Assembly (NCBI GenBank): GCA_016935365.1
Contig: JAFGRB010000138.1
Span: 1-64,000, forward strand
DNA from: Deltaproteobacteria bacterium
GTDB lineage: Bacteria > Myxococcota > B64-G9
DNA length: 64,000 nucleotides
Direction of reading: 5' to 3'
Part shown: in pieces, positions 1-64,000 of the stretch
Layout of the letters: each line of letters opens with the position of its first letter
Numbering within the stretch: position 1 is the first letter of the stretch
The notes under the pieces: model-generated
Seen by the model: only the letters and a program-made list of their open reading frames with translations
Told to the model about the DNA's origin: nothing
Database searches by the model: none
Program-made: the position numbers and the translations under genes

Positions 1-234
1 GAAATGGCACGCAATCACGATGATTGACCAAGCTACGCGTTCCCCTCCCTCGGCCTTCGGCCGGTCCCTCCCGCCAGGGGAGGGACGGACAACACTCTGT
101 GCACATTGATGCCTCGGCCAGGCCCATTCTTTTCTTGTGTGCTGAGATGTGTCTAAATGAGGCTCCAGGGTTCGGAGAGGAGTCAATCGTGAGAACGGGC
201 GTGTGCAACAACCTCGTCGGCAAGGTGACCCGTG
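1..234. other. Leading intergenic region with stem-loop and diverged repeat
   Basis: No credible gene is seen here. Bases 64-72 and 78-86 form a perfect 9-bp stem with a 5-base loop; neither strand has a T-run after it, so it looks like an interspersed palindrome rather than a terminator. Bases 117-152 match bases 48533-48568 at 30 of 36 positions, which suggests a diverged copy of the same intergenic repeat. Confidence 0.5.
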
Positions 235-1047
235 ATGCAGTCGGTCATGATTCTGGACTCACTCTATGCGCTCAAATTGAAGCAGGGCGATCGGGTGCGC
301 CTGCTGGTCAAGGCCGTGAGTGTGGTGCTCGATAAAAAGAGCCCCGCCGTGGACCCGATCCGGCACGAGCGCCAGAAAGGCCGGCTGCGAAGCTTCCTGA
401 ATCGTCACCGCCGCCCGCGCCTGACGGCGCTGCTGATGGTCACCGCCACAGGGGCCGTCGGCCTGCTGGTCTCATTCCTCCTGCTGAGGATCGGTCTGGC
501 TCTGGATGCCCCGGTCCTCCGGGGCCTGGTCTGGCCGCTCGTGCGCTGGCCCCTGGCGGTCATCGTGGCGTACCTGGCCTTCCTGCTCATGGTTCGCCTG
601 TGGATCCGACATGAGACCCACCGGGGGACCGTGGCGCGGGCCCTGCTCGGCGAGGAGCCGGAGCCCGACCCCTGCTCCGGGGCCAAGGACAGCACCCGTT
701 CCCAGACCCTCGACGGACTCGACATCGGATTCGGTGACGACGAGCTCTCGGCTATTCTGTTCCTGCTGCTTGCAGCGGTCGTCGCGTTGGGCGCGGGGGT
801 GTACGTGGTGGTGATCGCGCCGGAGCTTCTGACCGAGCTGCTGCTCGACGCCGCGGTGAGCGCCGGGCTATACCGCCGCCTGCGGAAGACCCCGGGCGGG
901 GACTGGTTCTCGACGGCCTGGCGCCGCACGCGCATGCCCTTCCTCCTGGTGCTCGGGTTATTCACACTGGCCGGGCTGCTCGTGAAGTTCGCCTTTCCCG
1001 AGGCGCACAGCCTGCGCGAGATCCTGCACAGCCTGGGCGGCGAGTGA
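235..1047 (+). CDS. Integral membrane protein of unknown function
   Basis: A 270-aa protein I do not recognise. It shows four hydrophobic stretches, at about residues 63-90, 99-123, 171-195 and 234-252. A basic N-terminal region (residues 41-62, rich in Arg and Lys) precedes the first one. An acidic cytoplasm-type loop at about 138-170 separates the second and third. No catalytic motif or signal peptide is visible. The ATG at 235 is preceded by AAGGTG with good spacing; a GTG three bases upstream is also possible. The gene converges on the kinase gene that ends at 1120, with about 70 bases between them and no obvious terminator. It could be an envelope component, but nothing in the sequence gives a function. 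Confidence 0.7.
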   Translation: MQSVMILDSLYALKLKQGDRVRLLVKAVSVVLDKKSPAVDPIRHERQKGRLRSFLNRHRRPRLTALLMVTATGAVGLLVSFLLLRIGLALDAPVLRGLVWPLVRWPLAVIVAYLAFLLMVRLWIRHETHRGTVARALLGEEPEPDPCSGAKDSTRSQTLDGLDIGFGDDELSAILFLLLAAVVALGAGVYVVVIAPELLTELLLDAAVSAGLYRRLRKTPGGDWFSTAWRRTRMPFLLVLGLFTLAGLLVKFAFPEAHSLREILHSLGGE

Positions 1048-1119
1048 ATGACAAAAATACACAAAAACCACCCCAGGCCATCTGTCAGAAAGCTCGAAAT
1101 CGCAAGAGGAGGGTCAGAA

Positions 1120-4100
1120 CTAGTCTGCGGTTTTGCAGTCGTGATCCCGGGGGGGCGTTCTCAGCAATAGACCGTGCTGCCAGACCGCGGGCGTGCTCGC
1201 CCAGACCTGCTTCAGCATCGAGCAGTAGCTGGACTCGAGCGCTGCCAGATCGATGCTCGCATGTCCACCCTGCTCGGACACGACGTGCAGGCGTCCTCGG
1301 TGAACCACCATCTGTTCGATCGATCCGTTCAGCCTCTGGCTGTAGATGTGACGACCCAGGCGATACGCCCAGATGTCCAGCTGACCGTCGGCGTGCCCGA
1401 CGGCCATCAGACCGGCGGGTAGATCCAACAAGCTGGAAACGGATCGGTGGTGCACCGGCGAGAGCGAGAAGCCGGGCGGTAACCCGGACGCACGCCTGGG
1501 CAGGAGAGCGACGTGGCCGGATGCCTTTCCCTGGATGATCCACTCGGCGGTCGACAGGATCGCCGTCACGTCTTGCTCTGCAGGGTAGGCGGTTTTCTTC
1601 TTGCCGGTCGAGTCGAATGAAGAGATTTCGCCCCCGGCGGCCACGAGCAGATCGCCGCCGTCCAGGCCGAGCGCGGATGACTCGACGAGCGCTTCCCAGC
1701 GCAGCTCGCATTGCTGGTCGATGAGCTGGACCCTGCTCGGGCACCGGACGGCACAACCTGCGGGCGTCGCCTGGATCTCGAGCGCGTCCTCGATCTCGAT
1801 CCGGCACAGACTCCGATCGGAGACCAGGTCCCACGCCTCGATGAAGCGGTCTGGATTCAATGCCCACAGTCGCTGCCGGGTGCCGTGCTGGGAGACGACC
1901 AGCGCGTCCTCGGCGATCGCGGCTCGCCATTTTCGCTCTGAGCGCGCGGATCGGGGAGTGCCTTCCGTCAAAAACCAGCCGAGATGGGTGAAGAGCTCGG
2001 GTTCCGGGGCCTTCACGAGCACTCCGCGCCAAAATGGTCGTCCGGTGCTCGCTTCCCATGTCCGCACGACGCCGTGCTCGTCTGCGCTGATGACGAATCG
2101 ACCATCGTCCGTGAATCGAAAGCTCTGGCCGCTCGCCTGGTGACCGCGTAGAAGACGCCGAGAGCCGGTCTGTAAGTCGTGGATCCATCCGTTTCCGTTC
2201 GCGCCGATGCCCCCGAGTCGCCCGCCATCGGGATCGAAGGTGATCACGAAGACAGGGTCGTCGCCGGGCAGTTCTTGCTCCAGCGCGCCGCGCTTCAGGT
2301 CCCATACGATGACCTGGCCGTCCTGCCCTCCAGATGCGAGTCGCCGGCCATCCGGAGAAAACGCCAGGCAGTTGGCGACCGCGGAGGCGCCTCGCAGCGC
2401 CTTCCACGGCTCACCGCTTTCGGCGTGCCAGAGACGGATCGCCTTGTCCGAATCGCTTGCGGCCAGCAGTCGGCCATCCGGGCTGTACGCCACACCGAAG
2501 AACCGCTCGGCCTCTCCGCGAAGCGCGTGCAGTTGGATGCCGCTTTCCACGTCCCAGATTCGCACAGCACCGTCGAAGCCCGCGCTGGCGAGACGACGGC
2601 CTCGCGGCGAGAACGCTGACGAGTAGACCACCGAGTCGTGTCCGCTCAGCACCCTGCGCTCGGCGCCTGTCTGCATGTCCCAGATCCGAACCGTATGGTC
2701 GAAGCTCGTCGAGGAAAGCAGGCGCCCGTCCGGGCTCGGGGTGGTGCTCACGACGCTTCTCGTATGCCCGCGAAGCGAGTGGACCTCCTGACACGAGAAG
2801 ACATCCAGGATGCGGATGCTGTTGTTTGGACCGAGAGCGGGCAGATGGATGCCTGCAAAGCGCAGGGGCGAACTCATGCGGCTCGTGTCACTCAGGATCG
2901 AGATGCGCGGAGAGCCTTCCTTCAGGGACCAGAGATGCAAGACCCGGTCAGCGATCGTGGCGAGCAGGCTGCCGCTGGGATCGAAGGCGACACGGGTTGC
3001 TCCGTTCGCATGCATCTCCATTTCCTGCCGGCCGGTCGCTACATCCCAGATGCGGATCGTGTCGTCATGGCCGCAGCTGGCCAGTCTACGGGCGTCCGGG
3101 CTGAAGGCGAGGTCGAAAACGATGCTCCGATGTCGCCGCCAGGTCCTTCTACCCACGCCGCTCGAATCAAACAGCCAGATCTCACCATCGCGTCCACCGG
3201 ATGCGATCCAGCGCCCGTCGGCGCTGTACTGGAGGGCGGCGATGGATCCCGTCGGATCGCTCAGCACTCGCCCTGGCTGGTCGGTTTTCCATCTCAGGAG
3301 CCGGATGCTCCCATCGTCTCTGCCCAGGGCCATCTCTTCCCCGTCGGCGCTGAGCGCGAGAGCTCGGACAGCCGGCGAGCGGCCGGGCAGGACGCGACGC
3401 CGGGTCGCATCGCGCACATCCCAGATGAGGACGGATCCGTCAGAGCAGCGGGAAAACAGCGCGCTCGCGTCGGTGGAGAAGAGCAGATATTGCACCGGTG
3501 CAGGGTGTCCGCGGAGCGGGCTGAGCGAGCCGCTCTGGTTGTCGCGTAGCCATACTATGTCTCTCTTGTCCCACAGCACGTAGGCCACTTGCCTTTGATC
3601 CGCAGACAGGCACCAGTCGAAGGTGCTTTTTTCTAGCGGACCGCCGGGAAAAGGAGTCGCTTGGAGAGAGGCGGAGCGTACATCGGCTCGATAGCTGCGC
3701 GAGAGGCTCCTTGCGACGACCGTGTCGCCGCGGGAGAAGTCCAGCTGTTCTAGCATCTCTCCGATGTCGACGCGCCAGCGCTCGGGCTCCTGGCCCAGTC
3801 GCCACCAGAGCGCGCGCCCGAAGCTGGAGTCCTGCACCTCGAGCGCACTTCTGAGCTTGGCCCGCGACTCGAGTAGTTCGTTTCGCAAATACGCCGACCA
3901 GGCTCCTTCGAGCTGAGACTCCGCCCAGCGAGCGCGAAGCTGGCGGCTCTGCTCTCGATAGGCGAGGGCAAAGAACGCCGCCACGGCGCCCGCCAGCGCC
4001 AGGACGAGGATGGCCAGGCGCTTCCGCCGGGCCGATCGTCGCTGGCGCTTCAGGCCCGCCTCGAGGAACTCGGTGACAGGGCCGGATGGGCTGTTTGCGA

Positions 4101-6345
4101 TGTGCTCGATCTTCTGGCGCGCCTGCCGCAGCGCATCCCCTTTCCAGACCTCGTCCGCCGGCCGCCCACGCTTGATCCACAGCTCGGCCGCCTGGCTGGC
4201 CTCGGCCAGGAATGCCATCTCCTCACGGCTCTCGTCGATCCACTGCCTCAGCTGCCCCCAGTGATCGATCAACGCCTCGTGGACGAGCTCGATGGCCGAC
4301 TCTGCTTCCTCGTCGCGGCCTTTCTTCTTGATCGAGATGAGCCGCGCCTCGACGAGGCGGTCCAGGACCTCGCCTGCACCTGCGGACAGGCCCGCGAGCG
4401 CCTCTCGCTTGGCGATCACCTTGCGTGTGCTCTCGGCTGTGACCAGGCGCAGTACTATTTCTCGGGCGAGTCGGAGCCGATCCCAGGAGAGACCCTCCAG
4501 TACGCTGTCCGCGTGATCGGCCAGAGCGCCTGCGACGCCTCCCATCTTTTCGTACGTGACGCGGAGAAGAAGGCGGCTTTGGGTGTCTCGCAAGCTCCAC
4601 ATGACCTGGATGGCGAATTGAAGCAAGGGCAAGCAGGCCATCTCATTCTTGACCGAGGAGACCATCTCCCGTGGGATATCCGGATCCTCGAAAGCATAGC
4701 CGGCCAGCGCCAACGGCTTGGTCAAGGTGCCCTCGAGAAGATCAGGGGAGGGGCTGCGCATCACGAAGACCCGGCTCAGGGCATGCCTCGCCTCGGGGCT
4801 CAGGGCCAGGCGAACCAGGAAGTCGTCCCGGAGGGTGAGGACGACGCGGACCGGGCCGAAGGGGTCGTCCGCCGCCGAGCAGAGCGCCTGCATGAATGAC
4901 GCACGCAACGACTCTTCCTGGACCAGCGTATGGAGCTCCTCGAGCTGATCCACGACGAGCAGGACCTTTGCATGCTCTCTCCGGGCCAGATCCTGTAGCT
5001 CGAGCGAGAGCGTGCCGGGCTGTCGAGAGAGCGATTTGGCCAGCTCGTCTTCTCTCGGTCTTCCCGGAGAAGGCGGGCTCGATGGAGCTGCGCGTTCGAA
5101 TCGTCCGGAGAGAACGGGCGAGGGCACGGTGGACTTTTCCGTCTCCTCTTCGACCGCGCTCTTCTCTGCGCGGAAAGCCAGGCTGCTGCTCTGGCTATCT
5201 CCGGCCAGCAAGCGGGAGGCCAGGTTCTGAAAGGGCTTGGAGCCCGGGCGCATGGAGAGCACGATCCAGGTGCCCTGTTCTCGCAAACGTGGGATGACAC
5301 CTGCATGGATGAAAGAGCTCTTGCCCGATCCGGACGGCCCGACGATGGACCCGATGGCCTCGTGCCGCATCCACTCCAAAAAGGCATCGATCTCCGTCTC
5401 GCGACCGAAGTAGAACTCGGCGTGCCGTTCGCTGAAAGGAAGAAGCCCTCGAAACGGTCTTGGATCTACCTGGTCGCGGATGCTTCGTCTCGACAGCATG
5501 CTCTCCAGCTCTTCCGCCAGCCTGGCGGCGCTCGGTCGCATCGCGGCATCCTTGAGCAGACAGCCATCGATCAACGAAGCCAGATCTCTCGGCAACTCGG
5601 CGTAGGCGGCGACTGGGGGGACCGGGTCGGGGGAGTTGATCGCCCGGGCATACGATTGCGCGTCGCGCTCCCTGTACGGCCTTCGACCTGTCACCATCGC
5701 ATAGAGAATGATGCCCAGCGCCCACACGTCGGTGGCACCACTGCCCTCTTCCCCCCGCCAGCGCTCGGGCGCCATGTAGGGCGGCGTGCCCATGACCCGG
5801 GGCCCCGAGTCGGAGTCCCGAGCGGGCTCTTCCGCGTTCAAGTCCAATGCCTTGGCCAGCCCGAAGTCCACGACGAGCAGGCGGCCGTTCCTGTCGACCA
5901 AGATGTTCTCGGGCTTGAGATCTCGGTGGAGCACTTTGTGGCGGTGTGCCTCGGCCAGCGCGCTGGCGATGGCATGACCGACACGGATCGACTCGCGAAC
6001 GCCGAGGCGCTCTTGCCGCATTCTCTGCCCGAGGGTTTGGCCTTCCAGGTACTCCAGGACGAGATACGGTCGCCCGCGGTGCTCTCCGGACGAGAACACG
6101 GTGACGATGTGGGGATGGCTGAATCGAGCCGTGGTCCGGGCCTCGATCAGGAAACGCTCGATCGCCTCGCGATCTCCAAGCGCCTCGGGATCGACCACCT
6201 TGAGGGCCACCCGCCGACCCAGGCCCGTGTCGCGTGCGAGGTAGACTTCTCCCATGCCGCCTCGTCCCAAGAGGCGGTGGATCTGGAACTGATCGACTTG
6301 CTCGCCTTCCGCGAGGAACTCGACTCGCTCAGATCGCTTGGTCAA
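1120..6345 (-). CDS. Serine/threonine protein kinase fused to nSTAND NTPase and WD40 repeats
   Basis: A 1741-aa multidomain signalling protein. Residues 20-285 are a Hanks-type kinase with a GRGGMGEV loop, VALK lysine at 49, HRDLKPEN at 140-147 and DFG at 160-162, so it looks active. Residues 296-600 match the nSTAND1 pattern (FRGLLPF start, FGRE, P-loop GPSGSGKS at 336-343, Walker B LLVVDQLEE near 462-470). One hydrophobic segment lies at about 775-795. The rest is WD40 repeats, at least twelve, enough for two propellers. With one membrane span, the propellers would lie outside the cytoplasm; that is inference. Translation starts at a TTG: an in-frame TAG lies two codons upstream and a GAGG sits 7 bases before it. 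It is the last gene after two lipoprotein/FadL pairs, 46 bases from the nearest porin gene. Confidence 0.93.
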   Translation of the reverse strand: MTKRSERVEFLAEGEQVDQFQIHRLLGRGGMGEVYLARDTGLGRRVALKVVDPEALGDREAIERFLIEARTTARFSHPHIVTVFSSGEHRGRPYLVLEYLEGQTLGQRMRQERLGVRESIRVGHAIASALAEAHRHKVLHRDLKPENILVDRNGRLLVVDFGLAKALDLNAEEPARDSDSGPRVMGTPPYMAPERWRGEEGSGATDVWALGIILYAMVTGRRPYRERDAQSYARAINSPDPVPPVAAYAELPRDLASLIDGCLLKDAAMRPSAARLAEELESMLSRRSIRDQVDPRPFRGLLPFSERHAEFYFGRETEIDAFLEWMRHEAIGSIVGPSGSGKSSFIHAGVIPRLREQGTWIVLSMRPGSKPFQNLASRLLAGDSQSSSLAFRAEKSAVEEETEKSTVPSPVLSGRFERAAPSSPPSPGRPREDELAKSLSRQPGTLSLELQDLARREHAKVLLVVDQLEELHTLVQEESLRASFMQALCSAADDPFGPVRVVLTLRDDFLVRLALSPEARHALSRVFVMRSPSPDLLEGTLTKPLALAGYAFEDPDIPREMVSSVKNEMACLPLLQFAIQVMWSLRDTQSRLLLRVTYEKMGGVAGALADHADSVLEGLSWDRLRLAREIVLRLVTAESTRKVIAKREALAGLSAGAGEVLDRLVEARLISIKKKGRDEEAESAIELVHEALIDHWGQLRQWIDESREEMAFLAEASQAAELWIKRGRPADEVWKGDALRQARQKIEHIANSPSGPVTEFLEAGLKRQRRSARRKRLAILVLALAGAVAAFFALAYREQSRQLRARWAESQLEGAWSAYLRNELLESRAKLRSALEVQDSSFGRALWWRLGQEPERWRVDIGEMLEQLDFSRGDTVVARSLSRSYRADVRSASLQATPFPGGPLEKSTFDWCLSADQRQVAYVLWDKRDIVWLRDNQSGSLSPLRGHPAPVQYLLFSTDASALFSRCSDGSVLIWDVRDATRRRVLPGRSPAVRALALSADGEEMALGRDDGSIRLLRWKTDQPGRVLSDPTGSIAALQYSADGRWIASGGRDGEIWLFDSSGVGRRTWRRHRSIVFDLAFSPDARRLASCGHDDTIRIWDVATGRQEMEMHANGATRVAFDPSGSLLATIADRVLHLWSLKEGSPRISILSDTSRMSSPLRFAGIHLPALGPNNSIRILDVFSCQEVHSLRGHTRSVVSTTPSPDGRLLSSTSFDHTVRIWDMQTGAERRVLSGHDSVVYSSAFSPRGRRLASAGFDGAVRIWDVESGIQLHALRGEAERFFGVAYSPDGRLLAASDSDKAIRLWHAESGEPWKALRGASAVANCLAFSPDGRRLASGGQDGQVIVWDLKRGALEQELPGDDPVFVITFDPDGGRLGGIGANGNGWIHDLQTGSRRLLRGHQASGQSFRFTDDGRFVISADEHGVVRTWEASTGRPFWRGVLVKAPEPELFTHLGWFLTEGTPRSARSERKWRAAIAEDALVVSQHGTRQRLWALNPDRFIEAWDLVSDRSLCRIEIEDALEIQATPAGCAVRCPSRVQLIDQQCELRWEALVESSALGLDGGDLLVAAGGEISSFDSTGKKKTAYPAEQDVTAILSTAEWIIQGKASGHVALLPRRASGLPPGFSLSPVHHRSVSSLLDLPAGLMAVGHADGQLDIWAYRLGRHIYSQRLNGSIEQMVVHRGRLHVVSEQGGHASIDLAALESSYCSMLKQVWASTPAVWQHGLLLRTPPRDHDCKTAD

Positions 6346-6391
6346 TGACTACCTCGGTGGCTCAGGAGACGGTCTTTCGCACCCGAGGGCC

Positions 6392-7837
6392 TCACAGCCG
6401 GGCGGTGAAGCTGCCGGCCAGGATGTGGCTGCGGGTGGTGTAGGTCCCGTTTGCCGCGCCTTCGGGGTTGAGCTCGTCGCCCACCCCGACCTGGTTGTCC
6501 TTGCGGGCCTCCCAGAGCGCCAGCATGTAGCCGATGTCGAAACGCCACCACGAGCCGCGGTAGCCGGTGCCGAAGGCGACGAGCTGGCGCTGGCCGTCGG
6601 GCAGCGACGGGTCGAGCGTCTCGGCGGGCATCGGCGAGGACACGGTCCCGTAGCCCAGCCGCAGCGGCAGGCAATCGAACAGGACGTACTCGGCGCCGAT
6701 GGAGAGCTGCCAGCTCTCGTGCCAGCGCTTGTCGATCGGGGCGGCCGCGTCCGCCAGGCCGGGGCAGCTCCCCTGCTGGCTGCACAGGAAGCGCAGGGCG
6801 AGCTCGTCGTAGCTCTGGAAGAAGGCCACGTAGAAGTCGACCGCCACCGTGAGCGACTCGACGCCGGTCCAGGCGAGGCCCATGTTCATGTGCAGCGGGA
6901 GATCGATCGTCACCTTGCCGCGGGTCGTGTCGGGGAAGGTGATCTGGCTGTCCAGCAGCGAGCGGGCCTTCGCGCCGGCCGGGTTGAAGGAAAAGCGCGC
7001 CTCGCCCTCGAAGGGCATGCGGATCGCTCCGCGCTCGGCGAAGCCGCCGCGGACCGACAGCCCGAAGGCGAGCTGACCGGGCCAGGCGGCGTGCAGCGCC
7101 AGGTTCCAGCCGTGGCTCGTGGCCGAGCCGTCCATGACCATCTCACCCCAGGAATCCTGGATCTCGCCCCGCGAGAGCAGCTCGGCGGCCCGCAGGTCGA
7201 GCCGCTTGGCCAGGTGGGCGGTGCCGTAGACGAAGGTGTAGCCGGCCGCGAGCGACAGCTCGAGCGTCTCGCGAAGGCCGAGCAGGCGGGCCAGGTCCAC
7301 GGCGACGACCGGGTTGTTGAAGAAGGTCTGGATCTCGATCTCGTTGGAGATGAAGCGCCCGTCCCACTCGCCCGGCCAGTACGTGCCGAGCCCGAAGGGG
7401 TTGTTGAGCCCGTAGCCGATGGCGATGCCCCAGTCCGAGAGATTGTAGGTCGCGTAGAGGTGGATCGGGTTGAAGCCCTTGAGCTTGGCGTCGGTGGAGT
7501 GCTCGCCGTCGTTGACCGGCTCGAGGCCGCAGTGACCCTCGGGGGTGCAGGTCAGGTAGGTCCGGTCCGATTCCCCGGCCGCCTCATAGGAGATGTAGGG
7601 CAGGATGCCCGTCACGCCGAGCTGGAGCTGCAGGCCCTCGAGCCGCGAGATCACGGCCGGGTTGAAATAGACCGCGCTCGGATCCTCGGCCGTGGACGCG
7701 CTGGCGCCGGCCATGCCGGTGACGGATGCGTTGTGCTCGTAGAGCAAGAAACCGCCCGCACGCACGCGGGAGGCGGCGAGCAGCGCAAAGAGGAAGGAGA
7801 GGCAGCACACGATGCGACCCGCCGGCTTCACGCGCAT
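6392..7837 (-). CDS. FadL/OmpP1-type outer-membrane transport protein, copy 2
   Basis: A 481-aa outer-membrane beta-barrel of the FadL/OmpP1 family, which passes hydrophobic substrates such as fatty acids or aromatics. It has a signal peptide of about 27 residues ending before GGFLLYEHNAS, the family N-terminal hatch motif, followed by an AEDPSAVYFNPA stretch and alternating barrel strands to the C-terminus. The start chosen is the ATG at 7837 with GGAGGT five bases upstream; a longer frame adds ten residues but has no ribosome site. It is a close paralogue of the protein encoded at 9001-10410. Both have a lipoprotein gene directly upstream, so the pair was duplicated. It lies 46 bases before the kinase gene. 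The substrate is not known. Confidence 0.9.
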   Translation of the reverse strand: MRVKPAGRIVCCLSFLFALLAASRVRAGGFLLYEHNASVTGMAGASASTAEDPSAVYFNPAVISRLEGLQLQLGVTGILPYISYEAAGESDRTYLTCTPEGHCGLEPVNDGEHSTDAKLKGFNPIHLYATYNLSDWGIAIGYGLNNPFGLGTYWPGEWDGRFISNEIEIQTFFNNPVVAVDLARLLGLRETLELSLAAGYTFVYGTAHLAKRLDLRAAELLSRGEIQDSWGEMVMDGSATSHGWNLALHAAWPGQLAFGLSVRGGFAERGAIRMPFEGEARFSFNPAGAKARSLLDSQITFPDTTRGKVTIDLPLHMNMGLAWTGVESLTVAVDFYVAFFQSYDELALRFLCSQQGSCPGLADAAAPIDKRWHESWQLSIGAEYVLFDCLPLRLGYGTVSSPMPAETLDPSLPDGQRQLVAFGTGYRGSWWRFDIGYMLALWEARKDNQVGVGDELNPEGAANGTYTTRSHILAGSFTARL

Positions 7838-7919
7838 GACAGACCTCCAAGGAATGCCAGCATACACCCCCGGAGTGCATATGCAACACGGAAAGCCGCC
7901 CGCGTCGGATGTCTGATGC

Positions 7920-8954
7920 CTAGTCCTCGGCCCGGATGATGCACATGTAGACCAGACCGGCCACGCTCATCGCCTTGTAGAGATCGTCGGGGAAGGTCTC
8001 GCCTTGGGCCTCGGCCGTCAGGGTCTGGATGTTGAACGGGCCGGGGATGATGTACATGCCGGTTACCGTGGTGGAGCTGGCGGTCATGTCGAACGAGGCG
8101 TCCGGGTAGAAGATCGGGTCGATGGGAGTGCCGTCTGCCTGGGTCACCTCTGCGCCCTGGATCGGCGCGCCCTCAGCGTCCACCACGAAGCCCAAGACCA
8201 GCCCCTCTTCCGAGTCGATGTCGGGGTGCGCATCGAGGTTGTCCACCAGCACTCCGGGCACGGCCCAGACCGGGGGCGTCTGGTCGATGCACAGCTTGTC
8301 GGATGCCCCGCCGTAGGCGGCCACGCCGGTCGCGGTCGGGAAGTAGCTGTCACCGGCGTCGTCGGCCACCAGCACCAAGCCAATGTGGGCGTCCGAGACG
8401 TCGAAGCAGTCGAAGTGGAAGCTTCCGAGCGCGTCCGAGCGGGTCTCGGCCAGCGGCGCGCCGTTGCCGACTATCACGTCCAATTGGCTCCACGCGGCCA
8501 GATCGATCGCGATCGGGGTGCGCACGAGGTCGGTCACCGCGCCTGAGACCTCGATGAAGCCCGCCTGTCCGGCGCAGCACTCCGGTCGGCAGGTGCCGGT
8601 CCCGTCGTCTTCGTAGCCGGGATCACAGGTACAGATCACCAGACCGTATATGTCGGACAAGCACCAGGTCTTGTGCGCCTCGGTGCACGGGTTCGGGTCG
8701 CAGGGATCCTGGGCGCAGAAGTCCATCAGGCAGATCTCGCCAGCAGCGCAGCACAGCTCGCCGCAGGCGACGTGATCGCAGGCGCACTGGCCGTCCTCGC
8801 AGGTCGCGTTTTCGCCGCACGTCCCACAGGGCTCGCCGCAGATCGGATCCGGGCCGCACTCGCGACCGCTGCAGTCCGGCTCGCAGGTGTCGCCGGAGCA
8901 GGCGGCCATGAACACGGCGAGCACCGCAGCGAGGGAAAGACACGAGGCTCTCAT
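7920..8954 (-). CDS. Cys-rich exported lipoprotein with regulatory-like beta domains, copy 2
   Basis: A 344-aa lipoprotein with a signal peptide and lipobox ending at FMAAC (Cys near residue 19). Residues 20-130 are dense in Cys and resemble EGF-like modules. The remainder is beta-rich with patterns like carboxypeptidase regulatory-like domains (IEVSGAVTD, GFVVDAEGAPIQGAEVT). The C-terminal two thirds are closely related to the lipoprotein at 10496-11347, but the extra Cys-rich N-terminal part is unique to this copy. The ATG at 8954 has GGAGG just upstream. It is followed after 82 bases by the FadL-type gene at 7837. A role as the surface or periplasmic partner of that porin is likely from the repeated pairing, but is not proven. 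Confidence 0.8.
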   Translation of the reverse strand: MRASCLSLAAVLAVFMAACSGDTCEPDCSGRECGPDPICGEPCGTCGENATCEDGQCACDHVACGELCCAAGEICLMDFCAQDPCDPNPCTEAHKTWCLSDIYGLVICTCDPGYEDDGTGTCRPECCAGQAGFIEVSGAVTDLVRTPIAIDLAAWSQLDVIVGNGAPLAETRSDALGSFHFDCFDVSDAHIGLVLVADDAGDSYFPTATGVAAYGGASDKLCIDQTPPVWAVPGVLVDNLDAHPDIDSEEGLVLGFVVDAEGAPIQGAEVTQADGTPIDPIFYPDASFDMTASSTTVTGMYIIPGPFNIQTLTAEAQGETFPDDLYKAMSVAGLVYMCIIRAED

Positions 8955-9000
8955 TGCCCACCTCCTTCGTGGTTGCTGCGTCTCGCGATGTGGCAGGGCG

Positions 9001-10410
9001 TCAGATGGCCGCGGTGAAGGTCAGGGCCAGCAGGTGGGCCTGGGTCGTGTAGGTGCCGTTGGCCATGCCCTCGGGGTTGAGCGCATCGCCGATGCCGACC
9101 TCGTTGTCTTTCTCGCCCTGCCAGAGCGCCAGCATGTAGCCGATGTCCAGCTTCCACCAGCTGCCGTGGTAGCCGGTGCCCAGGCAGATCAGATCGCGGC
9201 GGCCGTCCGGGAGCGAGGGGTCGTAGGTCTCCGAGGGCACGGGCGTGGTGACCATGCCGTAGCCGACCCGGAGCGGCAAGAAGTCGAAGAGCATGTACTC
9301 GGCGCCCAGCGAGAGCTGCCAGCACGAGTGCCAGTTCTTCTCGATGGTCGTGTCGAGCGCGCTGCTGCAGGAGCCGTCCGCGACGCAGTCGAAGGCCATG
9401 TGGAGCTGGTCGTAGCTCGAGAAGAAGACCATGTAGAAGTCGAGGGCGATCTTGAGGTTCTCGACGCCCAGGTACGCCACGCCCGTGTTGAAGTGGTAGG
9501 GCAGGTCGATGGTCACCGCGCCGGTGGTCGCATCCGGAAAGACCGTGCCCGCGGCGGCCAGGAAGTCCCTGGCCGCCTGGCCGCTCTCGGTGGGGAAGAT
9601 GAACTTGGCCGTGCCCTCGAAGGGCATGCTCACGCCGCTTCGCATCGAGAAGCCGAAAGAGACCAGGTCCGGCCACTCGGCGTAGAGGGCGGCGTTGAAG
9701 CCGTGGCCGATGGCGTCCCCGGTCATGCGCATCTCGCCCCAGGGATCGACGATCTGGCCGCCGCTCAGCGCCTCGGCCACCCGGAGGTCGATGCGCTTCG
9801 AGAGCCGCGCCGTGCCGTAGACGAACATGTAACCGAGCGCCACCGAGAGCTTGAAGTGCTCCTTGAAGCCGAATAGCTTGGCCAGGTCCACGGCCACGAC
9901 CGGGTTGTTGTAGAAAGTCTGGATCTCGGTCTCGGTGCCGATGAAGCGCCCGTCCCACTCGCCCGGCCAGTAGGTCCCCAGCCCGAAGGGGTTGTTGAGC
10001 CCGTAGCCGAACGAAAGCCCGTAGTCAGACAGGCTGTAGGTGGCGTAGATGTGGATCGGGTTGAAGAACTTGATCTTGGCGTCGATGGAGTTCATCCCGT
10101 CGTTGATGGGCTTCTCCACCAGGCCGTCTGTGCCCATGTATTGGTAGACGCGGTCGCTCTGACCGGCCGCATCGTAGTGGACGTAGGGCAGGATGCCGGT
10201 CACGCCGAGCTGGAGCTGCAGGCCCTCGAGCTCGGTGATGGCCGCCGGGTTGTAGTAGACCGAGCTGGGATCGCCGGCCAGGCCGGTGCGCGCGTCGGCC
10301 ATGCCCGTGGCACTGGCGTTGTGCTCGTACAGCAGAAAGCCGCCGGCCATCGCCGCCGGAGCGGAAAGCAGCACCAGGGCGACGGTGGCGAAAGCGATGG
10401 TCCGTCTCAT
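9001..10410 (-). CDS. FadL/OmpP1-type outer-membrane transport protein, copy 1
   Basis: A 469-aa FadL/OmpP1-family outer-membrane barrel. The signal peptide ends near residue 22, followed by GGFLLYEHNASATGMAD and the DPSSVYYNPAAI motif of the family. Many stretches are identical to the copy at 6392-7837, for example LEGLQLQLGVTGILPY. The ATG at 10410 has AAGGAG upstream. The gene is separated from the preceding lipoprotein gene by 85 bases that contain a strong intrinsic terminator, and is followed after 46 bases by the second lipoprotein gene. No separate promoter was recognised between terminator and start, so expression probably depends on read-through. Confidence 0.9.
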   Translation of the reverse strand: MRRTIAFATVALVLLSAPAAMAGGFLLYEHNASATGMADARTGLAGDPSSVYYNPAAITELEGLQLQLGVTGILPYVHYDAAGQSDRVYQYMGTDGLVEKPINDGMNSIDAKIKFFNPIHIYATYSLSDYGLSFGYGLNNPFGLGTYWPGEWDGRFIGTETEIQTFYNNPVVAVDLAKLFGFKEHFKLSVALGYMFVYGTARLSKRIDLRVAEALSGGQIVDPWGEMRMTGDAIGHGFNAALYAEWPDLVSFGFSMRSGVSMPFEGTAKFIFPTESGQAARDFLAAAGTVFPDATTGAVTIDLPYHFNTGVAYLGVENLKIALDFYMVFFSSYDQLHMAFDCVADGSCSSALDTTIEKNWHSCWQLSLGAEYMLFDFLPLRVGYGMVTTPVPSETYDPSLPDGRRDLICLGTGYHGSWWKLDIGYMLALWQGEKDNEVGIGDALNPEGMANGTYTTQAHLLALTFTAAI

Positions 10411-10442
10411 GCGAGTCTCCTTGGCCGCCGGGCAGCCGGTGG

Positions 10443-10478
10443 AAAAAAGGCGCGGGGCTGTGTATGCAGCCCCGCGCC
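10443..10478 (-). terminator. Intrinsic terminator between lipoprotein and porin genes
   Basis: On the minus strand a perfect 12-bp GC-rich stem (10467-10478 with 10449-10460) encloses a 6-base loop and is followed directly by six T residues (10448-10443). It lies 18 bases after the stop of the lipoprotein gene at 10496. This is the clearest rho-independent terminator in the window. It would limit transcription entering the downstream porin genes and the kinase gene. Confidence 0.88.
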
Positions 10479-10495
10479 CGGGAAAGCTGTCCAGA

Positions 10496-11347
10496 TCACT
10501 CCTCGGCCTGGATGCTCACCATGTAGACGTAGCCGTCCACGGCCGCGGCCTTGTAGAGGTCGGTGCGGAAGGTCTCGCCTGTAGCCTGTGCCGTCAGGGT
10601 CTGGATGTTGAACGGGCCTGGGATGATGTACATGCCGATCGAGGTGGTCGAGATGGCGTCCAGGCCGAAGTTCTCGTCCGGGTAGAAGATCGGATCGATG
10701 CCGGTGCCGTCCGCCAGGGTCACCGTCGCGCCCTCGATCGGCGAGCCCGCGGCGTCCACCACGAAGCCGATGATCAGCCCCTCGGCCGAGTCGATCTGCG
10801 GATGGTTGTCGAGGTTGGTCACCAGCACGGTCGGCACGGCCCAGACCGGCGGGGTCTTTTCGATGCACACCTTGTCGGCCGGGTCGTCGCCGTAGGCGGC
10901 CACGCCGGTCACGGTCGGGAAGTAGATCGTGCCGGCATCGTCGGCAAGAAGCACCAGGCCCATGGCGGCGCCCGACACGTCGAAGCACTCGAAGGTGAAG
11001 GTGCCGACCGCATCCGAGGTGGTCTGGGCCAGCGGCACTGCCGTGCCGGTCATGACGCCCAGGCCACTGAGCGCGGTCAGGTCGATCGCGACCGGGTTGA
11101 GCTCCAGGTCCATCACCGAGCCCGAGACCTCGATGTAGCCTTCCTGGCCCGGACAGCACTCCGTGCTACCCTCGACACAGACGTTGTTCTGGCAGGTCAG
11201 ACCCGAATTGCAGCTCCCGTCCTCCTTGCACGCGCAGTCCTTCTCTCCGGGGGTGCACTCCCCGTCGCCGTTGCCGCAGCCGATCGCCAGGGCTAGCAGG
11301 CCCGCCGAGAGCAGTACGCTCAGCGAGATGGTTGCGATCTTCTTCAT
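10496..11347 (-). CDS. Exported lipoprotein with regulatory-like beta domains, copy 1
   Basis: A 283-aa lipoprotein. The signal peptide ends at a lipobox ALAIGC (Cys near residue 24), then a short Cys-rich segment and beta-rich domains with repeated glycine/valine patterns typical of carboxypeptidase regulatory-like folds. It is paralogous to the lipoprotein at 7920-8954: both contain TPPVWAVP, a DPIFYPD segment and GMYIIPGPFNIQTLTA near the C-terminus. The ATG at 11347 has AAAGGAG upstream. It is the first gene of the unit, has a promoter at 11451-11480 and a leader hairpin, and is followed by an intrinsic terminator. That arrangement suggests it is made in excess over the porin downstream. 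The function is unknown. Confidence 0.82.
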   Translation of the reverse strand: MKKIATISLSVLLSAGLLALAIGCGNGDGECTPGEKDCACKEDGSCNSGLTCQNNVCVEGSTECCPGQEGYIEVSGSVMDLELNPVAIDLTALSGLGVMTGTAVPLAQTTSDAVGTFTFECFDVSGAAMGLVLLADDAGTIYFPTVTGVAAYGDDPADKVCIEKTPPVWAVPTVLVTNLDNHPQIDSAEGLIIGFVVDAAGSPIEGATVTLADGTGIDPIFYPDENFGLDAISTTSIGMYIIPGPFNIQTLTAQATGETFRTDLYKAAAVDGYVYMVSIQAEE

Positions 11348-11397
11348 TTCGGTCTCCTTTCAGTCGCGTTCGATGTCCTCGTCGAATCCAACCAAGA

Positions 11398-11428
11398 AGC
11401 TCGAAGCTCCTCTCCCCTGCTTCGAGCT
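11398..11428 (-). promoter_or_regulatory. Leader stem-loop upstream of the lipoprotein gene
   Basis: A perfect 10-bp inverted repeat (11398-11407 with 11419-11428) with an 11-base loop lies in the untranslated leader between the promoter at 11451-11480 and the start at 11347. On the minus strand the loop is purine-rich (AGGGGAGAGGA). It may stabilise the mRNA or bind a regulator. It matches no riboswitch class that I recognise. Confidence 0.4.
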
Positions 11429-11450
11429 CTCTCTTGCCTCGGGACGGAAT

Positions 11451-11480
11451 ACACTAGGCCAGGGGGCTCGGGCCTGTCAA
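11451..11480 (-). promoter_or_regulatory. Candidate sigma-70-type promoter for the lipoprotein/FadL/kinase unit
   Basis: On the minus strand TTGACA (11480-11475) is separated by 18 bases from TAGTGT (11456-11451). The predicted start of transcription gives a leader of about 100 bases before the ATG at 11347. The -35 is perfect and the -10 is weak. Confidence 0.55.
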
Positions 11481-11506
11481 CGAAAAATCGAGAAACGCTT
11501 CCGCAG

Positions 11507-13852
11507 TCAGCTACTTGATGGTTCAATCGCATCGCCTGCCGGCAGCAGCAGCTCGAAGAGTGTGCCAGCCCCCGGCTCGGAGTGGACCTGGATGCGGCCG
11601 CCCGCTTCCTCGACGATGCCGTGGACCGTCGACAGGCCCAGGCCGGTTCCCCCCTCTCCCTCCCGGGTCGTGAAGAAGGGCTCGAAGATGTGCTCGATCG
11701 TCTCTGTGGACATGCCCACCCCGGTGTCGGAGATGGTCAGGCGTGCACAGCGACCCAGATCGCAGTCCTCGGCCTGCTCGAGCTGGATGCGCAGCTTGCC
11801 GCCCTTGGGCATGGCGTCGCGCGCGTTGACGCACAGGTTGACGAGCACCTGCTCCATCTGCTCGCGGTGGCTGAGGATCGGCGGCGTGTCCGGCGCCAGC
11901 TCGACCGAGAGCTGGACCACGGCGCCGAGCAGCCGGCGCAGCATGCTCTCCAGCCCCTCGATCAGATCGACCAGATCGAGCCGGGTTGGTTTGGAGTTCT
12001 GCGGGCGGCCGAAGTCGAGCAGGCGCCGGGTGAGGGCCGCACCGCGCCCGCAGACGCGCTGGATCTCGCCGAGCTGCAAGAGGTCCGCTGGATTCTCCAG
12101 CTGGCGTTCGAGCAGAGCGGTGTAGCCGCTGATGGCGGTCAGCAGGTTGGCGAAGTCGTGGGCCACACCGCCGGCCAGCTCTCCGATGGCTGCCAGGCGC
12201 TGCTGCTGTCGGAGCTGGCGGATCACCTCCCGCTCCTCGGTCACCTCGCGCAGCACCAGGGCCCAGCTTCCCTGGTCGTCGGCCTCGGCATCCTCGCGCC
12301 GCGTGGCCGGGACCGGGTAGGCGGCCACCACGAAGGTCCGGGCGCGGCCCGCATCGTCTTCCTCCAACGTATACGGCCCCCACGCCGAGCCCCGCTCCAG
12401 GTCGAGCCACAGCCCGCCGAGCTGGACCACCGGCTCGGTCGCGCTGGCGCGCAGCATGGGCAGCATGCGCACAGCCGCCGGATTGGCCAGCGAGCAGTGC
12501 CGGTTGGCATCCAGCAGCGCGAGCCCCTCGGGCAGGTGCTCGACGAGCGCTTTCAGGCTCGCCCGCTCGGCTCGCAGGGCGGCCAGGAGATTGGTCTGTC
12601 GCAACCCGATCGCGAGCTGATCGCCCACCTCGACGGCGATCTTCTCGTGCTGGCTGTCGAAAGCGGACCGCCTCGAGCTGGCCAGATGCAAGGCACCCAC
12701 GATCTCGCCACCCGTTCTCAGCGGGACGGTCAGCAGGCTGCGGATGCCCTGATCATACAGGCGCCGGAGGATCGGGACCTCGAGGTTGGCCCGGAGCGTG
12801 AGGTGGCGGGCAGGCGTGCGGATGCTCGTAATATTCGAGAGCGCCGTGATGGGCAGGTAGGTTCCCTGCTCAGGCTCGATCTCGCAGCTGGGCTCCTGGG
12901 AGACCGCCGCGACCAGGGCGCGTTTCCGGCTCTCTTCGATCAGCAGCACGACCGCCCGTTCGCAGGAGACGAGCTTGCGGATCCGCTCGATGGCCGCCTG
13001 GGCGATCTCCTCGCTCGATCGGGCCCCGAGGATGGCACGGTCGACTTCCTGCATCAGGTGCAAGCGCTTGGCATACAGCTGCATGGCCTGCTCGGCCCGC
13101 TTGCGCTCGGTGATGTCCTCGACCGAGCCCTCGTAATAGAGGACCTCGCCCGCGGCGTCGCGGACGAGCCGGGCGGACTCCCGCACATACAGCAGCGAGT
13201 CGTCGCGCCGGATCCAGGCCGACTCCAGCCCGCGGACCTCGCCTTCATCCTCCAGGCGCCTGCGGAACTCGCTTCTGGGGTAGGTGGGGTCGAAGCCCTC
13301 GCGGTGCAGCTCGCCGTCGAGCATCGCGCTCGGCCCGAAGCCGAGCATGCGCAGCAGCGCGGGATTCGCCAGCTGGACTCGGCCCTCGAGCGCAGCGCGG
13401 TAGATGCCGAGAGGTGCGTTTTCGAACAGCGAGCGGAAGCGCTCCTCGCTCTCGGCAAGCGCCTGCACGACACGCTTGCGCTCGCTGATGTCGACCATGT
13501 TGACCAGGACGGCGGGTTCGTCGCGATAGCGCACCGGGGCGGCGCGGACCTCGACCCAGAGGATCTGGCCGTCCTTGCGCACCATGCGGGTCTCGTAGAT
13601 ATCCCGGATACGCTGTCCGGCCATCCGCTCGCGGGCCATGGCGCGGATGGTCTCTCTTTCTGCCGGGCAGACCGGCGCCCACGGATCCAGATCGCGAAGC
13701 TCGTCGGCCTTGTAGCCGAGCAGGTCCAGGAAGGTGCTGTTGGCATAGCAGATGCGCTCGGGCGTGACGATGAAGATGGCGGTAAGCGACTCGTCGAGCA
13801 GGACGCGCAGCGCGGACTCGTCAGGCGGAAAAAAGAGGCAGCTGTCCCCCAT
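11507..13852 (-). CDS. PAS/GAF sensor histidine kinase
   Basis: A 781-aa soluble sensor kinase. The order is PAS (about 13-110), PAS with PAC (about 130-240), GAF (about 255-400), a third PAS-like segment (about 415-530), then HisKA and HATPase. The phospho-acceptor is the His in GGVAHDFANLL. The ATPase has the N box (VNLCVNARDAM), ISDTGVGM and GGTGLGLS boxes. No membrane segment is seen, so it senses cytoplasmic signals through PAS/GAF. The start is the ATG at 13852 with AGGAAGGA upstream; the frame stays open far upstream of this but that part overlaps the divergent lipoprotein gene and is not used. No response regulator is adjacent, so it is an orphan. It ends 160 bases before the lipoprotein gene on the same strand. 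Confidence 0.92.
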   Translation of the reverse strand: MGDSCLFFPPDESALRVLLDESLTAIFIVTPERICYANSTFLDLLGYKADELRDLDPWAPVCPAERETIRAMARERMAGQRIRDIYETRMVRKDGQILWVEVRAAPVRYRDEPAVLVNMVDISERKRVVQALAESEERFRSLFENAPLGIYRAALEGRVQLANPALLRMLGFGPSAMLDGELHREGFDPTYPRSEFRRRLEDEGEVRGLESAWIRRDDSLLYVRESARLVRDAAGEVLYYEGSVEDITERKRAEQAMQLYAKRLHLMQEVDRAILGARSSEEIAQAAIERIRKLVSCERAVVLLIEESRKRALVAAVSQEPSCEIEPEQGTYLPITALSNITSIRTPARHLTLRANLEVPILRRLYDQGIRSLLTVPLRTGGEIVGALHLASSRRSAFDSQHEKIAVEVGDQLAIGLRQTNLLAALRAERASLKALVEHLPEGLALLDANRHCSLANPAAVRMLPMLRASATEPVVQLGGLWLDLERGSAWGPYTLEEDDAGRARTFVVAAYPVPATRREDAEADDQGSWALVLREVTEEREVIRQLRQQQRLAAIGELAGGVAHDFANLLTAISGYTALLERQLENPADLLQLGEIQRVCGRGAALTRRLLDFGRPQNSKPTRLDLVDLIEGLESMLRRLLGAVVQLSVELAPDTPPILSHREQMEQVLVNLCVNARDAMPKGGKLRIQLEQAEDCDLGRCARLTISDTGVGMSTETIEHIFEPFFTTREGEGGTGLGLSTVHGIVEEAGGRIQVHSEPGAGTLFELLLPAGDAIEPSSS

Positions 13853-13885
13853 GGTTTCCTTCCTGGACAGGGCCGGACGCGTTGG

Positions 13886-13914
13886 AGTGTATACACCTTC
13901 CCACGGGCTTGCAA
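13886..13914 (-). promoter_or_regulatory. Candidate promoter overlapping the palindrome GTGTATACAC
   Basis: On the minus strand TTGCAA (13914-13909) and TACACT (13891-13886) are spaced by 17 bases, about 35 bases before the histidine-kinase start. A perfect 10-bp palindrome (13887-13896) overlaps the -10 element, a position suited to a repressor site. This is inference from position only. Confidence 0.38.
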
Positions 13915-13966
13915 GCGCTGTGTCCATCTGGCAAGCTGGCGTCTGTGGGACGATTGCGAGGTGGCC

Positions 13967-14410
13967 ATGAGGAAGACCGGCACCGGAAGGCAGCTGCTCT
14001 TCACGATCCTGCTCGCCGTTGCGCTCTCGGCCTTCGCGGCCGGCTGCCCGAAGCGCGACCAGCCGCCGCCGACCGCATACGATCCGGAGCTGCTCGCAGC
14101 CGCCCAGCAGGCGGCGGAGGAGGACGCGGCAGCCCAGAACGATGCCGGACCTTCCTCGAACGCGGCGAAGGCCAAGCCGGAGTGCGATCGGGAGCGGGGC
14201 GGCTGCGCCGAGGGCTTTCTGTGCTGGGACTCCTGGTACTGCAAGCGAGGTCTCGAGGACCAGTGCTCGGCTGCGGGCGACAAGCGCTGCCACAAGCGCT
14301 GCGAGACCGATGCGGACTGTCCGGCGGACACACCGCGTTGCGTGGAGAAGCCGATATTCAATGGCTCCGAGCGCGGGATACTGGAGAGGTTCTGTGTCTC
14401 GGGCGAGTGA
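13967..14410 (+). CDS. Small Cys-rich lipoprotein
   Basis: A 147-aa predicted lipoprotein. The signal peptide ends in a lipobox FAAGC (Cys near residue 26). A proline/alanine linker follows (about 30-65), then a C-terminal part with about twelve Cys residues in patterns common in Myxococcota secreted Cys-rich modules (CETDADCPADTPRC). The ATG at 13967 has GAGG upstream. It is divergent from the histidine kinase. Its last 17 bases overlap the start of the glycerol-1-phosphate dehydrogenase gene, so the two are probably co-transcribed. The function is unknown; the Cys-rich part is likely disulphide-bonded outside the cytoplasm. Confidence 0.82.
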   Translation: MRKTGTGRQLLFTILLAVALSAFAAGCPKRDQPPPTAYDPELLAAAQQAAEEDAAAQNDAGPSSNAAKAKPECDRERGGCAEGFLCWDSWYCKRGLEDQCSAAGDKRCHKRCETDADCPADTPRCVEKPIFNGSERGILERFCVSGE

Positions 14411-15791
14411 GCCTGCCGTCCTTTCCGATCGCCTGGAAGACCTGCTGGGCCTGGTGATCCCCTGTAGCTGCGGCCGCACGCACGAGGTCGATCTGCGGTC
14501 TGTCTCGCTTCGCGCCGGCGCGATCGACGAGCTGCCCGATCGGCTGCGGGCGCTGTGGGGCTCGGGCCGGCGGCTGCTCGTACTGGCCGACCGCGTCACC
14601 CGGCAGGTGGCGGGCGAGCGGGTCGAGCGCCTGCTCGCCGCCGACGGCCAGCAATCGCGCACCCTGGTCCTGCCGGACGGAGCGGGCGGCAGGCCGCATG
14701 CCGACGAGGCCGGCCTGGAACGCGTGGAGGCCGCCATCGAGCAGGGGGCAGCCGACGGGGTCGTGGCCGTCGGCGCCGGCACGGTCAACGATCTCGCCAA
14801 GCTGGCCTCCTTTCGGCGCGGGCGCCCTTACGCCGTGGTGGCCACCGCACCGTCGATGAACGGATACACCTCGGCGATCGCCGCCGTCATGCGCGATGGG
14901 CTCAAGCGGACCGTCGACTGCCACCAGCCGGCTTGCGTGATCGGCGATCTGGAGATCCTGGCGCGCGCACCGGCCGAGCTGGTGGCGGCGGGCCTGGGGG
15001 ATCTCGAGTCCAAGCCGACCAGCACGGCCGACTTCCGCCTGGCCGGCCGGCTGCGGGGCGAGTATTACTGCCCGCTGCCGGAGCGCGTCGTGCTGCGGGC
15101 CGAGGCGCGGGTGGCCGAGGCGGCCGAGGCGATCGGAGCCGGGGACGAGGCGGCCATCGGCCTGCTCTGCGAGGCCTTGCTGCTCTCGGGTATCTCCATG
15201 AAGCTGGCCGGCTGCTCGGCGCCGGCCTCCGGCGGCGAGCACCTCATCAGCCATTACTGGGACATGTGCGCGGCCGAGCAGGGGCGCGTGGAGGGCTGGC
15301 ACGGAGCGCAGGTCGGCGTGGCCACGGTGGTGGCGGCAGCGCTATACGAGCGGCTGGCCGAGATCGATCCGCACGAGATCGATCCCGACGCCGTCGTGGC
15401 GGCGCGGCCCGGCAAGGCGCAGCTCCAGGCGGCCATCCGCGAGCGCCACGGCGTACGCGCGTCCGAGGTCGAGGCGGAGTTTTTCGCAAAGCACCTCGAC
15501 GATGACGCCCTGCGCGCCGAGCTCGAATCCTTGCTCGACGGCTGGTCTGCTGTCTGGGACAGCCTGGCGGACGTGCTGCGGACAGCCGCGCGGGTGCGCG
15601 CGATCCTGACAGCCGGCGGGGCACCGGTGACGATGACCGGGCTCGGCCTGACGCCCCGGCACCTGCAGGAGAGCTTTCTGGCCGCGCGCGAGATCCGGGG
15701 ACGGTTCAGCGTGCTGGATCTGGCCGGCGATCTGGGCGTGCTCGAAACGGTGGCCGGGGACGTGCTCGCGCGCTCGGGCTGCATGCGCTGA
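14394..15791 (+). CDS. sn-glycerol-1-phosphate dehydrogenase family protein (EgsA/AraM type)
   Basis: A 465-aa member of the iron-alcohol-dehydrogenase-like superfamily, closest in motifs to AraM/EgsA glycerol-1-phosphate dehydrogenase, which reduces dihydroxyacetone phosphate to the archaeal-type backbone G1P. Seen motifs are the nucleotide loop VGAGTVNDLAKL (about residue 127), ATAPSMNGYTS (about 151) and the metal ligands in GGEHLISHYWDM (about 280) and WHGAQVG (about 302). The GTG at 14394 has GGAGAGG four bases upstream and overlaps the preceding gene. It is longer than typical AraM (about 390 aa), with extra length near the C-terminus. It heads a run with DedA, a histidine kinase and PssA, all but one tied to membrane lipids. 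A related sugar-phosphate dehydrogenase remains possible. Confidence 0.82.
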   Translation: MSRASEPAVLSDRLEDLLGLVIPCSCGRTHEVDLRSVSLRAGAIDELPDRLRALWGSGRRLLVLADRVTRQVAGERVERLLAADGQQSRTLVLPDGAGGRPHADEAGLERVEAAIEQGAADGVVAVGAGTVNDLAKLASFRRGRPYAVVATAPSMNGYTSAIAAVMRDGLKRTVDCHQPACVIGDLEILARAPAELVAAGLGDLESKPTSTADFRLAGRLRGEYYCPLPERVVLRAEARVAEAAEAIGAGDEAAIGLLCEALLLSGISMKLAGCSAPASGGEHLISHYWDMCAAEQGRVEGWHGAQVGVATVVAAALYERLAEIDPHEIDPDAVVAARPGKAQLQAAIRERHGVRASEVEAEFFAKHLDDDALRAELESLLDGWSAVWDSLADVLRTAARVRAILTAGGAPVTMTGLGLTPRHLQESFLAAREIRGRFSVLDLAGDLGVLETVAGDVLARSGCMR

Positions 15792-15799
15792 GGACGGCG

Positions 15800-16468
15800 A
15801 TGCAGGAGCCAGGCCTCGTCCAGTCGGTGCTCGACTTCGTGGCGGCGCATCACGGCGATCTCGGCTTGCTGGTCATCTTTGGATCCTCGCTCATCGAGTA
15901 CGTCTTCCCGCCCTTTCCCGGCGACGTGATCACCCTGTTCGGGACCTACCTCGTGGTCAAGGGCCTGTGGAGCTTTCCATTCGCGCTCGGCGTGACCACG
16001 GCCGGCTCGCTGGTGGGGGCGGGCCTGGACTACGGACTGGGGATCTGGATCGGACGGCGGCTCGATCGCCTGCCTTCCGAGCGGGAGGTGAAGCGCTGGA
16101 CTCCGCTGACGCGCGAGAAGTACACACGGATCGTGGCGGGCTTCCGAAAGCACGGGGTGGCCTACATCGCCATCAACCGCTTCCTGCCGGGCATCCGGGC
16201 TTTCTTCTTCGTGGCGGCGGGCGCTGCGCGCATGCGCTTCTCCCTGGTCATGCTCTTCGCGGCCCTGTCGGCGGTGGTCTGGAACGGCCTGCTGCTCGGT
16301 GTGGGCTACAGCGTGGGCGCCAACTGGGAGCGCTTGCGATCCCTGTTCACCTCGTATACGACTGTGGTCTGGGCCTTGCTCGGCGCGGGCTGCCTGGCCG
16401 CCCTCGGGCTGTGGCTTGTCCGCCGGCGGCGCGCATCGGGCGATGGGCCTCGCGGGCGGGAGGGGTGA
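15800..16468 (+). CDS. DedA family membrane protein
   Basis: A 222-aa DedA/SNARE-associated-type membrane protein. It has the family pattern of a re-entrant segment near the N-terminus (SSLIEYVFPPFPGD) and the signature INRFLPGIRAFFFVAAGAARM-type segment near residues 113-135, with the conserved Arg-Phe-x-Pro-x-x-Arg. About four or five hydrophobic segments follow the usual layout. DedA proteins act as lipid flippases or carriers, for example for undecaprenyl phosphate or phosphatidylethanolamine, coupled to the proton gradient. The gene starts 8 bases after the dehydrogenase stop and its own stop overlaps or touches the next gene. The context with G1P dehydrogenase and PssA fits a role in lipid movement. 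Confidence 0.9.
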   Translation: MQEPGLVQSVLDFVAAHHGDLGLLVIFGSSLIEYVFPPFPGDVITLFGTYLVVKGLWSFPFALGVTTAGSLVGAGLDYGLGIWIGRRLDRLPSEREVKRWTPLTREKYTRIVAGFRKHGVAYIAINRFLPGIRAFFFVAAGAARMRFSLVMLFAALSAVVWNGLLLGVGYSVGANWERLRSLFTSYTTVVWALLGAGCLAALGLWLVRRRRASGDGPRGREG

Positions 16469-16473
16469 TCGCA

Positions 16474-17178
16474 GTGAAATCCGGACCGGGCGACCAGGCT
16501 GGGCAGCGGGCAGCGTTCTTCGCCAACGTGGGGCACGACCTCAAGACACCGCTGAACGGGATCATCGGTTTCGCCAGCGTGCTGCTCGCGGATCTGGCCG
16601 GTGATCCGGAGCGCGTCAGGCAGGTCCGGATGATCTACACGAGCGCCCAGAAGCTGCTCGCGCGCATCGAGGCCTTCCTGGACTACACGCGGCTCGAGGC
16701 GGGCCAGCTCCAACTGCGGCCCGAATGGATCTTGCCGGGTGATTTCCTGCGCCAGCTCGCGGAGCCCTTGCGGCCCGAGGCCGAGCAGTCCGGCATGCGG
16801 ATCGAGGTCAGGTCGCAGCAAGCGCCGTCGCGCATCCGCACCGACGCACGCCTGCTCGGCCGGGTGCTGGGCGAGCTGCTGACGAATGCGGTCCGCTATG
16901 GCCAGCAGGGTCGTATCGAGGCGAGCGTGCGTGCGTTGCCCCAGTGCGTGGTCGGCTTCGAGCTACGGGACGAGGGCATCGGGATGGCGGCCGAGGCGCT
17001 CGGGCGCCTGCGCGAGAGCCTGTCCGGCACGGGCTTCGAGGGCCTGGGCCTGGGCCTGGCGATCGCCCGACAGGCCGCCGGTGCGCTGGGCGGACGCGTC
17101 GAGGTGGACTCGGAGCCCGGCAGGGGCTGTGTCTTCCAGCTCGTCTTGCAGCTCGCTCGAGGCGACATCGAGCCCTGA
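16474..17178 (+). CDS. Sensorless histidine kinase
   Basis: A 234-aa protein made only of HisKA and HATPase parts. The acceptor His is in FFANVGHDLKTPLNGIIGF (about residue 22). The ATPase has ELLTNAVRYG, LRDEGIGM and FEGLGLGLAIA. There is no sensor domain, membrane segment or receiver. The GTG at 16474 is chosen because GGGAGGGG lies 7-10 bases upstream; a GTG at 16465 overlapping the DedA stop is also in frame. A weak stem-loop with a short T-run follows at 17225-17248. It may receive its signal by interaction with the adjacent membrane proteins; nothing shows this directly. Confidence 0.85.
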   Translation: MKSGPGDQAGQRAAFFANVGHDLKTPLNGIIGFASVLLADLAGDPERVRQVRMIYTSAQKLLARIEAFLDYTRLEAGQLQLRPEWILPGDFLRQLAEPLRPEAEQSGMRIEVRSQQAPSRIRTDARLLGRVLGELLTNAVRYGQQGRIEASVRALPQCVVGFELRDEGIGMAAEALGRLRESLSGTGFEGLGLGLAIARQAAGALGGRVEVDSEPGRGCVFQLVLQLARGDIEP

Positions 17179-17349
17179 CGCGGCAGGCGCCTGCGCGGAC
17201 CGCGAAAGGGGTTCCCCGGCCGGGGCCGGCAAGAAGACGGCCGGCTTTGATGCAATGCGTTGTTTCGTGGTGGGAAATTCGGAGCGTCATCCGGGCAGCC
17301 AACCTTGGTATCCCGCTTGCAGGACCGGTGGGCAAAGGAGGCCGAAAAG

Positions 17350-18108
17350 GTGAAAAAGACGGCGAACCTCCTGCTCATCCTGCCCAACCTCTTCACGGTC
17401 TCGAGCATCTTCTGCGGCCTGTACGCCATCGTCGAGGCGGCCGGCGGCGGGTTCTACCGGGCAGCCGTGGCCATCCTCTTCGCAGCCGTCTTCGATGCGG
17501 CCGACGGCCGGGTGGCTCGGCTGACACGAACCCAGAGCCAGTTCGGTCTCCAGCTCGACTCGCTGGCGGACGTGATCTCCTTCGGGGTCGCACCGGCCAT
17601 GCTGGCGTACTTCTGGGCGCTCTCGCCTCTAGGCTGGCTGGGGCTGGCCGGTGCCTGCGCGTATGCGATCTGCGGCGCGCTTCGCCTGGCGCGCTTCAAC
17701 GTGTTGAGCGCATCCGGCAGCCTGCCGCCAAAGCACTTCCTGGGCCTGCCCATTCCGATCGCGGCCGCGTCCGTCGTCTCGCTGGTGCTCGCCGTGCGCT
17801 CGGGCGAGCTGGGCATGCTCAAGCCCGGCGTCGTGCTCGGTATGCTGCTCTTGCTGGCGCTGCTGATGGTCAGCAACGTGCGCTACCGGACCTTCAAGAA
17901 GCTCAAGGCCACCCGCCGATCCATGGGCGTCGTGCTCGCGCTCGCGGTCATGGTCCTGGTGGCCGCCTGGAAGACCAGCTTCAGCCTGATCCTGGCCGTG
18001 ATCGTCAACGGCTTCGTGATCGACGGCCTGGTCGAGGAAGGCGTGCGGCTCGTGGGTCGCAAGCGGGTGCGCCGCGAGGATGCAGAGGAGCAGGAGCGAC
18101 TCGGCTGA
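17350..18108 (+). CDS. pssA: CDP-diacylglycerol--serine O-phosphatidyltransferase
   Basis: A 252-aa integral membrane enzyme making phosphatidylserine from CDP-diacylglycerol and serine, the first step to phosphatidylethanolamine. The CDP-alcohol phosphotransferase signature is intact: DG-x2-AR-x8-G-x3-D-x3-D, starting at DAADGRVAR (about residue 53). About seven hydrophobic segments are seen, and SNVRYRTFKKLK fits the PssA subfamily. The GTG at 17350 is selected because AAAGGAGG lies exactly 8 bases upstream (17334-17341); a longer frame from TTG at 17260 lacks a ribosome site. It converges on the diaphorase gene ending at 18116. Confidence 0.9.
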   Translation: MKKTANLLLILPNLFTVSSIFCGLYAIVEAAGGGFYRAAVAILFAAVFDAADGRVARLTRTQSQFGLQLDSLADVISFGVAPAMLAYFWALSPLGWLGLAGACAYAICGALRLARFNVLSASGSLPPKHFLGLPIPIAAASVVSLVLAVRSGELGMLKPGVVLGMLLLLALLMVSNVRYRTFKKLKATRRSMGVVLALAVMVLVAAWKTSFSLILAVIVNGFVIDGLVEEGVRLVGRKRVRREDAEEQERLG

Positions 18109-18120
18109 GCGGCGCTCAGC
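18104..18120. terminator. Stem-loop spanning both convergent stop codons
   Basis: A perfect 7-bp stem (18104-18110 with 18114-18120) with a 3-base loop covers the stop codons of pssA (plus) and the HoxU-like gene (minus). It could end or protect both transcripts, but there is no T-run on either side. Confidence 0.35.
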
Positions 18121-18859
18121 GGCAGTCCGGGCAGCGGTCGAAGTGGCTCCGCTCGACCCCGATCTTGTCGGCGAAGTGCATGATCTGGAAGGTGGGGGCG
18201 AAGGGCCGCCCGCAGGCGGCGCACTTCTGCATCGGCAGGTCGCGGTGCCACTTGAGGATCCGGCGCATCTGCTCGGTCTCCTCGATGCCGATGCAGCTCG
18301 TCGGGCAGACGAAGACGCAGGCGCCGCAGCCGATGCAGGCCTCGGCCACGTCGTCATACGGGCTCTCCATGCGCTTGTGGAGCCCCCGGCCGGCGAAGGC
18401 GATGGCGTGGGCGCCGACCACCTCGTTGCAGACCCGGTTGCACAGACCGCACAGGATGCAGGCGTTGTCTGCGTGCTCCTCGTCGGTGACGAAAGGCGTG
18501 TCCTCCACGCCGTACTCGGCGGCCAGGCTGCGCAGCTCTTCCGCTTCGGGTGCCATGGCCAGCAGCAGCTGCAGGATCGTCCGGCGGTGCCGGACGACTC
18601 GATCGGTGTCCAGGAAGACCTCGATGCCTTCCTGGAGCGGGTAGTTGCACGAGGTGGTGAGCTTCTGGCGGCGGCCTCTCTTCACCTCGACCAGGCACAG
18701 CCGGCAGGCGCCGTACGGGCTGACCGCCTCGTGATAGCACAGAGAGGGGACCTCGTAGCCGTGTCTTCGGATGGCCGCCAGCAGGCTCTCGCCGCGGGTG
18801 CCCTCGTGGCTGCGGCCGTTGATCTGGAAGCGGACCGTTTTGTCGTCGGGCGGTTCCAT
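18116..18859 (-). CDS. HoxU/NuoG-N-like iron-sulfur subunit
   Basis: A 247-aa electron-transfer subunit. Residues 8-85 are a plant-type 2Fe-2S ferredoxin domain (CYHEAVSPYGACRLC and a later Cys in TTSCNYP). Two 4Fe-4S motifs follow (CILCGLCNRVC near 133 and CIGCGACVFVCPTSC near 174). The His-Cys 4Fe-4S motif that HoxU, HndD and NuoG carry between these parts is missing: after RRTILQLLLA the expected Cys residues are absent. The C-terminus has CAACG and CPDC, a likely zinc ribbon or extra metal site. It is the last gene of the pyruvate oxidoreductase-diaphorase operon, 16 bases after the NuoF-like gene. It probably passes electrons between the diaphorase and the ferredoxin-type subunits. Confidence 0.85.
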   Translation of the reverse strand: MEPPDDKTVRFQINGRSHEGTRGESLLAAIRRHGYEVPSLCYHEAVSPYGACRLCLVEVKRGRRQKLTTSCNYPLQEGIEVFLDTDRVVRHRRTILQLLLAMAPEAEELRSLAAEYGVEDTPFVTDEEHADNACILCGLCNRVCNEVVGAHAIAFAGRGLHKRMESPYDDVAEACIGCGACVFVCPTSCIGIEETEQMRRILKWHRDLPMQKCAACGRPFAPTFQIMHFADKIGVERSHFDRCPDCR

Positions 18860-18875
18860 CGGCTGCTCCTGTGGG

Positions 18876-20768
18876 TTACTCCACGCAGACCGCGTCGTAC
18901 TTGCAGACGTCCATGCAGACGCCGCACTTGATGCACTTGTCCTGGTCGATGACGTGGGGCTTTTTCTTCTCGCCGCTGATGCACTCCTGGGGGCACTTTC
19001 GAGCGCAGATCAAGCAACCGGTGCATTTCTCCGCGTCGATGGAGTAGCGGATGAGCGCCTTGCACACGCCGGCCCGGCACTTCTTGTTCCGGATGTGCTC
19101 CTCGTACTCCTCCCGGAAGTACTTCAAGGTCGACCGCAGGGGGTTGGGGGCCGTCTGACCCAGAGCGCACAGGGAGGCCTCGGCGATGGTCTCGCCGAGG
19201 TCCTGCAGCAGCGTCAGGTCGCCCTCGCGCCCCTTGCCCTCGCGGATGCGATCGATGATGATGCACAGCTGCTTGAGCCCCTCGCGGCAGGTGACGCACT
19301 TGCCGCAGGACTCGTCCGCCAGGAAATGCAGGAAGTAGCCGGCGATGTCGACCATGCAGGTCGACTCGTCCATCACGATCATGCCGCCGGAGCCCATCAT
19401 GGAGCCGACCTCGGTCAGGCGGTCGAAGTCCACCTCGAGATCGAGCTTCTCCTCGGGGATGCATCCGCCCGAAGGGCCGCCGGTCTGGACGGCCTTGAAC
19501 TTCTTGCCGCCGATGATGCCGCCGCCGATCTCGTAGATGATGTGGCGCAGCGTCGCGCCCATGGGCACCTCGACGAGGCCGGTGTTGTTGACCTTGCCCA
19601 CCAGGGCGAAGATCTTGGTGCCCTTGGATCCGCCCCAGGGGTTGTCGGACACGTCGCCCGTGCCGATGCTCGTGAACCAGTCCACGCCCCGGTCGATGAT
19701 CAGCGGGACGTTGGCCCATGTCTCGACGTTGTTGAGGTTGGTGGGCAGGTCGTGGAGCCCCGACTCCACCGTGTGGATGTGCTTGGCGCGCGGCTCGCCG
19801 ACCTCGCCCTCGATCGAGGCCATCAAGGCGGTCGACTCGCCGCAGACGAAGGCCCCCCCGCCTTTGTTGATCCGGATGTCGAAGTCGAGCTCGGAGCCGA
19901 GGATCTTCTCTCCCAGCAAGCCCATCTCGCGGGCCTGCTCCAGCGCGATGCCCAGCCTCTCGACCGCCAGCGGGTACTCGTTGCGGATGTAGACGTAGCC
20001 CTTGGGCTTGCCGGGCATGCCGATCGCGTAGGCGCCGATGATCATCCCCTCGATCACCAGGTGCGGGTTGCCCTCCATGAGCGAACGGTCCATGAACGCG
20101 CCCGGATCGCCCTCGTCGGCATTGCAGATCACGTAGCGCACGCCGTCGGGGCTGTGCGCGGCGCGGCAGCTCTCCCACTTGACCCCGGCGGGAAAACCGC
20201 CACCGCCGCGGCCGCGCAGGCCGCTCGCCTTGACCGCCGCGCAGACCTCCTCGGGCTCCATCTCGTCGAGCACCTTGGCCAGGGCCCGGTAGCCGCCGAT
20301 GGCCAGGTAGTCCTCGATGCGGGTCGGATCGATGAGCCCGTTGTTCGCGAGCAGGATCCGCTGCTGGTTCTTGTAGAAGGGCACGTCTTTCTCGTGCTCG
20401 TAGGTCTTGCCCCCGGCGTCCGCGTACAGGAGGCGCTCGATCACCTCGCCCGCCTGGACGGACTTTTCGATGATCTCGTCGACGTCGTCGAGCTGGACGC
20501 GCTGGTAGAACGTGCCTTCGGGGTGGATGACCACCAGGGGACCGCGCTCGCAGAATCCGTGGCAGCCGGTCAGGCGCAGCGCGACCTCGCCCTCGAGGCC
20601 GTGCCCTTCGATCGAGGAAGCGAAGGCCTCGGCCAGCTTCTTCGCGCCGTATGCGCAGCAGCCCGTGCCGGCGCAGACCGAGACCACTTTCTGCTCGGGA
20701 TCCCTGGACGCGCCGATCTTCTCCTGCAGCGACAGGAGCTCTTTCGTGCTCTGGAGTCGTTTGGCCAT
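18876..20768 (-). CDS. NuoF/HoxF/HndC-like NADH-binding flavoprotein subunit
   Basis: A 630-aa subunit that exchanges electrons between NAD(P)H and iron-sulfur clusters through FMN. Residues 25-120 are a thioredoxin-like 2Fe-2S domain (CAGTGCC and LTGCHGFC). The NuoF core follows with [28 protein letters not shown] and [13 protein letters not shown] for NADH and FMN, a SLBB segment, and the N3-type cluster CGKCVTC with the distant Cys in LCALGQ. The C-terminus adds two 4Fe-4S motifs ([30 protein letters not shown]). The layout matches HndC or HydB of soluble hydrogenase complexes rather than complex I NuoF. It sits 4 bases after the NuoE-like gene. Confidence 0.93.
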
Positions 20769-20772
20769 GGCG

Positions 20773-21237
20773 TCAGCCCTGCTCTTTCTTCAGATTCTTC
20801 ATCACCCGCTCGAGCTTGGTGGGCGTGATGTTGCCGTGGTACTCCCCGTCCAGGATGACCAGGGGGCCCAGGGCGCAGGCGCCCACGCAGTTGACGGTCT
20901 CGAGGGTGAGCTTCATGTCCGCGGTCGTCTCTCCTGCCTTGACGTCGAAGTCGCGCCCGATCTGCTCCACCAGCTTCGGCGCGCCGCGCACGTGACAGGC
21001 GGTTCCCATGCAGACCGTGCAGATGTGCTTGCCGCGCGGCTTCAAGGAGAAGGCGGAGAAGAAAGTCGCCAGAGAGTAGATCCGCGACATCGGCACGCCG
21101 ATGCGCTCCGAGACCCGTCCGAGGTCCTCCCGCGGCAGGTAGTTCTCTTCCTTCTGGATATCCATCAGGATGGCCAGCAGGGCAGACGGGTCGCGATCGT
21201 GCCTGTCGAGAATGACGTTCAGCTTTGCGTCGTCCAT
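20773..21237 (-). CDS. NuoE/HndA-like 2Fe-2S subunit
   Basis: A 154-aa thioredoxin-like 2Fe-2S protein. It has the NuoE helical N-terminus ([23 protein letters not shown]) and four cluster Cys residues in CMGTAC and CVGACALGP. It is the usual partner of a NuoF-like flavoprotein. It lies 23 bases after the pyruvate oxidoreductase beta gene and 4 bases before the NuoF-like gene, all on the same strand, so the diaphorase subunits are made together with pyruvate:ferredoxin oxidoreductase. Confidence 0.93.
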
Positions 21238-21260
21238 GCCTTCGGGCTCCTTGTCCGATC

Positions 21261-22190
21261 TCAGATCTTCCTGCCCTCACGGTTCTCGAGCTTGCGGTAC
21301 TCCTCGGCCACGCGCTTCTCGATCTCCGCGATCGTCTTCTCGTCGAGGTGCCGGAACCGGCCCTGCGGCTTGAGGTAATCCCGGAGCGGCTGCAGCTCGG
21401 GCGTGGGCACGGTGATCCGCAGCCGGCCGTCGACGATCTCGTACAGCGGGGCCACGCCGGTCCGGACCGCCTTGCGCCCGATGGCGATGGCCAGCTCGGG
21501 CGCCATGCGCCAGCCGGTCGGGCAAGCGGAGAAGATGTGCAGGTAGGCCGGGCCGCGGGCCGCGGCCGCCTTGCGCACTTTCTCGGCCAGGTCGAACGGG
21601 AAGCTCGGGTTGGCTGTGGCCACGTAGGGCACGTCGTGGGCGGCGACGATCAGCGGGACGTTCTTCTTCCAGGTCTGCTGGCCGATGCTCAGGCTGCCGG
21701 CCGGGGATGTCGTGGTGGAGGCGCCCATGGGTGTCGACGACGAGCGCTGGATGCCGGTGTTCATGTAGGCTTCATTGTCGTAGCAGATGTAGATCATGTC
21801 GTGGCCGCGCTCCATCGCACCGCTGAGCGCCTGGATGCCGATGTCCGCTGTGCCCCCGTCGCCGCCCATGCCGACGACCGTGATCCGCCGCTTGGGGAGC
21901 CGGCCCTTCTTCGCCAGGATGTCCAGGCCGGACTCGATGCCCGAGGCCACCGCCGCGGCGTTCTCGAAGGCCACGTGGATCCAGGGAACGCTCCAGGCCG
22001 TGTCGGGATAGGAAGACGAGATGATCTCCATGCAGCCGGTGGCCGAGGCGACCATCGTGTTGCGCCCCAGGATGCTGTGGACCATGCGGACGGCCAGGGC
22101 CTCGCCGCAGCCCTGGCATGCGCGGTGGCCGGAGACGAAGCGGTTTTCGGTGGGCCAGAGCCGCGCCGCGAACACGTTCAGCGATTCCAT
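21261..22190 (-). CDS. porB: Pyruvate:ferredoxin oxidoreductase, beta subunit
   Basis: A 309-aa thiamine-diphosphate subunit of 2-oxoacid:ferredoxin oxidoreductase. Seen are the cluster Cys residues in HRACQGCGEA, ATGCMEI, and the ThDP/Mg loop GMGGDGGTADIG followed by YICYDNEAYMNTG, characteristic of PorB rather than the branched-chain or oxoglutarate enzymes. A further conserved Cys lies in FSACPTGW. The ATG at 22190 starts 2 bases after the alpha-subunit stop with GGGAG upstream. The reaction is pyruvate + CoA + oxidised ferredoxin to acetyl-CoA + CO2. Confidence 0.94.
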   Translation of the reverse strand: MESLNVFAARLWPTENRFVSGHRACQGCGEALAVRMVHSILGRNTMVASATGCMEIISSSYPDTAWSVPWIHVAFENAAAVASGIESGLDILAKKGRLPKRRITVVGMGGDGGTADIGIQALSGAMERGHDMIYICYDNEAYMNTGIQRSSSTPMGASTTTSPAGSLSIGQQTWKKNVPLIVAAHDVPYVATANPSFPFDLAEKVRKAAAARGPAYLHIFSACPTGWRMAPELAIAIGRKAVRTGVAPLYEIVDGRLRITVPTPELQPLRDYLKPQGRFRHLDEKTIAEIEKRVAEEYRKLENREGRKI

Positions 22191-22192
22191 GA

Positions 22193-23368
22193 TCACTCCC
22201 TCAGACCCACGAGCCGCGGCTCCGGCACCCGGCCGGTCTCGAGGGTATCGAACAGCGCGTCGAACATGGTGTCGAAGTCGGAGATGGGCACGTCGCGGCC
22301 TCCCAGCCCGGCCACGAACTCGACGACCCGCGGCCGCTGCTCGCGGTGGTAGAAGGCGGCCTTGATCTCCGAGGCCACCGGCCCGTAGGGCCCCCCGTAG
22401 GAGATGGCCCGGTCCATCACCCCGAGCACGGGCCTGCGGCCCACGGCGCGGTACAGGTCCTCGAAGGGGAAGGGCCTCCACAGCCGCAGCCGGAGCAGCC
22501 CGACTTTCTGCCCGCGCTCGCGGCGCAGGTCGACCGCCTCCATCGCCGTCTCGCCGAGCGCGCCCATGGTCAGCAGCAGCACCTCGGCGTCGTCGGCCCG
22601 GTAGGTCTCGACCGGCTTGTACTCGCGGCCGAAGTGCTTGCCGAAAGCGTCCAGGGTCTCCACGATCGGCCCGTAGGCGTCGGTGAGCAGAACCTGCTGG
22701 ACATGGTGGGTCTCGGTGTAGATGTCCGGGATGCCGACCGGGCCCATGCTGACCGGGGCGTCCACGTCGAGCCTGAGCAGCGGCTCGAAGGGCGGCAGGT
22801 ACGCCTGGACCGTCTCCTTGTCCGGCATGAGCACCGGCTCGATCGTGTGGGAGAGGATGAAGCCGTCGAAGTTGACCATCACCGGCAGGCTGACCCGCCG
22901 GTCCTCCGCCAGCCGAAAGGCCCAGATGGTCAGGTCCAGGGCCTGCTGGGCGTTCTCGGCGAAGATCTGCACCCAGCCGATGTCGCGCTCGGCCATCACG
23001 TCGGAGTGATCGTTCCAGATGCTGATGGGCCCGCTCAGGCTCCGGTTGGCCACCGACATGACGATCGGCAGCCGGAGCGCCGGGGCGATGAAGAGGATCT
23101 CGTGCATCAGGGCCAGGCCCTGGCTGGCCGTGGCGGTGTAGGTCCTGGCGCCGACCGCGCTGGTCCCGCAGCAGACGGACATGGCCGAGTGCTCGCTCTC
23201 GACCGGCACGAAGTTGGCGTGCAGCTTGCCGTCGGCCACCAGCTCGGACAGGTGCTCGACGATGTGGGTCTGGGGCGTGATGGGGTAGGCGGCCACGATG
23301 TCCGCATCGCAGAGGCAGACGGCCTCGGCGATGGCGATCGACGCCTCCATGCCGGTGCGCGTTTCCAT
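22193..23368 (-). CDS. porA: Pyruvate:ferredoxin oxidoreductase, alpha subunit
   Basis: A 391-aa alpha subunit with the family signature AYPITPQTHIVEHLSE near residue 28, ESEHSAMS near 57, and TASQGLALMHE near 81. The C-terminal half carries the transketolase-like domain. The ATG at 23368 overlaps the delta-subunit stop (TGATG), with GAGGAGGA just upstream, so translation is coupled. The PorA-type segment DGFILSHT supports pyruvate as the substrate; a related 2-oxoacid is possible. Confidence 0.94.
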   Translation of the reverse strand: METRTGMEASIAIAEAVCLCDADIVAAYPITPQTHIVEHLSELVADGKLHANFVPVESEHSAMSVCCGTSAVGARTYTATASQGLALMHEILFIAPALRLPIVMSVANRSLSGPISIWNDHSDVMAERDIGWVQIFAENAQQALDLTIWAFRLAEDRRVSLPVMVNFDGFILSHTIEPVLMPDKETVQAYLPPFEPLLRLDVDAPVSMGPVGIPDIYTETHHVQQVLLTDAYGPIVETLDAFGKHFGREYKPVETYRADDAEVLLLTMGALGETAMEAVDLRRERGQKVGLLRLRLWRPFPFEDLYRAVGRRPVLGVMDRAISYGGPYGPVASEIKAAFYHREQRPRVVEFVAGLGGRDVPISDFDTMFDALFDTLETGRVPEPRLVGLRE

Positions 23369-23676
23369 CAGTCCTCCTCCTCGACCATGCGGATGCAGCC
23401 CGTCGGGCATTCGTGGAGGCAGATCCCGCAGCCCTTGCAGTAGTCCAGGTCCGCGTTCGGATAGCCGTCCGGCTGGAACAGCACGCAGCCCTCGGGGCAG
23501 AAGATCACGCACACGCCGCAGCGAATGCAGTGCTCGCTGTTCCAGACCGGCCGGGACGAGCGCCAATCGCCGGTCTTGTAGTAGCGGGCGCTGCCCGGCA
23601 CGTCGATGGCCGAGCCGACGGCCAGCTCGGTCCACTTGGGCTTGGCGCTTTGTCTTCTCACTGGGCTTCCCTCCAT
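23368..23676 (-). CDS. porD: Pyruvate:ferredoxin oxidoreductase, delta subunit (ferredoxin)
   Basis: A 102-aa 2[4Fe-4S] ferredoxin-like subunit. The two cluster motifs CIRCGVCVIFCPEGC and CKGCGICLHECPTGC are complete. It conducts electrons out of the alpha/beta catalytic core. It starts 4 bases after the gamma-subunit stop; the ribosome site is poor, so coupling to upstream translation is likely. The four-gene order gamma-delta-alpha-beta is the standard one in archaea and anaerobic bacteria. Confidence 0.93.
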   Translation of the reverse strand: MEGSPVRRQSAKPKWTELAVGSAIDVPGSARYYKTGDWRSSRPVWNSEHCIRCGVCVIFCPEGCVLFQPDGYPNADLDYCKGCGICLHECPTGCIRMVEEED

Positions 23677-23680
23677 GGCG

Positions 23681-24235
23681 CTAGACCGCGTCGACGAGGA
23701 CGACTTCCTGCTGGGCTCGCTGGAAGGCCTGGATGTTCTTCGCGGCCAGGCGCCCGAAGCGGCTCTCGAACTGCTTCTCGAGGCTGGATGCCTCGACCAG
23801 GCCGACCGCGCGGACCAGCGCGCCGAGCATCGTGGTGTTGGTGATCACACGGCCGATCACCTCGCGCGCGATTCGGTTGGCATCCACGAGCGCGAGCTTG
23901 GCGACGATCCCGAAGTCCTTGCGGACCTCGTCGGCCGAACGGCTGGTGTTCAGGATCACGACACCATCTGCCACCAGCCCGTCGTCCACCTTAACCAGGC
24001 CGGGCAGCGCCGGGTCGAGCACCAGGACCGCGGTCGGCTCCTGGATGACGGTCCGGTTGCGGATCGGGCGGTCGGCCACCCGCGCGAAGGCCATCACCGG
24101 CGCGCCGCGCCGCTCGGGACCGAAAGAGGGGAAGGCCTGGGCGGACTTGCCCTCATCGATAGCGGCCTGGGCGAGCAGCTCGGCCGATGTGACCGCACCC
24201 TGACCGCCGCGTCCGTGGAATCGTACCTCGTGCAT
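23681..24235 (-). CDS. porC: Pyruvate:ferredoxin oxidoreductase, gamma subunit
   Basis: A 184-aa gamma subunit, which forms the CoA-binding part of the complex. The start HEVRFHGRGGQGAVTSAE and the later SFGPERRGAPV are typical. The ATG at 24235 has GGAGG 8 bases upstream; an upstream in-frame ATG at 24283 would add 16 residues not seen in the family. It is the first gene of a seven-gene minus-strand operon through to 18116. A possible promoter lies at 24284-24312. Confidence 0.92.
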   Translation of the reverse strand: MHEVRFHGRGGQGAVTSAELLAQAAIDEGKSAQAFPSFGPERRGAPVMAFARVADRPIRNRTVIQEPTAVLVLDPALPGLVKVDDGLVADGVVILNTSRSADEVRKDFGIVAKLALVDANRIAREVIGRVITNTTMLGALVRAVGLVEASSLEKQFESRFGRLAAKNIQAFQRAQQEVVLVDAV

Positions 24236-24283
24236 TTCGTCACCCTCCGCAGCGAGAACCGGCGGGCTAGAATTTTCGAGCAC

Positions 24284-24312
24284 TCCTTACTGCCGCGGTC
24301 TGTGGCTGTCAA
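24284..24312 (-). promoter_or_regulatory. Weak candidate promoter for the pyruvate oxidoreductase operon
   Basis: On the minus strand a perfect TTGACA (24312-24307) is followed after 17 bases by TAAGGA (24289-24284), a poor -10. It is divergent from the strong mglB promoter 29 bases away, so the two could share a regulator. Confidence 0.35.
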
Positions 24313-24340
24313 GCAAAACCCATTCCGAGCAAGGAAATGC

Positions 24341-24370
24341 TTGACACCCCGAATCGGTGGCGGCTATAGT
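24341..24370 (+). promoter_or_regulatory. Strong candidate promoter for mglBA
   Basis: TTGACA (24341-24346), an 18-base spacer and TATAGT (24365-24370) give a near-consensus sigma-70 promoter, about 90 bases before the mglB start. It probably drives mglBA and possibly the envelope genes downstream. Confidence 0.75.
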
Positions 24371-24462
24371 GCGGCTCGCCGCCGCCCGGGTATCGAGCTG
24401 GATCCCGGCGCGCCTGGCATGACGGGGAAGTACGCGCCGGCGGCTCGGATTTGGAGGGTTGA

Positions 24463-24945
24463 ATGGTCAGTCCTCAGATGGTGATGTACGAGGAGGAGTA
24501 CAACCAGATCAGCGCGATCTGCGATCGGCTCTACCGGGAAGCGAATGCCAAGGTCGTCTTCCTGGTCGACAAGAACGGGCAGCTGATCGCGAGCGCGGGC
24601 GAGGTGGAGAACATCGACACCACCTCCCTGGCCTCCTTGACCGCGGGCAACATCGCGGCGACCGGCGGGTTGGCCAAGTTGATCGGAGAGAAGGAGTTCT
24701 CCATCCTTTTCCACGAAGGAGAGCGGGACAACCTGCACATCTCCATCGTGGCGGGCCGCGTGATCCTGGTCGTGATCTTCGACAACCGCTCATCGCTCGG
24801 GCTGGTCCGGCTTCGGGTCAAGAAGACGACGCACGATCTGACCCAGATCTTCGACAATCTGCTGCGCAAGATCGAGGACCCAGCCGCCGGTTCTCCCTTC
24901 GCGGAGATCACCGACGAGGACATCGACAACCTGTTCAGCGACTAA
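24463..24945 (+). CDS. mglB: MglB, roadblock/LC7 polarity protein
   Basis: A 160-aa roadblock/LC7-domain protein, the GTPase-activating partner of MglA that keeps MglA off the lagging pole in Myxococcus. Long stretches match what I recall of Myxococcus MglB, for example VVFLVDKNGQLI, IDTTSLASLTAGN and the C-terminal AGSPFAEI..DIDNLF. The length is within one or two residues of the 159-aa Myxococcus protein. The ATG at 24463 has GGAGG upstream. It is followed after 21 bases by mglA, the standard order. Confidence 0.95.
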   Translation: MVSPQMVMYEEEYNQISAICDRLYREANAKVVFLVDKNGQLIASAGEVENIDTTSLASLTAGNIAATGGLAKLIGEKEFSILFHEGERDNLHISIVAGRVILVVIFDNRSSLGLVRLRVKKTTHDLTQIFDNLLRKIEDPAAGSPFAEITDEDIDNLFSD

Positions 24946-24966
24946 GTGGGGCTCGAGGGCGAGATC

Positions 24967-25554
<588 letters not shown>

Positions 25555-25581
25555 AAGCCCCCGGAACGCCCGCTAAAAGCG

Positions 25582-25612
25582 TTGACAGGCAGGGAAGAAT
25601 CTGGGCTAACTA
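25582..25612 (+). promoter_or_regulatory. Possible promoter ahead of the envelope-machine genes
   Basis: A perfect TTGACA (25582-25587) is followed by a poorly matched -10 candidate, TAACTA at 25607-25612 (19-base spacer). It lies in the 138-base gap between mglA and the next gene. Read-through from mglBA is equally possible. Confidence 0.35.
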
Positions 25613-25692
25613 GGGTCCACTGCGGATGGTTGGGCACGCTTTCGGGTGCTCCGGTCCATCGAGGGATGCCGTATCCCGGAGTGGAGGGATCC

Positions 25693-26475
25693 ATGAAATC
25701 CTCGCCATTGCGAATCGGGCTGATGGGACTCGCCTTCGCTGTCTTGACGTTCTCCGCTGCGCGCGCCCAGGACGAACCGGCCTCGGAGCCGCCTGCGGCG
25801 GGTCAGGACAGCGCCGGGACGCAGAAGGACGGTCCGGCGGCCAAGGAGGCGCCGGCGTCCGCCCCGACCGAGGGGACGCCGGCAGGAGCCGCTGAAGCGT
25901 CCACGGCCGGTGAGGCTTACGAGCTGAAGCTGCGGGGGCTCGAGGAGCGGGTCAACGAGCTGAAGGAGAAGATCTTCCGCACCAAGGCGCGGATCCTCCA
26001 GCTCCAGGAGACCATGCTGACCGGGTCCATCGGAGCCGGTTCACGGGCCATCCTGGTCCACCGCAACGAGATGGGCGGCGCCTTCCGCCTGCTATCGGTC
26101 CAGTATGCGCTGGACACCCAGCCGATCTTCAAGAAGGTGGACGTGAGTGGAGATCTCGACGGGATCGACGAGAAGGAGATCTTCAGCGGCAACATCGTGC
26201 CCGGCAACCACAACATCGCCGTCCAGATGGCTTTCCAGGGACAGGGCTTCGGCTTCTTCTCCTACGTCAAGGGTTACAAGTTCAAGGTGACGTCCAGCTA
26301 CACCTTCACCGCGGAGGAGGGAAAGATCATCACGGTCAAGATCGTCGCCTTCGAGCGCGGCGGGATCACGACCAAGCTGGAGGAGCGTCCGGCCGTGCGA
26401 TATGACCTCAAGATCGAGAAGCTCACACCGGACAGGGCCAAGACCCTGCAGGAGAAGGCCGAGGAAGCCAGTTGA
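25693..26475 (+). CDS. Exported protein with Ala/Pro-rich and coiled-coil segments
   Basis: A 260-aa exported protein. The signal peptide ends at about residue 25 (SAARAQ). An acidic Ala/Pro-rich linker (26-75) leads to a short coiled coil (about 78-115, ELKLRGLEERVNELKEKIF) and a beta-rich domain (120-245) with SGNIVPGNHNIAVQM and a GYKFKVTSSYTF pattern. It has the look of a periplasmic accessory protein. The ATG at 25693 has GGAGG upstream. The next gene overlaps its stop by 4 bases, so it belongs to the TPR/TolQR operon. I could not tie it to a named Glt protein. Confidence 0.78.
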   Translation: MKSSPLRIGLMGLAFAVLTFSAARAQDEPASEPPAAGQDSAGTQKDGPAAKEAPASAPTEGTPAGAAEASTAGEAYELKLRGLEERVNELKEKIFRTKARILQLQETMLTGSIGAGSRAILVHRNEMGGAFRLLSVQYALDTQPIFKKVDVSGDLDGIDEKEIFSGNIVPGNHNIAVQMAFQGQGFGFFSYVKGYKFKVTSSYTFTAEEGKIITVKIVAFERGGITTKLEERPAVRYDLKIEKLTPDRAKTLQEKAEEAS

Positions 26476-28880
26476 GGCAGCTCGCGGGCAGGGCGCTCGT
26501 TCGAGCGCAAAGGCCGTCCTCGCGGCGCGGCTCGCCCGCTGCGCTGTGCGCGGTGTGGGTATGCGCCCTCGCCTCCCTGTGGGCGCCGCACACCCGCGCG
26601 GACATCGATGACGACGTCGCCCGGGCGAAGAAGCAGATCCAGCTGCTCGAGAGCAAGACCGCCCTGGTCGAGACCGAGTACCTTTCGTTCAAACAAGCCG
26701 AGAAGGGCTCCCGTTACTTCGAGGAGCGGCTCAACGACGGCCAGTCGCTGATGCTGCTGAAGGACTATGTGCGGGCGGCCATCATCTTCCACGACCTGGT
26801 CGACGGAGGCCGCTACCGAGACCACCCGGGCTTCCCGGACGCGCTCTACAACCTGGGCGAGGCCTTGTTCTTCAACAAGAACTACATCGACGCGCGGAGC
26901 TACTACCGGGGCGTGATCGAGAGCGAACGCGGCAAGCCATACAGGCGGCTGGCCATGGTGCGCCTGATGCAGATCGCGCTCAACACGAACGACTTCGACA
27001 AGGTGGACGAGTATCACGACCGACTCGTCCAGGAGGCGATCTCCCCCGAGGGCCAGTACCTGTGGGGCAAGACCCTCTTCATGCGCAACCGGATGGAGGA
27101 CGCCCACAAGGTGTTCTCCTCGCTCCAGCCTGGCCAGCCCTACTTTCTCCAGGCCCGCTACTACCTGGGCGTCGTCCTCATCCGCCAGGGCAAGCTCGAG
27201 GAGGCGCTCGCGATCTACGACGATCTCGTGCGACAGCCGACCAGGCGGGAGAAGGAGAAGGACGTGGTGGACCTCGCCCACATGGCACGCGGGCGGCTGC
27301 TCCACGACCTGGGGCGGGAGGAGAAGGCCCTGGACGCCTTCCAGGCGATTCCCCACACCTCCATCCATTTCGATGACGCCCTGATCGAGATCTGCTGGAC
27401 GTACGTGAAGATCGCCGAGCGCGCCGAGGCGCCCGAGGAGCGCAAGCGTTGGTTCACCGAGGCGTTTCGCACGCTCGAGATCCTGGAGGTCTCCACGCCC
27501 GACTCGACGCTGGTGCCGAGAGCCCGGCTGATGAAGGGCCACATCATGGAGAAGATGGGCGACTACGAGAAGGCGGTCGAGATCTTCGGCGCCGTGTCGT
27601 CCTCCTACTCCTCGATCAAGAAGGAGCTCGATGATCTCATCGCCCGCCACGAGGATCCGGTGCGCTACTTCAACGAGATCGCGGGCAAGAACCTCGAGTC
27701 CTTCGACCTCTCGGCCTACTTGCCGCCGGTGGCGGTCAAGTGGATGAGCCGCCAGGAGGAGATGAGCGCGGCGCTCGGGGTGATGAAGGACATCGACGTC
27801 GGCCGTCGCTTCGTCAAGGAGGCCAGGAGCCTGCTGAAGAAGCTCGACACCCTGCTGGCCGACAAACGGGATCGCATCAACCTCTTCCCGCTGCTGCGGG
27901 AGGGGGCCAAGCGCACCATCGAGGTGGACAATGCGCGGGTGATCCTGGAGCGCAACCTGGCCCACCTGGAGGAGCGGGTCGTGATGGAGTACCTCTCGGC
28001 GTCCGAGCGCAGGGCGATCGAGAAGGCGCGCCGGGACCGGGAGACGCTGGAGAAGAAGATCGAGGGTCTGCCCACGACGCGCAAGGCGATGGACACGCGG
28101 GAAGACCACATCCGCCGGCGGATCGAAGGGCTGGAGCAGTCCGTCTACCAGTCGAGCATCGCCCTGAAGGGGATGAAGGCCCAGCTGACGGCCATGGATG
28201 AGTGGCTGCGAGAGCACGAGAAGGAACTCGCCGGCCGGGAGGAGGCGGTGCGCGACTTCCGGGAGGAGATCCGCCGCGGCTGGGCCATGGCCAACCAGCT
28301 CCAGAAGGATCTCGATCACCTCAACGAGAAGCTCGTCACCGAGCGAGCCCGCGCCGGCCTGGCCTCAGAGGCCCAGAGCAAGGAGGAGCAACTGCGCCGC
28401 GAGTACTCCGACGCCCTGGCCCTGGAGCGAAAGCTCGCCGAGCAGATCCACGAGCGCCTGGGACCGGAGGGGACGGCGCATATCGCGGCCATCAACGAGA
28501 TGCGGCTGCGGTCCGACAAGCTGCGGCGCAAGCTCGTCACCATCCGCGGCAAGCTGGACGCGATGGTGGATGTGGAGGCGAAGAAGCTCGTCGAGCAGGC
28601 CGCGGAGGAGAGGCGCAACCTGGAATCGTACGAGGCGGCGCTCGCAAAGTTGGAGAAGGAGTCGGAGATGCTCGCCGGCGAGGTGGCCTACAAGGCGCTC
28701 GAGGAGGTCCGCCAGCGTTTCTACCGGCTCGTGCTCGACGCCGACGTGGGCATCCTGGACGTGGCCTGGGGTCGCAAGCAGTCCACCACCAAGAAGATCT
28801 CCGAGCTCGGGCGCAAGCTGGGCGCGGAGCGCAAGCGGCTGTACGAGGAGTTCAAGGGTGTGCTCAACCAGGTCAACTGA
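26472..28880 (+). CDS. Exported TPR and coiled-coil protein of the Glt-like cluster
   Basis: An 802-aa protein with a cleavable signal (ending near HTRAD, residue 44). TPR-like helix pairs fill about 75-340 (ALYNLGEALFFNKNYIDARSYY, ARYYLGVVLIRQGKLEEAL). A long coiled coil covers about 465-780. Translation starts at TTG 26472, overlapping the previous stop (TTGA), with GAGGAAG 7 bases upstream; there is no better start. TPR proteins of this size next to a TolQR-like motor are characteristic of the Agl/Glt machinery, where they form periplasmic scaffolds. The exact Myxococcus counterpart is not assigned. Confidence 0.82.
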   Translation: MRQLAGRALVRAQRPSSRRGSPAALCAVWVCALASLWAPHTRADIDDDVARAKKQIQLLESKTALVETEYLSFKQAEKGSRYFEERLNDGQSLMLLKDYVRAAIIFHDLVDGGRYRDHPGFPDALYNLGEALFFNKNYIDARSYYRGVIESERGKPYRRLAMVRLMQIALNTNDFDKVDEYHDRLVQEAISPEGQYLWGKTLFMRNRMEDAHKVFSSLQPGQPYFLQARYYLGVVLIRQGKLEEALAIYDDLVRQPTRREKEKDVVDLAHMARGRLLHDLGREEKALDAFQAIPHTSIHFDDALIEICWTYVKIAERAEAPEERKRWFTEAFRTLEILEVSTPDSTLVPRARLMKGHIMEKMGDYEKAVEIFGAVSSSYSSIKKELDDLIARHEDPVRYFNEIAGKNLESFDLSAYLPPVAVKWMSRQEEMSAALGVMKDIDVGRRFVKEARSLLKKLDTLLADKRDRINLFPLLREGAKRTIEVDNARVILERNLAHLEERVVMEYLSASERRAIEKARRDRETLEKKIEGLPTTRKAMDTREDHIRRRIEGLEQSVYQSSIALKGMKAQLTAMDEWLREHEKELAGREEAVRDFREEIRRGWAMANQLQKDLDHLNEKLVTERARAGLASEAQSKEEQLRREYSDALALERKLAEQIHERLGPEGTAHIAAINEMRLRSDKLRRKLVTIRGKLDAMVDVEAKKLVEQAAEERRNLESYEAALAKLEKESEMLAGEVAYKALEEVRQRFYRLVLDADVGILDVAWGRKQSTTKKISELGRKLGAERKRLYEEFKGVLNQVN

Positions 28881-28905
28881 GCGAGCGCATCCGCGCTTCG
28901 CCCGC

Positions 28906-31900
28906 GTGGGCCTGGTGCTGCAGCTCACCGCATGGCTCGCCAGCCTGCTGCTCGCGAGCAGCGCGGCCGCCGATCCGCTGCCGGCTGAAGACGATCAGGG
29001 CAAGGCGGCCATCGAGAAGGCGGCAGACGAGGTGAGCGGGCAGAGCCCCGCGGCTGCGGGGAAAGCCCCCAAGGCGGCCGGGTCTTCGGAGCCGAAGAGC
29101 GAGGAGGAACGGGAGCTCGAGGAGATGCTCGGCATCGTCGAGGACTTCCAGCAGCAGACCTCCTCCTACAAGAAAGAGATCCAGCTCATCGTGGAGCGCA
29201 AGTACGACGAGAAGCGCACCGCCGTGGTCGCCTCGTACGAGAAGGCCATCGACGAGCTCGAGGAAGTGGAGCGCGAGCGCCGCCAGGAGGCCATCAAGGT
29301 CTTCGAGGGATTTCTCGCCAAGTATCCCAGCGATCCGCGCTACACGCCCGGCGCGCTGTGGCGTCTGGCGGAGCTATACTACGAGCGCTCCAAGCTGGCG
29401 CTGGCCGAGCAGGAGGAGCGCTTCGAGAAGGAGCTGGCGGCCTTCAACCGCGGGCAGCGAGAGCAGGAGCCGGTTCCGCCGGTGGCCCACTTCGAGAAGA
29501 CGATCGCGATGCTCCAGCGGCTGATCGGGGACTTTCCTACCTACAAGCTGCTCGACGGTGCCCATTACCTGCTGGCCTATTGCCTGCAGGAGCAGGGTGA
29601 GGCCACCGAGGCCGAGGGGGTCTGGACCTCCTTCGCCGAGCGCTTTCCTTCGAGCAAGCTCCTGCCCGAGGTCTACACGCGGCTCGGCGAGCTGTACTTC
29701 GAGGATCCCGACAAGCTCAAGGAGGCCATCCAGGCCTACTCCAAGGTCCTCGAGTATCCGGACAGCCCGATGTTCGACAAGGCGCTCTACAAGCTGGCCT
29801 GGACATACTACAAGGTGGACCGCTTCCAGGAGGCCGTGGAGAACTTCGACCGGCTGATCGCCTGGTCGGACAAGGGGCAGGCGGGCGAGGATGGCGAGCA
29901 GGATGTGGCCCGGACCGAGCTGCGCAAGGAGGCCCTGCAGTACCTGGCCATCAGCTTCGCCGAGGACGAGTGGGCCGGCTCGGGCACGGAGAACGCCCTG
30001 GCCTTCTTCCGCAGCCGACCGGACAGGGCCTACAAGGCCGAGTTCTTCCGGAAGCTCGGCGAGTTCTACTTCATCGACGCGAAGTACGACAAGAGCGTCG
30101 TGGCCACCCGCCAGGCCATCGAGCTCGATCCCCTGCACGAGACGAATCCCAAGCTGATGTCCACGATCATCGACAGCCACGCCCGCCTGGGAAAGCTCGA
30201 AGCGGTCGCGTCGGCGCAGGAGGAGCTCGTCCGGCGCTTCGGAAAGGGCTCCGAGTGGTGGGAGGCCAACAAGGACAACCAGGAGGCGACTTCGGAGGCG
30301 AGCAAGTTGGCGGAGAACGCCCTGCACTCGGCGGCGGTCTTCCATCACACCATGGCGCAGCGGCTCAAGCAGCAGGAGCGCTCGGAGGACGCGCGGCGCG
30401 AGTACTCCGCGGCCGCGGCGGCCTATCAGAAATACCTGGATAACTTTCCCCGCTCGCGGGACAGCTACCGCCTGACCTTCTACCTGGCCGAGTCGTACTA
30501 CTACTCGCTGCAGTTCGACAAGGCGGCCGAGACATACGCCCTCGTGCGCGACAGCGCCGCCGGTGACGAGTTTTTGACCGAGTCGGCCAACTCGGTGGTG
30601 CTCGCCCGGCTGAACCTGGTCAAGGCGGCCGAGGAGAGAGGCGAGCTGGAGCCGCTCAAGATCTATACGAGCAAGGACCGACCGGCCGATCTCAAGGTCG
30701 AGCCGCGACCCGTTCCCGAGCTGAGGCAGAAGCTCATCGCCGCGCAGGATGCCTACGCGGCCAAGCTGCCCAAGGACGAGGAAGCCGACAACATGGCCTT
30801 CCAGGCAGCCCAGGTGTTCTACGCCTTCGATCACCTGGACGAGGCCCGGGAGCGCTTCGCCAAGATCGTGGCCGAGACGGGCAAGGCCGATCTGGCCTCG
30901 AGCTCCACCAACCTGATCATCGAGAGCTACCTCGTCACCCAGGACTGGGTGCAGGTCGAGAAGTGGAGCCGCAAGCTGGCGGCCCTCACCCGGGATCCGA
31001 AGCTGCGGGCGGATCTGAAGGAGTTCGAGCTGGGGGCGCGCTTCAACAACGCGTCCAACCTGATGGCTTCCGGGGAGGAGCTGCGCAAGACGGGCAAGCA
31101 GGAGGAGGCCAACAAGAAGCTCGACGCGGCGGCCGCGGAGTTCGTGCGGCTGGTGGACGACGACCCGAAGGGAGAGACCTCGGACAAGGCGCTCAACAAT
31201 GCGGCCTACTGCTACTCCCTGTCCAACCGGCCGGTCTCGGCGGGCAAGATCTACGAGCGGATCGTGCGCGAGTTCCCCAGGAGCGAGTTCGCCGACAAGT
31301 CCTTGTTCCTCATGGCGGGCAGCGCGGAGGCCAGCTACCAGTTCCAGCGCGCGATCGACAACTACATCCGGCTGGTGGACGAGTACAAGAAGTCCGAGTT
31401 CCGCGGGGACGCGCTCTACAACGCGGCCGTAGCCCTGGAGGGCGACCAGCAGTACGGGCAGGCGGCGCAGGCGTACGAGCGATACGCCAAGCTCTTCCCG
31501 GACAGGAAAGACGCCTCGGCGAACTACTTCCACGCGGGCCGGGTGCTCGAAAAGAAGAAGGACTGGCGTGGGGTGATGGCGTTGTATCTGCGCTTCATGA
31601 AGGCCTACCGGCGAGATCCCGCCGAGCAGGAGCGCCTGGTCATGGCCCAGATGAAGATCGCCGAGGCCTATGAAGCGCTCGGGGATTCACGCCGATCGGC
31701 GAGTGGTTACCAGGAGACGATCAAGCTATACGACCGCTATCGGCTCGCGGCCGGGGGACAGGCGGCGGAGGCGGCCGCCAAGGCCCGCTTCCTCCTCGTG
31801 GAGCGGAAGCTCAAGGCCTACGAGAAGATCACCTTCGACGTCTCACCCCGCAAGCTGAAGCAGACGCTCAACGCCAAGGCGGTCTCGCTGAAGAAGATGG

Positions 31901-32307
31901 AGGATCAGTACAAGCAGATTTTCGGCTACAAGCGGGTCCAGTGGACGCTGGCCGCATATTACCGCCTGGGCTACCTCTACGAGAACTTCGCAGATGTGCT
32001 CATCAACGCACCCTGCCCCAAGGGGCTGAACGAGGAGGAGTGCGACATCTACAAGGGCAAGCTCTACGAGTTCGCCGAGACGCCGATCAAGAAGGCGGTC
32101 GGCGCCTACGTCGAGACGATGGAGAAATCCAAGTCCTTCAAGGTGGCCAACGACTGGACCCAGAAGGCGCTCGAGAGCCTCAATCGATTCGAGCCCTTGA
32201 CCTATCCACTGCAGAAGGAACCCGCCTCGGCGCTGGTGGTCGATCGCCATGCAGCTCAGCCCCTGATCCAGATCGTCGAGAGCGGCGTCAAGCCGTCGGG
32301 CAAATGA
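28906..32307 (+). CDS. Large exported TPR protein, GltD/AgmU-like
   Basis: An 1133-aa exported protein with a hydrophobic signal (VLQLTAWLASLLLASSAAAD), an acidic segment, a coiled coil at about 65-130, and TPR-like repeats through about residue 1000 (LWRLAELYYERSKLAL, ALYKLAWTYYKVDRFQEAV, ALYNAAVALEGDQQYGQAA). Length, export signal and repeat content are like AgmU/GltD, a roughly 1200-aa periplasmic TPR protein of the Myxococcus motility complex; the equivalence is inferred. The start is the GTG at 28906 (or 28915); the ribosome site is weak, so coupling to the upstream gene 25 bases away is likely. The frame continues open upstream but overlaps the preceding gene. Confidence 0.82.
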   Translation: MGLVLQLTAWLASLLLASSAAADPLPAEDDQGKAAIEKAADEVSGQSPAAAGKAPKAAGSSEPKSEEERELEEMLGIVEDFQQQTSSYKKEIQLIVERKYDEKRTAVVASYEKAIDELEEVERERRQEAIKVFEGFLAKYPSDPRYTPGALWRLAELYYERSKLALAEQEERFEKELAAFNRGQREQEPVPPVAHFEKTIAMLQRLIGDFPTYKLLDGAHYLLAYCLQEQGEATEAEGVWTSFAERFPSSKLLPEVYTRLGELYFEDPDKLKEAIQAYSKVLEYPDSPMFDKALYKLAWTYYKVDRFQEAVENFDRLIAWSDKGQAGEDGEQDVARTELRKEALQYLAISFAEDEWAGSGTENALAFFRSRPDRAYKAEFFRKLGEFYFIDAKYDKSVVATRQAIELDPLHETNPKLMSTIIDSHARLGKLEAVASAQEELVRRFGKGSEWWEANKDNQEATSEASKLAENALHSAAVFHHTMAQRLKQQERSEDARREYSAAAAAYQKYLDNFPRSRDSYRLTFYLAESYYYSLQFDKAAETYALVRDSAAGDEFLTESANSVVLARLNLVKAAEERGELEPLKIYTSKDRPADLKVEPRPVPELRQKLIAAQDAYAAKLPKDEEADNMAFQAAQVFYAFDHLDEARERFAKIVAETGKADLASSSTNLIIESYLVTQDWVQVEKWSRKLAALTRDPKLRADLKEFELGARFNNASNLMASGEELRKTGKQEEANKKLDAAAAEFVRLVDDDPKGETSDKALNNAAYCYSLSNRPVSAGKIYERIVREFPRSEFADKSLFLMAGSAEASYQFQRAIDNYIRLVDEYKKSEFRGDALYNAAVALEGDQQYGQAAQAYERYAKLFPDRKDASANYFHAGRVLEKKKDWRGVMALYLRFMKAYRRDPAEQERLVMAQMKIAEAYEALGDSRRSASGYQETIKLYDRYRLAAGGQAAEAAAKARFLLVERKLKAYEKITFDVSPRKLKQTLNAKAVSLKKMEDQYKQIFGYKRVQWTLAAYYRLGYLYENFADVLINAPCPKGLNEEECDIYKGKLYEFAETPIKKAVGAYVETMEKSKSFKVANDWTQKALESLNRFEPLTYPLQKEPASALVVDRHAAQPLIQIVESGVKPSGK

Positions 32308-32324
32308 GGGTTGCGGAGATGCGG

Positions 32325-34022
32325 ATGAACCGTTTGGGGCTGCTCTTCGTTTGGTCCGCTATCGCGCTGGCCTTCGGCCTGCTCTTCGGCTGTGCGTCGG
32401 CGCCCGAGCCCAAGCCCGAGCCGAAGGCCGAGGAGGCGGTCGAGCCCGAGCAGAAGAAGGCGGCCGCGGAGGAGGGCGGGGGCGAGGAGCTGGCCCCTCC
32501 CTTGACCGACGCGGACAAGGTCGCATCGAAGGCCGAGGCGGCAGAGGCGGAAGCGGCCGAGAAGCCGCCGGCGCCGCCGAGCGAGCTCGAGCTGAACGAG
32601 GAGGTCTCCGGGCTGCTGGCCGCGTCCGCCCAGAGCGCCCCCGGCGATCCGGACAAGGCGCTCGAGCTGGTCGGCAAGGCGATCGAGATCATGCCGACCT
32701 GCTTCCAGTGCTACTACAACCGGGGCGTGCTCTTCGAGCACAAGGGGCAGTGGAGCGAGGCCATCGAGGCCTACCGGAAGGTGATCGAGCTCCAGCCGGG
32801 CCACGCGGGGGCGGTCGTCAATCTCTCCAATCTCTTCGTGCGGTCGGGAGATGCACGCAAGGCCCGGAGCGTGGTCACCGCGGCGGTCAAGGCTGCGCCG
32901 CGCGATCTGGCACTCCGCAACCAGCTGGCAAAGGTGCTGCTCTTGGAGGGCAAGCTGGAGGACGCCGCCAAGCAGGCCAAGGGCGTGCTCCAGATCGACG
33001 AGCGCAACGTGGACGCCATGATCCAGCTCGCCTACTACTACTTCAAGCTGGGCAAGCACGAGCTGGCGGAGCGCGTCTTGCAGAAGGCCAAGGAGATCGA
33101 CGAGACGAATCCGATCATCCCCAACCGGCTCGGCTTCGTCTACCTGGAGATGGACAACCAGCCGGCGGCCATCGCGGCCTTCAAGAAGGCCGTCGAGCTC
33201 GACGATGGCTTCGCGGAGGCCCACAACAACCTGGGTGTCCTCTACAACCGGGCGCATGACTACAAGTCGGCGGCAGAGCACTTCCGCAAGGCCGTGGCGG
33301 TCGATCCGCGCTTCCTGGAGGCCTACTTGAACCTGGGGAATGCGCTCCGGGGAGACCAGCAGTTCAAGGAAGCCGAGGCGGCCTATCGGCGGGTGATCGA
33401 GCTGGACCCGGGCGAGCGCCGGGCGGTGCTGAACCTCGGGCTGCTCTATCTGGACGACGAGGTGCCGGGCTATCCCAAGTCCAAGCGCTATGCCCTCGCG
33501 GTGGAGAGCCTGAAGAAGTTCCGGTCCGTGGGCGGCACGCACCCGAAGCTGAGCGACTACCTCGAGGAGGCCGGCAAGAAGAAGGAGCGGGCCGTCAAGG
33601 CGGAGGAGCGCCAGCGGAAGCGCGACGAGGAGAAGCGCAAGAAGGAAGAGGCGGAGGCGCGCGAGAAGGCGGAAGCAGAGGCGCGCGCGAAGGCAGAGGC
33701 CGAGGCGCGCGCGCAGGCGGAGGCCGAGGCGCGCGCGAAAGCGGAGGCCGAGGCGCGCGAGAAGGCGGAAGCCGAGGCGCGCGAGAAGGCCGGCGCCGGC
33801 AAGCTCGGCGGCGGCAAGGACGAGGAGCCGGCCTCCGGCAAGCTCGGCGGCGGCAAGGACGAGAAGCCGGCTTCCGGCAAGCTCGGCGGCGGCAAGGACG
33901 AGGAGCCGGCCTCCGGCAAGCTCGGCGGCGGCGAGGACGAGAAGCCGGCTTCTGGCAAGCTCGGCGGCGGCAAGGACGAGGAGCCGGCGGCCGGACAGAA
34001 GATCGGAGAGGACGAGAAGTAG
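32325..34022 (+). CDS. TPR lipoprotein, GltE/AglT-like, with repetitive C-terminus
   Basis: A 565-aa lipoprotein. The signal peptide ends in the lipobox LLFGC (Cys near residue 23). After a Pro/Glu/Ala-rich linker, TPR units fill about 95-400 (YYNRGVLFEHKGQWSEAIEAYRKV, AHNNLGVLYNRAHDYKSAAEHF and others). The C-terminus has a Lys/Glu/Ala helix (about 415-490) of 8-residue repeats and then five copies of a 13-residue Gly-Lys-rich unit. AglT/GltE in Myxococcus is an outer-membrane TPR lipoprotein of the gliding complex. Starts at 32304 (overlapping the previous stop), 32319 and 32325 are all in frame; 32325 has GGAG six bases upstream and gives the cleanest signal peptide. Confidence 0.82.
   Translation: MNRLGLLFVWSAIALAFGLLFGCASAPEPKPEPKAEEAVEPEQKKAAAEEGGGEELAPPLTDADKVASKAEAAEAEAAEKPPAPPSELELNEEVSGLLAASAQSAPGDPDKALELVGKAIEIMPTCFQCYYNRGVLFEHKGQWSEAIEAYRKVIELQPGHAGAVVNLSNLFVRSGDARKARSVVTAAVKAAPRDLALRNQLAKVLLLEGKLEDAAKQAKGVLQIDERNVDAMIQLAYYYFKLGKHELAERVLQKAKEIDETNPIIPNRLGFVYLEMDNQPAAIAAFKKAVELDDGFAEAHNNLGVLYNRAHDYKSAAEHFRKAVAVDPRFLEAYLNLGNALRGDQQFKEAEAAYRRVIELDPGERRAVLNLGLLYLDDEVPGYPKSKRYALAVESLKKFRSVGGTHPKLSDYLEEAGKKKERAVKAEERQRKRDEEKRKKEEAEAREKAEAEARAKAEAEARAQAEAEARAKAEAEAREKAEAEAREKAGAGKLGGGKDEEPASGKLGGGKDEKPASGKLGGGKDEEPASGKLGGGEDEKPASGKLGGGKDEEPAAGQKIGEDEK
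33798..33992 (+). repeat. Five tandem 39-bp units inside the TPR lipoprotein gene
   Basis: Five in-frame copies of a 39-base unit encode GKLGGGKDE(E/K)PAS, starting at 33798, 33837, 33876, 33915 and 33954. Copies differ at only a few bases, so the array is recent or kept uniform. It follows a run of 24-base units that encode a Lys/Glu/Ala helix (about 33667-33795). Slippage here could vary the length of the protein tail. Confidence 0.9.
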
Positions 34023-34045
34023 CCCGGGCAGGTCGAGGGGAATGC

Positions 34046-34074
34046 TTGACCGGCCGCGTCGCATCTTCTACTAT
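34046..34074 (+). promoter_or_regulatory. Candidate promoter for the TolQ/TolR-like operon
   Basis: TTGACC (34046-34051), a 17-base spacer and TACTAT (34069-34074) give a good sigma-70-type promoter about 32 bases before the start at 34106. It allows the motor genes to be transcribed independently of the TPR genes upstream. Confidence 0.65.
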
Positions 34075-34105
34075 GCCGGACTGACCGGCGAAGCAGGAGG
34101 AGAGG

Positions 34106-34354
34106 ATGGGCCTCATCAGATCGATCGGGTTGCTCGTGCTGGTCGGCTTGCTGCTCGCGGCCCTGCCGGCGCAGGCGAAGAAGAAGGAGCTGCGCCAGGT
34201 CGTCATCGACGAGGTGACCCGGGTGGAGGGTCGCATCCAGAAGCCCGAGGTATGGTATCTCCTCCCGAGGTCGAACCTGAACTTCCAGGGCCTGGAGATA
34301 GAGCAGAAGCTGGTCCCCAAGATCGAAGGCGCCGTCAAGAAGGATCCGTTTTGA
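34106..34354 (+). CDS. Small exported protein
   Basis: An 82-aa exported protein. The signal peptide ends near residue 24 (ALPAQA), leaving a basic mature part of about 58 residues with VTRVEGRIQKPEVWYLLPR. The ATG at 34106 has GGAGGAG upstream. It is the first gene after the promoter at 34046-34074 and precedes the TolQ-like gene by 58 bases. Its location and good ribosome site support it as real. I do not recognise the family. Confidence 0.75.
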   Translation: MGLIRSIGLLVLVGLLLAALPAQAKKKELRQVVIDEVTRVEGRIQKPEVWYLLPRSNLNFQGLEIEQKLVPKIEGAVKKDPF

Positions 34355-34412
34355 AGCTGGCTCATATGGCAGATGCCGATACCTGGTGTGGAATGACACC
34401 GGAGGAGCGACG

Positions 34413-35171
34413 ATGAAGAGCAAACATCCGGTCCCCCTGGCCCTCTTGGGCGTGCTGGCACTCCTGCCCGCATCCGCGCTGGCCGCCGAGGCGGCTGCGG
34501 AGGATGGGGGATTCATGGCCTGGCTGGCCGAGTTCTTCGATGCGGGCGGCCCTTTCCTCTACATCAACTGCGTCACGCTGGTCTGGGGCCTGGCCATCAT
34601 CATCGAGCGCATGTTCTTCATCTTCTTCCGGTACAACGTCAACGCCGAGGCCTTCATGGCCCAGGTGCAGAAGCTCGTGATGGCCAACAACATCGAGCGG
34701 GCCATCAAGCTCTGCAATGCCGCTCCGGCGGCTGCCTTGCCGCGGGTGGTCAAGGCCGGCCTCACGCGGGCGAACCGCGGGGAAGTGGAGATCCGCAACG
34801 CGGTCGAGGAGGCCACGCTCGAGATCGTCCCCATCCTCCAGAAGCGTACCGGCAACCTGGCGCAGCTGGCAAACATCGCCACTTTGCTGGGCTTGCTGGG
34901 GACCATCACGGGTCTGGTCTCGGCCTTCACGGCCACCTCGGGCGTCAGCCCGGAGCTCAAGGCCCAGTTGCTGGCCAAGGGCGTCTCCGAGGCGCTCTAC
35001 ACGACCGGCTACGGCCTGTCCATCGCCATTTTGCTGATGGTCTTCCAGCTCATCTTGACCAACATCACCAAGAAGATCATCGACGAGATCGACCAGTGGT
35101 CGGTCAAGCTCGAGAACTTGCTGATTTCAAGGGGAAAGGGCGGAGTGGGCGCCCTGGACCGTGGCGCCTGA
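34413..35171 (+). CDS. TolQ/ExbB/MotA-type proton-channel protein, AglR-like
   Basis: A 252-aa inner-membrane protein of the MotA/TolQ/ExbB family. A signal-like hydrophobic N-terminus (1-24) is followed by membrane segments at about 47-67, 145-170 and 195-220. The family core ATLLGLLGTITGLVSAFTA with the polar Thr/Gly face and the TTGYGL segment of the third helix are present. With TolR-like partners it uses the proton gradient to drive periplasmic work; in Myxococcus AglR-AglQ-AglS powers gliding. The ATG at 34413 has GGAGGAG upstream. Next come two TolR-like genes, matching the R-Q-S number of subunits. Confidence 0.9.
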   Translation: MKSKHPVPLALLGVLALLPASALAAEAAAEDGGFMAWLAEFFDAGGPFLYINCVTLVWGLAIIIERMFFIFFRYNVNAEAFMAQVQKLVMANNIERAIKLCNAAPAAALPRVVKAGLTRANRGEVEIRNAVEEATLEIVPILQKRTGNLAQLANIATLLGLLGTITGLVSAFTATSGVSPELKAQLLAKGVSEALYTTGYGLSIAILLMVFQLILTNITKKIIDEIDQWSVKLENLLISRGKGGVGALDRGA

Positions 35172-35241
35172 GGCCCGGGAGGAACCTTTCTAGAGCCGGG
35201 GTTGTCGCACGCATTGTGCCGCACCCGAACAGGGGCTGTCG

Positions 35242-35832
35242 ATGGCGGTCAGGAAGCCTTCAGAGCGTTCGAAGTCGTACCAGGAGCCGATCGGCCTGAA
35301 CATCACACCCTACCTGGACATCGTGACCTCGATCATGCTCTTCATCATGGTCACCTCCACGGGCCTGGCCCAGATCGGCATGATCAACGTCAACGCCCCG
35401 AGCTACTCGGATCCGCTCGAGGGCGGTGGCGGGCAGGAGGACGACGAGAAGAAGGATGAAAAGCAACTCAACCTGACCGTGGGCATCACCTACGACGGGC
35501 TCTTCATCGCGGGCGTCGGCGGCGTGTTGGGAGACGCGAGCGCGCCGGAAGAAGAGCGCAAGGGCCCCACCGTGCCGCTGCTGACCGCCGATGCGGACTG
35601 CCGGGAGGCGATGGCCAAGAAAGCGCCTCCGCCTGCCAAGTGTTACGACTACAAGCGGCTGACGCGCGAGATGATCAAGATCAAGGACGAGTTCCCCAAG
35701 GAGACCAAGATCATTATCTACGCTCAACCGGATGTGCCATACGAGATCCTGGTCAACGTGATGGACGCGACCCGCCAGACCGGCGACCGGTCTCTGTTCT
35801 ACGACGTCATCCTCAGCCCGGAGATCTCATGA
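35242..35832 (+). CDS. TolR/ExbD-like protein with the conserved Asp
   Basis: A 196-aa single-span inner-membrane protein. The membrane segment at about 18-42 has the ITPYLDIVTSIMLFIMV pattern with the proton-carrying Asp at 26, as in TolR, ExbD and AglQ/AglS. The periplasmic part starts acidic (GGGGQEDDEKKDE) and ends in the ExbD-type fold (IIIYAQPDVPYEILVNVMD). The ATG at 35242 has AGGGG upstream. Its stop overlaps the start of the second TolR-like gene (ATGA). Confidence 0.88.
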   Translation: MAVRKPSERSKSYQEPIGLNITPYLDIVTSIMLFIMVTSTGLAQIGMINVNAPSYSDPLEGGGGQEDDEKKDEKQLNLTVGITYDGLFIAGVGGVLGDASAPEEERKGPTVPLLTADADCREAMAKKAPPPAKCYDYKRLTREMIKIKDEFPKETKIIIYAQPDVPYEILVNVMDATRQTGDRSLFYDVILSPEIS

Positions 35833-36356
35833 GCGCTCGCAAAGCTGCGAAGAAGATGTCCGACACGACCGAGCTGGACATGATTCCCATCATGGGGCTC
35901 TTCACGTCGCTCATCCTGTACCTGCTGAAGAACTTCTCCGTGGATCCGGTCCAGATCCAGCCCACCCGCGACACCCTGCTGCCGATCTCCAACACCCGCA
36001 TCGCACCGAAGGAGGCCGCAGTACAGGTGGCCATCACCGGGCGCATGATCCTGGTGGAGGACCGAGTGGTGGCGCGGGTGAAGAACGGACGCGTCGAGGC
36101 GGAGTACAAGAAGGACAAAAACCCGGCCAGCCTGCTCATCGTTCCGCTCAAGGAGGCGCTCGTCAACGCCCGGGAGAAGCAGAAGCTGATCGCCAAGTAC
36201 AACAAGAAGAAAAAGGAGCTTCAGTTCAAGGGGACGATGACCGTCATCGCGGACAAACGGATTCCATTTCGCCTGCTGACGGAGGTGCTCTACTCCGCCG
36301 GTCAGGCGGAGTATGGCGCCTACAAGTTCGCGGTCTTGAAGAAAGAGTCAGCCTAG
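35829..36356 (+). CDS. TolR/ExbD-like protein lacking the conserved Asp
   Basis: A 175-aa paralogue of the preceding protein. The membrane segment at about 16-36 reads LDMIPIMGLFTSLILYLL. Aligned on the Pro, the position of the proton-carrying Asp is Gly 23; the only nearby acid is Asp 17, on the cytoplasmic side of the Pro. The periplasmic part is basic (KYNKKKKELQ) and ends with ADKRIPFRLLTEVLYSAGQ, the ExbD-type last helix. The start overlaps the previous stop. It may be a structural partner in an asymmetric TolR dimer with the Asp-bearing copy; this is inference. Confidence 0.85.
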   Translation: MSARKAAKKMSDTTELDMIPIMGLFTSLILYLLKNFSVDPVQIQPTRDTLLPISNTRIAPKEAAVQVAITGRMILVEDRVVARVKNGRVEAEYKKDKNPASLLIVPLKEALVNAREKQKLIAKYNKKKKELQFKGTMTVIADKRIPFRLLTEVLYSAGQAEYGAYKFAVLKKESA

Positions 36357-36386
36357 GTACCCGGGCGCTCTTCGAGGAAGGCTCTG

Positions 36387-37760
36387 ATGCCGGAAGCAGC
36401 CAGGAACAAGATTCTGCGCATCGGCGTGATCCAGGGTGGCAAGATCATCGAGGAGAAGCTCATCCGCAAGCGCACCAGCGTCACCGTGGGATCGAGCACT
36501 CGCAACACGATCGTGCTTCCAGCGTCTGGCGTGCCCAAGAGCTTCACCCTCTTCGAGATGCGGGGCAACGACTATCACCTGGCCTTCACGGACCAGATGT
36601 CCGGTCGGGTCTCTGTCGACGACAAGGCCGCCGATCTCCAGTCCCTCAAGGCGCAGAACCTGGTGCGCAAGGCCGGCAACACCTACCACCTGAAGATGAA
36701 CGAGAGCACCAGGGGGCGGGTGTCGGTCGGCGAGTGCATCATCCTCTTCCAGTTCGTCAAGCCGATGCCCGAGCCCGCACGCCCCCAGCTGCCGGCCGTG
36801 GTGCGGGGCTACTGGACGCGGAACATCGATTGGCCTTACACCTCGACGTTCTCCTTCGTGGCCATCTCCATGCTGGTGCTCATCATCTGGGCGAACCAGA
36901 TCCCGGTAGTGGAGAAGGAGGTCACCATCGAGGACATCCCGGATCGCTTCGCCAAGATGATCATGCCGGACAAGGAGAAGGACATGGGCGAGGACGGGGA
37001 CGGGGCCGGCAAGGCGGAGAAGGCCCCCACCCCGAAGAAGAAGCAAAAGGTCGAGGAGGCGTCCGCGGACGAGGGCGATGGAGAGGGGGACGACTCGCCG
37101 GCAGCCACCGCAGCGCGAAGAGTCGCCATGGAGAAGAAAGTGGCGGGCCGCGGCCTGCTCAAGATCCTGGGCACCAAGGGCGCGGGCGGCCTCTCCATGG
37201 GCGGCGCCGTGGCGGACGTCTTCGCGGAGGGCTCGGTGGGCGGTTCGGGCGACGGTGTGTTCGAAGGCATCGGCGGGGGGCTGGACGTGGCCACCGCGCC
37301 GGGCCAGCATGGCTCGCGGGGCGTGGACGGCGCCGCGAGCGCGACGAGCATCGGGGACCTGGGCACCACGGGCGTGGTCGGCGGAGCCGGCAAGGGTGGG
37401 CGCAAGAAGGCCGAGGCGCGCGTGGTGGCCAAGGTGAGTTCGGCGGCCCTGCAGGAGTTCGAGTCCGACTCCCGCAGCCCGGCCGATATCAAGAAGGTGA
37501 TCCGCAGGCGCCTGGGCGGTATCAAGCACTGCTACGAGAAGCGATTGAAGCGCAACCCGGAGTTGCAGGGCAAAGTCGTCATCCGCTTCGTCGTCCACCC
37601 GGGCGGCAAGATCATCGAGGTGGAGGTGTTGGAGAACACGACGGGCGACGCCGAGCTGGCGGCCTGCATCCGCAGCTGCGTCAAGGCCATCCGCTTCCCG
37701 CCGGCCGAAGGCGGAGAGACGGCGGTGGTCTACCCGTTCATTCTGGCTCCCGGGGGCTGA
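36387..37760 (+). CDS. FHA-like, membrane-spanning protein with AgmX/PglI-type C-terminal domain
   Basis: A 457-aa protein joining cytoplasm to periplasm. Residues 8-130 look like a divergent FHA phosphothreonine-binding domain (TVGSSTRNTIVLP). One membrane segment lies at about 152-172. A charged, low-complexity linker follows (about 190-250), then a Gly-rich region, and a C-terminal domain (about 350-457) with DIKKVIRRRLGGIKHCYEKRL and GKVVIRFVVHPGGKI, the TonB-like AgmX/PglI C-terminal pattern with paired Cys residues (CIRSC). In Myxococcus such proteins (GltG, GltJ/AgmX) link the TolQR motor to the periplasmic scaffold. The ATG at 36387 has GAGGAAGG upstream. Confidence 0.88.
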   Translation: MPEAARNKILRIGVIQGGKIIEEKLIRKRTSVTVGSSTRNTIVLPASGVPKSFTLFEMRGNDYHLAFTDQMSGRVSVDDKAADLQSLKAQNLVRKAGNTYHLKMNESTRGRVSVGECIILFQFVKPMPEPARPQLPAVVRGYWTRNIDWPYTSTFSFVAISMLVLIIWANQIPVVEKEVTIEDIPDRFAKMIMPDKEKDMGEDGDGAGKAEKAPTPKKKQKVEEASADEGDGEGDDSPAATAARRVAMEKKVAGRGLLKILGTKGAGGLSMGGAVADVFAEGSVGGSGDGVFEGIGGGLDVATAPGQHGSRGVDGAASATSIGDLGTTGVVGGAGKGGRKKAEARVVAKVSSAALQEFESDSRSPADIKKVIRRRLGGIKHCYEKRLKRNPELQGKVVIRFVVHPGGKIIEVEVLENTTGDAELAACIRSCVKAIRFPPAEGGETAVVYPFILAPGG

Positions 37761-37844
37761 TTCGGGCACAATCGGGTCGTCATGCAGGTGTGGTGCCGAG
37801 GTCCTGTCCGGATCTCGGCTTTCGCTGTTCGAGAGGTGAGGACG

Positions 37845-38858
37845 ATGAAGGCCCTATGGCTCCGCGAGGTGAAGGAGGTCCTGGACAGAGAGGAAGTCAG
37901 GAGCTGGTGGGAGAAGCTGGACGCGCTCGACCGCAGACTGGCGGAGGCGCGAGAGCGACACGAGGAGCTTCTGGCCCAGGCGAGCCTGGTCGTGCATCGG
38001 GCCGAGATGACGCAGCGAAAGGCGATCGACACGCTGTACTCGGCCGGAGAGCTAGAGGACTCGGCGGCCCAATTCCTGGCCGAGGTCGCCGAGATCGAGA
38101 ACAAGTCCTACGAGGCCGTGGCCAACTTCGAGTCCCAGCGCATCACCGTCAGCGACCTATACTCCCGCATGGGCGCCATGGAGCACCGTTATCTGACCGC
38201 CAAGGCAGAGCTCGAGGCCGCCGGAACGGACGAGGCAGAAGATGACGAGCGGCGCGCCGAGCAGGAGCGTGCGCTGAAGCGCCGACAGGAGGATCTGAGC
38301 ATCCAGGAAAAGCGTCTCGAGGAGGTCAACGCCGCCTACCAGCGGGAGAACAATCGCAAGCTACGGCTCTGGGAGGAGGTCGAGCAGATGTGGGCCCGGA
38401 GCCTGAACATCAACCTGAGCGTGGCAGAGCGCCGCGCGAAAAGCCGGCGCGCCCGGCGCGAGGCCGAGAAGCAGTTCAAGGAGGCCGAGGCCCACAAGCG
38501 CTCGGCCGAGAGCTTGACCAAGGAGGCCGCGGAGGCCAACCAGCAGGTCGAGGAGCTCAAGCAGCAGATCAAAGACCACCATCGGGTGATCCGCGAGCTG
38601 TGCGACTGTGTCATGGGCGAGGAGTTCATTTACTGGCCGCGCCGGGAGAACAACAAGGACGCCTACTGCGTGCCGCTGCGCGATCATCCGTCGGGCTACA
38701 ACATCGAGATCTATGCGCGGAGTGTCTACTTGATCAACCGGCAGCGGGGCGTGGAGTTCATCGAGCCCTTGCCGCCCGAGGGGGAGAGCCGGGAGGATGA
38801 CGACCGGCTCGACGAGTTCTTCCGCCGGGGATCCGAAAAGGCGGTAGGCGAGGACTAG
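37845..38858 (+). CDS. Coiled-coil protein of the Glt-like cluster
   Basis: A 337-aa soluble protein, predicted cytoplasmic because no signal or membrane segment is present. Long coiled coils cover about 25-270, rich in Glu, Arg and Ala. A globular C-terminal part (270-320) contains GEEFIYWPRRENNKDAYC. The ATG at 37845 has GAGGTGAGG upstream; an upstream in-frame ATG at 37782 lacks a good site. Its place between the FHA protein and the cyclic-nucleotide protein suggests a cytoplasmic scaffold or regulator of the machine. No named family recognised. Confidence 0.75.
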   Translation: MKALWLREVKEVLDREEVRSWWEKLDALDRRLAEARERHEELLAQASLVVHRAEMTQRKAIDTLYSAGELEDSAAQFLAEVAEIENKSYEAVANFESQRITVSDLYSRMGAMEHRYLTAKAELEAAGTDEAEDDERRAEQERALKRRQEDLSIQEKRLEEVNAAYQRENNRKLRLWEEVEQMWARSLNINLSVAERRAKSRRARREAEKQFKEAEAHKRSAESLTKEAAEANQQVEELKQQIKDHHRVIRELCDCVMGEEFIYWPRRENNKDAYCVPLRDHPSGYNIEIYARSVYLINRQRGVEFIEPLPPEGESREDDDRLDEFFRRGSEKAVGED

Positions 38859-38921
38859 CACCCCGTTGCGGCATCGGACCGGCTGGCGCGACCGCGAGGG
38901 GATGATTCGCGAGAGGTGGAC

Positions 38922-39368
38922 ATGAACAAGACTGAAGTGCTCCAGGCGTCTCGACTGTTCGAGGGGCTTATCCCGGATGAGATCGAGATGCTGTGTGAGA
39001 TCACCCAGAAGAAGGCCTTCAAGGCAGGTGAGGTCGTATTCGAGCAAGGCGATGTGGGCGATTCGCTCTACATCCTGGTGGACGGATCGGTCGACGTGGT
39101 CCGCAAGCGCGACGACGGGTCCGAGCACGTCATCGCCACCCTGGAAGCGCCGGACTTCTTCGGGGAGATGTCCTTGATAGACAAGGAGTACCGCTCGGCT
39201 TCCATCCGGGCTCGGGCCGACATCTCCATGCTCTGCCTGACCAACGAAAATCTCCATAGCTTCGCGCGGGTGTACAAGAACGGCTTCACCCTGGTCGTGA
39301 TCAACATCGCGAGAGTGCTCAGCACCCGACTGCGGGAGACGAACGAAAAGCTTGCCGCCAAGATGTGA
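38922..39368 (+). CDS. Stand-alone cyclic-nucleotide-binding domain protein
   Basis: A 148-aa protein that is essentially one CAP-type cyclic-nucleotide-binding domain. The phosphate-binding cassette FGEMSLID..YRSASIRA is intact, with Glu and Arg at the expected ligand positions. There is no DNA-binding helix-turn-helix or enzyme domain, so it would act by protein contact. The ATG at 38922 has GAGAGG five bases upstream; a GTG six bases earlier overlaps that site. It ends the envelope-machine gene block. cAMP or cGMP control of the machine is a reasonable guess but is not shown. Confidence 0.88.
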   Translation: MNKTEVLQASRLFEGLIPDEIEMLCEITQKKAFKAGEVVFEQGDVGDSLYILVDGSVDVVRKRDDGSEHVIATLEAPDFFGEMSLIDKEYRSASIRARADISMLCLTNENLHSFARVYKNGFTLVVINIARVLSTRLRETNEKLAAKM

Positions 39369-39379
39369 CCCGCTATAAT
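39352..39379 (+). promoter_or_regulatory. Candidate promoter for the large propeller/Ig-repeat gene
   Basis: TTGCCG (39352-39357), a 16-base spacer and a perfect TATAAT (39374-39379). The -35 lies inside the end of the preceding gene. An inverted repeat (39423-39429 with 39456-39462) lies downstream in the leader, before the start at 39499. Confidence 0.6.
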
Positions 39380-39498
39380 CCTCTGGGAGCTTGCGGGGGG
39401 TCCACCCCCTGAACCGCCACCACCGCCAGGGCGTAGTATGTTGGCGATTTTTGCTCTGGCGGGGGGTGTTACTGTCTTTTCTGCTCGCCGAGGCGGTC

Positions 39499-42400
39499 AT
39501 GTGCCGGAGACTGTTCGTCGCTTTACTTGTCATGCTGTGGGCCTTACACTGCCGGACGAGCCTGGCGGCCACGGCCCTGAGGGGCTTTCCCGTCCAGCTC
39601 GAGGGTACCGTCGATACCGCACCGCCGCTCGTGCTCGACATCGATGCGGACGGTCGGCCCGAGATCGTCGTGGGCACCCGCAACAAGATCTGCGCCCTGG
39701 AGGCAGACGGCTCGGCGGTCGAGGGCTTTCCGTATGCGATCGAGCGCGGCGCGCTGGCCTCGGCCCTGGTCGCGGGGCCGTTCGCACCGGAGGAGAGGCC
39801 GAGCCTGGTCTTCGGCACCTCGGACGGCCACCTGTTGGTGATCGGCGCAGATGGCAAGCCGCGCGCTGGCTTTCCAATCGAGACGGGGCCTCTGGCGGGC
39901 GCGCCAGCGCTCGCCGACCTGGACGCGGATGGCCGCCTGGAGATCATCGCCGGCACCCAGAGAGGCGAGATCTGGGCGCTCGACAGCGCCGGACGATCGC
40001 TTCCTGGCTACCCCGCCCGGGTGGGGGCAGCCGTCTCGACGGCGATCACGACAGGCCAGCTTTCGCCTTCCCAGCCCCGCGTGCTGCTGTTCGGCGACGA
40101 GAAAGGACGACTGCATGCCTGGACGGGACCCGGCAAGTCGCTGCCGGGCTTTCCGTTCGAGGCGAAGTTCTCCCTGGCCGCACAGCCCGTCCTCGGCGAC
40201 ATCGATGACGACGGCTCGCTCGAGATCGTCGTGGGCTCGATGGACTACAAGATCTATGCGCTGGAGTCGGACGGGAGCTTGTCTGCGGGCTATCCAGCCT
40301 CGACCGGCTATCGGATCTACTCCTCTTGTGCGCTGGCCGACCTGGATGGCGACGGCGTGGTCGAGGTGGTGGCGGCCTCCGGCGACGGCAAGCTCTATGC
40401 CCTGCGCGCGGGGCGTCCCGTGCCCGGCTTCCCGGTCAAGCTGGGCGGACGGCTGCGCGCCGCACCCGTGATCGCCGACCTCGACCTGGACGGCAAGGTC
40501 GAGATCGTGGTCGGGACCGACCAGAACTCGCTGGTCGTGCTCCGGGCCGACGGGAGGCGCTATCCCGGCTTTCCGGCCAAGCTCCGCGACCGGGTGGAGG
40601 TGGCGCCGCTGCTCGCCGACCTGAACGGAAACGGCGTGCTCGAGCTGCTGGCGGCTAGCCGGGATGGCAGCCTGTATGCCTTTCGCATGCTCAAGAAGGG
40701 CCGGAGCGAGAGGCTGGCCGCCTGGCCGGCCGAGGGGCGCGACGCGCGCCGAAGCGCGCGCACCTACCCGAACCCGCCGAGGTACGTCTCCTTGTCGATC
40801 GAGCAGGAAGCGCCGCGCACGGTAGACCCGCTGGAGCTGCGCTATCGCTTCTTCGATCTGGACGGCGAGGCCGAGCCGGACACGATCGTGCGCTGGTACA
40901 AGAACGGCAAGCGCGTGACCGCGCTGGACGGCAAGCGCCGGGTCCCGGCCGACATGACCCGCAAGCACCAGCGCTGGCACTTCTCCCTGCAGGCGAGCGC
41001 CTCGGGCCAGGTCTTCCACAGCCAGCCGGTCGAGATCGCCAACTCGTCCCCCAGCCCGCCGAAGATCGGCCTGCTGCCGGATCCGGCGCGCACCGGCGAC
41101 GGTCTGGAGATGAAGATCGAGCGGGGCTCGGAGGATGCCGATGGCGATCGGATCCGCTACCGGATCACCTGGCTCAAAGACCACAAGCCCATGCGCGGCT
41201 TCACGCGCTCCAAGATTGCTGCCCGGCACACGGCCAAGGGGCAGCAGTGGACCGTGGTCGTCACGCCCCAAGACGGCGAGGTCGACGGTGCGCCGGCCCG
41301 GGCCAGCCTGACGGTGGTCAACACGCCACCCTCGGCGCCCGAGATCCGGGTTCTGCCGGCACACCCGCGGGTGACCGATCCACTGCGCGTCGAGATCGTT
41401 CGCCCGGGGCGCGATCCGGACGGAGACGCGCTTCGCTACCTGTATGCCTGGAGCGCGGCCGGCCGGGCGCTCAACCTGCCCAAAGAAGCAGAGCAGCTGC
41501 CGGCCGGCTTCGCCGTCAAGCACGCCGAGGTGAAGGTCGCGGTCCGGGCCTTCGATGGGCTGGAGCGCGGCGGCGAGGTCGAGTCGGGCGTCCGGGTGGA
41601 GAACACCCCCCCGACTGCGCCGGGCATCCGGATCGCACCCGCCGAACCGCGGTGCACGGACGATCTGCGGGTCGAGGTCGCTCAGCCGTCTTCGGATCCC
41701 GATCAAGACGCCGTGCATTACAGATTTTCGTGGCAGCGTAAAAGCAGGTCGTACCGGGGCAAGCACGCCGCGAGGGTGCGTCTGCCGGCCTCGGAGACGA
41801 AGAAGGGCGAGACGTGGGTGGTGACGGCCACGCCCCATGACGGGGAGGTGGCCGGTCGCACCGCCAGCGCCGAGGTGACGATCGTCAACAGCCCGCCGTC
41901 GAGCCCGCGTATCTCATCGGTCGAGCAGCGCCCGGTCACGACCGAGCCGCTCCGGATCCGCCTCGATGGCAAGGTCGTCGATCCGGATGGGGATCCGGCC
42001 TGGCTGGAGGTACACTGGAGCTCCGACGGCAAGGAGCTCGGCCAGGGGCGCGACATGCTGGAGCTCCCGGCGCACAAGACGCGCAAGCACGGGGTCTACC
42101 TGGCGCGTCTCGTGCCCACGGACGGCAAGGACGCAGGGCCGGAGTCGAGGCGTTTCTTCGAGGTCCAGAACAGCCCGCCGGGCCCATGCAAGATCACCAT
42201 CCGGCCCGCAAAGCCGAGAACGGGCCAGGACCTCGAGGTGCGGATCGAGGGCCAAGCAGCGGATGCCGACCAGGATCGCATCGAGATGCGCTACCGCTGG
42301 TTCCGGGACGGGCAGCCGGTGCAGACCCCCAAGGGCGACCGCGTCGAGGGCTCGCTGGTCCGCCGCGGCCAGGACTGGGTCGTGGTAGGACGCGCCTTCG

Positions 42401-43320
42401 ACGGCGAGGCGGAGGGCCCCGCGTGCACGGCCGAGGTGTCGGTGGTCAACTCGGCGCCCAGCTCCCCGCGTCTGGCCTTCGTGCCGGCGAGCCCGCGAAC
42501 GGGCGACGAGCTGCGCCTGGATATCGTCGAGGCGGCGCGCGATCCCGATTCGGATCCGATCGCGGTCCACAGGCGCTGGAAGCTGGACGGCAAGCCGTAT
42601 CCGGCGCAGGGCGAGCGGATAGCTGGCCACTGCGTGCGGAAGGGGCAGTGCTGGGGTGTCGAGGTCATGGCGGAGGACGGCCAGCTGCGCAGCCAGCCGG
42701 TGCGGGCGGAGGTCGTCATCGGCAACTCGCCTCCGGACAGACCCGCGCTCGCGATTCGACCGGCCGAGCCCCTGTCGTCGGACGATCTGCGCTGCCACCT
42801 CTTGCGGGCCACGCGAGACCGGGACGGGGATCCCGTGACCCATCGCTACGCGTGGTTCCAGCTCGAGAGCGGCGATTCGATCCCCGAGGGGGCGAAGGCG
42901 GTGCATGACGGCCCGGTGCTGCCCGCCGCGCGTACGCGCAAGGGCCAGCGCTGGGCTTGCCGGGCCCAGGCCCTCGACGGGGAGCTGAGCGGTGAGGCGG
43001 CGGTCGAATCGATCCGGATAGGCAACGCCGCGCCCGGCACAGCCCGGGTGGAGATCCGCCCGCCGGCTCCGAGAGAGGGCGAGGGGCTCGAATGCGCCAT
43101 CCTGGCTCCGGCCACCGATCCGGACGGAGAGCGGATCGAGTACAGGTACCGCTGGTGGAAAGACGGGGTCGTGCAGCCCAAAGCCTCGGAAGCCAGGATG
43201 CCACCTGGCTTGACGCGGCCGAACGATATCTGGCAGTGTGGAGTGGTCGCGAGCGACGGACAGCTGAACAGCCCCTTGATCAGGAGCCAGGAGGTTCTGG
43301 TCCGCGCTGCTGGAATGTGA
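39499..43320 (+). CDS. Large exported protein: FG-GAP-type propeller plus nine Ig-like repeats
   Basis: A 1273-aa exported protein. The signal peptide ends near residue 25 (SLAAT). Residues 25-410 hold about eight repeats with Ca-binding loops such as ADLDADGRLEII and GDIDDDGSLEIV, typical of FG-GAP/VCBS beta-propellers. Residues 425-1270 hold nine repeats of about 95 residues that begin N(S/T)PPSxP and contain a DPDGD turn and a W(Y/K)KDG strand, an Ig-like or cadherin-like fold. The start at 39499 has GAGG upstream; the frame also stays open for 36 codons further upstream. It may be a surface adhesin or structural rod; no anchor or sorting signal is visible at the C-terminus. Confidence 0.85.
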   Translation: MCRRLFVALLVMLWALHCRTSLAATALRGFPVQLEGTVDTAPPLVLDIDADGRPEIVVGTRNKICALEADGSAVEGFPYAIERGALASALVAGPFAPEERPSLVFGTSDGHLLVIGADGKPRAGFPIETGPLAGAPALADLDADGRLEIIAGTQRGEIWALDSAGRSLPGYPARVGAAVSTAITTGQLSPSQPRVLLFGDEKGRLHAWTGPGKSLPGFPFEAKFSLAAQPVLGDIDDDGSLEIVVGSMDYKIYALESDGSLSAGYPASTGYRIYSSCALADLDGDGVVEVVAASGDGKLYALRAGRPVPGFPVKLGGRLRAAPVIADLDLDGKVEIVVGTDQNSLVVLRADGRRYPGFPAKLRDRVEVAPLLADLNGNGVLELLAASRDGSLYAFRMLKKGRSERLAAWPAEGRDARRSARTYPNPPRYVSLSIEQEAPRTVDPLELRYRFFDLDGEAEPDTIVRWYKNGKRVTALDGKRRVPADMTRKHQRWHFSLQASASGQVFHSQPVEIANSSPSPPKIGLLPDPARTGDGLEMKIERGSEDADGDRIRYRITWLKDHKPMRGFTRSKIAARHTAKGQQWTVVVTPQDGEVDGAPARASLTVVNTPPSAPEIRVLPAHPRVTDPLRVEIVRPGRDPDGDALRYLYAWSAAGRALNLPKEAEQLPAGFAVKHAEVKVAVRAFDGLERGGEVESGVRVENTPPTAPGIRIAPAEPRCTDDLRVEVAQPSSDPDQDAVHYRFSWQRKSRSYRGKHAARVRLPASETKKGETWVVTATPHDGEVAGRTASAEVTIVNSPPSSPRISSVEQRPVTTEPLRIRLDGKVVDPDGDPAWLEVHWSSDGKELGQGRDMLELPAHKTRKHGVYLARLVPTDGKDAGPESRRFFEVQNSPPGPCKITIRPAKPRTGQDLEVRIEGQAADADQDRIEMRYRWFRDGQPVQTPKGDRVEGSLVRRGQDWVVVGRAFDGEAEGPACTAEVSVVNSAPSSPRLAFVPASPRTGDELRLDIVEAARDPDSDPIAVHRRWKLDGKPYPAQGERIAGHCVRKGQCWGVEVMAEDGQLRSQPVRAEVVIGNSPPDRPALAIRPAEPLSSDDLRCHLLRATRDRDGDPVTHRYAWFQLESGDSIPEGAKAVHDGPVLPAARTRKGQRWACRAQALDGELSGEAAVESIRIGNAAPGTARVEIRPPAPREGEGLECAILAPATDPDGERIEYRYRWWKDGVVQPKASEARMPPGLTRPNDIWQCGVVASDGQLNSPLIRSQEVLVRAAGM

Positions 43321-43378
43321 CAGGAGTCACATCCTTGCGACACGGCAAGGTGGAATATGGGATACCAGGAGGTGTGAG

Positions 43379-43948
43379 ATGATCGCTCGCCTCATCGTCG
43401 TTATGCTGTCGCTTTGCCTGATCGCGTCGAGCGCTCTGGCCCAGGGCGCTGCACCGGACCAGGAGAAGCAGACGAGTGGCATGGACTTCGAGAAGGCCGC
43501 CAAGATGTCCGACTCGCAGAAGCTCTCGCTCGCCACGCAGTACCTCGGTGAGATGAAGGAAGTCCTGTCGCAGGTGCTCGGCCTGCTCAAGGAGGCCCGG
43601 GCGGAGAAGGACGTCATCAAGGTCAACTGCGTCAACGAGAAGCTCACGAATATCAAGGGCTTGATCCGGATCGCTGAGCAGGCAGACATCACCCTGCAGG
43701 AGGCGGTCGCCAAGAACGAGCAGGACACCGCCACGCACGAGTTTCACAAGATCAGCATCTCGCACCAGAAGATCAAGGTGCTCAAGACCGAGGCGGAGCA
43801 GTGCGTGGGCGAGCTGGCCTTCGCCGTGGGCAAGACCACGGTCGAGGTCGAGGTGGACGAGGATCTCGTCCCCGAGCGCGATCCGACCGCAGTGCCGTTT
43901 CCGGAGACGCCCGTGGTTCGACCGCCCGCTGCCAGCCCCTACCAGTAA
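43379..43948 (+). CDS. Small periplasmic protein next to polysaccharide-export genes
   Basis: A 189-aa exported protein. The signal peptide ends near residue 21 (SSALAQG). The mature part is helical, with two Cys residues (VNCVNEKL and EQCVGEL) likely bonded, and a Pro-rich C-terminal tail. The ATG at 43379 has AGGAGGTG upstream, the best ribosome site in the area. It precedes the outer-membrane barrel gene by 153 bases. Similar small helical proteins occur beside OPX genes in related bacteria to my recollection, but I cannot name the family. It may assist assembly of the export channel. Confidence 0.75.
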   Translation: MIARLIVVMLSLCLIASSALAQGAAPDQEKQTSGMDFEKAAKMSDSQKLSLATQYLGEMKEVLSQVLGLLKEARAEKDVIKVNCVNEKLTNIKGLIRIAEQADITLQEAVAKNEQDTATHEFHKISISHQKIKVLKTEAEQCVGELAFAVGKTTVEVEVDEDLVPERDPTAVPFPETPVVRPPAASPYQ

Positions 43949-44101
43949 GAACCCACAAGTGTCCGTAATCATGGGAATGGACGGCTCTCGGGGCGGCGAG
44001 AAAAAGTTTGTCCGCAAGCGGGAATTCTGGTAGAAGGCGGTTACGATTGGCATTGCTGAGCCGGGGGCAGGAAGGCCGGTCAGCACGGGGACACGCAACC
44101 G

Positions 44102-45346
44102 ATGGCTTCGATCTGCAAGGCAGCCCGACGACTCCCGGCCTCGTTCATGGTGGGACTGCTCGCGCTCCTGGCCTGGAGCCCCCTGGCAGTTGCCCGCGGA
44201 AACGGCATCCAGGCCGGTGCGGGCCGGCTGCACTTCGGCGCTGACCTGGCGCTGGTCTACGACTCGAACCCGAGCTTCGCCGGGGAGCCGACCGGCGACC
44301 TGATGCTCCGCGCGCGGCCGGTCATCTCCCTGCTCTTCCCCTCGGACTTCGTCGACTTCGCGCTGAACGGGCGGGTGGGCTACGACTACTACTTCGGCGT
44401 GCAGAACTCCCGGACTTCGGATCTGAGCGCGGTCACGGGCGAGGCGGACCTGGCCGTGGGCTTCAACCCCAGGGGCCAGTTCTCGGTTTTCATCGAGGAC
44501 GTGTTCTCGAGGACGGGCGATCCCCGCTACACGTCTCTTTCCGGCCGCTTCGACCGGACCTGCAACGAGGCCAAGCTCCACCTCCAGTACAAGCCCGGGG
44601 GCGGGGCGCTGATGTTCGACCTGGCCTACGGCTTCTTCCTGGACTGGTACGACAAGACGGGCTTCGAGGCCGAGGCGCTTCGGAGCTACTCGCACCGGGT
44701 CTACTTATCCTCGAAGTGGAAGTTCCTGCCCAAGACCGCGGTCACGATCGACTTCGACTCGGACATCCGCCGCTACCCCTATGCGTACAGCAACGGGACG
44801 AGCAACGTGGACCTCAACGCCATCCGGGTCACGGCCGGGCTGCTCGGGCAGATCACGCCCAGCTTCGCCCTGCTCGTCAAGGCGGGCTACGGCGACAGCC
44901 TGCTGGAGGCGCCCGAGGGCTACACCGGCTCCGGCTACCGCTCGGCCATCGGGCAGGCGGAGGCCACTTTCCAGCGCGGCACCTTCATGCTCCAGGCCGG
45001 CTACCTGCGCACCTTCCAGCCCACGCCGCTGTTCGCCTTCATGGGCCAGGACGGCTTCTACCTGCGCTACCGGCAGCAGATCGCCGGGCGCTTCGAGCTG
45101 GCCGCGAACCTGAACTTCGACCTGCTCGGCTTCGGGACCGGCGTCCAGGCCGACGCGGGCAGCCGGGACGACATGTTCCTCGTCGGCGGCCTCAACTTCG
45201 CCTACCACATCCTGGACTGGCTCAGCCTGTCGCTGGACTATCGCTTCCAGTCCCTGTTCTCGGACTACCAGCAGCCGCTCGCCGGTGCTGGCGGCGTGGA
45301 GTACAACAAGCACGTGGTCACCTTCCTGGTGGGGCTGGACTACTAG
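44102..45346 (+). CDS. Outer-membrane beta-barrel, likely polysaccharide-export porin (Wzp-like)
   Basis: A 414-aa outer-membrane protein. The signal peptide ends near residue 31 (AVARGN). The remainder has the alternating strand pattern of a barrel, ending in VTFLVGLDY with the terminal aromatic. Early on it has LALVYDSNPSFAGE, common to OMP_b-brl-type outer-membrane proteins. It lies 30 bases before a short OPX lipoprotein gene. In Myxococcus, OPX proteins lacking their own outer-membrane helix work with separate barrel porins (WzpX, WzpS, WzpB); the gene pair here fits that arrangement. Confidence 0.82.
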   Translation: MASICKAARRLPASFMVGLLALLAWSPLAVARGNGIQAGAGRLHFGADLALVYDSNPSFAGEPTGDLMLRARPVISLLFPSDFVDFALNGRVGYDYYFGVQNSRTSDLSAVTGEADLAVGFNPRGQFSVFIEDVFSRTGDPRYTSLSGRFDRTCNEAKLHLQYKPGGGALMFDLAYGFFLDWYDKTGFEAEALRSYSHRVYLSSKWKFLPKTAVTIDFDSDIRRYPYAYSNGTSNVDLNAIRVTAGLLGQITPSFALLVKAGYGDSLLEAPEGYTGSGYRSAIGQAEATFQRGTFMLQAGYLRTFQPTPLFAFMGQDGFYLRYRQQIAGRFELAANLNFDLLGFGTGVQADAGSRDDMFLVGGLNFAYHILDWLSLSLDYRFQSLFSDYQQPLAGAGGVEYNKHVVTFLVGLDY

Positions 45347-45376
45347 CACGCGGAGTGCTTTACCGAGGTGCCAAGC

Positions 45377-45982
45377 GTGGAATCGAGGCGCTTCAAGCTG
45401 GCCTGCTGTGCGATCCTGCTCTGCCTGGCCCCGGCGTGCTGGTGGAACAGCCCGCATGCGACGCCCGAGGTGGCCAAGCCGAGGTACGTGCCCGCCTCCA
45501 CCCTGGGGCCGGGTGACGTGTTCGAGGTCAAGGTCTATGACGAGAAGGAGCTGAGCGGCATCTACCGGGTCTCGTCGGCCGGCAGCATCCAGTTCCCGCT
45601 CATCGGGATGATCGATCTGAACGGCCTGACGAGCTCGGACGCCGCGGTGAAGATCCGCGACAAGCTGGCGGAGAAGTACCTGCGCAACCCCCAGGTCAGC
45701 ATCTTCATCCGCGAGTACAACTCCAAGAAGATCTCGGTTTTCGGCCAGGTCACCAAGCCCGGCACCTTCCAGTACGAGGACGGCCTGACCGTCATCCAGG
45801 CCGTCAGCATGGCCGGCGGCTTCACCAAGATGGCCGCCAAGAACGACACCAACGTCACCCGCATCGTGGACGGCGCGGAGAAGAGGTTTTCGATCCCGGT
45901 CGAAGCCATCGCCCAGAGCAGGGCCAAGAACTTCTACCTCGAGCCGGGCGATATCGTGTATGTGCCAGAGAGCATCTGGTAG
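45377..45982 (+). CDS. Short polysaccharide-export (OPX) lipoprotein
   Basis: A 201-aa outer-membrane lipoprotein of the Wza/OPX family. The signal peptide ends in a lipobox LAPAC (Cys near 21). The PES domain starts at LGPGDVFEVKVYDEKELSG and runs to about 120; one SLBB domain follows (SVFGQVTKPGTFQYEDGLTV, AVSMAGGF). The protein stops right after LEPGDIVYVPESIW, so it lacks the C-terminal amphipathic helix with which Wza spans the outer membrane. The start is the GTG at 45377, with GAGGTG 6-8 bases upstream; a GTG at 45368 is the alternative. The next gene starts 23 bases before this one stops. Confidence 0.9.
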   Translation: MESRRFKLACCAILLCLAPACWWNSPHATPEVAKPRYVPASTLGPGDVFEVKVYDEKELSGIYRVSSAGSIQFPLIGMIDLNGLTSSDAAVKIRDKLAEKYLRNPQVSIFIREYNSKKISVFGQVTKPGTFQYEDGLTVIQAVSMAGGFTKMAAKNDTNVTRIVDGAEKRFSIPVEAIAQSRAKNFYLEPGDIVYVPESIW

Positions 45983-47066
45983 ATCGACGATCCGGCTCGC
46001 CCGCCCCAGCCTCGGCCCGGCCGAGGAGGAGGCCTGCCTGCGCGTGCTGCGCTCCGGTCGCCTGGTCCAGGGGGCGGAAGGCGAGGCCTTCGAGGCCGAA
46101 TTCGCCCAGCGGGTCGGGGCGGCCCACGCGATCGCGGTCTCCTCGGGCACGGCCGCCTTGCAGCTCGCGCTCATGGCCCTGACGATCGGTGCGGGGGACG
46201 AGGTGGTGGTCCCGGCCTACACCTTCATCGCCACCGCCAATGCAGTGACCTCGACGGGCGCCCAAGTCGTGCTCGCGGACGTGGAGGACGAGACGCTCAA
46301 CATGGATCCGCGCTCGCTCGATCAGGTCATGCAGGCGGGAGAGCGGATCCGCGCCGTGCTGCCGGTGCACCAGTATGGCCTGCCGGCGGACGTCTCGGCC
46401 CTGGCCGCCGTGGCTAGGGAGGCCTATCTGGTCGAGGATGCAGCCTGTGCGGCCGGAGCGGAGCTCGGCGATGAGCCGGTGGGCCGGCCTCGCGGCCTGC
46501 TGGCTTGCTTCAGCTTCCACCCGCGCAAGGTGCTCACGACCGGCGAAGGGGGCCTGATCACGACCTCCGACGCCGGCCTGGCCTGCAGGCTGCGCGCGCT
46601 GCGGCAGCACGGCCTGAGCGGCGAAGCGCCGGTCGAGCCGGGCTATAACTTCCGGATGAGCGAGCTGGCGGCCGCTATCGGCAGGGCGCAGCTCGCGCGG
46701 CTGGATGCGATGCTGGCGACGCGCCGCCGCCTGGCGATGCGGTACTTCGATGGGCTTGCCGGGCTCGACTGCTTGCAGCTGCCGCCGCGCGCCGGGCACA
46801 TCTTCCAGTCTTTCGTCGTGCGCCTGCGGCCCGATTCCCCCCTCGAGCGCGAGGCGCTCATGGCCGAGCTGGCCCGGGAGGGCATCGAGACCCAGGCCGG
46901 CGTGGAGCCCATCCACTTCCACGCGCCGTACAGGCACGTGCGCCGGGTCGCGCTTCCGGTCTCCGAGCGCGCGGGCCGCAGCGCGGTCTTCCTGCCCATG
47001 CACGCCGAGATGGAAGAGGCGGACGTGGAGCGGATCTGCGCCGTGATACGGAGGCTCGATTCATGA
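45960..47066 (+). CDS. DegT/DnrJ/EryC1/StrS-family sugar aminotransferase
   Basis: A 368-aa PLP enzyme of the sugar aminotransferase family. Seen are SSGTAALQLAL (cofactor phosphate site), VEDAACAAGAE with the Asp that contacts the pyridine nitrogen, and FSFHPRKVLTTGEGG with the PLP lysine. It transfers an amino group to a keto nucleotide-sugar, probably for the polysaccharide exported by the neighbours. The ATG at 45960 overlaps the OPX gene; no later start precedes the conserved N-terminus. Its stop overlaps the start of the SIS gene (ATGA). Confidence 0.92.
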   Translation: MCQRASGRSTIRLARPSLGPAEEEACLRVLRSGRLVQGAEGEAFEAEFAQRVGAAHAIAVSSGTAALQLALMALTIGAGDEVVVPAYTFIATANAVTSTGAQVVLADVEDETLNMDPRSLDQVMQAGERIRAVLPVHQYGLPADVSALAAVAREAYLVEDAACAAGAELGDEPVGRPRGLLACFSFHPRKVLTTGEGGLITTSDAGLACRLRALRQHGLSGEAPVEPGYNFRMSELAAAIGRAQLARLDAMLATRRRLAMRYFDGLAGLDCLQLPPRAGHIFQSFVVRLRPDSPLEREALMAELAREGIETQAGVEPIHFHAPYRHVRRVALPVSERAGRSAVFLPMHAEMEEADVERICAVIRRLDS

Positions 47067-48100
47067 GCTACCTCGATCGAGAGATCGCGGATCAACCCGC
47101 CGTGCTCGAACGCTTGTTTTCGCGCGAGTCCAGGCAGATCGACAGGGCGGTCCAGGAGATCCGCGCCTTCCGCCCGCAGGCGGTCTTCCTGGTCGCCCGG
47201 GGCTCCTCGGACAACGCGGGCCTCTACGGCAAGTACCTCTTCGGGGCGCGCAACCGCCTCGTGGTGGCGCTGGCCACGCCGTCGCTGTTCACGCTCTACC
47301 GCCGCCCGCCCGATCTGTCCGGCTGCCTCGTGCTCGCCATCTCCCAGTCCGGGCGATCGGACGACCTGGTCGGGGTCGTCGCCGAGGGGCGCAGGCAGGG
47401 AGCGTACTGCCTGGTGCTGACGAACGAGCCGAGAAGCCCGCTGGCCCGTGAGGCGAGCCGGGTGATCGACATGCGGGCCGGGCGGGAGCGCTCGGTGGCC
47501 GCCACGAAGACCTACACCGCCGAGCTCATGGCCCTGGCGATGCTCAGCGTCGGCCTCGACGGCCGGGCACGGGACCGCGAGGCGCTGGCGCGGATGCCGG
47601 AGGCGGTCGCCGGGACACTGGAGGCCGGAGCGCGGATCGAGGAGCTCGCCGGGCGATATCGTTATGCCGAGCGGCTGGCCGTGATCGGGCGGGGGTACAA
47701 CTACGCGACCGCATTCGAGGTCTCGCTCAAGCTCAAGGAGCTCGCCTACCTGACGGCCGAGCCCTCGTCGAGCGCCGACTTCCGCCATGGGCCGATCGCC
47801 GTGGTGCAGGAGGGCTTTCCGGTCCTGTTGATCGCGCCCCGGGGGCGCACGCTCGACGATATGCGCGACCTGGCCCGCGCGCTCGATCAGCGGCGGGCCG
47901 AGATCCTGGCCATCTCGGACGTCAGTGCGTTGCTGCGCACGGCGCGGACCGCGCTCGCCATCCCGCCCGGCACGCCCGAGTGGCTGAGCCCGCTGCTCGC
48001 GGTCCTGCCGGGCCAGCTGCTCGCCCGCCACCTGGCCGCCGCGCGCGGCTGCCCGCTGGACAGGCCGCGGGGGCTCGCGAAGGTCACCCGGACCCGGTAG
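47063..48100 (+). CDS. Double-SIS sugar isomerase, GlmS isomerase-domain-like
   Basis: A 345-aa protein with two SIS domains, like the isomerase half of GlmS without the glutaminase half. The first has FLVARGSSDNAGLYGKY and TKTYTAELMALAM. The second has VIGRGYNYATAFEVSLKLKELAYL and ADFRHGPIAVV, and the C-terminus CPLDRPRGLAKVTRT carries the conserved Lys near the end. It may act as an amino-sugar phosphate deaminase or isomerase (AgaS/GlmD type). Its coupling to the aminotransferase and export genes suggests supply of amino sugars for a surface polysaccharide. Confidence 0.88.
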   Translation: MSYLDREIADQPAVLERLFSRESRQIDRAVQEIRAFRPQAVFLVARGSSDNAGLYGKYLFGARNRLVVALATPSLFTLYRRPPDLSGCLVLAISQSGRSDDLVGVVAEGRRQGAYCLVLTNEPRSPLAREASRVIDMRAGRERSVAATKTYTAELMALAMLSVGLDGRARDREALARMPEAVAGTLEAGARIEELAGRYRYAERLAVIGRGYNYATAFEVSLKLKELAYLTAEPSSSADFRHGPIAVVQEGFPVLLIAPRGRTLDDMRDLARALDQRRAEILAISDVSALLRTARTALAIPPGTPEWLSPLLAVLPGQLLARHLAAARGCPLDRPRGLAKVTRTR

Positions 48101-48646
48101 GCGAAGGCCTGTCGCGTCCGCGTTGCCGCGCCCTTTCAGGGCGCATGATTATGTTCTCTCCGCTTCCCTGGGGCTGAAGCCCTGAGGCTTATACATCTCA
48201 TAACGCAAGGATTGGTCGGTCTCCGAGATCCTCCGAGAGCCCCGCAAGGGGCGCCATAAGACAGCCCAGGGCTTCGCCGGCTTTGCCGGCTTCGCCCTAG
48301 TACACCGTCACAGTGATTTCGATACCATACAGAGCGTTGCAGCAACGCGTACGTATTTCTGTGAAAAGGTACTAGGCTTGCTTATCGCGCCCTTTCAGGG
48401 CTTGGCGAGGATTGCGGCTTTGCGCTGCTTCGCAGCGGAATGCAACGGAGGAGATGTGTATACGGCTCAGTGCTGAAGCCCCAGGCTATATCCCATCGCT
48501 GCTTCGCAGCGAAAACCCGGATCTCGGAACTTGCCAAGCCCATTCTTTCCTTGCGCTCCGAGATGTGTATACGGCTCAGTGCTGAAGCCCCAGTCGATAT
48601 TCCACCGCTGCTTCGCAGCGGAAAACGGCGACGGAGAAGACGTGTA
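48101..48646. repeat. Repeat-rich intergenic region (mosaic of palindromes)
   Basis: A 546-base gap without a credible gene, filled with repeats. Stem-loops include 48128-48144 (6-bp stem), 48239-48252 (GCCCC/GGGGC palindrome of the family near glmU) and three copies of CGCTGCTTCGCAGCG at 48423-48437, 48497-48511 and 48606-48620. A 34-base sequence at 48451-48484 recurs identically at 48560-48593. A diverged third start of it at about 48631-48652 runs into the obg stop codon, and an inverted, diverged copy lies at about 48163-48200. The mix of direct and inverted copies is like bacterial interspersed mosaic elements. Confidence 0.85.
48296..48376. mobile_element. 81-bp MITE-like element with imperfect terminal inverted repeats
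   Basis: The ends 48296-48313 and 48359-48376 are inverted repeats matching at 14 of 18 positions, starting CCTAGTAC and ending GTACTAGG. The centre holds the palindrome GCGTTGCAGCAACGC (48334-48348). Bases 48334-48366 recur in reverse orientation at 53139-53171 with 31 of 33 matches. It is non-coding and too short to move by itself. No clear target duplication was seen. Confidence 0.55.
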
Positions 48647-50348
<1,702 letters not shown>

Positions 50349-50403
50349 GGCTCGCACTCCTGCAAGGGCTCTCTCATCCCGGTACAAGGGCCGGGAGCGA
50401 CGA

Positions 50404-50432
50404 AGCCTAAGAAATCCGCCGGGATTTGTCAA
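50404..50432 (-). promoter_or_regulatory. Candidate promoter for rplU-rpmA-obg
   Basis: On the minus strand TTGACA (50432-50427), a 17-base spacer and TAGGCT (50409-50404). The leader to the rplU start is about 50 bases. Confidence 0.68.
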
Positions 50433-50447
50433 GCCTTTTCGCTCTGT

Positions 50448-51497
50448 TCACTCCGCGCGCGACAGCCCCAGCAGGCCCTCCCGGAGCCCGGGGCTTCGGA
50501 CCACGCCCCGGTCGGTCACGATGGCCGAGATGAGCACCGCCGGGGTCACGTCGAAGGCGGGGTTGAAGACCTCGACGCCTTCGGGCGCGAAAGCGGTGCC
50601 GCGCGGGCTGGCGACCTCCTCGGCCGCACGCTGCTCGATGGGAATGGCGTGCCCGTCCGCGAGCGAGAGGTCCACGGTCGAGAAGGGCGCGGCCACGTAG
50701 AAGGGTAGGCCATGCCTTCGCGCCAGGACCGCCAGGGAGTAAGTGCCGATCTTATTTGCGGTATCCCCGTTGGCCGCGATGCGATCGGCACCCACGATGC
50801 AGGCCTGCGCCATCCCGAGTCGCATGGCGTGGCCGGCCATGGCATCGCAGATCAAGGTCACGTCGATGCCGTCCCGCATGAGCTCCCAGGTCGTCAGCCG
50901 CGCGCCCTGGAGCAGGGGGCGGGTCTCGTCGGCCAGCACCCGGACCTGCTTGCCCCTCTCTATCGCCGAGCGGATGACGCCCAGGGCTGTTCCGTGGCCG
51001 CCCGTGGCCAGCGAGCCCGCGTTGCAGTGGGTGATGACCGTGCACTTGTCGGGCAGCAGGGCGGCGCCCAGCGAGCCGATCGCCCGGCAGGCGGCGATGT
51101 CCTCCTCGCGGATGGCCTGCGCCTCGGCCAGCAGCGCGTCGCGGATGGCCGCAGCCGAGATGGATGCGGCCAGCGACCGGTCCAGGCGCTCCCGGATGCG
51201 GTTCAAGGCCCAGAAGAGGTTGACCGCGGTCGGGCGGGTGCCGGCCAGTTCCTTGGCCGCGCGGCGCACGGCCTCCGCCAGCGCCTCTGGCTCGTCACCC
51301 TCGTGCTTCGCGGCCGCCAGGGCGCATCCCATGGCCGCCGCGATTCCGATCGCCGGCGCACCGCGCACGGCCAGCGTGCGGATGGCCTCGGCCACGTCCT
51401 CGACGCGCTCGAGATCGACCCATCGCTCCTCGGTGGGCAGCCGGGTCTGATCGATGATCCGGACGCGGCCCTCGTTCCAGCAGATCGGGGAGAGCAT
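50448..51497 (-). CDS. mtnA: Methylthioribose-1-phosphate isomerase
   Basis: A 349-aa enzyme converting methylthioribose-1-phosphate to methylthioribulose-1-phosphate in methionine salvage. It has the family motifs RGAPAIGIAAA, THCNAGSLATGGHGTA, with the catalytic Cys, and GADRIAANGDTANKIGTY with the catalytic Asp. The length is normal. The gene lies 16 bases after the crotonase gene on the same strand. Relatives act on ribose-1,5-bisphosphate, but the motif set fits MtnA. No other methionine-salvage gene is in the window. Confidence 0.95.
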   Translation of the reverse strand: MLSPICWNEGRVRIIDQTRLPTEERWVDLERVEDVAEAIRTLAVRGAPAIGIAAAMGCALAAAKHEGDEPEALAEAVRRAAKELAGTRPTAVNLFWALNRIRERLDRSLAASISAAAIRDALLAEAQAIREEDIAACRAIGSLGAALLPDKCTVITHCNAGSLATGGHGTALGVIRSAIERGKQVRVLADETRPLLQGARLTTWELMRDGIDVTLICDAMAGHAMRLGMAQACIVGADRIAANGDTANKIGTYSLAVLARRHGLPFYVAAPFSTVDLSLADGHAIPIEQRAAEEVASPRGTAFAPEGVEVFNPAFDVTPAVLISAIVTDRGVVRSPGLREGLLGLSRAE

Positions 51498-51513
51498 CGG
51501 CTCGGCTCGCGGC

Positions 51514-52299
51514 TCAGCGGCCCTTGAAGGCGGGCTTGCGCTTCTCGAGAAAGGCTCGCGTGCCCTCCTGCTTGTCCTCGGTCGCGCAGCACAGCCCGAA
51601 GAGGCTGGACTCCAGGTGCAGCGCCTCGTGCAGGTTCATCTGCAGGCCGCGGTGCACCGACTCCATGGCGTAGCGGACCGCCAGGGCTCCCTTGGATGCG
51701 ATCTGGCTCGCCAGGGCACGGGCGCTGTCCATCAGCTCGCCGGGCTCGACCACCCTGTTGACGAGCCCGATCCGCAGCGCCTCGTCCGCGGAGATGGGAT
51801 CGCCGGTCAGCACCAGCTCCATGGCCCGACCCTCGCCCACGAGCCTGGAGAGCCGCTGCGTGCCGCCGAAGCCGGGGATGATGCCCAGGTTGATCTCCGG
51901 CTGGCCGAGCCGCGCGGTCCGGGAGGCGATGCGGATGTGGCAGGCCATGGCGATCTCGCAGCCGCCGCCCAGGGCGAAGCCGTTGATGACCGCGATGACC
52001 GGCTTGCCCAGGTTCTCGATCAAGTCGAGCACCGCCTGGCCCCGCTGGGCGAAGAGCGTGCCCGCGGCCGGATCGTAGGTGGCGATCTCGTTGATGTCGG
52101 CCCCGGCGATGAAGGCCTTCTCGCCGGCGCCGGTCAGCAGCACCGCCTTGATGCTGGCGTCGTCGCGGAGCTGGTAGAAGGCGCACTCCAGCTCCTCCAT
52201 GGTCTTGCGGTTGAGCGCGTTGAGCACCTTGGGGCGGTTGAGGGTCACGAGGGCCAGCGGGGGCTCGATGACGAGCAGGATGTTTTCGAAATCGGCCAT
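51514..52299 (-). CDS. Enoyl-CoA hydratase (crotonase family)
   Basis: A 261-aa crotonase-fold enzyme that adds water to trans-2-enoyl-CoA. The oxyanion-hole segment AFIAGADINEIA and the two catalytic Glu residues in ALGGGCEIAMA and GQPEINLGIIPGFGGTQRL are present, so it should be an active hydratase. The C-terminus has FLEKRKPAFKGR, as in short-chain enoyl-CoA hydratases. It lies 25 bases after the exported-protein gene and before mtnA, so a three-gene operon is likely although the functions seem unrelated. Confidence 0.93.
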   Translation of the reverse strand: MADFENILLVIEPPLALVTLNRPKVLNALNRKTMEELECAFYQLRDDASIKAVLLTGAGEKAFIAGADINEIATYDPAAGTLFAQRGQAVLDLIENLGKPVIAVINGFALGGGCEIAMACHIRIASRTARLGQPEINLGIIPGFGGTQRLSRLVGEGRAMELVLTGDPISADEALRIGLVNRVVEPGELMDSARALASQIASKGALAVRYAMESVHRGLQMNLHEALHLESSLFGLCCATEDKQEGTRAFLEKRKPAFKGR

Positions 52300-52324
52300 G
52301 GGTCCTCCAGAAATAGAGGTCGGT

Positions 52325-53056
52325 TTACGGCTTGACTCCGGGTATGGCGTCCTTGGCCCCGAGCCGCTGATAGCCCGCGGGCAGCTCGAACAGAGAGGGA
52401 TCGGTCGGGCCGGTGGCGATCTTGCGCGCCCGGGAAGTGGAGACGAGCTTCTGGCCGAAGACGGTCTGCTCGATCCGCAGCTCGACCGGGAAGCCCGGAA
52501 CGCGGTCCGCGAAGTCGGACAGGCGCCCGAGCGTATCCTCCTGTCCCAACCGCCTCATCAGCTCCAGGTAGGCGGCGAAGCCGAGCCCGGCGTCCTGGCT
52601 GACCCAGAGGTCGATCGCCAGCGCGTTGCGGCCGCCCTGGGAGTAGCGGAAGAGCTCGCACTTCCACGCGCCGATGGTCCGCTTCTGGCCGGTCTGCTCG
52701 AGATTGACGTCCTCGCCGGGCGCGTCGAGGCCTGTGCGGCCGAGCCGCATGGCGACGATGCGCTGGTAGTCCGCGAGTGAGAGCTCCACGAAGCGCTTGT
52801 CCGCGATGAGCATCAGGACGCGCCCGCGCGCGATGTCGAAGAGCGTCACCTCGTCTTCCTCGCCGAAGGAGGTCTCGGCGCGGATGTGCTTGTCGGTGAA
52901 CCAGATGCGCTGGATCGCCCGCGCGGCCGGCTGGCCCTGGCTGGCCTCGTGGATCACCTCCTGCTCGATGTAGGTGCCGGTCTCGGCCGCCCGGGCGGCG
53001 GAGTCCGGAAGGCCGAGCAGAGCGAGCAGGATCCAGGCCTTGGAGATAAGGCGCAT
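52325..53056 (-). CDS. Exported protein of unknown function (DUF4412-like)
   Basis: A 243-aa protein with a signal peptide ending near residue 23 (SAARAAE). The mature part is beta-rich in its first half, with repeated strands such as TGTYIEQEVIH, RIWFTDKHIRAET and RGRVLMLIADKRFVELS, reminiscent of DUF4412 or LolA-like folds. I am not certain of the family. Two Cys residues are absent from the early part; a single Cys occurs in GAWKCELF. It is the first gene of the unit with the crotonase and mtnA and has a promoter candidate at 53086-53114. Confidence 0.75.
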   Translation of the reverse strand: MRLISKAWILLALLGLPDSAARAAETGTYIEQEVIHEASQGQPAARAIQRIWFTDKHIRAETSFGEEDEVTLFDIARGRVLMLIADKRFVELSLADYQRIVAMRLGRTGLDAPGEDVNLEQTGQKRTIGAWKCELFRYSQGGRNALAIDLWVSQDAGLGFAAYLELMRRLGQEDTLGRLSDFADRVPGFPVELRIEQTVFGQKLVSTSRARKIATGPTDPSLFELPAGYQRLGAKDAIPGVKP

Positions 53057-53085
53057 CGCATCCTCTCCCCGAGCGGAACGAGCGA

Positions 53086-53114
53086 AAGCTAACAGACGCC
53101 AAACAACGAGTCAA
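53086..53114 (-). promoter_or_regulatory. Candidate promoter for the exported protein-crotonase-mtnA unit
   Basis: On the minus strand TTGACT (53114-53109), a 17-base spacer and TAGCTT (53091-53086), about 30 bases before the ATG at 53056. The interspersed palindromic repeat lies just upstream of the -35. Confidence 0.55.
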
Positions 53115-53138
53115 TCCGGATCCGTCGGACCGGTGCCG

Positions 53139-53266
53139 TTTCACAGAGAAACGTACGCGTTGCTGCAACGCCGAGCACCCCCATTCGTGCTCGGGCTATG
53201 AACCGCCCTCCGCGCGACCGGGGGGCCCTCAGCTCGGCTGCGCGCAACGCTCCGGGGTATCGAAAG
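53139..53266 (-). repeat. Interrupted relative of the 81-bp palindromic element
   Basis: Bases 53139-53171 match the element core at 48334-48366 in reverse orientation (31 of 33). On the minus strand a second matching piece with TTTCGATACC followed by AGCGTTGC lies at about 53244-53266, in the same order as in the element but separated from the core by about 70-80 extra bases. Those extra bases contain a perfect 8-bp stem-loop (53171-53178 with 53187-53194). It looks like an element copy with an insertion. The rest of the gap between 53057 and 53285 holds no gene. Confidence 0.55.
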
Positions 53267-53285
53267 CACCGAGACGAGGAGCCGC

Positions 53286-54521
53286 TCAGCGGCCGCGGCG
53301 GCGGATCTCGCGGTCCAGGTCGTCGAAGGCCTTGCCGGCCCGAGCGCGCACCTTGTCGACCTCGGTGAACAGGCGCTTGTAGGTGTAGGGCCGCGGCGGC
53401 CGGCGGTAGTACTTCTCGAAGCGCAGGGGCTTGCGCCGCTTGACCTCGCCGCTCGCGCTGCGGCTGACCACGGTCTCCCCCTCGTCGGAGCGGCTGGGCG
53501 CGTACTCCTCGCCCTCGTCGGCCGCGTCCCCGGCCGGCTCCTCGCCGCTGTCCTCGACCGTGATCGAGCCGTGGCCTTCCGGGTCGGAGTAGGTCCGCGT
53601 GCCCGTGTCGCGACCGCTGGAGCTGGAGCCGGAGCTCGCGCCGGTGGCGGAGCTGGAGCCCGAGCTCGCGCTGTTTGGCTCGGGCCTGACCGGAGCGGGC
53701 TCGGGCTGGCGGGCGGGCTCCGCGCTGTGGCTGGTCGGGGCGCTCGCCACCCGGGCCGGCTCCGCCTCGAGCGAGTCGCCGCCGTAGGCGAGCTGCACGC
53801 TGTGGCCGGCCACCCACTTCTTGACCACGCTGGCCTTGACCGCGAAGTTGACGCCGGTGATGGCGATCCCGCCCTGGCCCTGGCGGGCGATGGCCGTGTT
53901 GACGCCCACCTGGTAGCCGCGCACATCGAAGAGCGGCCCGCCCGAGTTGCCGCGGTTGAGGCTGGTCTCCATCTGGAAGACGTGCTTGCCGGTGATGCCC
54001 TTGAAGTCCTCGAACTCGGCCCCGATCACGCCGGTGGTGATGGTCCACAGGCCGCCCTGCTCCGGGTGGCCGATGGCCACGGTCTCGTCGCCGGGGCCCA
54101 ACTCGTCCGGGTTGCCCAGGGTCTGGATCGTGAGGCCCGAGGGCGGGCTCTGGATCTGGAGCAGGGCCAGGTCGAGCGCCTCGTCGAAGGCCAGCACCTT
54201 GGCGGAGAAGTGCCTGGTGAGGTCCTTGTTCATGTCGCCGGTGACCTTGTCCGGCTTGAGGAAGACGTGGACCACCTTGTAGGGGCTCCGGCTGTCCTTG
54301 TTGAAGATCACGTGGCAGTTGGTGATCACCATGCCGTCCGCGCGGATGATCGAGCCGGTGCCGGCCGAGGCCGAGGACGAGCCCTCCTTGGCGGCCACGA
54401 TCAGCACCACCCCGTCGGCCTTGGTCTTGTAGATCTGGCGCGGCGACATCCGGGCCTCCGCCACCTGGGACAGGAAGAGGCTCAGGACAAGTAGCGAGCT
54501 GATTTTATAGGCTTTTTGCAT
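53286..54521 (-). CDS. HtrA/Deg-like trypsin-fold protease without PDZ domain
   Basis: A 411-aa exported serine protease. The signal peptide ends near residue 23. Residues 30-240 are a trypsin fold with the triad His in ITNCHVIF, Asp in EALDLALLQI and Ser in NRGNSGGPLFD, all intact. There is no PDZ domain. Instead a Ser/Pro/Ala-rich linker (about 255-310) and an acidic segment lead to a basic C-terminal tail (about 350-411, with EKYYRRPPRPYTYKR). It may be a surface or periplasmic protease held by its tail. The ATG at 54521 has GGGAGG upstream. Confidence 0.9.
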   Translation of the reverse strand: MQKAYKISSLLVLSLFLSQVAEARMSPRQIYKTKADGVVLIVAAKEGSSSASAGTGSIIRADGMVITNCHVIFNKDSRSPYKVVHVFLKPDKVTGDMNKDLTRHFSAKVLAFDEALDLALLQIQSPPSGLTIQTLGNPDELGPGDETVAIGHPEQGGLWTITTGVIGAEFEDFKGITGKHVFQMETSLNRGNSGGPLFDVRGYQVGVNTAIARQGQGGIAITGVNFAVKASVVKKWVAGHSVQLAYGGDSLEAEPARVASAPTSHSAEPARQPEPAPVRPEPNSASSGSSSATGASSGSSSSGRDTGTRTYSDPEGHGSITVEDSGEEPAGDAADEGEEYAPSRSDEGETVVSRSASGEVKRRKPLRFEKYYRRPPRPYTYKRLFTEVDKVRARAGKAFDDLDREIRRRGR

Positions 54522-54569
54522 CGGTCGGCCTCCCGGGAGCTTCTGTTTCTATCCTGACTTGCTTGGACG

Positions 54570-54597
54570 AAACTAGCACAGCCGTATTCGCTTTCAA
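54570..54597 (-). promoter_or_regulatory. Candidate promoter for the protease gene
   Basis: On the minus strand TTGAAA (54597-54592), a 16-base spacer and TAGTTT (54575-54570), giving a leader of about 45 bases. Confidence 0.45.
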
Positions 54598-54663
54598 ACG
54601 GCTTTTTATCCCTGGCGCGGCGCGGGCTTGCTGCTAGACTACGACCTGTTGCGACCTGTGGAC

Positions 54664-54757
54664 GAAAGCCCCGCAGGGGCGAGAGTAGGATAGCCCAGGG
54701 CGAAGCCCTGGGAAATGGGCATGGAGAGCGAGACGAAGCCCCAACGGGGCGAAATAG
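54664..54757. repeat. Pair of GCCCC/GGGGC palindromes ending at the glmU ribosome site
   Basis: Two palindromes of one family (54668-54680 and 54738-54750) bracket a perfect 8-bp stem with a 3-base loop (54694-54701 with 54705-54712). The unit ends right before the AGAGGAAG ribosome site of glmU. The same palindrome types occur at 48239-48252 and 56168-56224. They resemble REP-type elements. Confidence 0.75.
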
Positions 54758-54765
54758 AGGAAGAC

Positions 54766-56142
54766 ATGGCCACGGCATGTGTCATTCTGGCGGCCGGCAT
54801 GGGCAAGCGGATGCGCTCGAAGCGGGTCAAGGTCCTGCACGAGCTGTGCGGTGCGCCGATGATCGACTACCCGGTCTCGCTCGCGCTGCAGCGTCGTTGC
54901 CGGCCCGTGGTCGTCGTGGTCGGCAGCCAGCGCGAGCTCGTGGAGCAGCACCTGCGGGCGCGCTTCGGCAAGCGCGTCCGGATCGCGGTCCAGGATCCGC
55001 CGCTCGGCACCGGGCACGCGGTCCTGTGCGCCCGGCGCGCCCTGGGCTCCCAGCGCGGCAAGCTGCTCATCCTCTACGGCGACGTGCCGCTGCTGACCGG
55101 CAAGGAGCTCGGCGCGCTGGCGCGGGCCAGCCGCAAGGCCGAGCTCGCCTTCCTGACCTGCCGGCTGGACGACCCGACCGATTACGGGCGCGTGATCCGC
55201 GACGGGCAGGGCGAGGTCGTCTCGATCGTGGAGCAGCGCGACGCGAGCAGGGCCGAGCGCCGGATCCGCGAGGTCAACTCCGGCATCTACTTGGTCGACG
55301 CGGCCTTCGCCTTCCGGAGCCTCGCCAGGCTGGGCCGCGGCAACGCCCAGGGCGAGTACTACCTGACCGACCTGGTGGCCGCGGCGCGCGGCAGGGGTCT
55401 ACGGGTCGAGGGCGTCGAGGTGCCGCCCGACAGCGTGCTGGGCGTCAACGATCGACGGGAGCTCGCCCGGGTGGGCAAGGAGATCAACCGCCGCCTGCTC
55501 GACAGGCTCATGGCGAGCGGGGTGAGCGTGCTCGACCCGGACAGCACCTTCGCGGGGGCCGAGGTGCGCATCGGCACAGACAGCCTCCTGCTGCCGGGCT
55601 GCGTGCTCCGGGGGCAGGTGCGCATCGGCCGCGGCTGCACCATCGGCCCGGGCGCGGTCATCGAGGACGCCCGGATCGGAGACGGGGCCGAGGTCCGCGC
55701 CTACTCGGTGCTCGAGGGCTGCCGGGTGGGCGCCGGCGCGACGGTCGGGCCCTTCGCGCGCCTGCGGCCCGGGACCGTGCTGGAGGACCAGGTCCGGGTC
55801 GGCAACTTCGTGGAGTGCAAGAAGGCCCACCTGGGCCGCGGCACCAAGGCCGGCCATCTGAGCTACCTGGGCGACGCCGAGATCGGGAGGCAGGTCAACG
55901 TGGGCGCCGGCACGATCACCTGCAACTACGACGGCGAGCACAAGCACACGACCCGCATCGACGACGGCGCCTTCATCGGCTCGGACACCCAGCTCGTCGC
56001 GCCCGTGCGCGTGGGCCGCGGCGCCTACGTGGGGGCCGGGACCACGGTCACCCGCGACGTGCCCGCCGAGGCCCTGGCGGTCTCGCGCGCGCGCCAGCGC
56101 AACGTGGAGGGCTACGCGCGGCGCAAGGCGCGGAAGGCATAG
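54766..56142 (+). CDS. glmU: Bifunctional UDP-N-acetylglucosamine pyrophosphorylase / glucosamine-1-phosphate acetyltransferase
   Basis: A 458-aa enzyme making UDP-GlcNAc in two steps. The N-terminal uridyltransferase begins ATACVILAAGMGKRMRS with KVLHELCG; the usual Thr and Pro of the signature are Lys and Val here, a mild variation. GTGHAV and LYGDVPLL follow. The C-terminal left-handed beta-helix has hexapeptide repeats and NVGAGTITCNYDG with the acetyltransferase residues. The ATG at 54766 is chosen from the family start; a frame beginning at 54715 would include the upstream repeat. UDP-GlcNAc feeds peptidoglycan, lipid A and surface polysaccharide. Confidence 0.96.
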   Translation: MATACVILAAGMGKRMRSKRVKVLHELCGAPMIDYPVSLALQRRCRPVVVVVGSQRELVEQHLRARFGKRVRIAVQDPPLGTGHAVLCARRALGSQRGKLLILYGDVPLLTGKELGALARASRKAELAFLTCRLDDPTDYGRVIRDGQGEVVSIVEQRDASRAERRIREVNSGIYLVDAAFAFRSLARLGRGNAQGEYYLTDLVAAARGRGLRVEGVEVPPDSVLGVNDRRELARVGKEINRRLLDRLMASGVSVLDPDSTFAGAEVRIGTDSLLLPGCVLRGQVRIGRGCTIGPGAVIEDARIGDGAEVRAYSVLEGCRVGAGATVGPFARLRPGTVLEDQVRVGNFVECKKAHLGRGTKAGHLSYLGDAEIGRQVNVGAGTITCNYDGEHKHTTRIDDGAFIGSDTQLVAPVRVGRGAYVGAGTTVTRDVPAEALAVSRARQRNVEGYARRKARKA

Positions 56143-56160
56143 AGCCTTTTGCACGGCTCG

Positions 56161-56227
56161 ACCGAAAGCCCCAAGGGGGCGGAATAGAAGTGCCTACCGC
56201 AAGTTCATCCCGCCCCGTTGGGGCTTG
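56161..56227. repeat. Inverted pair of GCCCC/GGGGC palindromes after glmU
   Basis: A palindrome at 56168-56180 and one at 56212-56224, the latter identical in reverse complement to 54738-54750. They lie in opposite orientation about 30 bases apart in the gap between the convergent glmU and membrane-protein genes. They may also act as a stem-loop that ends transcripts, although no T-run is present. Confidence 0.7.
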
Positions 56228-56277
56228 AATCCAGATGGCGAAGCGCTGTCAGGTTGGAGAAGGATGAACGGCCGAAG

Positions 56278-57732
56278 CTAGAGCTGCCAGGAGCCGAGCA
56301 GGATGTCCATCACGCCCGGCAGGATGTACTCGGGATCGTGCTTCAGAGCGTGCACCTCGACCTCGTCCGTCTCGGGCGCCAGGTAAGAGAAGGTAGGCGG
56401 GGCAGACAGGCTCTCCTCGCGGCCCGCGGCCCGGGCGCGCATGCGCAGCACCGGCGCCACCAGGGTTCCCGTGAAGTCCTCGCGGACCGTGCGCTTCTCC
56501 CAGACCCGCTCCGCAACCCAGCGCTCGCTGTAGTGGTCGTAGCGCTTCTTCTCGACCCGCTCCTCGCGGGTCTGCTCGCGGGTGAGCCGGGTGCCGGGAA
56601 AGCGCTCCATCTCGACCGCGGCCCGGATCGCGAGCCCAGGGCCGGGCCGCGCGCGGAGCTCGCAGGTGGCGAGCAGATCGCGCACGGCCGAGCGGATCCC
56701 GCTCGCGAGCTCCCGGGCGTCTATCGCGAGACCACCCAGGTCCACGATCTCCACCTCCAGGCCGATCTCTTGGTCCGCGGCCACGGCCCGGCCCAGCACG
56801 CAGAGCTTGCGCCGGCCCTCGATCAGCGCGTCGATGGCCTTGCTGTACTCGGGTCGCTTGTCCCGCCACATGCCCAGCAGCCGGGTGGCGTTGTCGGTCG
56901 CGATCAGGCCAGGGTGGGCCATGGCCAGATGGATGAGCTGCTTGATGTACAGCCCGCCCAGGTCCTCCTGGCCGCAGTAGCGGTTCAGTCGCTCGCGCTC
57001 CTCGGCGTAGGACAGATAGCCCAGCTTGAAGCTGCCCACCCGCTCGCTCGCCCCGGGCGCGATCCGCGCGGCCAGCTCGGCCGGGAAGGCTCCCTGGGCC
57101 TCGGCCATGAGCATGTGAACCATGAGCTGCGCGCCCCAGGCATAGGGCTCGCCGTTGCCGCTCGCGAGCTCCCAGATGGCCGGGTTGGATCTCCCGTCCA
57201 GGCGGAGCGCCGCATAGGTGAGGGCGCTGCTCTCCTGCCCCCCGTGCAGGATGCTGTCCGGGCCCCTGGCGATCAGGGTCCGGCGAAGGGCCGGGTCGTC
57301 CAGCAGCTCCGGCACCAGCTCCGGATAGCGCCGCAGGATGTCCTCGAGGTCGACCGACTTCGGCGCGATCTCGGCCAGCCCGCTCCAGTAGGAATAGATC
57401 CGCATTCGGTGCCTGATGGACGGGATCTCGCAAAGGATGACCAGGACCATGACCAGGCTCGCCAGGCCGAGGCTCGCATAGCCCAGGTAGGTGCCCTTGC
57501 GCTCCTTGCTCTTGCGGAGCAGGTGGACGAGCTCGAAGGCGATCGCCAGCAAGGCCAGCAGGGGCGCGAGCAGCAGCTCGGTCTGGTTCGTCGAGAAGAC
57601 GTCCAGGTAGTCTGCGAAGTGCGCCCCCGGCTTGAGGAAGACATAGCGGTTCAGCTGGCTGTAGAACACGACCAGGGCCGCGAAGCCGCCGAAGAGACGG
57701 ACGAGGGAGAAGAGAGCCGAGAGCAGCGCCAT
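56278..57732 (-). CDS. Membrane protein with three N-terminal spans, unknown function
   Basis: A 484-aa protein. Hydrophobic segments at about 5-25, 50-70 and 84-104 are followed by a large soluble part (105-484). The soluble part has helical segments (DILRRYPELVPELLDDPALRRTL) and a beta-rich C-terminal half with a stretch of charged repeats (about 375-405). A possible metal or nucleotide motif was not found. The ATG at 57732 has AGGAGGT upstream. A poor promoter candidate (TTGCTT, 17 bases, TAGCCT) exists upstream on the minus strand. I do not recognise the family. Confidence 0.75.
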   Translation of the reverse strand: MALLSALFSLVRLFGGFAALVVFYSQLNRYVFLKPGAHFADYLDVFSTNQTELLLAPLLALLAIAFELVHLLRKSKERKGTYLGYASLGLASLVMVLVILCEIPSIRHRMRIYSYWSGLAEIAPKSVDLEDILRRYPELVPELLDDPALRRTLIARGPDSILHGGQESSALTYAALRLDGRSNPAIWELASGNGEPYAWGAQLMVHMLMAEAQGAFPAELAARIAPGASERVGSFKLGYLSYAEERERLNRYCGQEDLGGLYIKQLIHLAMAHPGLIATDNATRLLGMWRDKRPEYSKAIDALIEGRRKLCVLGRAVAADQEIGLEVEIVDLGGLAIDARELASGIRSAVRDLLATCELRARPGPGLAIRAAVEMERFPGTRLTREQTREERVEKKRYDHYSERWVAERVWEKRTVREDFTGTLVAPVLRMRARAAGREESLSAPPTFSYLAPETDEVEVHALKHDPEYILPGVMDILLGSWQL

Positions 57733-57817
57733 CTGCGACCTCCTGAAACCAGCTGCGCAGGCCTGCCGCCAGGCTATCCCGCTCGAGCCCGGGAAGCAAA
57801 GCGGTCTCGGCGCTGGC

Positions 57818-57846
57818 TTGACTCCGCGATCATCCTGATGTAAATT
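57818..57846 (+). promoter_or_regulatory. Candidate promoter for the Cys-rich protein gene
   Basis: TTGACT (57818-57823), a 17-base spacer and TAAATT (57841-57846), in an unusually AT-rich patch just before the start at 57872. Confidence 0.65.
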
Positions 57847-57871
57847 ACAATAAAATCAAGCAGGTGGAATC

Positions 57872-60800
57872 ATGAAAATCCTGCTCAGCCTCTTCGTCCT
57901 GGCCCTCTGCCCCGCGCTCGCTTGGGCCCAGGTCACGGTCCACTCCCAGCCCTTCGAGGGCATGTCTCCCTGGAGCGAGTTCCACCCCTCGGAGACGACC
58001 GCGGACTGGTCGATCGAGAGCTCGGGCAGCAACCCGAGCTGCTCGCCTCACCAGGGCAGCCACATGGTGATGTTCAACTCGTACTCCGCCGACTCGGGAG
58101 ACGAGGCCCGCATCAGCTCCCCGGCGCTGGACCTGACCGGCGCCCAGGTGGCCGAGTGCCGCATGTGGATGTACCACGACACGGGCGACAGCTCGCGCGA
58201 GGACCGGGTGCGCTTCCAGGTCTCGACCGACGGCGGCGACAGCTACTCGAGCACGGTCGAGTTCGTCCGCACGGCCGGCAGCGGCTGGGTCGAGGAGGTC
58301 GCCCAGCTCGGCTACTACACGGGCCGGAGCGACCTGCGCATCGCGCTCCGCGGCCTGAGCCGCTACGGGAACAACATCTTCATCGATGACCTGCGGGTCA
58401 TCAAGGACACGCTGCCCGCGGGCGCCGAGGGCGCGAACTGCTCGGGTGGTACGGACTGCGACAGCGGGATCTGCGGCCAGGACCCGGACGGCCAGGGGCG
58501 CTGCCGCGCGTCCGGCACGGTCTGCATCGACGGCAATCGCCGGCCGGTGCCGCAGGGCTTCGCGGGCTGCCACGGCCCGGACGTGGCGCGCTGCAACGGC
58601 ACGGACAGCTGGCAGCTGACCTCCTGCTACGACGACTGCGAGGCATACAGCGACGTGCACAGCTGCGATCTGGGCAGCTGCGCCGAGTGCAAGACCATCT
58701 GCGTGGATCTCGGCTTCATCGTCGAGGGCTGCGACGAGGACGCCTACTGCGAGGGGCTGTTCATCGGCCAGTGCTACCGCAAGAAGCAGAACCAGCAGTC
58801 GTGCGACTACGACGGACAATGCCTGTCGGACAACTGCGTCGCGGCCCCGGGCGGGGCGACCTACTGCGCGCCGGCCGGCACGGACTGCGTGGACGCCACG
58901 GGCGCCCCGGTCTCCCGCGGGACCGCGGTCTGCGAGTCTGCCGACCTGTGGACCTGCGGCGCCGGCGGCTGGACCAACCGGGACTGCTACACCAACTGCG
59001 GCTTCTACCTGGACGTGGACAGCTGCACGGGCGGGGCCTGCGCGACCTGCGCTGCGAGCTGCAACGGCGATCAGGACTGCAAGCCGGGCATCCTGTGCAT
59101 CGATCACGAGTGCGCCGGCGATCTGCCGAACGGCTCGACCTGCCAGCTCGACGATCAGTGCGCGAGCTCGCACTGCGTGGACGGGCGCTGCTGCCAGGAC
59201 ATCTGCACCGCCCCCTGCCACCGCTGCGACATCGACGCGACCGGCGTCTGCCGGCCCGTGCCGGCGGGCCAGGATCCGGACGGCGAGTGCGCGGGCCAGG
59301 CGGGCTGCGCGGGCGCCTGCAACGGCTCGAGCGCGTGCGCCTTCCCGGGCCAGGATACCGTCTGCGCAGTCTGCACGCGCTGCAACGGCGCCGGGAGCTG
59401 CTCGGTGCCGGTCGCGGCCCAGACGGATCCGCTCGACGAGTGCCCCGCTTGTCAGGCCTGCAACGGCTCGGGCGCCTGCGCGGCGGTCGCGGCGGGCACG
59501 GATCCGCTCGACGACTGCAGCCAGACGCCGGTCGAGACCTGCGGCCTCTCCGGCGACTGCGACGGCCAGGGGGCCTGCAGCTTCTGGCCGGCGGGCAGCG
59601 AGTGCGGGCCGGGCCACTGCAGCGACGGCGTCGAGGAGGTGGCCGACAGCTGCGATGGGGCCGGGCGCTGCGCAGACGGGGGAACCCGGAGCTGCGCGCC
59701 GTACCGCTGCGCGGACGCCCTGCACTGCGCTACGGCCTGCAGATCGCACGCCGATTGCAGCGCCCAGTCCTACTGCAGCCTGGGCGCCACCTGCGAGGTG
59801 GACCTGTCCGACGGCGCCCGCTGCGACGGCGTGGTGCTTTCCGGGCTCGCGCCCGAGGCGGCCTGCCGGGGAGGCTACTGCTTCACGGACGACTTCGACG
59901 ACTCGGGCGCGTACTGCGCCTCGGACCCGGCCTGCTGCGTGCACGACGGGACCGCATACGGCGCCGGCTATGCGCTCTGCTCGCCCGAGGGCTGGTACAG
60001 GGTATGCATCGGCGGCGCCCAGGCCTGGGGCGAGCGGGTGGAATGCGGCCAGGGCGAGTGCGACGCGGGCGGCGGCCCGGACTCGGGCTTTCGCACGTCC
60101 GGCGGCTGCGCGAGCGGCCCGGGCGGCGGCTGCAGCGCGACCTGCACGTCTTGCGAGCCGTACCGTTCGAACGCCGCGGGCTGCCTGGACTCCTGCAGCT
60201 CGGAGGCCCAGTGCTGGGACGGCTACGAGTGCCGAGAGGGCCAGTGCGATCTGCCCGAGGGGATCGGGGAGCCCTGCGAGACCCAGGCCGACTGCACGGC
60301 CGGCACCTGCATGGACGGACGCTGCTGCAACGAAGCCTGCACGGGGCCATGCCGGCAGTGCAACCTGCCGGGCCGCGAGGGCCTGTGCTCCTATACGGCC
60401 GCGGGCTCGGATCCGGACGGAGACTGCGAGCCCGAGGCCACGGCGAGCTGCGGCCGGACCGGCGAGTGCGATGGCGGGGGGGCCTGTGCGCTCTGGCCGG
60501 CGGGCGAGCCCTGCGCCGAGGCGCACTGCGAGGGCGGCGTGCTCATGAGCGCCTCGTCCTGCGACGGGCTGGGCCAGTGCGCGGCCGGATCCGAGACCGA
60601 CTGCCGGCCGGGCCGCTGCGAGCAGGGCGCCTGCTCGAGCGGTTGCAGCGCGCATGCCGACTGCGATCCGTCCGGCTTCTGCGGGCTCGACGGGCTCTGC
60701 CTGGCCGATCTGACCGACGGGTCGAGCTGCGATAGCGCGGTGCTCTCCGGGCTGGCGCGCGATCCGGCCTGCCTGGGCGGCTTCTGCCTGGACGACGGCT

Positions 60801-61972
60801 GGAGCGGCGTTGGCGCCTACTGCGCCCCGGCCGTCGACGCCTGCGTGGCCGAGGGCGAGGTCTACGGCCCGGGCGAGGTGCGCTGCAGCGGCGATGACTG
60901 GTACCGGATCTGCGTGGGGGGGGAGTACGGCTGGGGCCCCGAGGTCGAGTGTGAGCCGCCTGCCGTGTGCGACGCGGGCGGCGGCAGCGCCAGCGGGGTG
61001 AGCGCGGCCGAGACCTGCCGCTCCGGCCGGCCGGGCGGCTGCGGCGCGGCCTGCGAGACCTGCTACCCCTACCGGGCTGCCGGGCCCGGGGAGTGCGCCG
61101 CAGGCTGCCAGGACACCACCGACTGCTGGCCGGGACACGGCTGCGCGGGCGGCGTGTGCACGCCCGAGGCGGGCCTGGGCAGCCCATGCGGGAGCGCGGC
61201 GGACTGTGCGGCCGGGCAGAGCTGCGCGGACGACGTGTGCTGCAACCGGATCTGCGACGCACCCTGCGAGCGCTGCGATCTGCCCTCGGCGCTCGGCGTC
61301 TGCGTCTATGCCGCGGCCGGCACCGATCCGCGGGACGCCTGCGAGCCCGAACAGACGCCCTGCGGGCAGACCGGCACCTGCGCGGGCAGTGCCGATTGCG
61401 CCCTGGATGCACAGGGCGTGGAGTGCAGCCCGCAGAGCTGCGAGGGCGGGGTCAAGACCTCGGCCGGCCTGTGCGACGGCCTGGGGGACTGCCAGCCTGG
61501 ACGCCAGCACGTCTGCCCCTCGGGCCGCTGCGAGCAGGACCGCTGCGCCGCGTCCGCGCCCGACGGGGGCGTGCCCGACGCGGGCTTCACCGGCCTGAGC
61601 GCCGAGGCCGGGCCGACCCAGCGGGTCCGACCCGGCGAGACGGTCGAGCTCGACGGCAGCCTGAGCCGGGGGTCCGAGACGCTGGCCTTCTTCTGGACGC
61701 AGAGCTCGGGGCCCGAGGAGGTGGCGCTCTCGGGCGCGACCACCTCCCGGCCGTCCTTCACGCCGGCGCTCGAGGGCGTCTACGTCTTCGAGCTCGTGGT
61801 CTCGGACGGGCAGGACGAGAGCGATCCCGACTTCACCGAGGTCCACGTCACGACCGGGGCGGGCGGCTGCGGCTGCGGCTCGGGCAGCCCGGGCGGCCTG
61901 TGGATCCTTGTCTTGCTGGCCGCCGGCGCTTGCCTTCGCGCCGGGCGCCGGGAGGTCCAGGCGAGAGGATGA
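57872..61972 (+). CDS. Large Cys-rich secreted protein with PKD-like domain and MYXO-CTERM-like tail
   Basis: A 1366-aa secreted protein. The signal peptide ends near residue 20 (AWAQ). Residues 21-185 form a beta-sandwich that resembles MAM or jelly-roll domains (RVRFQVSTDGGDSYSS). Residues 190-1230 carry well over a hundred Cys in repeated modules; one module of about 200 residues is present twice (about 590-795 and 890-1100), each with VLSGLA, a WYR(V/I)C(I/V)GG turn and CDAGGG. A PKD-like domain (about 1240-1330) follows. The C-terminus has GCGCGSGSPGG, a hydrophobic segment and RAGRR, the layout of MYXO-CTERM surface-sorting tails. It is the first gene of a three-gene group. Confidence 0.85.
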   Translation: MKILLSLFVLALCPALAWAQVTVHSQPFEGMSPWSEFHPSETTADWSIESSGSNPSCSPHQGSHMVMFNSYSADSGDEARISSPALDLTGAQVAECRMWMYHDTGDSSREDRVRFQVSTDGGDSYSSTVEFVRTAGSGWVEEVAQLGYYTGRSDLRIALRGLSRYGNNIFIDDLRVIKDTLPAGAEGANCSGGTDCDSGICGQDPDGQGRCRASGTVCIDGNRRPVPQGFAGCHGPDVARCNGTDSWQLTSCYDDCEAYSDVHSCDLGSCAECKTICVDLGFIVEGCDEDAYCEGLFIGQCYRKKQNQQSCDYDGQCLSDNCVAAPGGATYCAPAGTDCVDATGAPVSRGTAVCESADLWTCGAGGWTNRDCYTNCGFYLDVDSCTGGACATCAASCNGDQDCKPGILCIDHECAGDLPNGSTCQLDDQCASSHCVDGRCCQDICTAPCHRCDIDATGVCRPVPAGQDPDGECAGQAGCAGACNGSSACAFPGQDTVCAVCTRCNGAGSCSVPVAAQTDPLDECPACQACNGSGACAAVAAGTDPLDDCSQTPVETCGLSGDCDGQGACSFWPAGSECGPGHCSDGVEEVADSCDGAGRCADGGTRSCAPYRCADALHCATACRSHADCSAQSYCSLGATCEVDLSDGARCDGVVLSGLAPEAACRGGYCFTDDFDDSGAYCASDPACCVHDGTAYGAGYALCSPEGWYRVCIGGAQAWGERVECGQGECDAGGGPDSGFRTSGGCASGPGGGCSATCTSCEPYRSNAAGCLDSCSSEAQCWDGYECREGQCDLPEGIGEPCETQADCTAGTCMDGRCCNEACTGPCRQCNLPGREGLCSYTAAGSDPDGDCEPEATASCGRTGECDGGGACALWPAGEPCAEAHCEGGVLMSASSCDGLGQCAAGSETDCRPGRCEQGACSSGCSAHADCDPSGFCGLDGLCLADLTDGSSCDSAVLSGLARDPACLGGFCLDDGWSGVGAYCAPAVDACVAEGEVYGPGEVRCSGDDWYRICVGGEYGWGPEVECEPPAVCDAGGGSASGVSAAETCRSGRPGGCGAACETCYPYRAAGPGECAAGCQDTTDCWPGHGCAGGVCTPEAGLGSPCGSAADCAAGQSCADDVCCNRICDAPCERCDLPSALGVCVYAAAGTDPRDACEPEQTPCGQTGTCAGSADCALDAQGVECSPQSCEGGVKTSAGLCDGLGDCQPGRQHVCPSGRCEQDRCAASAPDGGVPDAGFTGLSAEAGPTQRVRPGETVELDGSLSRGSETLAFFWTQSSGPEEVALSGATTSRPSFTPALEGVYVFELVVSDGQDESDPDFTEVHVTTGAGGCGCGSGSPGGLWILVLLAAGACLRAGRREVQARG

Positions 61973-63426
61973 GGCCAGCCGAACACCTGCCGCACATCGC
62001 GCTCGCGTGGCTGCTCGCCTGCCTGGCCTGCGCCTGCGGGGACGATGTGCAGGGCGAGCTGCACCTGCTGGTCGTGCCGCTGCACGCCGGGCGCAACCCG
62101 TCCCAGGACCCCTTCCAGCTCGTGGACGAGGTCGAGATCGGGCTGACCGCTGACGACGGGACCTACACCGCGCTGGGCGCGGACGCGCCCGGCTCGCGCT
62201 TCGGCCCCGGCCTGGTGAGCCCCGGCGCGCAGGGCGCGCCCACGCTGATCGGTCGCAACGAGCGCGAGCGGGTGGTCTCGCTGGGCTTCGGTCCAGGCCT
62301 GGCGCTCACGAGCGGTCTGGACGCCTGGGTCTCGGTGCCCTTTGCCCGGGTCGATCACGCGGTGGCGACGCGCGTCCACCCGGCCGAGATCGGCCTGGAG
62401 GATCTCTTCGCGGGCCGTCCGCCGGCGCTGCGCCTGGACGGGGCCAACCTGGAGACGGGCTCGCTCGACGGCCAGGGGGATGCGGCCGCGCTGGTCTGGC
62501 TCCTGTGGACCGACGACGCGCTGTGGGTGCAGGCGCGGGTGCGCGACGAGGACGTGCAGGACGGCGTGGACGGGCTCGCCGTCTTCGACGCGCAGCACGC
62601 GAGCGGCGTCCGGATCGCGGCCGGCGGTGCGGTCGATCCGGCGGGCGCGGTCGAGGCCGTGGAGTCGGAGCGCCTGGCGGGCGGCTACCGGCTTCGCTTC
62701 CGCATGCCGCTGGAGGCGGCCGCCAAGAACGGGAAGCTGGCGTTCGATCTGCGCCTGGTGGACGTGGACGCGGGCAGCGGGCCGACCTGGCTGACCTGGG
62801 CCTTCGATCCGCGCAGGCAGGGGGACCTGCCCTTGCCGGACGAGTACGGCCAGCTGGTGCTCGGCGCCCCGCTGCTCGACCTGATGACGCGCGAGTCTGG
62901 CACCTGCGGCGACGGCGGCCCGCGGGCGGACATCCCCGGGCCGGACGGCGTGGCCGTGCTCCAGGGCGGCTGGGACGAGGCGGGCCTCGGCCTGTGCCTC
63001 GAGATCCCGGACGACGACGTGCAGCTGGAGGGCGGCGAGGTGGACCGGGTCGAGCTGTATTTCGATCTGGCCAACGGCGGTGCGCCCGTGGCCGAGCCCT
63101 TCCGCTTCCACCGGCTCGAGGTGACGGCCGGGGGGCTCTCGCGCTTCGGAAGCGGCGCGGATCCCGCCGCCCTCTCGGACGGCGCCTACACGGGCAGCGC
63201 CCAGGCCACCCGCCACGCGGCGGGCTACCGGATCGAGGCGGACCTGCCCTGGAGCGATCTGCAGGTGCTCGGCGACGTGGGGCAGCGGGGCTGGTTCCTG
63301 GGCCTCGAGATCCGGGTCTTCGACGTGGACCAGGGCGGCCGGGCGGAGTGGTCATGGTCGGGCCGCGAGGAGCTGGCCCCCGCGAGCTGGAGCGAGATCC
63401 GGCTGTTCTCGGATCCGGCGAGGTGA
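61969..63426 (+). CDS. Lipoprotein with two carbohydrate-binding (CBM9/DOMON)-like domains
   Basis: A 485-aa lipoprotein. The signal peptide ends with LACAC or LACLAC (Cys near 21-23). Two beta-rich domains of similar pattern are seen at about 130-300 (LWVQARVRDEDVQDGVDG, RLRFRMPLEA) and 310-485 (LCLEIPDDDVQLEGGEVDRVELYFD, YRIEADLPWSDLQ). Both resemble CBM9 or DOMON-type modules that bind sugars or haem. The start overlaps the previous stop (ATGA), so it is translationally coupled to the Cys-rich protein and may be its partner on the surface. The binding target is not known. Confidence 0.8.
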   Translation: MRPAEHLPHIALAWLLACLACACGDDVQGELHLLVVPLHAGRNPSQDPFQLVDEVEIGLTADDGTYTALGADAPGSRFGPGLVSPGAQGAPTLIGRNERERVVSLGFGPGLALTSGLDAWVSVPFARVDHAVATRVHPAEIGLEDLFAGRPPALRLDGANLETGSLDGQGDAAALVWLLWTDDALWVQARVRDEDVQDGVDGLAVFDAQHASGVRIAAGGAVDPAGAVEAVESERLAGGYRLRFRMPLEAAAKNGKLAFDLRLVDVDAGSGPTWLTWAFDPRRQGDLPLPDEYGQLVLGAPLLDLMTRESGTCGDGGPRADIPGPDGVAVLQGGWDEAGLGLCLEIPDDDVQLEGGEVDRVELYFDLANGGAPVAEPFRFHRLEVTAGGLSRFGSGADPAALSDGAYTGSAQATRHAAGYRIEADLPWSDLQVLGDVGQRGWFLGLEIRVFDVDQGGRAEWSWSGREELAPASWSEIRLFSDPAR

Positions 63427-63429
63427 GAC

Positions 63430-64000
63430 GTGGCGCGCGTGTGGGGAACTGTCTTTCTGTGTGCGGCCTGCCTGGCCCCCCGGTCGGTCATGGCAGCCCG
63501 CCTGGCCGTGCTCACGGTCGGAGGCCCGGCCGACGCCGAGACGCAGCGGGTGGGGGCCGAGTACCGCGAGCGGCTCCTCCGGGCGCTCGCCGGGCTGCCG
63601 GGCGTCGAGCTCGCGGGCGAGGAGGCGATCGGGGCCTACTTCGCGGAGCCTTCCGATCCGGCCGCTGCGTGCATGGAGGCCGAGGCGCGGGAGCGGCTCG
63701 CGCAGGGGCAGCGCTGGGCCGGCAGGCTCAAGCCGCAAAAAGCGATCGAGGACCTGAAGGAGGCGCTGCGGGTGGCGCAGGCCGTCTTCCCGCACCCGGG
63801 CAGCCTGGCGCTGCTGGCCGAGATCCATCTCCAGCTCGGCCTGACCCACCACGCCCTGGGCCAGCAGGCGGCCGCGGACGAGGCCTTCGAGACGGTCCTG
63901 CTGCTCGAGCCCGAGCGCCAGCTCGACGAGACCGTGGTCAACCCGCTGGCGGTCGAGCGCTTCGAGCAGGTGCGGCAGGGCTTGCTGCGCTCCATGAAGG
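63430..64000 (+). CDS. Exported protein with TPR-like segment (partial, runs off the window)
   Basis: An open frame from GTG 63430 to the end of the window (190 codons, no stop). The GTG lies 4 bases after the previous stop and has GAGG upstream. A signal peptide of about 21-23 residues (ending SVMAAR) is followed by an alpha/beta segment (LAVLTVGGPADAE..YRERLLRAL) and helices that resemble TPR units (about 100-190). Its continuation is needed to identify it. The position suggests it belongs with the two genes upstream. Confidence 0.75.
   Translation, partial: MARVWGTVFLCAACLAPRSVMAARLAVLTVGGPADAETQRVGAEYRERLLRALAGLPGVELAGEEAIGAYFAEPSDPAAACMEAEARERLAQGQRWAGRLKPQKAIEDLKEALRVAQAVFPHPGSLALLAEIHLQLGLTHHALGQQAAADEAFETVLLLEPERQLDETVVNPLAVERFEQVRQGLLRSMK

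Follow-up and report, generated by a model that had tools for sequence, protein, structure and literature searches.

This locus raises the question whether a large receptor-like Ser/Thr kinase works together with the outer-membrane channels and lipoproteins encoded upstream of it, or whether the two parts are merely neighbours. The whole stretch of DNA that was analysed, 64,000 bp and here called the window, belongs to contig C265 of a 7.74 Mb assembly in 481 contigs. An earlier sequence-only reading had placed five genes on one strand at operon-like spacing, and all five were present as described; a histidine kinase gene upstream of lipo2 was absent from that description. The features of the locus are as follows.

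about 232-1047, plus strand: gene convergent with the kinase gene
1120..6345, minus strand: Ser/Thr kinase–nSTAND1–TM–WD40 receptor kinase, 1741 aa, TTG start
6392..7867, minus strand: FadL1, outer-membrane channel of the OMPP1/FadL/TodX family, orthologous to the second FadL in G007
7920..8954, minus strand: lipo1, probable lipoprotein carrying an additional N-terminal part rich in Cys, a copy of lipo2 that arose in this lineage
9001..10410, minus strand: FadL2, OMPP1/FadL/TodX outer-membrane channel
10443..10479, minus strand: intrinsic-terminator-like hairpin and T-run in the lipo2/FadL2 gap, position conserved in relatives
10496..11347, minus strand: lipo2, probable lipoprotein with two transthyretin-like (carboxypeptidase-regulatory-like) domains
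11451..11480, minus strand: predicted sigma-70-type promoter TTGACA-N18-TAGTGT 5' of lipo2, conserved in relatives
11507..13852, minus strand: PAS-PAS-GAF histidine kinase, upstream neighbour, kept in three relatives

Transcription on the minus strand runs from the histidine kinase through lipo2, FadL2, lipo1 and FadL1 to the 1741-aa kinase, whose TTG start codon is preceded by GAGGT. Counted from the kinase end the intergenic gaps are 46 bp (FadL1-kinase), 52, 46 and 85 bp. With FadL1 and the kinase on the same strand and 46 bp apart, co-transcription is possible, and any co-expression of the kinase and the porins is something that we infer. The operon-like spacing claimed earlier holds as far as the common strand and the gaps of 46-85 bp are concerned, but not for a single unit, as a GC stem of 12-13 bp followed by a T-run is located in the lipo2/FadL2 gap. 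A single five-gene operon was rejected as stated, with lipo2 flanked by a conserved promoter and a terminator.

FadL, the lipoprotein and the kinase-nSTAND half were each searched in 97 genomes and the surrounding stretches were compared, the close relatives in this collection being metagenome-assembled genomes labelled Deltaproteobacteria, Myxococcales or Myxococcota. This gave 17 other FadL loci (L093-L104 and L135-L139) and 14 kinase-nSTAND loci (L109-L122); the counts omit L124-L134, which are on the same contigs as stretches already counted under a genome (G) handle. With the nSTAND query, a kinase-nSTAND gene was found at none of the 17 FadL loci, for which between 251 and 9985 bp downstream of FadL were covered (the short stretches include 251 bp in L101, 1001 bp in L139 and 1370 bp in L094). 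The kinase query matched at one of the 17, L100 (G006 C252), and this was a different protein. Conversely, neither FadL nor the lipoprotein was detected by tblastn at any of the 14 kinase-nSTAND loci. The order FadL-lipoprotein-kinase, which had been proposed as the thing to look for in other genomes, was thus not found and linkage was conserved in neither direction, leaving the suggested functional tie between porins and kinase unsupported.

The large receptor kinase at L100 (positions 6187-12000) is divergent from its FadL. Judged by eye it has a signal-peptide-like start, a propeller-like periplasmic part, a span, an ATPase, a Ser/Thr kinase and a GAF-like end.

Genes for a G1PDH-like and a DedA-like protein border the porin locus of the window as well as those of G007, G005, G001 and G006 C257, and based on this synteny the four relatives carry the orthologous locus; a G1PDH-like gene is also present beside the porin locus of G008 C44. 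The FadL end is covered in all four orthologous loci and the kinase is absent from each of them. In a quick version of the kinase tree (SH-aLRT 84-99 at the relevant forks, with 84-91 at the key ones) the window kinase grouped with a paralogue from its own genome (C290) and with copies from G023, a member of a different family; a separate clade held the kinases of G001, G004, G006 and G007. The histidine kinase is the more conserved neighbour of the lipoprotein-FadL locus, as it is found upstream of the lipoprotein also in G007, G005 and G001. Further upstream in the window (14361-17178) a glycerol-1-phosphate-dehydrogenase-like (Fe-ADH_2) gene is accompanied by genes for a DedA-like protein and a small histidine kinase, and four relatives retain most of this neighbourhood.

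Position alone links the porin side to the kinase side. From these sequence comparisons the window kinase is most likely a chance neighbour of the lipoprotein-FadL pair, seen in one genome, and its relatives elsewhere keep different company. We consider it probable that the two are independent, that is, that an envelope module and an unrelated receptor kinase lie side by side. If instead kinase, lipoproteins and porins formed one operon, periplasmic propellers could respond to the lipoproteins, to what the porins carry or to how the porins are assembled, and Ser/Thr phosphorylation would report the state of the outer membrane. The common strand and short gaps, the predicted periplasmic location of the propellers and a FadL1-kinase gap free of promoter matches and terminator-like sites all fit such a sensor, whereas the lack of linkage in both directions, the four orthologous loci that lack the kinase and the terminator 3' of lipo2 argue against it. 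Moreover, the assembly contains 71 Pkinase matches in 7.74 Mb, a density at which chance alone should fairly often put a kinase next to some gene of interest. A sensor of this kind is improbable and was removed from the account as unsupported.

The porin side contains what is a neater new observation than the kinase. The lipoprotein adjoins FadL at 10 other loci, and in each it lies directly 5' of FadL. Six of these are from the same family (G007, G005, G001, G002, G004 and G006 C257; FadL identity about 54-67%) and four are more distant (L135, L136, L137 and L139; FadL identity 41-43%). No lipoprotein was found at 7/17 FadL loci (L099-L104 and L138), two of which, L101 and L138, end at a contig edge on the relevant side. 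Three loci from more distant Myxococcota (L140, L141 and L142) have a weakly similar lipoprotein-family protein right after FadL, i.e. in the reverse gene order.

A TTGACA-N17/18-TAnnnT pattern was present 73-133 bp before the lipoprotein start in eight loci (window, G007, G005, G001, G002, G004, G006 C257 and G008 C44), which corresponds to 8/15 lipoprotein upstream stretches. As background, 809 kb of strand contained the pattern at 13 sites, of which 8 were before this lipoprotein gene. The strict pattern was found in none of ten further cases, namely six other lipoprotein genes together with L108 and L140-L142 (distances measured from profile-match starts and not from start codons), which suggests that the predicted promoter belongs to the close family only. 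The window copy lipo1 has no such pattern upstream and no terminator in the lipo1-FadL1 gap.

A GC-rich stem followed by a T-run was found in the lipoprotein-FadL gap of all seven same-family first pairs, four by a strict scan, two by a terminator scan and the one in G004 by folding only; the generic terminator scan probably missed the latter due to a bulge in the stem. Over about 815 kb of strand the strict scan returned 8 sites in all, 4 of which were in the seven lipoprotein-FadL gaps. The sequence of the stems varies between genomes, and no stem was found in the 7-15 bp lipoprotein-FadL gaps of L135, L136, L137 and L139. In the window about 33 nt separate the end of the stem from the FadL2 start, which probably leaves no room for an ordinary promoter between the two, and FadL2 would thus most simply be made by read-through.

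Both promoter and terminator are predictions from sequence. The layout promoter-lipoprotein-terminator-FadL was seen in the window (10443-10479 and 11451-11480) and also in L093-L098 and L106. Its conservation in this uncultured Myxococcota family suggests that the stoichiometry of the two proteins is set by partial termination. A literature search found no description of the locus or of a lipoprotein-terminator-FadL module, which is not proof that none exists.

FadL1 and FadL2 matched PF03349 along the whole protein (135 and 159 bits, with a cut-off of 29.7) and are thus members of the OMPP1/FadL/TodX family. They resemble FadL/TodX structures (3dwo, 1t16, 3bs0 and others), and a profile of 14 FadL sequences matched 3dwo with an E value of 2e-16 as well as the structures of E. 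coli FadL. For lipo2, a Cys at position 24 after a hydrophobic leader, followed by a Cys-rich stretch, was common to all nine aligned members. The residues before the Cys match the lipobox consensus only loosely, for which reason the protein is called a probable lipoprotein. A model of the lipoprotein (pLDDT 70) had two domains, residues 67-173 and 188-283, and fold comparison gave a middling resemblance (Z up to 8.2) to transthyretin-like or carboxypeptidase-regulatory domains. Matches to Pfam CarboxypepD_reg were below the cut-off, and the best hit in a profile search of the PDB was a SusC-type N-terminal domain at E 0.16.

The sequence-only reading had spoken of duplicated porin/lipoprotein pairs, which proved wrong as a history. 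FadL1 grouped with the second FadL of G007 (SH-aLRT 100) and lipo1 and lipo2 were sisters (SH-aLRT 98), which points to two duplications at different times. According to these trees the FadL copies are older and the additional lipoprotein copy, lipo1, arose in the window lineage; duplication of the lipoprotein-FadL pair as a unit was rejected on the FadL and lipoprotein trees.

In the mechanism that we propose, the sigma-70 promoter would drive expression of a probable lipoprotein with two transthyretin-like domains, the terminator 3' of lipo2 would stop most transcripts and, if it is leaky, read-through would yield smaller amounts of the FadL-type channel. The cargo of this channel is presumably a hydrophobic compound, and the lipoprotein would be its envelope partner, in excess over FadL. 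Such a module suggests a previously unrecognised lipoprotein partner of FadL that is made in excess by partial termination. In gene arrangement this resembles AupA-AupB, described as an alkane uptake operon of Marinobacter in which a FadL-family outer-membrane protein is encoded together with an envelope partner, sometimes in several copies (PMC5989066). In the parts of that description consulted, AupB is an inner-membrane protein encoded 3' of AupA after an 11-nt gap, whereas in the window a probable lipoprotein is encoded 5' of FadL with a terminator in between.

The kinase itself agreed well with the earlier description of an active-looking kinase joined to an nSTAND domain and one membrane span within 1741 residues. 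Its parts are as follows.

5515..6288, minus strand: kinase domain, residues 20-277, catalytic motifs intact
4156..5457, minus strand: nSTAND1 NTPase domain, residues 297-730
3961..4017, minus strand: single membrane span, residues 777-795, strongly positive N side
1249..3747, minus strand: about three propellers of WD40 type (residues about 867-1699) and, after them, a conserved tail that contains Cys1708 and Cys1737

The catalytic motifs found were K49 (VALK), HRDLKPEN, DFG and APE. The match to nSTAND1 (PF20703) reached 306.4 bits against a Pfam cut-off of 27.1, with a Walker A motif (GPSGSGKS) and a Walker B-like stretch, and the protein is thus assigned to this family; every NCBIfam match to the kinase was below its own cut-off. 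WD40 matches (Pfam) extended from about residue 867 onward. At least twelve WD40 repeats had been proposed and the number was exceeded in an AlphaFold2 model of residues 797-1741 (pLDDT 81), in which about 80 strands made up about 20 blades, equivalent to three propellers. The closest fold match in the PDB was 2ymu, a highly repetitive propeller.

The 15 residues before the span contain 8 Lys/Arg and those after it 4, and the N side was the more positive one in 9/9 proteins (the window kinase and eight relatives that passed a motif filter). When nine C-terminal halves were aligned, Cys1708 was kept in 7/8 and Cys1737 in 6/6 of the rows that had a residue at the position; the sole row without Cys1708, L112, had no residue at the position of Cys1737. 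A pair of tail cysteines kept or lost together would fit a disulfide and hence the periplasm. Both lines of evidence favour the earlier prediction, and the WD40 propellers most likely face the periplasm.

With an intact Pkinase domain and a WD40 array C-terminal to a single span, the protein falls among transmembrane receptor Ser/Thr kinases with WD40 arrays. Such kinases have been reported for Planctomycetota (PMC11032199), and the arrangement of kinase, span and periplasmic WD40 array is to that extent already known. As far as the consulted parts of that report go, they share the N-terminal cytoplasmic Pkinase domain, a usually single span and a C-terminal WD40 array, mostly predicted by DeepTMHMM to be periplasmic in the TM-containing kinases, and they show lineage-specific expansion, likewise seen here. 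The window protein differs in having about three propellers and an nSTAND1 domain between kinase and span; nSTAND does not appear in those parts of the report (PMC11032199). The window kinase is most likely an independent periplasm-sensing receptor kinase of this published kind that landed behind the porin locus. The C-terminal propellers would bind a protein or envelope ligand in the periplasm, the signal would cross the single span to the nSTAND NTPase, which may oligomerise with ATP, and the oligomer would bring kinase domains together for trans-phosphorylation and subsequent Ser/Thr phosphorylation of putative cytoplasmic targets. With the porin connection set aside, what is left is a kinase-nSTAND1-TM-WD40 subfamily with apparently periplasmic propellers and a conserved disulfide candidate.

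Recent recruitment of the kinase in the window lineage may be compatible with its non-conservation elsewhere. One could imagine that the kinase was recently recruited to the lipoprotein-FadL locus by read-through and that its three propellers, with a disulfide-locked tail, monitor the lipoprotein or FadL precursors in transit; we regard this as improbable. If true, this would make the kinase the Ser/Thr-kinase equivalent of an envelope stress sensor.

A different alternative to an independent receptor kinase is a STAND-type immune or conflict receptor, in which invaders or damage to the envelope would be recognised by the propellers, with the kinase domain as effector or relay. STAND immune receptors are cytoplasmic, and here the predicted span sets the propellers outside the cytoplasm. 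Propellers that diversify rapidly have near-identical blades, whereas the present ones are alike to 55% at most. Beside the kinase, whose neighbouring genes encode porins, lipoproteins, a histidine kinase and a membrane protein, there was neither an adaptor domain nor an effector or defence gene, and PADLOC defence models matched none of five neighbouring proteins. The earlier hint of phage defence survives as a family resemblance only: PADLOC kinase models did match, as would probably be the case for most bacterial Ser/Thr kinases, and the candidate model C3a189 covered kinase and nSTAND (residues 23-812). Also in favour of an immune role, Apaf-1 was among the propeller fold matches, the nSTAND1 family is expanded in G004, and predicted conflict systems are the setting in which nSTAND1 was defined (PMC8195603). 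The window protein has the nSTAND1 domain in common with the NTPases of such systems, from which, as described in the parts consulted, it differs by the lack of a death-like or EAD adaptor, by spanning the membrane and by a neighbourhood with no sign of the conflict type (PMC8195603, PMC10907252). Taken together, an immune role is unlikely, and an independent periplasm-sensing receptor kinase remains the preferred reading.

An FHA-sigma54 activator is a plausible output for such kinases. In an ORF-based comparison G001 and G007 were the only cases (2/14 kinase loci) in which an activator of this type was convergent with the homologous kinase. None was seen beside the window kinase, and in the genome of the window matches to the FHA part and to the AAA part of the query were mostly at separate places. 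As an output partner of the window kinase the activator was rejected, being not adjacent and found at two kinase loci only.

At the two loci concerned, L113 (G007 C4) and L114 (G001 C5), the homologue convergent with the activator has the kinase-nSTAND-WD40 architecture, and G001 also has a second kinase, with a PD40 propeller, whose gene overlaps the start of this homologue by 4 bp. In G004 there were 35 nSTAND1 matches, mostly in proteins of 1000-1600 aa and spread over many contigs, with 1 to 6 in other family members (none in G003), a lineage-specific expansion.
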